Assembly: GCA_018433945.1 (NCBI GenBank)
Contig: JAHDQF010000088.1
Location: 1-35,051, forward strand
DNA from: Proteiniphilum sp.
GTDB taxonomy: Bacteria; Bacteroidota; Bacteroidia; Bacteroidales; Dysgonomonadaceae
DNA length: 35,051 nucleotides
Reading direction: 5' to 3'
Below are positions 1-35,051 of the stretch, one piece after another. The notes below the pieces were generated by a model, which saw nothing but the letters and a program-made list of their open reading frames with translations, ran no database searches and had not been told where the DNA came from. The stretch's first letter is position 1. Every line of letters starts with the position of its first letter. The position numbers and the translations under genes are program-made.

Positions 1-475
1 AGGCACAACAAGTAAAACCCCGCAAGGATCAAACGCAGAAGAAATGGAGAATCAAAACTGAAAAAGGAGATTATCGGTATTTCGACCAGGATAGCCTTAG
101 GGCTTCCGCTTTAAGGCAGAAACTCAAGAAAATCCCGATAGAGGAAACCAATATCAGGAACAACGTCGAAGCGAGCATTTTCCAATTAGGTTACCATTAT
201 CCCAACGACAAGAGCCGCTACAGGAGCCTTGCCAAGCATAAACTATGGGCTTATTCCCGCTCATTGTGGATAAACTTTGTAAGGATAGTGAAATATATCA
301 CGCAAATATGTCAAAGAGCACTTTTTGGGCAAAAATTGCCTCAATATATAGCTAAATTATGTTTCAATATGTATATTATTATAAATATATTCTTAGTCAA
401 TAAAAGTAATCACATTTTCCCGGCGAAACTGCGTTTTTCAGCAATTTGAAAAAACGGGGTTTTCAGAGGAGACTC
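1..475 (+). mobile_element. Right part of an insertion sequence next to the cas operon
   Basis: The transposase fragment ends at 449 and the sequence changes to AT-rich cas DNA by about 480. The right terminus probably lies between 450 and 480, where GGGGTTTTCAGAGGAGACTC is a candidate end sequence. The left end and its matching inverted repeat are outside the window, so neither the boundary nor a target-site duplication can be confirmed. Confidence 0.45.
3..449 (+). CDS. DDE-type transposase, C-terminal part (5' end outside the window)
   Basis: The reading frame is open from the window edge to a TGA at 447-449, giving 148 residues of a C-terminal fragment. It is rich in Lys, Arg and aromatic residues. 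The stretch NNVEASIFQLGYHY followed by SRYRSLAKHKLWAY resembles the C-terminal end of DDE transposases found in Bacteroidetes insertion sequences, where the Glu would be the last catalytic acid. I cannot assign the IS family; IS1182-like or IS5-like are guesses. The protein would cut and rejoin the ends of its own element. It ends only about 110 bases before the likely cas8b start, where cas6 usually lies in type I-B operons. Whether the transposase is intact cannot be judged from this window. Confidence 0.72.
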   Translation, partial: AQQVKPRKDQTQKKWRIKTEKGDYRYFDQDSLRASALRQKLKKIPIEETNIRNNVEASIFQLGYHYPNDKSRYRSLAKHKLWAYSRSLWINFVRIVKYITQICQRALFGQKLPQYIAKLCFNMYIIINIFLVNKSNHIFPAKLRFSAI

Positions 476-490
476 ATGTATTTTTTAATC

Positions 491-498
491 TATATTTG
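491..498 (+). promoter_or_regulatory. Candidate -7 element upstream of cas8b
   Basis: TATATTTG fits the Bacteroidetes -7 consensus TAnnTTTG. No TTTG lies about 19 bases upstream, so only half the signal is present. It sits at or just past the putative insertion-sequence end. The present cas8b promoter may therefore be partly formed by the element, or the original promoter may lie upstream of cas6 outside the window. Confidence 0.4.
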
Positions 499-563
499 TC
501 AAATCAAAAAGTTGCATTTGTGACTTGAATTCAGCATATATTATTTTAGAACACACCAAAAAG

Positions 564-2438
564 ATGATAAAGGAAATAGTAAATTTTGTAGAGCACTTAG
601 AAAAGAAAAGCCCCGAAATATTTTCAGAAGGACTTGAATTGAAAGAGGGAATTTATGTCTTTTTAGAAAAAGGAGGAGAAGAATTGGTAGTTAAGGAAGA
701 GAATATTTTTAAAGTGGGCAAGGATACTGAACGAAATCAATTATATGAAGAGTTTTTATCCTTGGCAACTAATACCGAAATGCTGAATGCTATGAAAAGT
801 TTCAATTCAGGACCTAAAATATATATAGCTATTGGATCGCCTTTCGGTATTGCATTGAATGGAAAAGCCTATAAAAAAAATGGTGAAAAAAAACTATTAG
901 ATGCAGCCGATGCTTATTTTAAAGCGGCACGAAATTATATGAATTCTGAAAACAAACAACATGAATTATGGTATGCCGAAATGAAGTCCTTTGTAAAAAC
1001 AAAAATGCTGAATTTCATAGCCAGTTACGTAGAAAATGAAAAAGTTAAGGACCAATTTATGTTTTATTTCTTTATGAAAGAACCCTCTTTGAAAGACTAT
1101 CAAGAAATTCAAACAAAATTTTTATCAGAAAAACTTTTCAATAAAGATAAATTCAATGTAAAAACTAAAAATGGGGAATTATTTGGTATATCAGATAATT
1201 TAAGCGGTTTCAACGATAATAAAGAGTTTCTGAAACACAAAACCGCACCAATAGAACTAAATTATAGGGTAAACGGAATAGAGGCGCAAAAACTGTTCAA
1301 TTTCTTTCAATTGCAACAAAAAAATAAAGTATTACCTAATCCTTTTCCTTTATTTGTTGATGAACAGGAATTAACAGAAGAAGCCGTAAAGTTCTACAAA
1401 AATAGCAATAAGAAATACGGACATAAAGAAATAGTTGAAGAACTAATAAAAAAGAAACAAGGTGATTTGCAAAATTATTTTCTGATATATTTCAATAACA
1501 AGGAAAAAGGAAGTCGGATAATTGATTTGGATTTTGTTTCTGTTTTTGAACATAAATTTAAACAACCAATAGTCATAAATAATCTGTTCAATATTAAAAA
1601 CAGAAAACTTGTTTTTTCTCAGATTGAAACGATTTTTGAATTTGAGAAAAGTCTTCTGCCTATATTATTTAACAATATAATGGTAAGTAATTTTAATGAT
1701 AGATTAGAGGGAAGGTATTTTTTTGATTTTAATAAAAAGAATAATCCCAAAGCCGGGTTTATTTTAAAATATATTGAAGATAACAAATACCATGTCTCAT
1801 ATAGTCAAACTCTTCAATATAGGAAAGCCTTTTTTGATTATATATATAAATCAAAAAGAAATGCAATTACTAGTAATATGTTTAATGATATATTAATAAA
1901 AACTATTATTGATGATATTAGACACGATGAACTTAAAGTAAGTGAAAAAACTAAAAAAGAATACCATTCAAAAGAAGATACAATCAAAGAAAAGCTAAAC
2001 ATTTGGTTTAGTTTATATAATTATTTTGCAAACTCAATAAAAAAAGAAGATATGGTAAATAAAACACAAGAGCTTTTTGAAAAGCTTAAAACAATTGCAA
2101 GTTCCGAAAACAATTCGGAATTTATTAAAAGCGATGATGAATTTGCCTTTGCAGCAGGTCAATTAATTCGTACCATTCTGAATAAAAGTGAATCGGGTGA
2201 ACGTTCGCATGCCCTACTTGAACCTTTCCTGCAAAAAACAGAATGTAGCAAATTGAAATTGGCAATTGCTCGTGCATTTGATACCTATAAACATGCTTTT
2301 AAATTTTATAAAGGCGATGCAAACCGCTACGAATTTGATAAAATTATGAGCGATGTAATGGGCTACGAAACAAAAACAAATATGAAAGATTTGCTGCCCA
2401 TGATTTTAGCGGGATATTTTTCTGAAACTATTTTCTAA
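564..2438 (+). CDS. cas8b: Type I-B Cascade large subunit Cas8b (Csh1-like)
   Basis: This 624-residue protein matches the Cas8b1/Csh1 (TM1802-like) large subunit in length, position and N-terminal style (MIKEIVNFVEHL, then ELKEGIYVFLEK). In type I-B Cascade the large subunit recognises the PAM and recruits Cas3. I chose ATG 564; a TTG at 525 extends the frame by 13 codons but lacks a ribosome site, and family members usually begin close to this motif. It is the first visible gene of the operon and is separated from cas7 by 65 bases without a clear promoter or terminator. The gene is very AT-rich with many poly-A tracts, unlike the chromosome to the right. No zinc-finger cysteine cluster is evident. 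Cas8 sequences diverge strongly, so gene order carries much of the assignment. Confidence 0.85.
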   Translation: MIKEIVNFVEHLEKKSPEIFSEGLELKEGIYVFLEKGGEELVVKEENIFKVGKDTERNQLYEEFLSLATNTEMLNAMKSFNSGPKIYIAIGSPFGIALNGKAYKKNGEKKLLDAADAYFKAARNYMNSENKQHELWYAEMKSFVKTKMLNFIASYVENEKVKDQFMFYFFMKEPSLKDYQEIQTKFLSEKLFNKDKFNVKTKNGELFGISDNLSGFNDNKEFLKHKTAPIELNYRVNGIEAQKLFNFFQLQQKNKVLPNPFPLFVDEQELTEEAVKFYKNSNKKYGHKEIVEELIKKKQGDLQNYFLIYFNNKEKGSRIIDLDFVSVFEHKFKQPIVINNLFNIKNRKLVFSQIETIFEFEKSLLPILFNNIMVSNFNDRLEGRYFFDFNKKNNPKAGFILKYIEDNKYHVSYSQTLQYRKAFFDYIYKSKRNAITSNMFNDILIKTIIDDIRHDELKVSEKTKKEYHSKEDTIKEKLNIWFSLYNYFANSIKKEDMVNKTQELFEKLKTIASSENNSEFIKSDDEFAFAAGQLIRTILNKSESGERSHALLEPFLQKTECSKLKLAIARAFDTYKHAFKFYKGDANRYEFDKIMSDVMGYETKTNMKDLLPMILAGYFSETIF

Positions 2439-2503
2439 AAAGAAAAAGAACCTGCACAATAACTCAAAAAACCTATTAAATAACAATTTAAAATAATAAT
2501 CCT

Positions 2504-3460
2504 ATGATACAATTTAAAAACAGAGTTTTCGGTGCAGCAATTGTAAAAGCTGTAAACTCAAACTACAATGCAGATTTTAGTGGTCAACCCCGAACGTTAC
2601 CAAATGGAACGGTATACGCAACTGATAAGGCATTCAAGTATACCATAAAAAATTATCTGAAAGACGTTTATACAGGCGAAAAAATATTTTATTTCAAAAG
2701 ATTAAACGATGATTTTAACCCTTTGACATTAGAAGACACTTATTTCAAAGTTTTTGAAAGAGATACTGCAAAAGATAAAAAAGTAGTCGCAAAAGATATT
2801 CTAAGTTGTATCGACATTCGTTTATTTGGTTCTACTTTTGCGTTAAGCGGAAAAAACGGGAATGTTGCATTGTCAATTCACGGTCCGGTTCAAATAAATC
2901 ATGGGGTAAATATATGGAAAGAAAATAATATTTTTTCTGAACAAATTATGTCTCCATTTAGAAATCCAGTTAAAAAAAAGCCGGGAGAAGATGGATCGGA
3001 AGAAGAGGATAAGCAGGCTACGACTTTAGGCCGTCAGTCAAAGTTAGAAGAAGGCCACTATTTGCATCATTTTTCGGTAAATCCCAAAAATTTAGAAGAA
3101 ATAGTTGCACTTGCCGGAGCCGATGCCGACATATTAACTGTAGAAGACATCAACAAACTTAAAGAAGCCATGCGCCGTGGGGCAACTTATTATGACAGTG
3201 CATCAAAAGCCGGCACAGAAAACGAATTTCTGATTTGGGTGCAACTAAAAGATGAATCAAAATTGGTATTACCCAATTTCAATACACTCATTTACATGAA
3301 AAGTGAAAAACAAGATGGAAAAGTGGTTCTGGATATGGCAAAATTGAGCGATGAATTAAAAAAACACGCTTCTGGAATAGAAAGCAGCGAAATTTATAGA
3401 AATGATAGTTCTATAGTGCTTGAAAATCAGCCGGAAGATGCCAAAATTTTCGGATTGTAA
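2504..3460 (+). CDS. cas7: Type I-B Cascade backbone subunit Cas7 (Csh2-like)
   Basis: This 318-residue protein has the start typical of Csh2-type Cas7 (MIQFKNRVFGAAIVKAVNSN), followed by the GxPR-like segment SGQPRTLPNG and, near residue 100, DIRLFGSTFA. These are features of the Cas7/Cst2/DevR RAMP family. Several Cas7 copies coat the crRNA spacer and form the spine of Cascade. Lysine-rich residues around 155-175 (KKKPGEDGSEEEDK) look like an exposed loop. In other type I-B operons cas5 follows directly. Here an 81-base promoter-bearing gap and two AbiE genes intervene before cas5. Composition matches cas8b. Confidence 0.92.
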   Translation: MIQFKNRVFGAAIVKAVNSNYNADFSGQPRTLPNGTVYATDKAFKYTIKNYLKDVYTGEKIFYFKRLNDDFNPLTLEDTYFKVFERDTAKDKKVVAKDILSCIDIRLFGSTFALSGKNGNVALSIHGPVQINHGVNIWKENNIFSEQIMSPFRNPVKKKPGEDGSEEEDKQATTLGRQSKLEEGHYLHHFSVNPKNLEEIVALAGADADILTVEDINKLKEAMRRGATYYDSASKAGTENEFLIWVQLKDESKLVLPNFNTLIYMKSEKQDGKVVLDMAKLSDELKKHASGIESSEIYRNDSSIVLENQPEDAKIFGL

Positions 3461-3467
3461 GTTTCAT

Positions 3468-3498
3468 TTTGACATTACTTTTTATAGTAGTATATTTG
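3468..3498 (+). promoter_or_regulatory. Internal promoter inside the cas operon, upstream of abiEi
   Basis: TTTG at 3468-3471, a 19-base spacer and TATATTTG at 3491-3498 match the Bacteroidetes housekeeping promoter (TTTG, N19-21, TAnnTTTG) at every defined position. The same arrangement with the same spacing occurs at the tRNA-Met gene of this window. Transcription would begin near 3505, about 37 bases before the abiEi ATG. With no terminator seen downstream and genes packed up to cas2, this promoter could express cas5, cas3, cas4, cas1 and cas2 as well as the toxin-antitoxin pair. Confidence 0.7.
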
Positions 3499-3518
3499 CA
3501 ATTTACTCATGGTATATT
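3490..3518 (+). promoter_or_regulatory. Candidate operator: GTATATT direct repeat over the abiE promoter
   Basis: GTATATT occurs at 3490-3496, overlapping the -7 element, and again at 3512-3518, 22 bases or about two helical turns later. AbiEi antitoxins are known to repress their own promoters by binding repeated sites. These copies are short and the DNA is AT-rich, so chance is a real alternative. Confidence 0.25.
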
Positions 3519-3541
3519 ATTATAAAAGGTAAAAAGATCTT

Positions 3542-4306
3542 ATGGAAAAAATTGAAGAGATATTATTAAAAGACATTACTTTCAATGGGCTCGATATTTT
3601 TACTAAATCAGAATTATTAAGTATATCTTCCTTAGACCAAATTTCAACAGAGAAAGCTTTGCGGAATTTGAATAAAAGAGACATTATTTACACAATAGAG
3701 CGAGGAAAATACTGTAAATTTGATTTTAGAAACGAATTGGTAATCGGCAGCTTTTTAAGTAGAGATGGTGGAATCGGGTATTGGACAGCCATGCACCATC
3801 ACGGCTTAACGGAACAGATTCCAAATACCATTTTTGTGCAAACATCTTATAAAAAGCAATCCAAACAAATATTCGGCGTAAAATATGTTTTTGTTCAGCT
3901 GATGAAAAAAAAACTTATAGGCTTTAAAAAAGTCGGATATGGAAATTACCAATATAATATTTCAGATGTTGAAAAGACAATTGTTGATTGTTTTGATTTA
4001 CCTAATTATGGTGGCGGTTATGCTGAGATAATTAAGGCTTTTAATAATGCTAATTTGAATGCTAAAAAAATGGTAAGATACTGCAGCGCAATTGATAACA
4101 TTGCTGTTACAAAACGATTAGCTTATTTATCTGAATTGCTGGGGAAGCCCAAAATGGATTATTTTATAAAATATGCTCAAACAAGAAAAAATAAGAAATA
4201 CAATTTATTTGAATCAGGGGGTAAAGAAAACGGTAAAACCAACAGCCGGTGGAATTTAATTTTAAATATGGAAGAGGACGAAATCATAGAAATAGCTAAT
4301 TCTTAA
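3542..4306 (+). CDS. abiEi: AbiEi-family antitoxin / autorepressor inside the cas operon
   Basis: The 254-residue protein starts with a winged-helix-like segment (about residues 15-60: FTKSELLSIS, EKALRNLNKRDIIYTIERGKY). This is followed by an AbiEi-type domain with YWTAMHHHGLTEQIP near 80-94 and the family signature ISDVEKTIVDCFDLPNYGGG at 140-159. AbiEi proteins are type IV antitoxins: they counter the AbiEii nucleotidyltransferase without binding it stably, and they repress the abiE promoter through the N-terminal domain. The downstream partner starts after a gap of only two bases. The gene has its own consensus promoter, although cas7 lies directly upstream in the same direction. Its AT-rich composition matches cas8b and cas5. 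A Rv2827c-like or other wHTH regulator is less likely because the paired toxin is adjacent. Confidence 0.88.
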   Translation: MEKIEEILLKDITFNGLDIFTKSELLSISSLDQISTEKALRNLNKRDIIYTIERGKYCKFDFRNELVIGSFLSRDGGIGYWTAMHHHGLTEQIPNTIFVQTSYKKQSKQIFGVKYVFVQLMKKKLIGFKKVGYGNYQYNISDVEKTIVDCFDLPNYGGGYAEIIKAFNNANLNAKKMVRYCSAIDNIAVTKRLAYLSELLGKPKMDYFIKYAQTRKNKKYNLFESGGKENGKTNSRWNLILNMEEDEIIEIANS

Positions 4307-4308
4307 AA

Positions 4309-5163
4309 ATGATAACACAAAAGGAAATTATAGAAATAGCCGAGCAAAAGCGTTTGCAAACCAAAATTATAGACAAAGATTGGGTTTTAGGTCATTTCTT
4401 AAATGCTATGTATTCTTTTGATGACGTGCGACAAAATTTTGTGTTCAAAGGCGGAACAGCACTTAAGAAATGCTATTTCCCTGATTACCGGTTTTCGGAG
4501 GACCTGGATTTTACTTTGTTGGATAAAAACTTTGTTATTAATGATAGTTTTATCAAAGAAATAATTAAAATCGCCACATTACAAAGTGGAATTCAATTTT
4601 ATTTTCAGAAACAAAAACTTCAAAAGTCTGAAGATGAAGAACAAGGTTATGAAATAAAAATTAAGTATTGGGGAGCTGATCACAAACCGAACCAACAGCC
4701 TTTACCTCCGTCGAGGTGGCAAACTGCCATTAAATTAGATATTAGCTTTTCCGAAAATATATTTGCCCGGCCTGAGCAAAAACAAATTTTTCATGGATAT
4801 TCCGACAGAACGAAAATTTCTGAGATAATTCTGGTTTATTCTCTGAATGAAATTATGGGAGAAAAATTACGCTCGTTGATACAGCGCAATAGACCGCGCG
4901 ATATTTACGACATTGATTATCTGAGCAAGCACTTGCCCCAGGAAAACTTCCCCTTAATAAAGGAAATACTTTACAGTAAAGCCAAAGATAAAAATATTAC
5001 GATTTCTGGCGTTTCCGATTTTGTAAACAATAAAAAAGAGCGTAGCAATAAACGTGCCTGGCAAAGTAGTTTGGGCGAACATCTACCAGTAGGCAAACTG
5101 CCTGATTTTGATAAAGTATATTCAGATATAGAACATTTTATTGAAAAAATTCTAAATTCGTAA
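4309..5163 (+). CDS. abiEii: AbiEii/AbiGii-family nucleotidyltransferase toxin inside the cas operon
   Basis: The 284-residue protein carries the full AbiEii (DUF1814) motif set: KGGTALKK at 47-54, SEDLDF at 63-68 with metal-binding Asp65 and Asp67, KLDIS at 142-146 with the third Asp, and EKLRSLIQR to RDIYDIDYL at 185-204. All catalytic positions look intact, so the toxin is probably active. Studied members are nucleotidyltransferases; MenT relatives modify the 3' ends of tRNAs and stop translation. The gene follows abiEi by two bases and is followed by cas5 after four bases (TAA, AACA, ATG), which implies linked translation with a Cascade gene. A role in guarding the CRISPR-Cas locus or acting as a back-up defence is inference from context. 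Confidence 0.9.
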   Translation: MITQKEIIEIAEQKRLQTKIIDKDWVLGHFLNAMYSFDDVRQNFVFKGGTALKKCYFPDYRFSEDLDFTLLDKNFVINDSFIKEIIKIATLQSGIQFYFQKQKLQKSEDEEQGYEIKIKYWGADHKPNQQPLPPSRWQTAIKLDISFSENIFARPEQKQIFHGYSDRTKISEIILVYSLNEIMGEKLRSLIQRNRPRDIYDIDYLSKHLPQENFPLIKEILYSKAKDKNITISGVSDFVNNKKERSNKRAWQSSLGEHLPVGKLPDFDKVYSDIEHFIEKILNS

Positions 5164-5167
5164 AACA

Positions 5168-5956
5168 ATGAAAAAACTAATTTCCATAGATATTTTTGCC
5201 GATTTCGGCATGTTGAAAAAACCCGATACCAATGAACCGGTTTATCTGACTTTTAATATGATGCATAAACCCGCTTTACTCGGGATTTTGGGTGCTATCA
5301 TTGGCGAAAGCGGCTTTAATGAAAAGGGCATTTTACCCGATTATTACCTGAAATTGAATGATCTGAAAGTTGGGATTCAACCCATAAATCATGAAAAAGG
5401 TAATTATCAAAAAACCGTGATAACTTACAACAATACTACCGGCATGGCTAGCAAAGAACAAGGCGGAAACCTTATGGTTACTGAACAAACTCTAATTGCT
5501 CCTGCTTACCGTTGTTATTTTTTGTTTGATATGGATAACAAAACCCACCAAAAAGCCGATGAAAACTTGTCAAAATATTACGCTGAATATTTGCCCTATT
5601 TGGGGAAAAATGAATTTTCGGTTTGGTGGGGAAATTATATGGTGTATAAGGATTTTTCTGAGTTTGAACCTATCGGAATTTTTAAAATCAATTCGATTTT
5701 TATAAAAGATGTTCCTTTAAAAGATTCAAAAGACAAAGACGCTTTGTTGTTTGATCCTGTTTTTGAAGATGCACCCGAAGGCTTTACTTTTTCTTATTTG
5801 GAAAGACTTCCTATTGGATATATGGATATTGGTGAAAATAATTATCAATACGAATACCGTAATTTTGCCTTTACGGATTGGTCTCTTAAAATGAATAACG
5901 AAAGTTCCAATTTATTGTTAAAAACTATAGAAAATGGCATCATTCAAGTCTTTTAA
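5168..5956 (+). CDS. cas5: Type I-B Cascade subunit Cas5
   Basis: This 262-residue RAMP protein begins with a beta strand typical of Cas5 (MKKLISIDIFADFGMLKKPD). It continues with a segment shared by Cas5b proteins, FNMMHKPALLGILGAIIGESGF, near residues 30-50. Cas5 caps the 5' handle of the crRNA in Cascade. The start lies four bases after the abiEii stop and the end overlaps cas3 by 23 bases, so cas5 expression is physically tied to both the toxin gene and cas3. I see no catalytic His pair of the type found in Cas5d, so it is unlikely to process pre-crRNA in place of the missing Cas6, though this cannot be excluded by reading alone. Confidence 0.9.
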   Translation: MKKLISIDIFADFGMLKKPDTNEPVYLTFNMMHKPALLGILGAIIGESGFNEKGILPDYYLKLNDLKVGIQPINHEKGNYQKTVITYNNTTGMASKEQGGNLMVTEQTLIAPAYRCYFLFDMDNKTHQKADENLSKYYAEYLPYLGKNEFSVWWGNYMVYKDFSEFEPIGIFKINSIFIKDVPLKDSKDKDALLFDPVFEDAPEGFTFSYLERLPIGYMDIGENNYQYEYRNFAFTDWSLKMNNESSNLLLKTIENGIIQVF

Positions 5957-8681
5957 TCAAATAAATGAAGAACAAAGCCCAATAATTAATTTTTTCGAGT
6001 CGAAAACTGATTTTTTAGCTCATACGCACTCTTTAAAAGAACCAGAAACCCTACACCAACATATAATTAAAGTCAAAAATTATTTTTTTCAACTTGTTGA
6101 AATTCACCATCTTGAATTTGTCATTGATGGGTTAATACAAAATATTTACTCTGAAAATGATAAAATTGGAAATTTTATAAAGGAACTTTTTTTCTTATCC
6201 ATTATTTTTCATGATTTTGGAAAAACAAATCCCAATTTTCAGGTTCAGCGCATGAATAATAAGCTTTTTGAACAAAATAATTCAATAAAACTTGGTTACG
6301 AACATTCATTTATCAGTGCTTATTTTTTTCTGAATTTTTGTGTTGAAAGAATTTCAAAATCAAATTTTTCTGCACACGAAAAAAATCTTGCTTACATGTA
6401 TTCTTTTCTTTTTTCGATTCCTATGATTAAGCATCATTCAAGTTCCTTGGAAAAGAGTTACGATTTTTCGGAAGAGAAAATCGAAAGCATTCACTATTTG
6501 ACAGAAGTTATGCAAATAAGTATTACAAAAGAACAAATTCAGAAATTAATCAATTACGAAAAATCAGATGACGATAATAGTTTGAAAAATGTTTTTGAAA
6601 ATATTATTCCGGTAAATTTCGACTACTTTCCCCTTTTTGCACTCTTAAAACTCAACTATTCATTACTTACGGCTTCCGATTATTTGGCCACTTCGGATTA
6701 TATGAACGATTTGAAGTTGGAAACCAAAGAAGATTTTGGATTGCTTACATCTGAATTGAAAAAACGATTAATTCATGATTTCGACAATAATTCTAACACA
6801 TCGTGGAATGGCGAATTAATTTCCAATACGGAAAAATATTTATCAAAAAGTCTTGATGAATTAAATGAAAAAAACAAAGATAACTTAAACTTCATTCGTC
6901 AGAAAATGGGTGCCGAAGTGCTTGCCAATATTGAAAAACACAAAAACGAAAAGGTTTTTTATATTGAAGCACCAACAGGTGGAGGCAAAACGAATATGTC
7001 GATGATTGCCCTGCGCAAAATGTTGGAACTGTACCCCGAAATAAATAAAGTTTTTTATGTTTTTCCGTTTACTACTTTAGTAACTCAAACAGCTAAAGCT
7101 ATTAAAGAAACTTTTCAACTTGACGATAATGACATTGCACAAATTCATTCAAAATCGGGTTTTCAGGAAAAAGAATATGATAACGAAGCAGATGCTAAAT
7201 ACGGTAAAGAAAAACGCAACCAGATTGACAATCTTTTTGTAAATTATCCCTTTACTTTGATGACCCACATTAAATTTTTTGATGTACTGAAGTCAAATAA
7301 AAAAGATACGAATTATCTTTTGCACCGTTTGGCTAATTCAGTCGTAATTATCGACGAGTTGCAAGCTTACAACCCTGAACATTGGGACAAAATAAAATAT
7401 TTTATTGCCAATTATGCCGAACTGTTCAACATTCGTTTCATAATCATGTCGGCCACTTTACCCAAAATTGATGAAATTGAACTGTCGGATTATAAACCAA
7501 AAAAATTTGTTTCGCTTATTGAAAATGCCAAAAATTATTTACAGAATCCAAATTTTGCACAAAGAGTTGTAATAAAAACCGATTTATTAGACCTAAAAAT
7601 AGAATTAGAAGAATTGGCAAACATCGTATTCGAAAAGTCGAAATACTATGCTAAAAACAGAACTGATGAGTTTAAGGGAAGTGTTTATACCATAATCGAG
7701 TTTATTTTCAAGAAATCGGCAAGCAATTTTTACGATATAGTTTTTAAACGAAATGATTTTTTCGATGAAATATTTGTGCTTTCGGGAACAATTCTCGAAC
7801 CGCGAAGAAAATACATCATCGAATATCTAAAAGACGAACTGAACCGCAAAAAGAAAATTCTGCTTATTACCACACAAGTAGTTGAAGCCGGTGTGGATAT
7901 TGATATGGATTTGGGGTTTAAAAATCAGTCGCTTATAGACAGTGACGAACAATTGGCCGGACGAATAAACCGAAACGCAAATAAAGAGAATTGTGAGTTG
8001 TATTTGTTCAAACACGACAAGCCAAAATCAATTTACGGCGTAGATTTAAGATATGAGGTAACTGAAAAGCAAATAAAATCGGATGAAGTTAAACAAATTT
8101 TAACAGAGAAAGATTTTAAGCGGCTATATGATAGGGTTTTTCGAGAAATTTTCAAAACAAATAATTCCGCTTATAAAAAAGGAATTGGCGAATATCTCGA
8201 TAATTTTAAACGAATAGATTTTAGAGGCATTCACCAAGATTTCAAATTAATTGAAAATAGTAATGCTACTATTTTTGTTCCGCTGGATATTGACATAAAT
8301 TGTTATGGCAGCACCAAAAATTTTTCAATAAAAGAACAAAACTTCATCAAAGAGCATAATTGTTTAACTAACGAAAACAAAGTCTCGGGTGAAAAAATAT
8401 GGGAATTGTATGATTCATACACGAAGGATTTTTCCAAAAAGTTTTCCATAGAAAATAAAATACTAAATGGCATTATGTCCAAATTTGTATTTTCTATTTT
8501 TATGAAAAAAATAAATGATTTGTACCCGTTCATTGAAAATCCGCCAACATCCGAAAAAAAAACGATTCAACAATATTTTAAACTAAATAAAAAACGACTG
8601 GACGAGATTTACTCTGAAGAATCAGGTATAAATGAAAAACATTTGACAGAAATATCAAAATCTACTTACGAATTTATCTGA
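5934..8681 (+). CDS. cas3: Cas3 nuclease-helicase (HD domain fused to DExH helicase)
   Basis: The 915-residue protein has an N-terminal HD nuclease and a superfamily 2 helicase in one chain. HD signatures are His41/His43, the His93-Asp94 pair in IFHDFGKTNPNF, EHS at 123-125 and KHHSS at 166-170. Helicase motifs are APTGGGKT (346-353, Walker A), IIDELQAYNP (472-481, motif II with DELQ), SATLP (506-510), TTQVVEAGVDIDMDLGF (646-662, motif V) and QLAGRINRNAN (673-683, motif VI). Cas3 is recruited to the R-loop made by Cascade, then unwinds and degrades the target. All key motifs look intact. The ATG at 5934 lies inside the end of cas5, and cas4 starts one base after the cas3 stop. This is the most AT-rich gene of the operon. 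Confidence 0.97.
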   Translation: MASFKSFNQINEEQSPIINFFESKTDFLAHTHSLKEPETLHQHIIKVKNYFFQLVEIHHLEFVIDGLIQNIYSENDKIGNFIKELFFLSIIFHDFGKTNPNFQVQRMNNKLFEQNNSIKLGYEHSFISAYFFLNFCVERISKSNFSAHEKNLAYMYSFLFSIPMIKHHSSSLEKSYDFSEEKIESIHYLTEVMQISITKEQIQKLINYEKSDDDNSLKNVFENIIPVNFDYFPLFALLKLNYSLLTASDYLATSDYMNDLKLETKEDFGLLTSELKKRLIHDFDNNSNTSWNGELISNTEKYLSKSLDELNEKNKDNLNFIRQKMGAEVLANIEKHKNEKVFYIEAPTGGGKTNMSMIALRKMLELYPEINKVFYVFPFTTLVTQTAKAIKETFQLDDNDIAQIHSKSGFQEKEYDNEADAKYGKEKRNQIDNLFVNYPFTLMTHIKFFDVLKSNKKDTNYLLHRLANSVVIIDELQAYNPEHWDKIKYFIANYAELFNIRFIIMSATLPKIDEIELSDYKPKKFVSLIENAKNYLQNPNFAQRVVIKTDLLDLKIELEELANIVFEKSKYYAKNRTDEFKGSVYTIIEFIFKKSASNFYDIVFKRNDFFDEIFVLSGTILEPRRKYIIEYLKDELNRKKKILLITTQVVEAGVDIDMDLGFKNQSLIDSDEQLAGRINRNANKENCELYLFKHDKPKSIYGVDLRYEVTEKQIKSDEVKQILTEKDFKRLYDRVFREIFKTNNSAYKKGIGEYLDNFKRIDFRGIHQDFKLIENSNATIFVPLDIDINCYGSTKNFSIKEQNFIKEHNCLTNENKVSGEKIWELYDSYTKDFSKKFSIENKILNGIMSKFVFSIFMKKINDLYPFIENPPTSEKKTIQQYFKLNKKRLDEIYSEESGINEKHLTEISKSTYEFI

Positions 8682-8682
8682 T

Positions 8683-9195
8683 ATGCAAATCACAGGAATG
8701 CACTTTAATTATTATCTTATTTGTCATCGCAAGCTATGGCTCTTTGCCAATGGGATCACGATGGAGTCCACATCCGATTTGGTTTATGAGGGGAAACTCT
8801 TGCATGAGATATCTTATCCCCGACGAAGTGAGAAATACCAAGAGATTGCCATTGATGGAATAAAAATTGATTTTTATGATGTAAAAAATAAGGTAGTCCA
8901 TGAAATCAAAAAGTCTGATAAGCATGAAGATGCGCATGTATGGCAGGTGAAGTATTATCTTTACGTGCTGGATCAAAATGGAGTGCATGGAGTTACGGGA
9001 ATACTTGAATACCCCAAATTGCACAAAACGGAGGAAGTAATATTGTCCGACTCGGATAAAGATGAAATTTGTAAAATGATTGCCAATATTGAAGCCATTG
9101 TGCACAGTGATCAATGTCCGGAACGTATTCGAAAATCGAGATGTAAAAACTGCAGTTACTTTGATTTTTGTTGGAGTGGGGAGGAGGAAGAATGA
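8683..9195 (+). CDS. cas4: CRISPR adaptation nuclease Cas4
   Basis: The 170-residue protein has the Cas4 layout. Cys14 (in YLICHRKLW) and a C-terminal trio, Cys154, Cys157 and Cys163 (RCKNCSYFDFCW), form the [4Fe-4S] site. The RecB-like nuclease core shows IDFYD at 62-66, HEIKKSDK at 73-80 and QVKYYLYVL at 88-96. Cas4 trims prespacers and selects for the PAM together with Cas1-Cas2. It starts one base after the cas3 stop and ends in an ATGA overlap with cas1. GC content rises visibly at this gene compared with cas3, so the adaptation module may have a different origin from the interference genes. Confidence 0.95.
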   Translation: MQITGMHFNYYLICHRKLWLFANGITMESTSDLVYEGKLLHEISYPRRSEKYQEIAIDGIKIDFYDVKNKVVHEIKKSDKHEDAHVWQVKYYLYVLDQNGVHGVTGILEYPKLHKTEEVILSDSDKDEICKMIANIEAIVHSDQCPERIRKSRCKNCSYFDFCWSGEEEE

Positions 9196-10196
9196 AAAAA
9201 ACATACTATCTTTTTAATCCTGGAAGGTTACAACGTAGAGATAATACGCTGAAATTTACTCCCTATGATGAAAATGGCAATGAGCAGGAGCCACGTTATC
9301 TGCCTGTGGAGAATATAGAAGAATTATATTGTTTTGGAAATCTGGATGCAAATTCGGCATTGTATAATTTTTTAGGGACTCTTCAGATTCCTATCCATTT
9401 CTTCGATTATTATGAGAATTATACCGGTTCTTTTATGCCTCGGGAATCACTGATATCCGGAAAGATGCTGATCTCACAGGTCAAGGCGCAGCAAAACAAA
9501 CAAAAACGTATGGTATTGGCACAACGCATACTCGAAGGTGCAGGATATAATATGTTGAAAAATCTCAACTATTATAACAACAGAGGGAAAGACCTCGAAC
9601 CGATTATCGAAACCATTGAAGCATTGATTCAGAAAATAGAGTCAACAACCGCCATCGATGAGTTGATGGGCATTGAAGGGAATATCCGTAAAAACTATTA
9701 CGATGCGTTCGAGCTTATTATTAATGATTTCAGTATGGACGGACGAAGCTATCGGCCGCCCAGGAACGAAGTAAATGCCCTGATTTCTTTTGGGAATATG
9801 ATGTGTTACAGCCAGTGCTTAAGATCAATACATCAAACGCAGTTGAATCCGGTAATTAGCTTCCTTCATGAGCCGGGAGAACGACGATTTTCATTATCTC
9901 TTGATATCGCAGAAATATTTAAACCGCTTCTTGTTGACCGGGTACTGTTTAAAGTGCTGAATAAGAAAATGATTCAGGCAAATCATTTTGAGGTAAAACT
10001 GAATAGTGTGGTTTTGAAAGAAGCCGGGCGTAAAACATTTGTGCAGGCTTTCGAAGATCGTTTAAATGAAACCATCAAACACCGTACCCTATCCCGATCG
10101 GTCAGTTATAAGCATCTGATAAAGCTGGAATGTTACAAACTCCAGAAACATTTGCTTGGAATAGAAGAATATCAGCCTTTTAAAATGTGGTGGTGA
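9192..10196 (+). CDS. cas1: CRISPR integrase Cas1 (type I-B)
   Basis: This 334-residue protein starts MKKTYYLFNPGRLQRRDNTLKF, typical of type I-B Cas1. I chose ATG 9192 because it overlaps the cas4 stop as ATGA and has a strong GGGGAGGAGGAA ribosome site just upstream; a TTG at 9168 would lie inside that context. Expected metal-site residues are Glu162 (MGIEGNIRKNYYD), His226 (SFLHEPGERR) and acids in DIAEIF at 238-243. Cas1 with Cas2 integrates prespacers at the leader end of the array. The array lies about 490 bases downstream. The cas2 start overlaps its stop. Confidence 0.97.
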   Translation: MKKTYYLFNPGRLQRRDNTLKFTPYDENGNEQEPRYLPVENIEELYCFGNLDANSALYNFLGTLQIPIHFFDYYENYTGSFMPRESLISGKMLISQVKAQQNKQKRMVLAQRILEGAGYNMLKNLNYYNNRGKDLEPIIETIEALIQKIESTTAIDELMGIEGNIRKNYYDAFELIINDFSMDGRSYRPPRNEVNALISFGNMMCYSQCLRSIHQTQLNPVISFLHEPGERRFSLSLDIAEIFKPLLVDRVLFKVLNKKMIQANHFEVKLNSVVLKEAGRKTFVQAFEDRLNETIKHRTLSRSVSYKHLIKLECYKLQKHLLGIEEYQPFKMWW

Positions 10197-10459
10197 TGTA
10201 TGTTATTGCTGTTTATGATGTGGGTGAGAAAAGAGTAGGGAAAATGCTAAAGCTTTTCAGACGATATCTGAATTGGATACAAAATTCAGTTTTTGAGGGA
10301 GAAATAACCGAGGTCAGGCTGATGGAATTAAAGATTAAAGCGAGTAAGATAATGGATGATGAAAATGACAGTTTGATAATTTTTAAAACCCGCCAGGAGA
10401 AATGGCTCGAAAAAGAAATTGTGGGGGTAGAAAGACAGAATTTGAGCAATTTTTTATAA
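10196..10459 (+). CDS. cas2: CRISPR adaptation protein Cas2
   Basis: An 87-residue protein beginning MYVIAVYDVGEKRVGKMLKLFRRY, a standard Cas2 ferredoxin-like start with the conserved Asp8 after the first strand. ATG 10196 shares its A with the cas1 TGA. GTG codons at 10187, 10190 and 10193 would add three residues but are less likely. Cas2 forms the centre of the Cas1-Cas2 integration complex. It is the last cas gene, and the CRISPR leader begins directly after it. Confidence 0.95.
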   Translation: MYVIAVYDVGEKRVGKMLKLFRRYLNWIQNSVFEGEITEVRLMELKIKASKIMDDENDSLIIFKTRQEKWLEKEIVGVERQNLSNFL

Positions 10460-10566
10460 CAATGAATTGTCGATACTTGTAAAATCAATGGGTTTGGAGA
10501 CAAAGTTTCAATAAAATAATTTTTAAGCGCTCTTTGACATATTGATAATAAGTGACATATGTATAG

Positions 10567-10614
10567 TCGTCGTTCTGGCGGTCAAAATACATTTAATGAG
10601 AACGACGATTTTTT
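10567..10614 (+). terminator. Terminator-like hairpin of the cas operon in the leader
   Basis: TCGTCGTTCT at 10567-10576 is exactly complementary to AGAACGACGA at 10599-10608 and is followed by six T residues. The 22-base loop is long for an intrinsic terminator, but the perfect 10-bp stem with a T tract fits. It would stop cas operon transcription before the array promoter. Confidence 0.6.
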
Positions 10615-10627
10615 CAGTAAAAAAAAC

Positions 10628-10635
10628 TATTTTTG
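10628..10635 (+). promoter_or_regulatory. Candidate -7 element for pre-crRNA transcription
   Basis: TATTTTTG fits TAnnTTTG and lies about 50 bases before repeat 1, giving a start near 10642. The upstream region has a T run at 10609-10614 rather than a clear TTTG at the usual distance, so only the -7 half is certain. Position after the hairpin suits an array promoter. Confidence 0.5.
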
Positions 10636-10685
10636 TGGTCAGTAACTCATTGTTTATGAAACATTTTTTTTAGGCGCTCGTACGG

Positions 10686-12477
10686 CCTTCAATCGCACCA
10701 TACTGGAATTGAAATTCGATAGTCAGCACACCGGAAAGGTTGGCCCCGGATCCTTCAATCGCACCATACTGGAATTGAAATTTATTACCCGCTGGTCGTG
10801 CGTGTTGTGTGCCACCCCTTCAATCGCACCATACTGGAATTGAAATAAAAATCAGCCCAAAACCGTTGCTCCGCTAATACCCTTCAATCGCACCATACTG
10901 GAATTGAAATGGTTGACGACGCTGGCCAGCTTGCTGGCGCTCCTTCCTTCAATCGCACCATACTGGAATTGAAATCACTATGACTAATCCCTGAGTCCGT
11001 GATGCTAATACCTTCAATCGCACCATACTGGAATTGAAATGTTGATCTTTTGCCGCTCCCTGTATCCCGGAGATCCTTCAATCGCACCATACTGGAATTG
11101 AAATGGGATATATACTCAAGCCTGTTAAAAACTTATCCGCCTTCAATCGCACCATACTGGAATTGAAATGGATAAACTTCTCCTTTGCTTTCACGTCATC
11201 GCCCAGCCTTCAATCGCACCATACTGGAATTGAAATGAGGACTTTTCTGATGCTCTCAACGTGCAACTTGCCTTCAATCGCACCATACTGGAATTGAAAT
11301 ATGAGTTACGGCAAGGGTAAGGGTTTTGTGTCGGGCCTTCAATCGCACCATACTGGAATTGAAATTTCAAAATTTCAAAGGCGACTTCGTCGCAATTTTC
11401 CTTCAATCGCACCATACTGGAATTGAAATTTCAAATTGTTCCACGAAGTGCACAGGCTGATGATCCTTCAATCGCACCATACTGGAATTGAAATTAGGAT
11501 AGAAAACAGCCAAATAAACATCAATCCAGCCTTCAATCGCACCATACTGGAATTGAAATTTGTCTGTTATGTTTGTGCCGTTGCCTGCAACGGCTTCCTT
11601 CAATCGCACCATACTGGAATTGAAATAAGTATGAATTTACAGAGTACGACAACGGGAAAACCTTCAATCGCACCATACTGGAATTGAAATTTGATTCCAT
11701 AAACGTATCGCTTCCCGGATGGTGCCCTTCAATCGCACCATACTGGAATTGAAATGATGGAATTTCGGTGTAAATAATCCGGCTTCTTTCCTTCAATCGC
11801 ACCATACTGGAATTGAAATTACCCAGCTGTGCGTACTGTTTTTGCAGGTCTGATAACCTTCAATCGCACCATACTGGAATTGAAATGGAGAGCTTATTAC
11901 AGGTCGCAAAGTAATATCCGAACCTTCAATCGCACCATACTGGAATTGAAATTGCTTATTACGGGATGTTAAATTTCGTGAATGGGAACCTTCAATCGCA
12001 CCATACTGGAATTGAAATTAGATCTTACAAAGCTCCTGCAGGAAGCGCTGAATGCCTTCAATCGCACCATACTGGAATTGAAATATTCGCGAACAAAGGG
12101 GGTAGCCAGTAGCAAGCTGACCTTCAATCGCACCATACTGGAATTGAAATCAGGTAGTAGTTAGCCGGCTTTGAGGGTAGAGTTGCCTTCAATCGCACCA
12201 TACTGGAATTGAAATTCGGGTAGTTATCGTCAGCTTACAAGGCCGACGACCTTCAATCGCACCATACTGGAATTGAAATGTTATCGTCTTTGCCATGTTT
12301 TCAGCGGCATCGAGCCCTTCAATCGCACCATACTGGAATTGAAATATGAACAATGGGCTTTTTCATTTCGATACATGGGTAAACCTTCAATCGCACCATA
12401 CTGGAATCAATAATTACTACCGATTTCGAGCTCGTCGATCTTTTTGTCCTTCAATCGCATCATACTGGAATCAATAA
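10686..12477 (+). CRISPR. Type I-B CRISPR array, 28 repeats and 27 spacers
   Basis: A 30-base repeat begins CCTTCAATCGCACC and ends CTGGAATTGAAAT; the last eight bases ATTGAAAT are the usual type I-B crRNA handle. Repeats start at 10686, 10752, 10817, 10881, 10946, 11011, 11075, 11140, 11207, 11271, 11336, 11400, 11465, 11530, 11597, 11661, 11726, 11790, 11857, 11923, 11989, 12055, 12121, 12186, 12250, 12316, 12384 and 12448. Spacers are 34-38 bases and all different by eye. Repeats 1-26 appear identical; 27 and 28 have a changed 3' end. Uniform repeats and complete cas1, cas2 and cas4 suggest recent activity. The handle orientation, the adjacent cas genes and the decayed far end all place the leader on the left. 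No spacer was seen to match another part of the window, but this was checked only by eye. Confidence 0.98.
12384..12477 (+). repeat. Degenerate leader-distal repeats 27 and 28
   Basis: Both final repeats (12384-12413 and 12448-12477) end GGAATCAATAA instead of GGAATTGAAAT, and repeat 28 has a further C to T change (CGCATCATAC). The two share the same altered handle, ATCAATAA, which points to one ancestral change followed by duplication or to an older array end. Spacer 27, between them, would receive the altered handle if processed. A further decayed copy may start near 12512 at the same 34-base spacing (GTTCCAATCATAC). Confidence 0.9.
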
Positions 12478-12567
12478 CCGGGCGTGATTACTCAGTTGGT
12501 GATCACGCAAAGTTCCAATCATACAAACGCGTTCAGCCACAAAGCTTCCGGATGTGGCAATCAGCTT

Positions 12568-13170
12568 TTAATCGGGATAACCGACCGATTGGGTTAGTAA
12601 GACTTCCTGATTGGGGCTCAAATTGAGAAGCTGATGCAGTTTCTCCTTGTCAAAGGAGCCGCGGACAACTGAACCGAGCCCTTCGGAGGCGCAGTACAGA
12701 TAGATGTTTTGTGCGACAAATCCACAATCGGTATATGCGTATTGCCTGCTGGATGCTTTTTCCATGTCTGAAACAAAAATCAGATTGAGTGCCGCTTGCG
12801 CAACAAAATCCTGCACTCCTGTCTGGGCACGGTAATCGCCTTTCTTCACCTCTCTCAGAAGGTGCTGATGAGCATCATAAAAATAGATGCCATTCCTGGT
12901 AGCGACATACAGCTCCAGTTCCTGACGATCGTTTGCCGTTGGTACCGTGCGCTTTGTATCACGATTAAACCCGTTGGCTGCCCACAGCAGATCGGATAGT
13001 TGCTGAAGGGTTAATTCTTTGTCCTGATATGACCTGGTGGATTTTCGCTCGTTCAAAGCCTGCATCAAAGGCTTGCCTCCTGTCCTGTTGGGTGCCGGTA
13101 ATTTGATATCCTGAGCCGATATTGAAGAACCCAGGATAAAAAGAGATGCTAACATAATAAATCGGTTCAT
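12568..13170 (-). CDS. Exported SagB/nitroreductase-family protein
   Basis: This 200-residue protein has a Sec signal peptide (MNRFIMLASLFILGSSISA, cleaved near AQD) and then a nitroreductase fold: ALNERKSTRSYQDKELT (FMN-contacting R-S-R motif) near 38-54, LSDLLWAANGFNRD near 58-71, and the C-terminal GLGSVVRGSF and TQSVGYP. It resembles the small exported SagB-type group common in Bacteroidetes. Its substrate is unknown. FMN-dependent oxidoreduction is the family activity, but FMN binding in the periplasm would be unusual. The gene runs toward the CRISPR array, with about 90 bases between its stop and the last repeat. Confidence 0.85.
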   Translation of the reverse strand: MNRFIMLASLFILGSSISAQDIKLPAPNRTGGKPLMQALNERKSTRSYQDKELTLQQLSDLLWAANGFNRDTKRTVPTANDRQELELYVATRNGIYFYDAHQHLLREVKKGDYRAQTGVQDFVAQAALNLIFVSDMEKASSRQYAYTDCGFVAQNIYLYCASEGLGSVVRGSFDKEKLHQLLNLSPNQEVLLTQSVGYPD

Positions 13171-13294
13171 TCTTATTAATATTTTAATTATTTAACTGCT
13201 TCTCCAAAATTTACGAGATTCTTGTTTACATACCATGCGAGTGCTGTCTTACTGTTCTTTGTCAGGGTTGTGGCTTTTTAATGTTTTCATAATC

Positions 13295-13324
13295 CAAAAA
13301 TACGACTTTATATTCAATCGCAAA
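13295..13324 (-). promoter_or_regulatory. Candidate promoter for the nitroreductase gene
   Basis: On the minus strand TTTG (13324-13321), 18 bases, then TATTTTTG (13302-13295) approximate the Bacteroidetes promoter with spacing one base short. Transcription would start near 13288, leaving a leader of about 118 bases. No other clear signal lies nearer the ATG. Confidence 0.4.
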
Positions 13325-13362
13325 AATCATTTTTTATAAATCTCGAATCTTTATCTATCTGA

Positions 13363-13534
13363 AAGGTTTTATGGAAGATTCAGTATGTAGATGAAGGAAA
13401 AGTGATTGATTACACCATCCGAAGGGTTTCATGGTGGAGCCGGAATGAAGCGGCGGGAAAGTTACTGGTGATTGATGGCACAATCAAAAGGTTTTTTATG
13501 GAGGACCCGGAATCGGATGCAGATTTTCTTAAAA
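13363..13534 (+). repeat. Imperfect tandem repeat in the gap before amrS
   Basis: The 424-base gap 13171-13594 holds the nitroreductase promoter on its left and three diverged copies of a motif of the form AAGGTTTTATGGAGGA at 13363, 13422 and 13488. The last two copies also share GTGATTGAT (13402 and 13468), a 66-base period. A frame open from 13363 to 13545 crosses the repeats as a 22-residue period (VIDYTIRR, VIDGTIKR) but lacks an ATG start and a clear ribosome site. Coding function is doubtful; it may be a decayed gene or a noncoding repeat. Confidence 0.4.
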
Positions 13535-13542
13535 AAAATGCT

Positions 13543-13550
13543 TAAATTTG
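13543..13550 (+). promoter_or_regulatory. Candidate -7 element for amrS
   Basis: TAAATTTG fits TAnnTTTG, giving a transcript start near 13557. It has no good TTTG upstream. It argues that translation starts downstream of 13557, supporting the ATG at 13595 over in-frame codons from 13472 on. Confidence 0.4.
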
Positions 13551-13594
13551 GAATCCAATGTGGATGTTACCGAATGGGTACAAAAATGGGAGCA

Positions 13595-14629
13595 ATGAAA
13601 AAAACTGATTCTGCGGATATGTACATGCCGGCACGTTATCAGGAAAAAAAAGCCGATGGTACGGTCCGTTGCCTTCTTTGTCCGCAGGTGTGCTTGTTGC
13701 AGGAGAACGAAACGGGGTTGTGCCACACGAGAAAAAACCTGAACGGAACGCTCTATACCATGGCCTACGGCAATCCGTGCTCGGTAAGCATGGACCCGAT
13801 TGAAAAAAAACCGCTGTTCCACTTCCATCCGGGCGAAAATATCCTGTCGCTGGCTACCGCGGGATGTAACTTTCATTGTGCCAATTGCCAGAACTGGCAA
13901 ATATCACAGGCATCACCGGAAGAGTTGCCCCATTACCGGCTCACTCCGCATGAAATAATCGATATGGCGCTGTCGTACCACACCGGACTCATCGCTTTTA
14001 CCTACACGGAACCAACGGTTTTCTACGAATATATGTACGACATTGCGGTGCTGGCACACGAAAAAGAGATGAAGACGGTGATGGTCTCAAATGGTTACAT
14101 CAACCGTGAACCGTTGCTCGACCTTTGCCCTTATCTCGATGCTGCCAATATCGATTTAAAATGTTTCGACAATGCATCCTATAAACAGCTGACTTCGGGA
14201 AACCTTCATCCGGTGCTGAGAACCTTGAAAACGCTAAAGGAGAATAATATCTGGCTCGAGATCACCAGCTTATTGATTCCCGGATACAACGACAGCGCCG
14301 AAATGATCGGGAAGATGTGTGCGTGGCTGGTGGAAAACGGCTTTTCCGATACGCCGCTGCATTTCAGCCGCTTCTTTCCCACATACCGGCTGACCGACCG
14401 GCCTGCAACGCCCGAAAAGTCGTTGCTGCAGGCAAAGATGATCGCGGAACACGCGGGAATAAAATACGTCTATATCGGAAATTTGCCGCATCTTCGGGGC
14501 GAAAACACGTTTTGCCCCCATTGCAACAACCTGCTGGTGGAACGACAAGGGTTCAACGTGGTAACAAACCGGTTGACAGGCGGAAAATGCAACGTTTGCG
14601 GCGAAAAAATTGCCGGTGTCTGGGAGTGA
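13595..14629 (+). CDS. amrS: AmmeMemoRadiSam system radical SAM enzyme AmrS
   Basis: The 344-residue protein carries the radical SAM cluster motif CNFHCANC at 91-98 (Cys91, Cys95, Cys98), in the setting LATAGCNFHCANCQNW. Before it are N-terminal cysteines in VRCLLCPQVC and GLCHTR, the pattern of AmrS/PflA-like activases. The C-terminus has two more Cys pairs (TFCPHCNN and GKCNVCGE), suggesting an extra metal or Fe-S site. The substrate is unknown; the family was named from its genomic co-occurrence with AMMECR1 and Memo proteins, both encoded convergently just to the right. I chose ATG 13595 from family length and the promoter element at 13543; the frame is open upstream to 13472. The 40-base gap to the convergent fusion gene has no clear terminator. 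Confidence 0.93.
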   Translation: MKKTDSADMYMPARYQEKKADGTVRCLLCPQVCLLQENETGLCHTRKNLNGTLYTMAYGNPCSVSMDPIEKKPLFHFHPGENILSLATAGCNFHCANCQNWQISQASPEELPHYRLTPHEIIDMALSYHTGLIAFTYTEPTVFYEYMYDIAVLAHEKEMKTVMVSNGYINREPLLDLCPYLDAANIDLKCFDNASYKQLTSGNLHPVLRTLKTLKENNIWLEITSLLIPGYNDSAEMIGKMCAWLVENGFSDTPLHFSRFFPTYRLTDRPATPEKSLLQAKMIAEHAGIKYVYIGNLPHLRGENTFCPHCNNLLVERQGFNVVTNRLTGGKCNVCGEKIAGVWE

Positions 14630-14669
14630 GTTCACGATGCCCTGAACTACCTCAAGTACCGGTCCGATT

Positions 14670-16139
14670 TTATTTCTCCCCAAAAACGGTCGCCGTGAAG
14701 GTGTAAATGGTGGCTTGCTTCCAGCCATCCCACCCGATGCCGGCTTTGTCGCGGGCACAGTGGCCGAGGAAGTTTTCCAGATCCCAACCAGTTTCTTCGG
14801 CCACCTGCGGCAGAAAAACGCCGCTCGAATGGCCTTTCACCATGTATATGCCGTGCTTCCCCAGTTCAATTTCCGAGATGTCTTTGATTCTTTTCAGTGG
14901 CGACAAGGCGGAAATTTCAATATCGATTTCGTCTAACTCCTCTGCAGATACGCGAGGAAACCGGTAGTCGTTTACCGCAGCCGCAATGGCCATGTCGTGC
15001 ACGGTCTTCAGCAAAGGCTCATCGGAGACTATCCTCCCAATACATCCGCGAAGTTTCCCCCGCTTATTTAGCGTTACAAAAGCGCCGCAATGAGCATATA
15101 CCGCATCGGAACAACCGCTTAAATCGGGACGCGAAGTTTCCCTTCCCAGTAAAAGCTTTTCAAGGGCGCTGCGCGCTTCCCTGAGCAGGGCGATCTTGTC
15201 ATTATCCGTCAGAGAGAACTCTTCCTTACCTGAAGAAGCCTCCTCCGTAACCACGATGGAGCAATATCCCACAACCTGGTGCCGGTCGCCATACAACTTC
15301 TCATCGCCCGAATTGCGGTAATCCACCGCGTGGTATGAGTAACGCGGGTTGTTGGCGGTCATGTTGAGCAGCGTGAGCACCGACGTCCACCCGCACAAAC
15401 TGGTCAGCAGGTTGTCGATCTGTTTCTGCTTATTTTCGGACAGCACGTCGAGCAGTTTTTGCGGGTCATTCTTCAGGATGGCCTCTGCGGTGGCAGCATC
15501 GACCATCGTGGCGCTGTCGTAATCGGGGTAATGCGAAAAATCGGTGCTGACGACAAATAAATTGTCTTTTGTCAGAAAAGGCTTTAGTACCTGCGCAAGG
15601 CGATGGCATGTGCCGGGATCGGACGTGCCAAGGATGATGGGGACAATGGTATAATTGTTCCTCAGCGTATAATGCAAAAAAGGAAGCTGTACTTCGATGG
15701 CGTGTTCTTTCTGATGGGGGATGGGGTCGTCCGTGAAAAGCCCGGGGTGGTTTTCCACCAGACTCTCGCCGATCTTCGTATCCACCGTCTCTCTGCCATA
15801 CGGCATCAGGTAATCGCCGTCGCAGTATACCGATGCGCCGTCGAAATGATAATGATGCGACGATGCCAGTATGAACACAAGCTTGTATTGCGCATTTTCG
15901 TCGACCTGTCGATAACCCGACGCAGCCACCTTTCCCGAAAAAACATACCCTGCATGCGGACAAATCACTGCCCGTACGTTGTCATGTTTTTTTTCAACGG
16001 CATCCCGGAAGTAACCTGCTATCTCTTTCTGCAATATATCCGTGCTCGCAGGATAAAACTGTCCGGCTACGGCGGGCTTTCTGTCTGTGTTGATGTTTTT
16101 CATATTCCGGTCTTTTTCTTTAAACAAATATCGGAGCAT
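14670..16139 (-). CDS. amrB-amrA: Memo-AMMECR1 fusion (AmmeMemoRadiSam proteins B and A)
   Basis: This 489-residue protein joins two domains. Residues about 18-297 are Memo-like, with KPAVAGQFYPAS, CPHAGY at 60-65, SSHHYHFDGASVY near 94-105 and STDFSHYPDYDS near 198-209; these His/Asp residues resemble the metal site of Memo and extradiol-dioxygenase folds. Residues about 310-489 are AMMECR1, with the hallmark LRGCIGR at 363-369 and NDYRFPRVSAEEL. Separate genes are common elsewhere, so the fusion supports a direct partnership. Function is not established. The first ATG (16139) overlaps the stop of the upstream DMP19-like gene as TAATG, favouring translational coupling; ATG 16103 (MKNINTDRKPAV) is an alternative with a GGAA site. 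Confidence 0.95.
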   Translation of the reverse strand: MLRYLFKEKDRNMKNINTDRKPAVAGQFYPASTDILQKEIAGYFRDAVEKKHDNVRAVICPHAGYVFSGKVAASGYRQVDENAQYKLVFILASSHHYHFDGASVYCDGDYLMPYGRETVDTKIGESLVENHPGLFTDDPIPHQKEHAIEVQLPFLHYTLRNNYTIVPIILGTSDPGTCHRLAQVLKPFLTKDNLFVVSTDFSHYPDYDSATMVDAATAEAILKNDPQKLLDVLSENKQKQIDNLLTSLCGWTSVLTLLNMTANNPRYSYHAVDYRNSGDEKLYGDRHQVVGYCSIVVTEEASSGKEEFSLTDNDKIALLREARSALEKLLLGRETSRPDLSGCSDAVYAHCGAFVTLNKRGKLRGCIGRIVSDEPLLKTVHDMAIAAAVNDYRFPRVSAEELDEIDIEISALSPLKRIKDISEIELGKHGIYMVKGHSSGVFLPQVAEETGWDLENFLGHCARDKAGIGWDGWKQATIYTFTATVFGEK

Positions 16140-16663
16140 TATGTTGACGTCCCAGTGATTTCGATCAATGGGGGTCCCGCAAAATCTTCCAGATGCTCAT
16201 CCACATACTGCGCGATGAGTTGAATCTCCTCTTCTTCAATGTAGAAGAACTTCTCCTCCAGCTCGTCGAACTGTTCAAAATCGACGTACATGGCGGTGAA
16301 CTCCTCGTCGGTGGTCTCCCGTTCCAGCTCCTCGCGGTGGGCATCGTAAATCTCCTTCGCTTTATAGAGGATTTTCGATAATCCCGTGGCACCCATCAGC
16401 TTCAGGGCTTTGGCCACGGGGTTGTTGAAGATATACCCGCCATAGCCGTTCTGTATCAACTGCACAAAACCGCCCTCGTTCACCTCCTCCGAGAAAAAAC
16501 GAAGCGCCAGCAGGGTGTGCTGGTAACCGTTCAGCAGACCCATATTCTCGACGGTAATATCCCCACCCAGTGCTTCCAGATAAGCATCGGTGAACACTTT
16601 CAGAAATTCGTCCATGCCTTTCTCGGCGGCTTCAATGATGGTTGTCTCTCGAATCTGTATCAT
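16139..16663 (-). CDS. DMP19/DUF4375-family protein
   Basis: The 174-residue acidic protein contains VNEGGFVQLIQNGYGGYI near 61-78, the core signature of DUF4375/DMP19. A helical C-terminal half follows, with runs of Glu (YIEEEEIQLIAQYVDEHLEDF). DMP19 from Neisseria is a DNA mimic that binds a transcription factor; whether this distant homologue does so is unknown. No signal peptide is present. It starts the minus-strand unit leading into the Memo-AMMECR1 fusion, with the two genes sharing TAATG. That suggests it works with, or is at least co-translated with, the AmmeMemoRadiSam proteins. Confidence 0.75.
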   Translation of the reverse strand: MIQIRETTIIEAAEKGMDEFLKVFTDAYLEALGGDITVENMGLLNGYQHTLLALRFFSEEVNEGGFVQLIQNGYGGYIFNNPVAKALKLMGATGLSKILYKAKEIYDAHREELERETTDEEFTAMYVDFEQFDELEEKFFYIEEEEIQLIAQYVDEHLEDFAGPPLIEITGTST

Positions 16664-16691
16664 CCCTCAAACGTTTAATCTGTTCGTGAAA

Positions 16692-16699
16692 CAAATGTA
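16692..16699 (-). promoter_or_regulatory. Candidate -7 element for the DMP19-Memo unit
   Basis: On the minus strand TACATTTG (16699-16692) fits TAnnTTTG and predicts a start near 16685, about 22 bases before the ATG at 16663. No upstream TTTG lies at standard distance. Confidence 0.45.
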
Positions 16700-16754
16700 A
16701 CTGTTTTTTATCAATTCTCCACTTTGGGTGCCCTGTAATTCCGGATAAAATAGC

Positions 16755-16786
16755 TACATTTGCGGCAGATAGCCTTTTATAAGGCT
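16755..16786 (+). promoter_or_regulatory. Candidate promoter and 5' hairpin of the DUF1015 gene
   Basis: TACATTTG at 16755-16762 fits TAnnTTTG. Transcription near 16769 would place the perfect stem AGCCTT-TTAT-AAGGCT (16771-16786) at the very 5' end of the mRNA, where it could protect the transcript. There is no TTTG at the usual upstream spacing. Confidence 0.45.
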
Positions 16787-16810
16787 TAACGTAAAAGATA
16801 AAATATTTCT

Positions 16811-18052
16811 ATGAAGGTAAAACCTTTCAGAGGTGTCCGCCCCCCGAAGGAACTGGTCAGGGAGGTGGCATCGCGCCCCTATGATGTACTCAATTCAGAA
16901 GAGGCCCGGAAAGAGGCCGTAGGCAATGAGAAGTCGCTCTACCACATTATCAAGCCGGAGATCGATTTTCCGGCAGGGAAAGATGAACACGACGAGGATG
17001 TATATGCCAGGGCTGCCGAGAACTTCCGAAAATTTCAGGATAAGGGTTGGCTGGTGCAGGACGAACAGGAGATGTATTACGTGTATGCTCAGACCATGAA
17101 CGGCAAGACGCAGTACGGTCTTGTTCTTGGCGCTTCCGTGGAGGATTACATGACGGGAAAAATCAAAAAGCATGAGCTTACCCGCCGCGACAAGGAGGAG
17201 GATCGCATGAAGCATGTGCGGGTGACCGATGCCAACATGGAACCGGTCTTCTTTGCCTATCCCGATAACCCGGCACTGAACGCCATTGTGACATCGGTGA
17301 CGGCCCGACAGCCGGAATATGATTTCGTGTCGGACGACGGGGTGGGGCACCACTTCTGGCTCATTCCGGAGGAAGAGGATATCCGCCGCATCACCGAACT
17401 CTTTGCCGCAATCCCGGCCATGTATATCGCCGACGGCCACCACCGCTCCGCTGCCGCGGCCCTGGTTGGAGCCGAGAAAGCGAAGAACAATCCCAACCAC
17501 CGCGGCGATGAGGAGTACAACTACTTCATGGCGGTCTGCTTCCCAGACAGTCAACTCACCATCATCGATTACAACCGGGTGGTGAAAGATTTCAACGGCC
17601 TCTCACCACAACAGTTCCTGACAAAACTGGAGAAGAACTTCCTGGTGGAACCCACCGGATCGGAGATCCAAAAACCGAAACGGCTCCACAACTTCTCCAT
17701 CTACCTCGACGGGCGCTCGTTTAGCGTTACAGCCAAACCGGGGACCTACGATGACAACGATCCCATCGGGCAGCTCGACGTCACCATCACCTCCAACCTT
17801 ATCCTCGATGAGGTACTGGGCATCAAGGACCTGAGAAGCGATAAACGGATCGACTTCGTGGGGGGCATCCGCGGACTGGATGCACTGAAAAACCGGGTGG
17901 ACAGCGGCGAGATGGCGCTGGCACTGGCTTTATACCCTGTGTCGATGAAGCAGCTGATGGAGATTGCCGACACCGGCAACATCATGCCGCCCAAAACAAC
18001 CTGGTTTGAACCAAAACTCCGGTCGGGACTGGTGATTCATAAATTGCAGTAA
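16811..18052 (+). CDS. DUF1015 family protein
   Basis: The 413-residue protein begins MKVKPFRGVRPPKELVREVASRPYDVLNSEEAR, the standard DUF1015 opening (family also called HpnP-neighbour or SerC-associated proteins). Another family mark is YIADGHHRSAAAA near 203-215, which resembles a nucleotide- or metal-binding loop. Its biochemical role is not known; in many bacteria it lies next to serine or phosphoglycerate metabolism genes. Here it is followed after 23 bases by an Lrp/AsnC regulator, likely as one transcript. No signal peptide or membrane segment is seen, so it is cytoplasmic. Confidence 0.88.
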   Translation: MKVKPFRGVRPPKELVREVASRPYDVLNSEEARKEAVGNEKSLYHIIKPEIDFPAGKDEHDEDVYARAAENFRKFQDKGWLVQDEQEMYYVYAQTMNGKTQYGLVLGASVEDYMTGKIKKHELTRRDKEEDRMKHVRVTDANMEPVFFAYPDNPALNAIVTSVTARQPEYDFVSDDGVGHHFWLIPEEEDIRRITELFAAIPAMYIADGHHRSAAAALVGAEKAKNNPNHRGDEEYNYFMAVCFPDSQLTIIDYNRVVKDFNGLSPQQFLTKLEKNFLVEPTGSEIQKPKRLHNFSIYLDGRSFSVTAKPGTYDDNDPIGQLDVTITSNLILDEVLGIKDLRSDKRIDFVGGIRGLDALKNRVDSGEMALALALYPVSMKQLMEIADTGNIMPPKTTWFEPKLRSGLVIHKLQ

Positions 18053-18075
18053 CATCCCCTATTAAAAATAAATCT

Positions 18076-18558
18076 ATGGCACAGCACGAATTAGATGAAT
18101 TAGACGAGAAAATCCTCAGGATGATCGTGAACAATGCACGCATTCCCTTTCTGGAAGTGGCGCGCAAATGTGATGTGTCGGGAGCTGCCATCCACCAGCG
18201 GGTGCAGAAACTGACTACCCTCGGCGTGATCAAAGGCTCAGAGTTTGTCGTCGATGCCGAAAAAATTGGATATGAAACCTGTGCCTTCGTAGGCATCTTT
18301 CTCACTTCGCCCTCGACATTCGATTATGTGGTGCAGGAGCTGGAGAAAATTCCCGAGGTGGTGGAATGTTATTACACCACCGGACAGTATGATCTGTTAA
18401 TCAAGGTATATGCGAAAAACAACAAGGATCTGTTGCGGATCATTCACTCCGAACTGCAACCCCTCGGACTATCGAGGACCGAAACGTTGATTAGTTTCAA
18501 AGACGCGTTCCGCAAAAAACTGCCCATCGATTTTGCTTCGCAGCCACAGGATGAATAA
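18076..18558 (+). CDS. Lrp/AsnC-family transcriptional regulator
   Basis: This 160-residue protein has an N-terminal AsnC helix-turn-helix (ELDELDEKILRMIVNNARIPF, then VARKCDVSGAAIHQRVQKLTTLGVI, residues about 5-53) and a C-terminal ligand-binding RAM/ACT domain (VGIFLTS, VVECYYTTGQYDLLIKVYAKN). Such proteins bind DNA as octamers and respond to amino acids. It lies 23 bases after the DUF1015 gene and 17 bases before the GH125 gene, all in one direction, so it may be co-transcribed with both. Its targets cannot be read from the sequence. Confidence 0.95.
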   Translation: MAQHELDELDEKILRMIVNNARIPFLEVARKCDVSGAAIHQRVQKLTTLGVIKGSEFVVDAEKIGYETCAFVGIFLTSPSTFDYVVQELEKIPEVVECYYTTGQYDLLIKVYAKNNKDLLRIIHSELQPLGLSRTETLISFKDAFRKKLPIDFASQPQDE

Positions 18559-18575
18559 ACATAAATCATGATCAT

Positions 18576-20027
18576 ATGACCTCACGTAGAAATTTTATCA
18601 AAAAATCGGCGGCAGGATTGACCGCATTGGCTGTGAACCCTTCCTGGGCTGCCTCATCGGTGATGGGGAAGAAACCCCGGCACAGCAGCTACATTTCCAA
18701 ACGTCCTGCGCCGGGCGACCGTAATTTTACGTCGGCCGCTGTAGAACAAACCATTACCCGGGTGAAGGCCAAAATCAATGATCCCAAACTGGCATGGATG
18801 TTCGAAAACTGTTTTCCCAATACGCTGGATACAACAGTCCACTTCGGCATGCAAAACGGTAAACCCGATACTTTTGTCATTACCGGCGACATCAATGCCA
18901 TGTGGCTGCGCGATTCGTCGGCACAGGTATGGCCCTATCTGCCCCTTACAAAATCGGATGCCCACCTCAAACAGATGATCGCCGGCGTGATCAACCGGCA
19001 AACGCAATGCATCCTGATTGATCCCTATGCCAACGCATTCAACCTCGATCCCAAACCCGAAGGCGACTGGATGAGCGATCTCACCGACATGAACCCGATG
19101 CTGCACGAGCGCAAATGGGAGATCGACTCACTCTGTTACCCCGTGCGACTGGCCTATAACTACTGGAAGACGACTGGTGACACCTCTGTTTTCGATGCCG
19201 ACTGGAAGAAGGCGATGCAACTGGTGCTGAAGACATTCAGGGAGCAGCAACGGAAAGAGGGCCCTGGGCCTTACAGGTTTCAACGGCGCACCGAACGCCA
19301 GCTCGATACATTGAGTAACGACGGTTACGGCAATCCCGTGAACCCGGTGGGACTGATCGTCTCCTCTTTCCGTCCCTCCGACGATGCTTCTACCTTCGGA
19401 TTCCTCGTCCCTTCCAACCTGTTTGCTGTGACCTCACTCAAACAGATCGCCGAGATTGCCCAGAAGGTAACAAACGATGTTGCGCTGGCAACAGAAAGCA
19501 CAGCGCTGGCCAAAGAGGTAACCGGCGCCATTCAGCAATATGCCATTGTGGAGCACCCGAAGCATGGGAAAGTGTATGCCTTTGAGGTGGACGGTTTCGG
19601 AAACGCTTATTTCATGGACGATGCCAATGTGCCGAGCCTGCTGGCACTGCCTTACCTGGATGCGATTGATCTGAACGACGAGGTGTACCAGAATACCCGT
19701 AAGCTGGTGCTGAGCGGTGATAACCCCTACTTCTTCAAAGGTTCTGCCGGAGAGGGTATCGGTGGCCCGCACATCGGCTATGACATGATCTGGCCCATGA
19801 GCATCATCATGCGTGCCCAGACCAGTACGAGCGACGAGGAGATCAAACATTGCATCCGCATGCTTCGCGACACGGATGCGGAGACCGGATTCATGCACGA
19901 GTCGTTTCACAAGGATGACCCCTCCAACTTCACCAGGAAATGGTTTGCCTGGGTGAACACCCTGTTTGGTGAACTGATTGTGGAACTGGAAGCAAAAGGG
20001 AAAATAAATCTGATAAACAGTCTGTAA
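18576..20027 (+). CDS. GH125 exo-alpha-1,6-mannosidase, Tat-type signal
   Basis: This 483-residue protein opens with a twin-arginine signal, TSRRNFIKKSAAGLTALAV, with cleavage probably after SWA at about residue 25. The mature part has GH125 (DUF1237) landmarks: ENCFPNTLDTTV, FVITGDINAMWLRDSSAQVWPY, AEGD-like PKPEGDWMSD, DDASTFGFLVPSN and GPHIGYDMIWPMSI. GH125 enzymes remove terminal alpha-1,6-mannose by inversion, without a metal. The next gene, a GH92 mannosidase three bases downstream, would act on alpha-1,2 or alpha-1,3 linkages, so the pair fits trimming of N-glycan or mannan mannose. No SusC/SusD pair is near, so this is not a classic polysaccharide utilisation locus. Confidence 0.93.
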   Translation: MTSRRNFIKKSAAGLTALAVNPSWAASSVMGKKPRHSSYISKRPAPGDRNFTSAAVEQTITRVKAKINDPKLAWMFENCFPNTLDTTVHFGMQNGKPDTFVITGDINAMWLRDSSAQVWPYLPLTKSDAHLKQMIAGVINRQTQCILIDPYANAFNLDPKPEGDWMSDLTDMNPMLHERKWEIDSLCYPVRLAYNYWKTTGDTSVFDADWKKAMQLVLKTFREQQRKEGPGPYRFQRRTERQLDTLSNDGYGNPVNPVGLIVSSFRPSDDASTFGFLVPSNLFAVTSLKQIAEIAQKVTNDVALATESTALAKEVTGAIQQYAIVEHPKHGKVYAFEVDGFGNAYFMDDANVPSLLALPYLDAIDLNDEVYQNTRKLVLSGDNPYFFKGSAGEGIGGPHIGYDMIWPMSIIMRAQTSTSDEEIKHCIRMLRDTDAETGFMHESFHKDDPSNFTRKWFAWVNTLFGELIVELEAKGKINLINSL

Positions 20028-20030
20028 ATA

Positions 20031-22328
20031 ATGAAGATGTTATTTCAAAAGGCTACAATAGCCTTGTGCGTTGTGTTGAGCACGGCAACCATGAAGGGCC
20101 AAACGTTTGACTCGCCGGTAGATTATGTGAACATATTGATGGGTACCCAGTCGGAATTTGCCCTCTCCAACGGGAATACCTATCCGGCCATCGCACGCCC
20201 TTGGGGGATGAACTTCTGGACGCCACAGACACGCAAGATCGGTGACGGTTGGCAGTATGTCTATACGGATAATAAGATAAACGGCTTCAAGCAAACCCAT
20301 CAACCCAGTCCCTGGATGAACGACTACGGACAGTTCTCCATCTTCCCCATGGTGGACAGGATGGAGTTCGATCAGGAGAAACGGGCCAGCTGGTATTCGC
20401 ACAAGGCGGAAATCACGAAACCTTACTACTACAGTGCTTATCTGGCCGATTATGACGTGACTGCTGAAATCACGCCGACCGAAAGGGCGGCCATCTTCCG
20501 CTTCACCTTTCCCGAAACAGACAACGCCTATGTGTTGCTGGATGCCTTCGACAGAGGCTCCGCCGTGGAGATCGTGCCGGAGAAGAATGCCATCATCGGC
20601 TACACCACCCGCAACAGCGGCGGTGTACCCGAAAATTTCAGGAACTACTTCGTGATCGTCTTCGATAAACCCTTCCTGCAGCAGCACGTGGTGAAGGACA
20701 AAGAGATACAACAAAACGGCACCAGGGCGGAAGCAGACCACACCGGGGCGTTCGTCGGCTTCTCCACCCAGCGAGGTGAGAAGGTGGTTGCCAGGGTAGC
20801 CTCTTCCTTCATCAGCCAGGAACAGGCATGGCAAAACCTCAAAGAGGTGGCGGGCAAGGATTTTGATGAGGTGAAGCATGAGGGCCGCAGCGAATGGAAC
20901 AAGGTGCTGGGAAGAGTAGAAGTGGAGGGAGGCAACCTGGATCAGAAGCGCACCTTTTACTCCACCCTTTACCGCTCAACGCTGTTTCCCCGTAAGTTTT
21001 ACGAGAAAGATGCCGGCGGCAACATCGTGCATTACAGTCCCTACAACGGAGAGGTGCTCCCCGGTTACCTGTACACCGATACCGGCTTCTGGGATACCTT
21101 CCGCGCGCTGTTCCCGCTGCTGAACCTGCTATACCCCTCGGTCAACAGGGAGATCCAGGAGGGGCTGGTGAATACCTACAAGGAGAGCGGGTTCCTGCCG
21201 GAGTGGGCGAGTCCCGGCCACAGAGGCATCATGATTGGCAACAACTCTGCATCAGTGGTGGCCGATGCTTATCTGAAAGGGCTGCGCGGCTACGATATTG
21301 AAACATTGTATGAGGCGATGTTGCACGGTACGGAGAATGTGCATCCCAAAGTTTCTTCTACAGGGCGTCTCGGACACGAATACTACAACAAGCTGGGGTA
21401 TGTGCCCTATGATGTGGGGATCAAAGAGAATGCAGCGCGCACACTGGAGTATGCCTATGCCGACTGGACCATCTACCGGCTTGCCAAAGCGTTGAACCGC
21501 CCCCAAAAAGAGATCGACCTGTTCGCCAAAAGAAGCCAGAACTACCGCAACCTGTTCGATCCGGAACATAAACTGATGCGGGGACGCAACGAAGACGGTA
21601 CGTTCCAGTCGCCCTTCAGTCCCACGAAATGGGGCGATGCCTTCACCGAAGGCAACAGCTGGCACTATACCTGGTCGGTGTTCCACGACCCGCAGGGACT
21701 GATCGACCTGATGGGCGGCAACAAGGAGTTTGTGAAGATGCTCGACTCGGTATTCGTGATGCCTCCGGTGTTTGACGACAGTTACTATGGCGGGGTCATT
21801 CACGAGATCCGGGAGATGCAGGTCATGAACATGGGACAATATGCCCACGGCAACCAGCCCATCCAGCACATGATCTACCTCTATAACTACGCCGGTGAAC
21901 CCTGGAAAGCCCAATATTGGGTGCGCGAGGTGATGGACAAACTCTACCTGCCCACTCCCGATGGTTATTGCGGCGATGAAGACAACGGACAGACCTCAGC
22001 CTGGTACGTGTTCTCGGCTCTCGGCTTCTACCCTGTCTGCCCCGGCAGCGACGAGTATGTGATCGGATCACCGTTGTTTGAGAAGATGATCCTTCATCTC
22101 GAAAACGGGAAGAGGGTGGAGATAAACGCTCCCGGAAATGCACCCGATACGCGCTATATCAGCGATGTGAAGATCAATGGCAAATCGTCTTCCAAAAATT
22201 ATTTTACGCATACCGACCTGATGAAAGGGGCAAAGATCGATTTCACGATGTCGGATACCCCCAATAAGACCCGGGGGACAAAGAAAACCGATTTTCCCTA
22301 TTCCTTCTCGAACGTGGAGAATAAATGA
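20031..22328 (+). CDS. GH92 alpha-mannosidase, exported
   Basis: The 765-residue protein has a Sec signal peptide (residues 1-23, ending MKGQ) followed by the GH92 start SPVDYVNILMGTQSEFALSNGNTYPAIARPWGMN. Other GH92 marks are GYLYTDTGFWDTFRALFPLL, EGNSWHYTWSVFHDPQGLIDLMGG and the C-terminal GYCGDEDNGQTSAWYVFSALGFYPVCPGS. GH92 enzymes are calcium-dependent inverting exo-alpha-mannosidases. Linkage specificity cannot be set by reading. It lies three bases after the GH125 stop, as a two-gene mannosidase operon possibly including the Lrp gene. A hairpin at 22359-22390 follows. Confidence 0.96.
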   Translation: MKMLFQKATIALCVVLSTATMKGQTFDSPVDYVNILMGTQSEFALSNGNTYPAIARPWGMNFWTPQTRKIGDGWQYVYTDNKINGFKQTHQPSPWMNDYGQFSIFPMVDRMEFDQEKRASWYSHKAEITKPYYYSAYLADYDVTAEITPTERAAIFRFTFPETDNAYVLLDAFDRGSAVEIVPEKNAIIGYTTRNSGGVPENFRNYFVIVFDKPFLQQHVVKDKEIQQNGTRAEADHTGAFVGFSTQRGEKVVARVASSFISQEQAWQNLKEVAGKDFDEVKHEGRSEWNKVLGRVEVEGGNLDQKRTFYSTLYRSTLFPRKFYEKDAGGNIVHYSPYNGEVLPGYLYTDTGFWDTFRALFPLLNLLYPSVNREIQEGLVNTYKESGFLPEWASPGHRGIMIGNNSASVVADAYLKGLRGYDIETLYEAMLHGTENVHPKVSSTGRLGHEYYNKLGYVPYDVGIKENAARTLEYAYADWTIYRLAKALNRPQKEIDLFAKRSQNYRNLFDPEHKLMRGRNEDGTFQSPFSPTKWGDAFTEGNSWHYTWSVFHDPQGLIDLMGGNKEFVKMLDSVFVMPPVFDDSYYGGVIHEIREMQVMNMGQYAHGNQPIQHMIYLYNYAGEPWKAQYWVREVMDKLYLPTPDGYCGDEDNGQTSAWYVFSALGFYPVCPGSDEYVIGSPLFEKMILHLENGKRVEINAPGNAPDTRYISDVKINGKSSSKNYFTHTDLMKGAKIDFTMSDTPNKTRGTKKTDFPYSFSNVENK

Positions 22329-22358
22329 GCCCAGGCTGTTTTTGTATATCTAAGTGGA

Positions 22359-22390
22359 GGGCTGACTTCTCTAAGAGAATAACTCAGCCC
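22359..22390 (+). terminator. Hairpin after the GH92 gene
   Basis: GGGCTGA at 22359-22365 pairs with TCAGCCC at 22384-22390, with an inner TTCTC/GAGAA stem. The downstream sequence ATGCAGCTTTTGT has only a short T run, so it is a weak intrinsic terminator or an RNA 3'-end stabiliser. Confidence 0.5.
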
Positions 22391-22426
22391 ATGCAGCTTT
22401 TGTACCTTTACATGGCCGGAGGCAAT

Positions 22427-22453
22427 AAAAAAAAGGAAAGTGTTACACTTCCC
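22427..22453 (-). terminator. Terminator of the tRNA-Met gene
   Basis: On the minus strand a GGGAAGTGT/ACACTTTCC stem with one mismatch (22453-22435) is followed by eight T residues (22434-22427). It lies eight bases beyond the tRNA 3' end, a classic intrinsic terminator. Confidence 0.75.
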
Positions 22454-22460
22454 TTTTCGA

Positions 22461-22536
<76 letters not shown>

Positions 22537-22560
22537 ATATGGTTTCCCTGAATGGGAGTG

Positions 22561-22591
22561 CAAAGATAGAACAATATTTTGAAAATTCAAA
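22561..22591 (-). promoter_or_regulatory. Promoter of the initiator tRNA gene
   Basis: On the minus strand TTTG (22591-22588), 19 bases, TATCTTTG (22568-22561) match the Bacteroidetes consensus exactly, with a predicted start near 22554, 18 bases before the tRNA. It serves as an internal reference for the identical layout at the abiE promoter. Confidence 0.75.
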
Positions 22592-22629
22592 ATATTCCCC
22601 AAACTTTTTTCTATCTACACAAAAAGAGG

Positions 22630-22637
22630 TACATTTG
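22630..22637 (+). promoter_or_regulatory. Candidate -7 element for the mannosyltransferase-pyrC unit
   Basis: TACATTTG fits TAnnTTTG; a T run (22605-22610) replaces TTTG at the -33 position. The predicted start near 22644 gives a very short leader before ATG 22656. Confidence 0.45.
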
Positions 22638-22655
22638 AAGCATAATTGATCCCCT

Positions 22656-23417
22656 ATGGCAGACAGTCTTGTAATTATTCCCACCTACAACGAAAAGGAG
22701 AACATTGAAAACATCATACGGGCTGTTTTCTCTCTTGAGAAACCGTTTCACATCCTGGTGATCGATGACGGATCGCCCGATGGAACTGCCTCCATCGTGA
22801 AGCGACTCATCCATGATTCATTTGCAGACCGCCTCTTTCTGGTAGAAAGAAAGGGGAAGATGGGACTGGGGACTGCCTACATACATGGTTTCAAGTGGGC
22901 GTTACAGCGATCCTACGATTACATCATAGAGATGGATGCCGACTTCTCGCACAACCCGGAGGATCTGCCTCGTCTCTATGCTGCTTGCCATGATGAGGGG
23001 TTCGACGTGGCGGTGGGATCGCGCTATGCCACCGGCGTAAATGTGGTTAACTGGCCGATGGGGCGCGTACTGATGTCTTTCTTCGCTTCGAAATATGTCC
23101 GGCTGGTGACAGCCCTCGATGTGAAAGATACGACCGCTGGCTTTGTCTGCTACCGCCGCAAGGTGCTGGAGACCATCGACCTGGACCGTATCCGCTTCAA
23201 GGGCTACGCTTTTCAGATCGAGATGAAATATACGGCCCACGTGCTCGGATTTAAAATTAAAGAAGTATCGGTGATCTTCGTGAACCGGCAACGGGGTACC
23301 TCCAAGATGAATAGCAGCATCTTCGGCGAGGCATTCTTCGGTGTCATCAAGCTGCGCTGGCTGAAAGAGCTGGGCAGGATCAAACCATGCCAACAACCAA
23401 AACAACGTCCATCATGA
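22656..23417 (+). CDS. Polyprenol-phosphate mannosyltransferase-like GT2 enzyme
   Basis: The 253-residue protein is a GT-A fold family 2 glycosyltransferase: [14 protein letters not shown] at 4-17, [12 protein letters not shown] at 34-45, and the metal-binding [13 protein letters not shown] at 92-104. [12 protein letters not shown] and [11 protein letters not shown] are typical of dolichol-phosphate mannose synthase (DPM1) relatives. It would transfer mannose, or another sugar, from a nucleotide donor to a polyprenyl phosphate at the inner membrane. No C-terminal membrane helices are present, as in short DPM1-type enzymes. The dihydroorotase gene starts inside its stop codon (ATGA). Confidence 0.9.
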
Positions 23418-24754
23418 TCCTCATAAATAAGGCAACCATCATCAACGAAGGGGAGACTTTCACCGGATCGCTTCTGATTGAGGGAGCGCGAATAGGCCGC
23501 ATTTTCCGGGAAGAGGTGCCGGAACGATTGCTGCAGAACTGCAGCAAAGTGATTGATGCCAGGGGGCTTTTTTTGATTCCCGGCGTGATCGATGACCAGG
23601 TGCACTTCCGCGAACCGGGACTGACACACAAGGGGGATCTCTTCACCGAGAGCAGGGCCGCCGTGGCTGGAGGGGTCACCTCCTACATGGAGATGCCCAA
23701 CACGCAACCGCAGACCGTCACCAACGAAGCGCTTCGGCAAAAGCAGGAGCTGGCTGCGGGGCGCTCAGCAGCCAACTACTCTTTTTATCTGGGGGCCACC
23801 AACCACAACATCCGGGAGTTGCTGAATGCCGACCCTCATACCACCTGCGGTGTGAAGGTGTTCATGGGCTCCTCCACCGGCAATATGCTGGTGGATGACC
23901 GCCGCGCACTCCAACAGATCTTCGCAGAGGTGGAACTGTTGATCGCCACCCACTGCGAGAGCGAGGAGCTGATTCGCAGGAACCGCGATCGGTTGCAGAA
24001 AGAACTGGGGGATGAGATCCCCGTTGAGATGCATCCCCTGATCCGGAGTGCCGAAGCCTGCTACCGCTCCTCCGCGGAGGCAGTGGAGCTGGCGGATCGC
24101 TACGGCAGTCGCCTGCATGTGCTGCACCTCTCTACCGCTCGTGAGATGAGCCTCTTTAGCGAGGGCTCACCGGAGCAGAAAAGGATTACCGCTGAGGCCT
24201 GCCTGCCTCATCTCTGGTTCAGCGATGAGGATTATCCCCGGTTGGGGTCTCGCATCAAGTGGAACCCCGCCGTGAAAGGGAAAGCCGACCGTGAAGCACT
24301 GAGAGCGGCACTCCGCAGTGGACGCCTCGATGTGGTGGCAACCGATCATGCTCCCCATCTCCTGAGCGAGAAAGAGGGGGGAGCGCTCAAAGCTGCTTCG
24401 GGTGGCCCATTGGTGCAACACGCACTGCTGGCGATGTGGGAGATGACTCGCAACGCTGTTTTCACCCCCGAACTGCTGGTGGAGCGGATGTGCCATGCTC
24501 CTGCACGCCTCTTCGGCATCCGGGAGAGGGGATTCATCCGGGAAGGGTATTATGCCGACCTGGTGTTGCTAGACCCTGCAACATCCCTCACTGTCTCATC
24601 GGACAACATCCTCTACAAATGTGGCTGGTCACCTTTCGAAGGAGTCACTTTCAACAGCAGCGTGAGCAAAACCTTCGTGAATGGCATGCTGGCCTACGAT
24701 GAGGGGCGCTTGTCAGATCACGCTGCGGGACAACTGCTTACATTCGAGCACTGA
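23414..24754 (+). CDS. pyrC: Dihydroorotase
   Basis: This 446-residue amidohydrolase catalyses ring closure of carbamoyl-aspartate to dihydroorotate in pyrimidine synthesis. The N-terminal motif reads [11 protein letters not shown] at 59-69, so the first His of the usual HxH pair is Gln62; I recall the same in other Bacteroidales dihydroorotases. The GVKVFMGSS segment (Lys148) offers the carbamylated lysine, THCES at about 179-183 and LHVLHLS give His ligands, and VATDHAPH gives the catalytic Asp. I chose ATG 23414, which overlaps the upstream stop as ATGA, over the frame opening at 23387. Confidence 0.94.
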
Positions 24755-24810
24755 GTCTCTCTTTTCAATGTAACCATGACTTAACCGAAAATATGAGGAT
24801 GTCTGCAATT

Positions 24811-24818
24811 TATTTTTG
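24811..24818 (+). promoter_or_regulatory. Candidate -7 element for the MurG-like glycosyltransferase
   Basis: TATTTTTG fits TAnnTTTG. A start near 24825 would exclude the TTG at 24824 and supports GTG 24854 as the initiation codon. There is no clear -33 motif. Confidence 0.45.
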
Positions 24819-24853
24819 TAATTTTGCAGCTGAAACATCAAAATCGTTTTTAC

Positions 24854-25936
24854 GTGAGATTCTTGTTCACTGTTCAGGGAGAAGGAAGAGGCCACTTTAC
24901 GCAGGCACTCTCCCTGGCTGCCATCCTGCATAAGGAGGGGCACGAGGTGGTGGCCGTACTCGTGGGGAAGAGCCATAACAGAGAGATCCCCTCTTTCTTT
25001 GCCGATAAGATTGATGCACCGGTCACCATTTTCAACAGCCCCAACTTCACCTCGTTCTACAAGCAAAAGCGGCCCAACATCCTGGTGAGTGTGGCGGCCA
25101 ATTTCTCCCGCCCTTTCATCTTCCGGAAAAGCCTCCATCTTGTCCGGCAGAAGATTGAGGAGTACCGCCCCGACAAGGTGATCAATTTTTATGAGATGAT
25201 TACCGGCATGGCTTACGGCATATACCGGTTCGACAAAAGGATGGGGGTGGAGATGATCTGTGTGGGACATCAATATGTCCTACTCAATCCCCATTACAAG
25301 ACCAGTGCAGAACAGGATGTGAAATACTATTTTCTGCGGATGCTCTCTCGCATCACCTCCAGCCGTGCCTCCCGTATCCTGGCGCTCTCGTTTCGCGATA
25401 TGCCCGATGCACCCGATAAGCGGATCGTGACAGTCCCTCCCCTGTTGCGGGCAGAGGTGTTCCATGTCAAGCCCTCTACCGGCGATTATATCCATGGTTA
25501 CATGCTGAACAGCGGTTATTACAACGAGATTGCCCGTTGGCACGCCCGGCATCCTGAGGTGCCGCTCCGTTTCTTCTGGGATAAGCACGATGCCGCGGAG
25601 GAGGTGCAGGTGGACGATCGGTTCACGCTCTATCGACTCAATGATGAGAAGTTCCTCCGGAGCATGGCCGGCAGCATGGCTTATGCCACCACCTCCGGGT
25701 TCGAGTCGCTCTGTGAGGCGCTCTACTATCGCAAGCCGATCCTGATGATTCCGGTGCATGTGGAGCAGGAGTTCAATGCTTATGATGCCGCTCTCTCCGG
25801 TGCGGGCATCACCGGCAAACGGTTCGACCTGGACAGGCTGATCAATTTTATCCCCAGTTACAAGCCAGATGAGGGTTTTCGTGACTGGGTACAGCAGGCC
25901 GGAGAACGTTTCCTGAAAGAGATCTGTGGATCCTGA
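24854..25936 (+). CDS. MurG-like GT-B glycosyltransferase family protein
   Basis: The 360-residue protein begins VRFLFTVQGEGRGHFTQALSLA, with the glycine-rich loop found in MurG/MJ1255-type glycosyltransferases. A second Rossmann-like half includes AYATTSGFESLCEALYYRKPILMIPVHVEQEFNAY, the usual donor-nucleotide binding end of GT-B enzymes. The acceptor is unknown; a glycolipid or cell-wall sugar is likely. I chose GTG 24854 because family members start just before this loop and a promoter element overlaps the upstream TTG. It converges with aroB, with a small palindrome in the 54-base gap. Confidence 0.8.
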   Translation: MRFLFTVQGEGRGHFTQALSLAAILHKEGHEVVAVLVGKSHNREIPSFFADKIDAPVTIFNSPNFTSFYKQKRPNILVSVAANFSRPFIFRKSLHLVRQKIEEYRPDKVINFYEMITGMAYGIYRFDKRMGVEMICVGHQYVLLNPHYKTSAEQDVKYYFLRMLSRITSSRASRILALSFRDMPDAPDKRIVTVPPLLRAEVFHVKPSTGDYIHGYMLNSGYYNEIARWHARHPEVPLRFFWDKHDAAEEVQVDDRFTLYRLNDEKFLRSMAGSMAYATTSGFESLCEALYYRKPILMIPVHVEQEFNAYDAALSGAGITGKRFDLDRLINFIPSYKPDEGFRDWVQQAGERFLKEICGS

Positions 25937-25970
25937 ACGGGCACAGGCAGGAAGAATTGTACCCGGTTTT

Positions 25971-25984
25971 AACCTTGTAAGGTT
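25971..25984. terminator. Weak bidirectional hairpin between two convergent genes
   Basis: AACCTTGTAAGGTT forms a six-pair stem with a two-base centre between the glycosyltransferase stop and the aroB stop. It is flanked by TTTT on the left and a CCTCTTT tail on the right. Too short to be a certain terminator. Confidence 0.35.
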
Positions 25985-25990
25985 GCCTCT

Positions 25991-27046
25991 TTACAACCCC
26001 ACCGAATCGCGATAGAAATCGAGCGCTTCAAAGAAGAGGCTCTTGTCGGCTGTCTGGTCGATCTGTACGTTGCCGATCTCGGAGAGCAGGGTGAAGTTGA
26101 TGACTCCCCCCCGGTTCTTCTTGTCGTGCAGTGCGATCTCATAGAGCTGATCGTAGTGGTCGCAGCTGATAGGGTATGCACCGTACTGATCCCGGATGAA
26201 ACGGACCGTTTTGAGTAACTTCTCTTTGGGAAAACGACAGATGCGGTGCGACAGGTAGAGCTCGACAATCAGTCCCCACGCAACGGCGTAACCATGTGCT
26301 ACCGGCTTACCCGATGTCAGGGCATGGCTCTCAAAGGCATGGCCGGTGGTGTGCCCCAGATTCAGCGCCTTGCGGATATCCTGCTCAAAAGGGTCTTTCT
26401 CCACGATCTGCCGTTTGATGCTAACCGACCGAAACACCATCTCGTTCAACTGCCCGTAATCGGGCGGGTCGAGCGGAAAGAGGAGTAACTTATCCAGGTC
26501 GGTAGCAGAGTGGATCAGCGCATGCTTGATCATCTCGGCATAACCAGAGAGCAGTGCGTGGTGGGAGAGGGTGCGGAAGAAGTCGGATGAGATGATCACG
26601 AACTCGGAGGGGTAAAAGGAGCCGATCTCATTCTTGTACCCTCCGAAGTTGATGCCGGTCTTGCCCCCTACGGAAGCATCAACAGCCCCCAGCAGTGTGG
26701 TGGGGATGTTGATGTAGCGGATACCCCGTTTAAAGGTGGCGGCAGCAAAACCTCCCAGGTCGGTCACCATCCCCCCTCCCAGGTTGATCAGCAGCGAGTG
26801 GCGCGTTGCCCCCCCTGTGGTGAGCTGCTCCCATACACCGGAAAGCGTGGCGATGGTTTTATGGGTGTCGTCGGCAGGGATCACGATCTCCCTGGCTTCG
26901 CTGATCTGCGATACCTCGCTGAGCAGTGGCAGACAGTGGCGGTGGGTGTTGGCATCGGTGAGGATGAACAGCTTGTCATACCTGATGTTACGGAGCGTCT
27001 TCTCTATGTCGGCAGCCAGATGACTGCTTTTGATAACCTGTTGCAT
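25991..27046 (-). CDS. aroB: 3-dehydroquinate synthase
   Basis: This 351-residue enzyme converts DAHP to 3-dehydroquinate in the shikimate pathway. Key parts are GGGMVTDLGGFAAATFKRGI (NAD-binding, near 110-129), PTTLLGAVDASVGGKTGIN, the zinc ligand Glu in GYAEMIKHALI, and His ligands in LGHTTGHAFE and HGYAVAWG. It is the last gene of a minus-strand operon, starting nine bases after the stop of the GH3 fusion gene. The pathway link to its upstream neighbours is not obvious. Confidence 0.96.
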   Translation of the reverse strand: MQQVIKSSHLAADIEKTLRNIRYDKLFILTDANTHRHCLPLLSEVSQISEAREIVIPADDTHKTIATLSGVWEQLTTGGATRHSLLINLGGGMVTDLGGFAAATFKRGIRYINIPTTLLGAVDASVGGKTGINFGGYKNEIGSFYPSEFVIISSDFFRTLSHHALLSGYAEMIKHALIHSATDLDKLLLFPLDPPDYGQLNEMVFRSVSIKRQIVEKDPFEQDIRKALNLGHTTGHAFESHALTSGKPVAHGYAVAWGLIVELYLSHRICRFPKEKLLKTVRFIRDQYGAYPISCDHYDQLYEIALHDKKNRGGVINFTLLSEIGNVQIDQTADKSLFFEALDFYRDSVGL

Positions 27047-27055
27047 GGTCTCTCG

Positions 27056-30034
27056 TTACGGTTGGTTTGTAATGGATGATTGGGCCCTTATGGCCTGGTA
27101 AAGCTCCTCCTGGATCCGCTCGCGGATGCTCAGCGTGGAGAACCGGTTCGGTGTTCGCGACGGGTTGACCCGGTTGGTGAGGAGGATGTAGGTCATGTTG
27201 TTTACCGGGTCTATCCAGAAACAGGTGCCGGTGAATCCGGTGTGTCCATACACCTCGACCGGAGTGGCTGGGCCGGTGGGACTCCGCTTGCTGTTTGCCG
27301 GATCAGGCTTGTCAAAACCCAATCCCCGGCGACTGACGCTGCTCTTCATGGTGGTGAAGAGACGGACAGTCTCACTGCTGAGCAGTTGCTCGCCGCCATA
27401 GCTGCCTCCATTGAGCAACATCTGACAGATCTTCGCCAGGTCGTTGCTGTTCGAGAAGAGGCCGGCGTTGCCCGAGATGCCTCCGAAGAGTGCCGCCCCC
27501 TCGTCATGCACGTACCCACGCAGGTGCTGGCGCCGGAAGAATGGGTCATCCTCGGTGGGGGCAATCAGTTCGATGGGGTGCTGTTCCAACGGGCGGAAAG
27601 TAGTGGTGGTTGCACCCAGCCGGTTGTAAAAGTTCTCTTTCACATAACTGTCCAGGTCTTTGCCTGTACTTTGCTCTACCGCCTCCTTGAGCAGCATGAA
27701 GTTGAGGCAGCTGTAGAGATAGCGGCCTTTTCTGCGGAGGGGTGAATTGATCACATCGCGTAGCAGCGTGGCATGCATCTTGTCGCTGGCATAAAGTCCT
27801 TTCGCTACCGGCAGGTGAAATTGTTCCGACCGGTGGGGTGAAATCAAATCGGGCAGGAAAGCGTAATCGGTACGTGCCCAGGCACCCGCGTAGCGGACAT
27901 GATAAAGCGATGAGCGCCGGCCGAACAACGGACCTTCGTAGCTCGACGGATCAATTGCACTGGTGTAGTAGGGGATAAAGGAGGTGATGCCTGATTCGTG
28001 AAAAAGCAGCGAACGGATGGTGATAGAGGCTTTGTCACTCCCTTTTGTCTCTGCCACAAACTTGCTGATGGGATCCTCCAGCCGCATCTTCCCCTCGTCG
28101 AACAGCTTCATCACTGCCGGCAGCGTCGCTGTGGCCTTGGTCACCGATGCCAGGTCATAGATCGTGCTCTCCGTTACTTCCTCACTGTCGCCATAATCCA
28201 GGGTGCCATAAGCTCTCTCATAGATCACCACCCCATCTTTTGCTACCAGGATCTGGCAGCCAGGGTAGGCTTTCTGCCGGATTCCCTCCAGGGCGATCTG
28301 TTCAATCCGATCGAGCTTTTCAGAGTTGATCCCCACCTCCTCCGGGAAGGAATAACTCAGTCGCACCTTCTTGCTGTCCAACCCCGCTCCCTCGGGATAG
28401 TTGCCTGCAGGTACAGGGAGGCGGCCCGAAACGGCGATGCCACCGAAGAGCGCCTGTGCCGCACTGATCTGTGCTGCAGCAGAGGTGTCATAGGCCATAA
28501 CCAGGCCATCAACATCTGCTGCCGTGTATGAAAAACGGTTCAATTGCGTGGGGGAAGTAAAGCATACCAGCACGGTTTTTTTTCTCCTGGCCAGCTGTTG
28601 CAGCGCTGCGGCATCACTGATCCTGTCGCTGTGCAGGGAGAGGATCACCAGGTCGAAAGCATCCAGTTCCGCTATCGTGGCAACTGCCGCTGCCGAGGAG
28701 ACGGTGAAAGTGCTCACCCTGCCATATTTGTTGAGATATTGTTGAAAGGGATTCTCTTCCGGCGCGCCAATGGCTACCGATGCGATCTTTTGCTGATCCA
28801 GCCTTTGGAACGGTATCAACTCCGAATCGTTCTTCAACAGGGTGACAGCCCTGTCGTAAAGCATGCGTTGCACCCACTCTGACCGGGGGGTGTTCACCCT
28901 GTTGTGTACCCTGGCGGGGTCGATGGGCGTGATGCTGTCTAACCCGAGGATAAATTTGTAGGCAAGTATCCTGCGTACTTTCTCTTCCAGCAAGGAATCA
29001 GGCAGTATGCCTTCTTCAACTGCTTTTTTTACCGAATCAAATGCCCTTGAGAGGTTGGCTTCTCCCAATAGGATGTCGTTACCGGCCAGCAGTGCTTTCA
29101 CACTGGCATCCGGTTGCTCTGATACGCCTTTCATTGCCATGGCATCGGTGAAGATGAGTCCCCGGAATCCCATCTGGTCGCGCAATAAACCACCAATAAC
29201 CTCCGGTGAGAGCGAGGCCGGCAGGCCATTCGTGTCAAGTGCCGGCACATTGAGATGCCCGATCATCATGCCGGAGAGGCCGGCAGCGATGTATTCCCGG
29301 AAAGGGAAGAGCTCCACCGAGTCGAGCCGTGCAGCATCATGGGTGATCAGTGGCAGGGTGTGGTGAGAATCGTCTGAGGTGTCGCCATGGCCGGGGAAGT
29401 GCTTAGCCACTGCCATCACCCCGTTCTCCTCGAGGCCCCTGGCATAAGCAATTGCCTGGCGGGCCACTCTTTGTGGGTTCTCGCCAAACGAGCGGCTCCC
29501 GATGACTGTATTCGCCGGGTTGGTGTGCACATCGACAGTGGGTGCGAAGTTGATATGGATGCCCATCTCGCGGCACTGGCGTGCCACCTCGTTGCCGTAG
29601 AGCCGTATCGTCGCCTCATCCTGTATCGCGCCGATCACCTGGTTGTGCGGATAACGGGGTGCATCGCTCAGTCGCATGTTTAACCCCCACTCCCCGTCGA
29701 GAGCAATCATCAGCGGCACTGATGAGAGGCTCTGAGCATAGTTGGTCACATCGGCCTGCCTGCTCAGTCTGCCTTTGGAAAAGAGCAGTCCCCCGATCTT
29801 CTGATCGGCGATGTATCCTGCGATTCGTTTTTTCCAGCCGCTGTCGCTTTCCACGATCGGCATAAAGAGCTGTCCTATCTTCTGGTCGAGGGTGAGTGAG
29901 GCGTAGACCGAGTCAACCCATCGGTTCATTTTCTCTTTGTCCGCTTGTTCATAGAGGGTGACAGGCACCTGGGCCCTTGTTGTCAGGACGGCCATAACCA
30001 ACATGAAAAGCAGCATGCCTTTTCTCATTGTCAT
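27056..30034 (-). CDS. GH3 beta-N-acetylhexosaminidase fused to a beta-lactamase-like domain
   Basis: This 992-residue exported protein (signal peptide about 1-21, ending TTRA) has two parts. Residues about 45-365 are a NagZ-like GH3 domain with KHFPGHGDTSDDSHHTLP at 211-228, holding the catalytic Asp/His pair, and the nucleophile Asp297 in FTDAMAMKG. Residues about 565-980 are a serine beta-lactamase/transpeptidase-like domain with SVTK at 630-633, YSCLNF and HTGFTGT. The linker (about 395-555) resembles the GH3 C-terminal sandwich. Such fusions are known in Bacteroidetes and probably act on peptidoglycan sugars and peptides in the periplasm; exact activity is inferred. It lies two bases after the metallophosphatase gene. 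Confidence 0.94.
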   Translation of the reverse strand: MTMRKGMLLFMLVMAVLTTRAQVPVTLYEQADKEKMNRWVDSVYASLTLDQKIGQLFMPIVESDSGWKKRIAGYIADQKIGGLLFSKGRLSRQADVTNYAQSLSSVPLMIALDGEWGLNMRLSDAPRYPHNQVIGAIQDEATIRLYGNEVARQCREMGIHINFAPTVDVHTNPANTVIGSRSFGENPQRVARQAIAYARGLEENGVMAVAKHFPGHGDTSDDSHHTLPLITHDAARLDSVELFPFREYIAAGLSGMMIGHLNVPALDTNGLPASLSPEVIGGLLRDQMGFRGLIFTDAMAMKGVSEQPDASVKALLAGNDILLGEANLSRAFDSVKKAVEEGILPDSLLEEKVRRILAYKFILGLDSITPIDPARVHNRVNTPRSEWVQRMLYDRAVTLLKNDSELIPFQRLDQQKIASVAIGAPEENPFQQYLNKYGRVSTFTVSSAAAVATIAELDAFDLVILSLHSDRISDAAALQQLARRKKTVLVCFTSPTQLNRFSYTAADVDGLVMAYDTSAAAQISAAQALFGGIAVSGRLPVPAGNYPEGAGLDSKKVRLSYSFPEEVGINSEKLDRIEQIALEGIRQKAYPGCQILVAKDGVVIYERAYGTLDYGDSEEVTESTIYDLASVTKATATLPAVMKLFDEGKMRLEDPISKFVAETKGSDKASITIRSLLFHESGITSFIPYYTSAIDPSSYEGPLFGRRSSLYHVRYAGAWARTDYAFLPDLISPHRSEQFHLPVAKGLYASDKMHATLLRDVINSPLRRKGRYLYSCLNFMLLKEAVEQSTGKDLDSYVKENFYNRLGATTTTFRPLEQHPIELIAPTEDDPFFRRQHLRGYVHDEGAALFGGISGNAGLFSNSNDLAKICQMLLNGGSYGGEQLLSSETVRLFTTMKSSVSRRGLGFDKPDPANSKRSPTGPATPVEVYGHTGFTGTCFWIDPVNNMTYILLTNRVNPSRTPNRFSTLSIRERIQEELYQAIRAQSSITNQP

Positions 30035-30036
30035 GA

Positions 30037-30891
30037 TTATCTGATTCCCTGTTTATTTTTTTTTACTTTCTCCATCGTCACATCGATCCGTCCCACATAA
30101 ACGCCCCGACCGGGTGTCTGGTAGATCAGCACCTCCCGGTCATCCATGTTTTTCCGGATATCGGGTTCTTTCATGTAGGTGTGGCTGTGACCGCCAATGA
30201 TGATATCGATGTAGCGTGATGCCTCGGCCAGCCGCGTGTCCGGATGGTATCCCAGGTGGGAGAGTGCCACCACCAGGTCGCAGCCATGTTGCGTGCGCAA
30301 CCGGTAGGCAAGCATGTTGGCAGTGGTTACCGGATCGAGGTATCGCATGCCGTGGTAGTTGGCTGAAGAGATCAGACCCTCCGGCTTTATGTTGATGCCA
30401 ATGACCCCGATCTTCACTCCTCCCTTTTTGAGGATGAGGTAGGGCTTGATCTTGCCTGCCAGCGGGGTCTCACTGAAATCGTAGTTGCTCGAGACAATCG
30501 GAAAACGGGCAGTTTTGGCCACCTCTTCGAGCACCTCCAGCCCATAGTCGAACTCATGGTTGCCGAGGGTCACCGCGTCGTAACCCATCAGGTTCATCGC
30601 CTCCACCTCTGCTTTTCCCTTGAACAGGTTGAAGTAGGGCGTCCCCTGAAGGAAATCACCCGCGTCGAAGAGCAGCAGATGTTCATGCTCCTTTCGCATC
30701 TGTTCAATGTAGTTGATTCGCCGTTCCACACCCCCTTTGCCGGGGGCAGTGCGGTCGCTCTCCGGCAGCGGCTCAATGCGGCTGTGGGTATCGTTGGTAT
30801 GCAGAATCACAATTTGTTTCTGGGCAGTAGCCGTGACAATAAGCGTCAGCAGCAGCAAAAGGGTCAGAACAGGTTTCTTCATCTTGTTCAC
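30037..30891 (-). CDS. Exported 5'-nucleotidase N-terminal domain (metallophosphatase)
   Basis: The 284-residue protein has a signal peptide (about 1-23) and the calcineurin-like core of UshA-type nucleotidases: ILHTNDTHSRIEP, LLFDAGDFLQGTPY, VTLGNHEFDYG and GGHSHTYM, which bind two metals. The usual C-terminal substrate-binding domain is absent; it is encoded by the gene just upstream. The two genes overlap in ATGA (30888-30891), so the polypeptides are made together and probably form one enzyme that hydrolyses nucleotides or related phosphates in the periplasm. Confidence 0.92.
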   Translation of the reverse strand: MNKMKKPVLTLLLLLTLIVTATAQKQIVILHTNDTHSRIEPLPESDRTAPGKGGVERRINYIEQMRKEHEHLLLFDAGDFLQGTPYFNLFKGKAEVEAMNLMGYDAVTLGNHEFDYGLEVLEEVAKTARFPIVSSNYDFSETPLAGKIKPYLILKKGGVKIGVIGINIKPEGLISSANYHGMRYLDPVTTANMLAYRLRTQHGCDLVVALSHLGYHPDTRLAEASRYIDIIIGGHSHTYMKEPDIRKNMDDREVLIYQTPGRGVYVGRIDVTMEKVKKNKQGIR

Positions 30892-31661
30892 TCCTGGTTG
30901 GTTATGGTAATTCGTCCGTCGAGGTATGAGCGGATCGGGTTGCCCCTGCGTGTCTCCTTTTTCACGAAGTCAATCATCACATCACGCAGTGTGACTCCGG
31001 TGTTGTGGTGCGATAGGGCGTTGCGCATGGCACTCATGTTGTCGTTCCCCTCAGCCAGGTAGTCGAGCGTCACCACCCGGTAGATCCGATCCGGGTCGAT
31101 GGCCTCCCCATTCAGGGTGACCTCTTTGATGCGATGGTTCTCAATGGCCAGCCGTACATTCGATGAGATGCCGGCCCCACCGATACGGGCATAGGCGTTG
31201 AACAGCTCCGTCAGATCGCTTCCTTTCATCTCCAGGAAAGTGATGGCATTGTCGAACGAGTAGATCTCATAGAGATTGCCTACCGTGATCTCACCTGCTG
31301 GCATCGATGCGCGATGGCCGTGCACATTCATCATCGCCACATCGGCTCCTCCCTCCAGATGTTCGTCGCCATAGGCCTTCATCACATCGGAGGTGAGGTT
31401 GGTCAGCAGGCTCTCCGGCCGGCCATACATCATGACCTGCACCGAGGTGCCAATCACCTCGTTCATCTTATCGTCCAGCTCACGCTTATACGAGTGCACC
31501 AGGGCATGCATCGCATCATGCTGCGGGGTGTTGAACCTGTTGTCCATCTCGGTGATGCTGCCGCTCATCTCCACAATCTGGTACTGTGGCTTGCAGGATA
31601 GCAGGAGCAATGTCGCCAGGGTGATCCCGATTAATCTGATTCTCATTCTGTTTGATCTCAT
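30888..31661 (-). CDS. Lipoprotein with 5'-nucleotidase C-terminal domain
   Basis: This 257-residue protein has a lipoprotein signal (RIRLIGITLATLLLLSC, lipobox LLSC) and then a 5'-nucleotidase C-terminal domain: NLTSDVMKAYGDEH, ADVAMMNVHGHR, GEITVGNLYEIYSFDNAI, LDYLAEGNDNMSAM. This domain holds the substrate's base in UshA. It has no catalytic metal site, so it needs the downstream metallophosphatase. I chose ATG 31661 (31646 is possible) because the frame opening at 31730 lies within the promoter. It is the first gene of a four-gene operon ending in aroB. Confidence 0.9.
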   Translation of the reverse strand: MRSNRMRIRLIGITLATLLLLSCKPQYQIVEMSGSITEMDNRFNTPQHDAMHALVHSYKRELDDKMNEVIGTSVQVMMYGRPESLLTNLTSDVMKAYGDEHLEGGADVAMMNVHGHRASMPAGEITVGNLYEIYSFDNAITFLEMKGSDLTELFNAYARIGGAGISSNVRLAIENHRIKEVTLNGEAIDPDRIYRVVTLDYLAEGNDNMSAMRNALSHHNTGVTLRDVMIDFVKKETRRGNPIRSYLDGRITITNQE

Positions 31662-31699
31662 CGTTGGGTTGGATGTGCCGAAGCAGAAGTTACAAAGCC

Positions 31700-31730
31700 C
31701 AAAAATAGGCTTTTTTCCGCATTGCATCAA
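31700..31730 (-). promoter_or_regulatory. Promoter of the nucleotidase-GH3-aroB operon
   Basis: On the minus strand TTG (31730-31728), 20 bases and TATTTTTG (31707-31700) fit the Bacteroidetes consensus. The start near 31693 lies about 32 bases before ATG 31661, which settles the first gene's start downstream of 31693. Confidence 0.6.
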
Positions 31731-31790
31731 GGGTTGAACAAAAAATGTAGATTAATTGGCTATTTGCATGGTGGTTTCATTTGGTTTTGC

Positions 31791-31798
31791 TACCTTTG
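31791..31798 (+). promoter_or_regulatory. Candidate -7 element for rplS
   Basis: TACCTTTG fits TAnnTTTG, with TTTG (31763-31766) upstream but at 24 bases rather than 19-21. An 80-base leader separates it from the rplS ATG. I see no recognised ribosomal-protein leader fold in it. Confidence 0.45.
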
Positions 31799-31884
31799 CA
31801 TCCGCTTTGCGCAATCTCTGTCGGGCAGCATGCCGTTACATTGCGTTTACACAGGTTAATTATTAACATAAAGCTTATTACAGG

Positions 31885-32235
31885 ATGGACTTAATTAAAG
31901 TAGCGGAAGCCTCTTTTGCGAAAGAAAAGAAAGAGTTCCCAGATTTCAGGAGCGGTGACACCATCACGGTGGCCTATCGTATTGCCGAAGGTAACAAGGA
32001 GCGTATCCAGCTCTACCGCGGTGTGGTGATCAAGATCTCCGGTCATGGTGACGCCAAACGTTTCACTGTGCGCAAGATGTCGGATAACATCGGCGTGGAG
32101 CGTATCTTCCCGATGAACTCCCCTTTCATCGAAGATATTACCCTCAACAGCCAGGGTAAAGTACGCAGAACCAAGCTCTACTACCTGCGTAAACTGCGTG
32201 GTAAAGCTGCACGCATCAAGAAAAAAATGTATTGA
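31885..32235 (+). CDS. rplS: Large-subunit ribosomal protein L19 (bL19)
   Basis: This 116-residue basic protein has the bL19 pattern: FRSGDTITVAYRIAEGNKERIQLYRGVVI, KRFTVRKMSDNIGVERIFPMNSPFIEDI, and the RTKLYYLRKLRGKAARIKKKMY tail. It sits at the 30S-50S interface. Here it is a single-gene unit followed by a strong terminator, not the rpsP-rimM-trmD-rplS operon of other phyla. Confidence 0.98.
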   Translation: MDLIKVAEASFAKEKKEFPDFRSGDTITVAYRIAEGNKERIQLYRGVVIKISGHGDAKRFTVRKMSDNIGVERIFPMNSPFIEDITLNSQGKVRRTKLYYLRKLRGKAARIKKKMY

Positions 32236-32256
32236 TTCTTTGCAGATTGATATAGA

Positions 32257-32284
32257 GCGCCCTGAAATTTTCGGGGCGTTTTTT
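32257..32284 (+). terminator. Intrinsic terminator after rplS
   Basis: CGCCCTGAAA and TTTTCGGGGCG pair around a short centre and are followed by TTTTTT. It is a clear GC-rich stem with a T tract, about 20 bases after the rplS stop. Confidence 0.85.
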
Positions 32285-32400
32285 ATGTCCCGGTAAGCGA
32301 AATTCGTTATTTTTGTTCCTGGTTCCTGGCTCTTGCATCATAGGCCCTTAACCTCGAACCTGGAACCTCAACTGAACAACCTCGAACTTGAAACGTAGCC
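32285..32400 (+). other. Gap before recO with a -7 element and a short inverted repeat
   Basis: TATTTTTG at 32308-32315 fits TAnnTTTG and could start recO transcription. The remaining sequence holds GGTTCCTGG (near 32322-32330) and its near-complement CCTGGAACC (near 32361-32369), plus the related tandem pieces CCTCGAACC and CCTCGAACTT. Such GAACCT-rich tracts occur in Bacteroidetes intergenic DNA in my memory; role unknown. Confidence 0.4.
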
Positions 32401-33123
32401 ATGCTTTATAAGACCCAGGGTATTGTACTGTCAACCATTCCCTACAGTGACACCTACTCCATCGCGCAGCTCTTCACGCGTGATTTCGGCAGGGTCTCCT
32501 ATCTATTGCCCCGGCCGGGAGGGCGTAAGCCGAAGTTCAGTGCTTCGCTCTTTGCCCCGCTGACGGTGCTCTGGCTGGAGGCAGAGCATATGCCGCTTCG
32601 CGATCTCCATCGCATCAGGGATGCCACCCGCCAGTTTCCGCTCTATGAGATCAACAGCCAGATGGCCAAGATCTCACTCACTTTTTTCCTGTCGGAGCTG
32701 CTCACCCGGTTACTGCATGAGTCGGATCACAACGACCAGCTCTTCGACTACCTGAAAAATTCGGTGGAGACGCTGGAGGCAACAGAAAGGGGATTGGCCA
32801 ATTTTCATCTGGCGTTCATGGTGGGCCTGAACCGTTTTCTGGGCATCCATCCCAACACGACGGAGGCCGGCAGAGGGTGCTATTTTGATCTGATGAACGG
32901 CGAGTTCACAACGCATGTGCCGTTGCATACCCATTACCTGAACAGGGAGCAGAGCATTTTCTTGTTGCAACTGCAGCGGATGCATTATGGCAACATGCAT
33001 CTTTTTCGCCTCTCACGCTCTCAGCGTAACCAGATTGTCGACCTCTTTCTGGATTATTACCGGCTGCACATCTATGACTTTCCACCCCTGAAATCGCTCG
33101 ATATCCTGAGGGAGCTGGGCTGA
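32401..33123 (+). CDS. recO: DNA repair protein RecO
   Basis: This 240-residue protein begins MLYKTQGIVLSTIPYSDTYSIAQLFTRDFGRVSYL, the typical RecO OB-fold start. A helical domain follows with ISLTFFLSELLTRLLHESDHNDQLFDYL and NFHLAFMVGLNRFLGIHP. RecO with RecR loads RecA on SSB-coated gaps. The Cys4 zinc site of some RecO proteins is absent, as is common in Bacteroidetes. It is flanked by rplS and by a convergent thiamine pyrophosphokinase gene. Confidence 0.95.
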   Translation: MLYKTQGIVLSTIPYSDTYSIAQLFTRDFGRVSYLLPRPGGRKPKFSASLFAPLTVLWLEAEHMPLRDLHRIRDATRQFPLYEINSQMAKISLTFFLSELLTRLLHESDHNDQLFDYLKNSVETLEATERGLANFHLAFMVGLNRFLGIHPNTTEAGRGCYFDLMNGEFTTHVPLHTHYLNREQSIFLLQLQRMHYGNMHLFRLSRSQRNQIVDLFLDYYRLHIYDFPPLKSLDILRELG

Positions 33124-33154
33124 GGAAGAAGCTCCTTGCGGTTTTGTTGGCGGA

Positions 33155-33781
33155 TTATGGAAATGCCTGGAAAACAATTATCCTTCCATCTGTTTCAATG
33201 CTGAAGTGATCGCCCAGCGACTCGTTAAGCGTCCCCTGCCACCAGTTGGTCAGCACCCTTTGTTGCAGTGGGTACTTCAACCCCTGCGTGGTGAGCGCCA
33301 CCGGATCGATGGCGAAAACAGATACCTGTTCACCCCTGAAACTCTGAAAGGTGGTGTTGCCCGAAATGGGGGTGAAGCGGCCCCAGTTGGTAACCATCAC
33401 CACCCTCGCCATCTGCTGGTACTCTGCCAACAGGGAGATGTTGCCCAGGGTGTGGTCTTCCCGCTTGCCGGTACCGCCCACAATCATGAGCTCCCGGAAT
33501 CCCTGTGCCACACAGAAATGTACCGACTTGGTGAGGTCGTTGGTCTCCTGGTCGGCACTGTGGTGAATGATCGGTGCGAAACGCTCCCGGTTCTCAGGCG
33601 AAATGGAGTCACAGTCACCCACGATGGCGTGGGGCAGGCCTCCCCGGGCGATGAAATCGTTGGCTGCCCCGTCGGTGCAGACGATGTAGGTTGCCTCACG
33701 GATCAGTGAGAGTGGCAGTGGGTGCTCCGGGTAGCGGCCGTTGGCAATGATCAGTGTAGATGGTGTGTGGAAATCGCTCAT
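33155..33781 (-). CDS. Thiamine pyrophosphokinase
   Basis: The 208-residue protein has thiamine pyrophosphokinase motifs: LIIANGRYPEH, YIVCTDGAANDFIARGGLPHAIVGDCDSI (acidic metal and diphosphate site), DQETNDLTKSVHFC, and GTGKREDHTLGNISLL. It converts thiamine to the cofactor ThDP using ATP. I chose ATG 33781; the frame is open to 33913, but a TACCTTTG promoter element at 33810-33803 would then lie inside the gene. It is divergent from a ThDP-dependent dehydrogenase gene, a metabolic match, although no TPP riboswitch is seen between them. Confidence 0.93.
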   Translation of the reverse strand: MSDFHTPSTLIIANGRYPEHPLPLSLIREATYIVCTDGAANDFIARGGLPHAIVGDCDSISPENRERFAPIIHHSADQETNDLTKSVHFCVAQGFRELMIVGGTGKREDHTLGNISLLAEYQQMARVVMVTNWGRFTPISGNTTFQSFRGEQVSVFAIDPVALTTQGLKYPLQQRVLTNWWQGTLNESLGDHFSIETDGRIIVFQAFP

Positions 33782-33802
33782 CGTTGCATCTCTTTTGATG
33801 CA

Positions 33803-33810
33803 CAAAGGTA
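33803..33810 (-). promoter_or_regulatory. Candidate -7 element for thiamine pyrophosphokinase
   Basis: On the minus strand TACCTTTG (33810-33803) fits TAnnTTTG. The start near 33796 leaves a 15-base leader before ATG 33781 and decides that start over the longer frame. There is no -33 match. Confidence 0.5.
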
Positions 33811-33917
33811 CGAATGTTTTTCTCACCTGGCATCCATCTCCTGTCTCAATGTCTGGATAAGTGTTGTTTGTCTGTTTAAAATTTAATAAATTATAAATAT
33901 CACCCCTTTCCAAACAA

Positions 33918-33925
33918 TAAGTTTG
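33918..33925 (+). promoter_or_regulatory. Possible -7 element for the E1 alpha gene
   Basis: TAAGTTTG fits TAnnTTTG and lies about 72 bases before ATG 33997. The area is very AT-rich and lacks a -33 motif, so this is weak. Confidence 0.3.
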
Positions 33926-33996
33926 AAATTGTGTTGTTATGTAGATTCATTCTAATTATATAAATATCCACAAGATTATAGACTAAGAGAGCTATT

Positions 33997-34992
33997 ATGG
34001 CGAAAACGAATGCACAAAAAGAGAGGGATATACCCAGGGAAAAGTTGCTGGAAATGCACAGGGCGATGCTGGATATCCGCAATTTCGACAATAAGGTGAA
34101 CCGGCTGGTAAAGAAAGGGATGGTGCCGGGGATGACACATTTCTCAGTGGGTGAAGAAGCTGCGAGTGTAGGTGCGATTGCGGCGATTAAAAAGGGGGAA
34201 GATATGATCACTTCCAATCACCGCGGGCATGGGCAGAGTATTGCGCTGGGGATCGACCTCAACGGCATGATGGCCGAGATCATGGGCAAAGCCACGGGCA
34301 CCTGCAAGGGAAAAGGCGGGTCGATGCACATTGCCGACCTCGACGGAGGTAACCTCGGTGCAAACGGCATTGTGGGCGGTGGCATGGGTATGGCCATTGG
34401 GGCTGCGCTGACCCAGAAAATGAAGCATACGGGGAAGATTGTTGTCTGCTTTTTTGGAGATGGCGCCGTGAACGAGGGAACATTTCATGAAACGCTGAAT
34501 TTGGCATCCATTTGGAAACTGCCAGTGATCTTTTACTCCATCAACAACCTATATGGCATCAGTACGCCGATCAAGAGTGTGATCAACATCGATTACAATT
34601 ATCAGCGTGCCGCGGCTTACGGTATTCCCGGACACTTCATCGAAGATGGCAACGATCTGCTGGCTGTCTATAACAAGTTTGAGGAGATCGTGGAATATGT
34701 ACGCGAGGGCAACGGACCGGTACTGGTGGAGGCAATCACTTACCGCTGGCTGGGACACTCCACCTCCGACCCGGGCAAGTACCGTACCAAGGAGGAGGTG
34801 GATGAGTGGAAGAAGAAGGACCCGATAGCCCGCTTCCGTGACTATCTCATCGAAAACAAAATTGCCTCGGCAAAGGAGCTGGATGAGCTGAACGATGTCT
34901 CACAGGAAGCGGTGGAAGAGTCAGTCAAGTTCGCACTGAGCAGTCCCGAGCCTACCCTGGAGTCCGCTTTTGAAGATATTTACGCAGATTAA
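33997..34992 (+). CDS. pdhA: Thiamine diphosphate-dependent 2-oxoacid dehydrogenase E1 alpha subunit
   Basis: This 331-residue protein has the E1 alpha ThDP fold: HFSVGEEAASVGAIAAIKKGEDMITSNHRGHGQSIALG near 48-85, GTCKGKGGSMHIAD, and the ThDP motif GDGAVNEGTFHETLNLASIWKLPVIFYSINN near 154-184 (GDG to NN). RWLGHSTSDPGKYR is also typical. Substrate may be pyruvate, acetoin or branched-chain 2-oxoacids; pyruvate or acetoin type is favoured by length and pattern, but not settled. The E1 beta gene starts 22 bases downstream. Confidence 0.94.
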   Translation: MAKTNAQKERDIPREKLLEMHRAMLDIRNFDNKVNRLVKKGMVPGMTHFSVGEEAASVGAIAAIKKGEDMITSNHRGHGQSIALGIDLNGMMAEIMGKATGTCKGKGGSMHIADLDGGNLGANGIVGGGMGMAIGAALTQKMKHTGKIVVCFFGDGAVNEGTFHETLNLASIWKLPVIFYSINNLYGISTPIKSVINIDYNYQRAAAYGIPGHFIEDGNDLLAVYNKFEEIVEYVREGNGPVLVEAITYRWLGHSTSDPGKYRTKEEVDEWKKKDPIARFRDYLIENKIASAKELDELNDVSQEAVEESVKFALSSPEPTLESAFEDIYAD

Positions 34993-35014
34993 GAACAACA
35001 GCACACGATAATCA

Positions 35015-35051
35015 ATGGAAAAAGAAACGAAAATCATGTCCGTACGCGACG
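35015..35051 (+). CDS. pdhB: 2-oxoacid dehydrogenase E1 beta subunit, 5' end only
   Basis: Only the first 12 codons are in the window (MEKETKIMSVRD). MSVRDA is a common E1 beta opening, and E1 beta normally follows E1 alpha. The rest is cut off by the window edge. An internal ATG at codon 8 could also be the start. Confidence 0.75.
   Translation, partial: MEKETKIMSVRD

Follow-up and report, generated by a model that had tools for sequence, protein, structure and literature searches.

The closest described relative of the locus analyzed here is the AbiE system of Streptococcus agalactiae, in which, according to the available text of PMC3985639, two inverted repeats of the abiE promoter form the AbiEi operator. 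The pair described below shares with that system, as far as it is presented in this text, the two-gene order, the AbiEii motifs I-IV and inverted repeats 5' of abiEi. Unlike the streptococcal pair, it is known from sequence alone, lies inside a cas operon, abuts cas5 and belongs to a mostly CRISPR-linked lineage. A second point of reference is CreTA, which the available sections of PMC9458426 describe as an all-RNA module repressed by Cascade through ectopic repeats. As in CreTA, a toxin-antitoxin system is physically tied to a cas locus and addiction is possible. However, in contrast to CreTA as described there, AbiEi and AbiEii are both proteins, repression seems to be autonomous and we detected no ectopic repeat in the window, by which we mean the whole analyzed stretch of 35,051 nucleotides. 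A deep clustering survey proposed in its main text that numerous toxin-antitoxin modules near CRISPR loci could safeguard cas genes, and a term search of this main text did not return AbiE (PMC10910872). In the available text of two other papers, AbiE occurs only within a reference (PMC12737573) or is not mentioned (PMC12669027). CRISPR loci guarded by RNA have been described, but in the open-licence literature (supplements and supplementary tables aside) we found reports neither of AbiE within cas operons nor of any recurrent protein toxin-antitoxin pair in such operons.

The window is the entire contig C49 of a 2.3 Mb assembly that is 92% complete. Its plus strand carries the genes cas8b-cas7-abiEi-abiEii-cas5-cas3-cas4-cas1-cas2 in this order, followed by a CRISPR array of 28 repeats (Table 1). 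The seven cas genes and the array make up the set of a type I-B system, and PADLOC called the genes flanking the pair as Cas8b, Cas7, Cas5b, Cas3b, Cas4b, Cas1b and Cas2b; Cas7 of the window scores under the NCBIfam I-B cut-off. A cas6 relative was found on a separate contig (C15) of the same genome. The first-pass annotation had described an intact AbiEi/AbiEii pair in a type I-B operon, placed between cas7 and cas5, with gaps of two bases to the toxin gene and four bases to cas5. The open reading frames, their coordinates and the profile matches agree with this description: two bases separate abiEi from abiEii, and four lie between the abiEii stop and the cas5 start. That annotation had also credited AbiEii with all of its catalytic motifs, and we located the four motifs as they are defined in the available text of PMC3985639 (GG-x15-DLD with an Arg, the motif-III Lys region EKLRSLIQR, and RDxxD). 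An alignment of 24 AbiEii sequences, which excludes the split copy of G016 and the partial copy of G250, shows no variation at the key residues of these motifs. AbiEii additionally matched the AbiEii model of PADLOC (7.3e-84), and the PADLOC match of AbiEi covers model positions 6-251 of 252. An AbiEi of the type IV system is expected to join an N-terminal wHTH to a C-terminal antitoxin domain. Against Pfam AbiEi_1, which is a C-terminal model, AbiEi reached 20.6 bits and stayed under the cut-off of 22.2 bits, and the NCBIfam profile search named neither protein. When solved structures were searched by sequence, AbiEii gave weak matches to AbiGII (2e-4) and one other, and a sequence search of the PDB with AbiEi yielded no match.

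Table 1. Features of the cas operon, the embedded AbiE pair and the CRISPR array in the window
Feature	Position	Strand	Evidence or remark
cas8b	525..2438	+	PADLOC Cas8b 2.2e-79; start codon TTG as listed
cas7 (Csh2-like)	2504..3460	+	Pfam Cas_Cas7 6.6e-38
Promoter-like element TTTG-N19-TATATTTG, 5' of abiEi	3468..3498	+	Pattern match, Bacteroidota type
Inverted repeat, putative AbiEi operator	3475..3532	.	Arms 3475-3494 and 3513-3532, 17/20 pairs, 18-base spacing
abiEi, antitoxin and putative autorepressor, 254 aa	3542..4306	+	PADLOC AbiEi 1.1e-81
abiEii, predicted nucleotidyltransferase toxin, 284 aa	4309..5163	+	Pfam AbiEii PF08843 4.7e-39; motifs I-IV
cas5b	5168..5956	+	TIGR02592 1.8e-28, above cut-off
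cas3 (HD and helicase)	5934..8681	+	PADLOC Cas3b 1.5e-231; TIGR01587 and TIGR01596 above cut-off
cas4	8683..9195	+	Pfam 1.2e-53
cas1b	9192..10196	+	TIGR03641 8.8e-139
cas2	10187..10459	+	Pfam 5.9e-21
CRISPR array, 28 repeats of 30 nt	10686..12477	+	Last two repeats degenerate at 3' side

The gap between cas7 and abiEi measures 81 bp in the window and holds a TTTG-N19-TATATTTG element, which we take to be the promoter form of Bacteroidota and which is overlapped by an inverted repeat. This dyad, with its 20-nt arms 18 bases apart, was equalled by one of 200 shuffles of the gap. Its exact pattern, the form searched for, matched at a single place in the genome, the AbiE promoter, and neither at cas8b nor at the array. 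Among 18 AbiE gaps, the -7 part of the element (TAnnTTTG) was present in 13, compared with 2.1 expected from shuffles. We then compared the best upstream dyad of 16 loci (G709 and G734 left out) with shuffled sequences, and in ten of them it was reached by at most 5% of the shuffles. One of these ten (G269) is not cas-linked, and in the other six loci (G180, G265, G013, G214, G233 and G199) the dyad was no better than shuffles. The clearest related dyad is that of L022, which pairs perfectly (19/19) around the -7 element, and inspection by eye placed the -7 element between the arms or overlapping them in most of the ten passing loci. The dyad of the window is a putative operator, through which AbiEi would most likely repress its own promoter. 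In loci with the order cas7-AbiE-cas5, the gap between cas7 and AbiEi ranges from 81 to 220 bp (for L022, the start of AbiEi was set by hand), and the gap between AbiEii and cas5 from -4 to +7 bp in all nine. This latter junction is too short to accommodate a terminator, so that transcription from the AbiE promoter would be expected to reach cas5-cas3-cas4-cas1-cas2 as well.

To follow up a check proposed by the first-pass annotation, namely whether the gene order recurs in separate lineages, we searched related genomes and found cas7-AbiE-cas5 in nine loci from several lineages (the window, G085, G180, G265, G017/L027, G016, G709, L022 and L033); L027 shares its gene coordinates with G017 and both were counted as one locus. 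Seven of the nine fall within a set of 393 genomes of the same order (G000, G085, G180, G265, G017, G016 and G709). Close AbiEii relatives (E<=1e-50) occur in 18 of these 393 genomes, and 14 of the 18 lie in or beside cas genes, including two at cas remnants (G199 and G250). In five genomes AbiE is located on the cas3/cas4 side (G214, G013, G734, G145 and G233). In G145, cas3 is followed by one small gene and then by AbiE, with no cas4 after it, and in G233 two other open reading frames of at least 90 aa on each side separate AbiE from the cas genes. No cas genes were detected near AbiE in G269, G719, G022 and G037, three of which have the pair at a contig edge. A scan of named genomes returned 20 AbiE loci, among them L022, L027 and L033 with the order cas7-AbiE-cas5, L034 with cas3-AbiE-cas4 and L035 with AbiE after cas5a of a type I-A operon; the remaining 15 showed no window-like cas genes. 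All cas-linked AbiE pairs are co-oriented with the cas genes.

Window-like cas genes were absent from the 13 loci inspected among 16 weaker AbiEii matches (1e-20 to 1e-40) in the 393 genomes. The same was found for the inspected stretches around ten close AbiEii (E<=1e-60) from outside the order (395 genomes of the class and 395 of the phylum), two of which lie on contigs shorter than 7 kb. Absence of cas genes was judged by tblastn with cas protein queries taken from the window and, in part, from a few relatives, a search that weakly similar cas genes could escape; PADLOC was also run on 86 neighbors (>=130 aa, within about 3 kb) of 24 unlinked loci. Neighbors of unlinked AbiE pairs matched models of pAgo, Qat, Druantia and type I restriction-modification systems (among the top 25 of 344 families). 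All genomes are assemblies and many of them fragmentary, and two family-level searches for empty sites covered 1 and 11 genomes, too few for this purpose. The possibility of a single chance insertion, which the first-pass annotation had named as an alternative, was rejected, since the order is recurrent across genomes and CRISPR linkage is clustered on the AbiE tree. The repeated occurrence of related pairs in the CRISPR operons of related bacteria suggests that the association of AbiE with cas genes is more than an accident. The arrangement is recurrent and co-oriented, and it is probably maintained.

Seen from the cas side, cas7 was matched in 18 of 295 genomes and was near full length in 13. 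The cas7/cas5 junction of these 13 loci contains AbiE in six cases, an IS200-like transposase in three (G099, G216 and G051) and no gene in four (G005, G106, G137 and G214, the last of which carries AbiE further down). Where nothing is inserted, cas7 and cas5 are 1 bp apart in G106 and G137 and 55 bp apart in G005. In related I-B operons, this junction is also taken by IS200-like proteins (L062, L063 and L064), which are transposases and not a toxin-antitoxin pair; we presume that those of the cas7/cas5 slot are of the RAYT type. Their presence indicates that the slot may simply tolerate insertions. G099 adjoins the window on the cas tree and yet has a transposase at the junction; thus, AbiE either can disappear from this site or had never entered it.

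For phylogenetic analysis, we concatenated AbiEi and AbiEii and obtained an unrooted tree of 42 leaves, which omits L026, L028, L032, L036-L041, L061 and the weaker matches except for five outgroups. The window pair falls into a clade of 15 (support 97) together with 13 other pairs that are cas-linked or lie at cas remnants and with G269. G017 and L033 form a pair (support 100), and the clade joining both to the 15 leaves has a support of 50; L034 and L035 make up a separate pair (support 100). Linkage to cas genes requires three changes on this tree, compared with a mean of 13.3 and a minimum of 9 in 1000 shuffles. Over 1000 bootstrap trees, two changes were counted in 11, three in 758 and four in 231, with a shuffled minimum of 8. 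When seven unlinked loci at contig edges were recoded as linked, five changes were counted versus a shuffled minimum of 8. Shuffling ignores sampling bias and, therefore, these figures are descriptive. The slot within the operon changes six times on the AbiE tree, compared with 6.0 in shuffles. The lineage keeps to CRISPR loci and not to one operon position. For the ten loci shared with a cas8b/cas7/cas5 tree, the AbiE and cas trees rejected each other in AU tests (p = 2e-4 and 5e-7), with G016 represented by AbiEi only and L022 lacking cas8b and part of cas7. This mutual rejection indicates that AbiE was inserted repeatedly or exchanged. Between G017 and the window, identity is 43% for AbiEii, 77% for cas7 and 85% for the first part of cas5.

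In G199, AbiEi and AbiEii are open and lie between an end fragment of cas7 and a frameshifted start of cas5, and no cas7 match was obtained in this genome, which is 94% complete. When the G199 pair was compared with those of G180 and G265, three unsaturated comparisons gave dN/dS ratios of 0.04-0.09, which are rough since dS was 0.7-2.8 and which may reflect mostly the time before cas loss. In G250, two open reading frames separate AbiE from a cas4 start that contains a stop, and the contig ends within AbiEii. G016 has a split AbiEii frame beside the cas genes, with AbiEi and the dyad intact. The toxin can apparently be lost, as this split gene indicates, and the split itself may be real or an assembly error.

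The first-pass annotation had suggested a protein-based analogue of CreTA with a toxin held down by Cascade. In positions 1-10660 of the window, every 30-mer differed from the array repeat by more than 11 mismatches, and no repeat-like sequence of at least 63% identity was found outside the array in the window; since CreTA repeats are known to be degenerate (available text of PMC9458426), a weak ectopic repeat could escape these thresholds. Array spacers compared with positions 3401-5300 matched in 17-22 of 34-38 letters, which are raw counts without shuffle comparison. At the thresholds used, positions 1-10660 showed no degenerate ectopic repeat with a promoter-matching spacer as in CreTA, and the candidate toxin is a 284-aa protein and not an RNA. 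The only plausible mini-CRISPR among the AbiE loci scanned is that of G734, where two degenerate repeats (24 and 20 of 30) enclose a 36-nt spacer directly 5' of AbiE; loci with no array in the inspected stretch were scanned solely with the window repeat. For the G734 spacer, the AbiE promoter contained no seed match. Across 16 kb this spacer matched in 24 letters at best, compared with 23.1 on average and 25 at most for shuffled spacers. One candidate target (10-nt seed, 24/36 matches) about 2 kb 5' of a gene that is putatively cas6 by its position was dismissed as a chance match, and it is neither a cas nor an AbiE promoter. CreTA-like Cascade repression in the window is not supported. A guard whose toxin is repressed by Cascade and freed upon cas loss does safeguard CRISPR-Cas loci in the case of CreTA (available text of PMC9458426), and G734, where a CreTA or CreR role is possible, offers a similar layout. 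The lack of repeat-like sequence near AbiE in the window, the single genomic match of the dyad, the chance-level matches of the G734 spacer and the open AbiE of G199, which has no operon, render such a guard very improbable here. A toxin that needs Cascade for its silence would not predict a locus like G199, provided that the toxin is still active. The other part of the suggestion fared better: an anti-loss module predicts such survivors, and the intact pair beside cas remnants plausibly fits it.

The explanation that we prefer, and to which we give about an even chance, is an autonomous, self-repressing type IV AbiE cassette that serves as anti-loss module and whose promoter also feeds the downstream cas genes. 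This cassette would comprise the promoter/operator, abiEi and abiEii, and would represent a lineage whose members, in the sampled order, are for the most part found in type I cas operons or next to them. AbiEi would repress its own promoter by binding to the inverted repeat and would also neutralize AbiEii, the predicted nucleotidyltransferase toxin, without contacting it if the pair follows the type IV pattern. From its position amid the cas genes, the pair may act as an addiction module for them: a deletion that removes the operon would be selected against because the antitoxin would be removed too. Transcription from the AbiE promoter would read through into cas5-cas3-cas4-cas1-cas2. We regard it as unlikely that the pair belongs to a CRISPR-dedicated toxin-antitoxin lineage that is guardian and internal switch of type I cas operons at the same time, with AbiEi repressing a promoter that it shares with cas5-cas3-cas4-cas1-cas2. 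A shortage of AbiEi, as might arise once an infection stops protein synthesis in the host, would then boost the interference and adaptation genes along with toxin release, and deletion of the operon would be punished.

Alternatively, AbiE may be a tolerated passenger that enters permissive cas junctions by recombination or defense-island shuffling and persists by selfish addiction, without benefit for or coupling to CRISPR. The transposases in three of the 13 cas7 loci, slot changes equal to those of shuffled trees, the conflict between AbiE and cas trees and the split toxin gene of G016 all speak for such a passenger, but cas linkage itself is strongly clustered on the AbiE tree, linked pairs are co-oriented with the cas genes and the ten close AbiEii from outside the order showed no window-like cas genes in the inspected stretches, so that we consider this scenario possible, if rather unlikely. 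AbiE can confer phage resistance in other bacteria (available text of PMC3985639), and the pAgo, Qat, Druantia and restriction-modification matches beside AbiE pairs away from cas genes point in the same direction. The pair could thus be a second line of defense that halts growth when CRISPR fails or is inhibited, its location in the operon ensuring co-expression. However, the promoter-like element and the dyad suggest independent control and AbiE is open in G199 without the operon; such layered abortive infection appears quite unlikely to us. AbiEi might also act mainly as a cas regulator that represses an internal promoter, its loss freeing the toxin and cas5-cas3-cas4-cas1-cas2 together. 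A promoter-like element inside the dyad, the 4-bp cas5 junction without terminator room and the intact AbiEi and dyad of G016 despite the split toxin frame are consistent with this role, which we nevertheless judge improbable, as the exact dyad occurs in the genome only at the AbiE promoter and not at cas8b or the array (exact pattern search), and in G106 and G137, two relatives without AbiE, cas5 follows directly on cas7.

Should the pair protect the operon, as our preferred explanation proposes, it would constitute a second, independent answer to the question of how costly CRISPR systems are kept, and should AbiEi also control the cas genes behind it, abortive infection and adaptive immunity would be linked through an antitoxin. 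The remnant loci of G199 and G250 and the relatives with swapped slots make this reading testable by comparison. As to a phage-borne origin of the pair, a scan of viral contigs with AbiEii, sensitive to close relatives only, gave no match, and this candidate was discarded. Relatives on plasmids all share less than 60% identity, the highest value being 34.9% among the 30 listed of 111.

The cas7/cas5 junction, at which the window carries its AbiE pair, was also inspected in operons that lack AbiE at this site, and in three of them it held a gene for a Y1 transposase of the IS200-like kind, 153-155 aa long.

IS200-like transposase genes in AbiE-free cas7/cas5 junctions
Feature	Position	Site
IS200-like Y1 transposase	L062:5807-6274	cas7/cas5 junction
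IS200-like Y1 transposase	L063:9055-9516	cas7/cas5 junction
IS200-like Y1 transposase	L064:3296-3757	cas7/cas5 junction

Other intervals of the cas operons also held extra genes. PRiA4_ORF3-like and SWIM-domain proteins are encoded between cas3 and cas4 in one of these three operons (L063:2449-5459), and a gene for a PD-(D/E)XK nuclease-like protein lies between cas4 and cas1 in the locus with the order cas3-AbiE-cas4 (L034:9360-9830).

When we compared the cas7-AbiE-cas5 locus of G017 with the window, residues 1-157 of its cas5 product were 85% identical but residues 208-262 only 37%, and the cas3 products shared about 37% identity. This drop suggests that a recombination point likely lies inside the G017 operon (L027:6796-8350). 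In two other genomes, AbiE was found beside cas remnants. In G199 (L049:3170-5340), remnants of cas7 and cas5 flank an open AbiE pair, and mutS adjoins. The G250 remnant (L055:9605-9724, minus strand) is a cas4 start carrying a stop codon; it is located two ORFs downstream of an AbiEii gene that is cut by the contig edge.

In G734, a relative with AbiE on the cas3/cas4 side, a mini-CRISPR with one 36-nt spacer enclosed by a pair of degenerate repeats lies between cas3 and AbiE (L112, about 9160-9265, minus strand). No seed match of this spacer was found at the AbiE promoter of this genome. A single repeat-like sequence (24/29 to the G106 repeat) is present about 350 bp past the array of the G106 locus, which lacks AbiE (L066:14813-14841).

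Candidate genes of the AmmeMemoRadiSam set are located near the CRISPR locus in both the window (13472-16139) and G734 (L123:18205-19757). Among the neighbours of 24 AbiE loci unlinked to cas genes, PADLOC gave matches to its pAgo, Qat, Druantia and type I RM models, and judging from these sequence matches the AbiE family of the window is also found near non-cas defence genes.

In the genome of the window, a cas6 relative was located on a different contig (G000:C15:11596-12357), 1.3 kb short of the contig end. The window itself starts with a putative transposase end (1-290, judged by eye), so a mobile element may have come between cas6 and cas8b in this genome.
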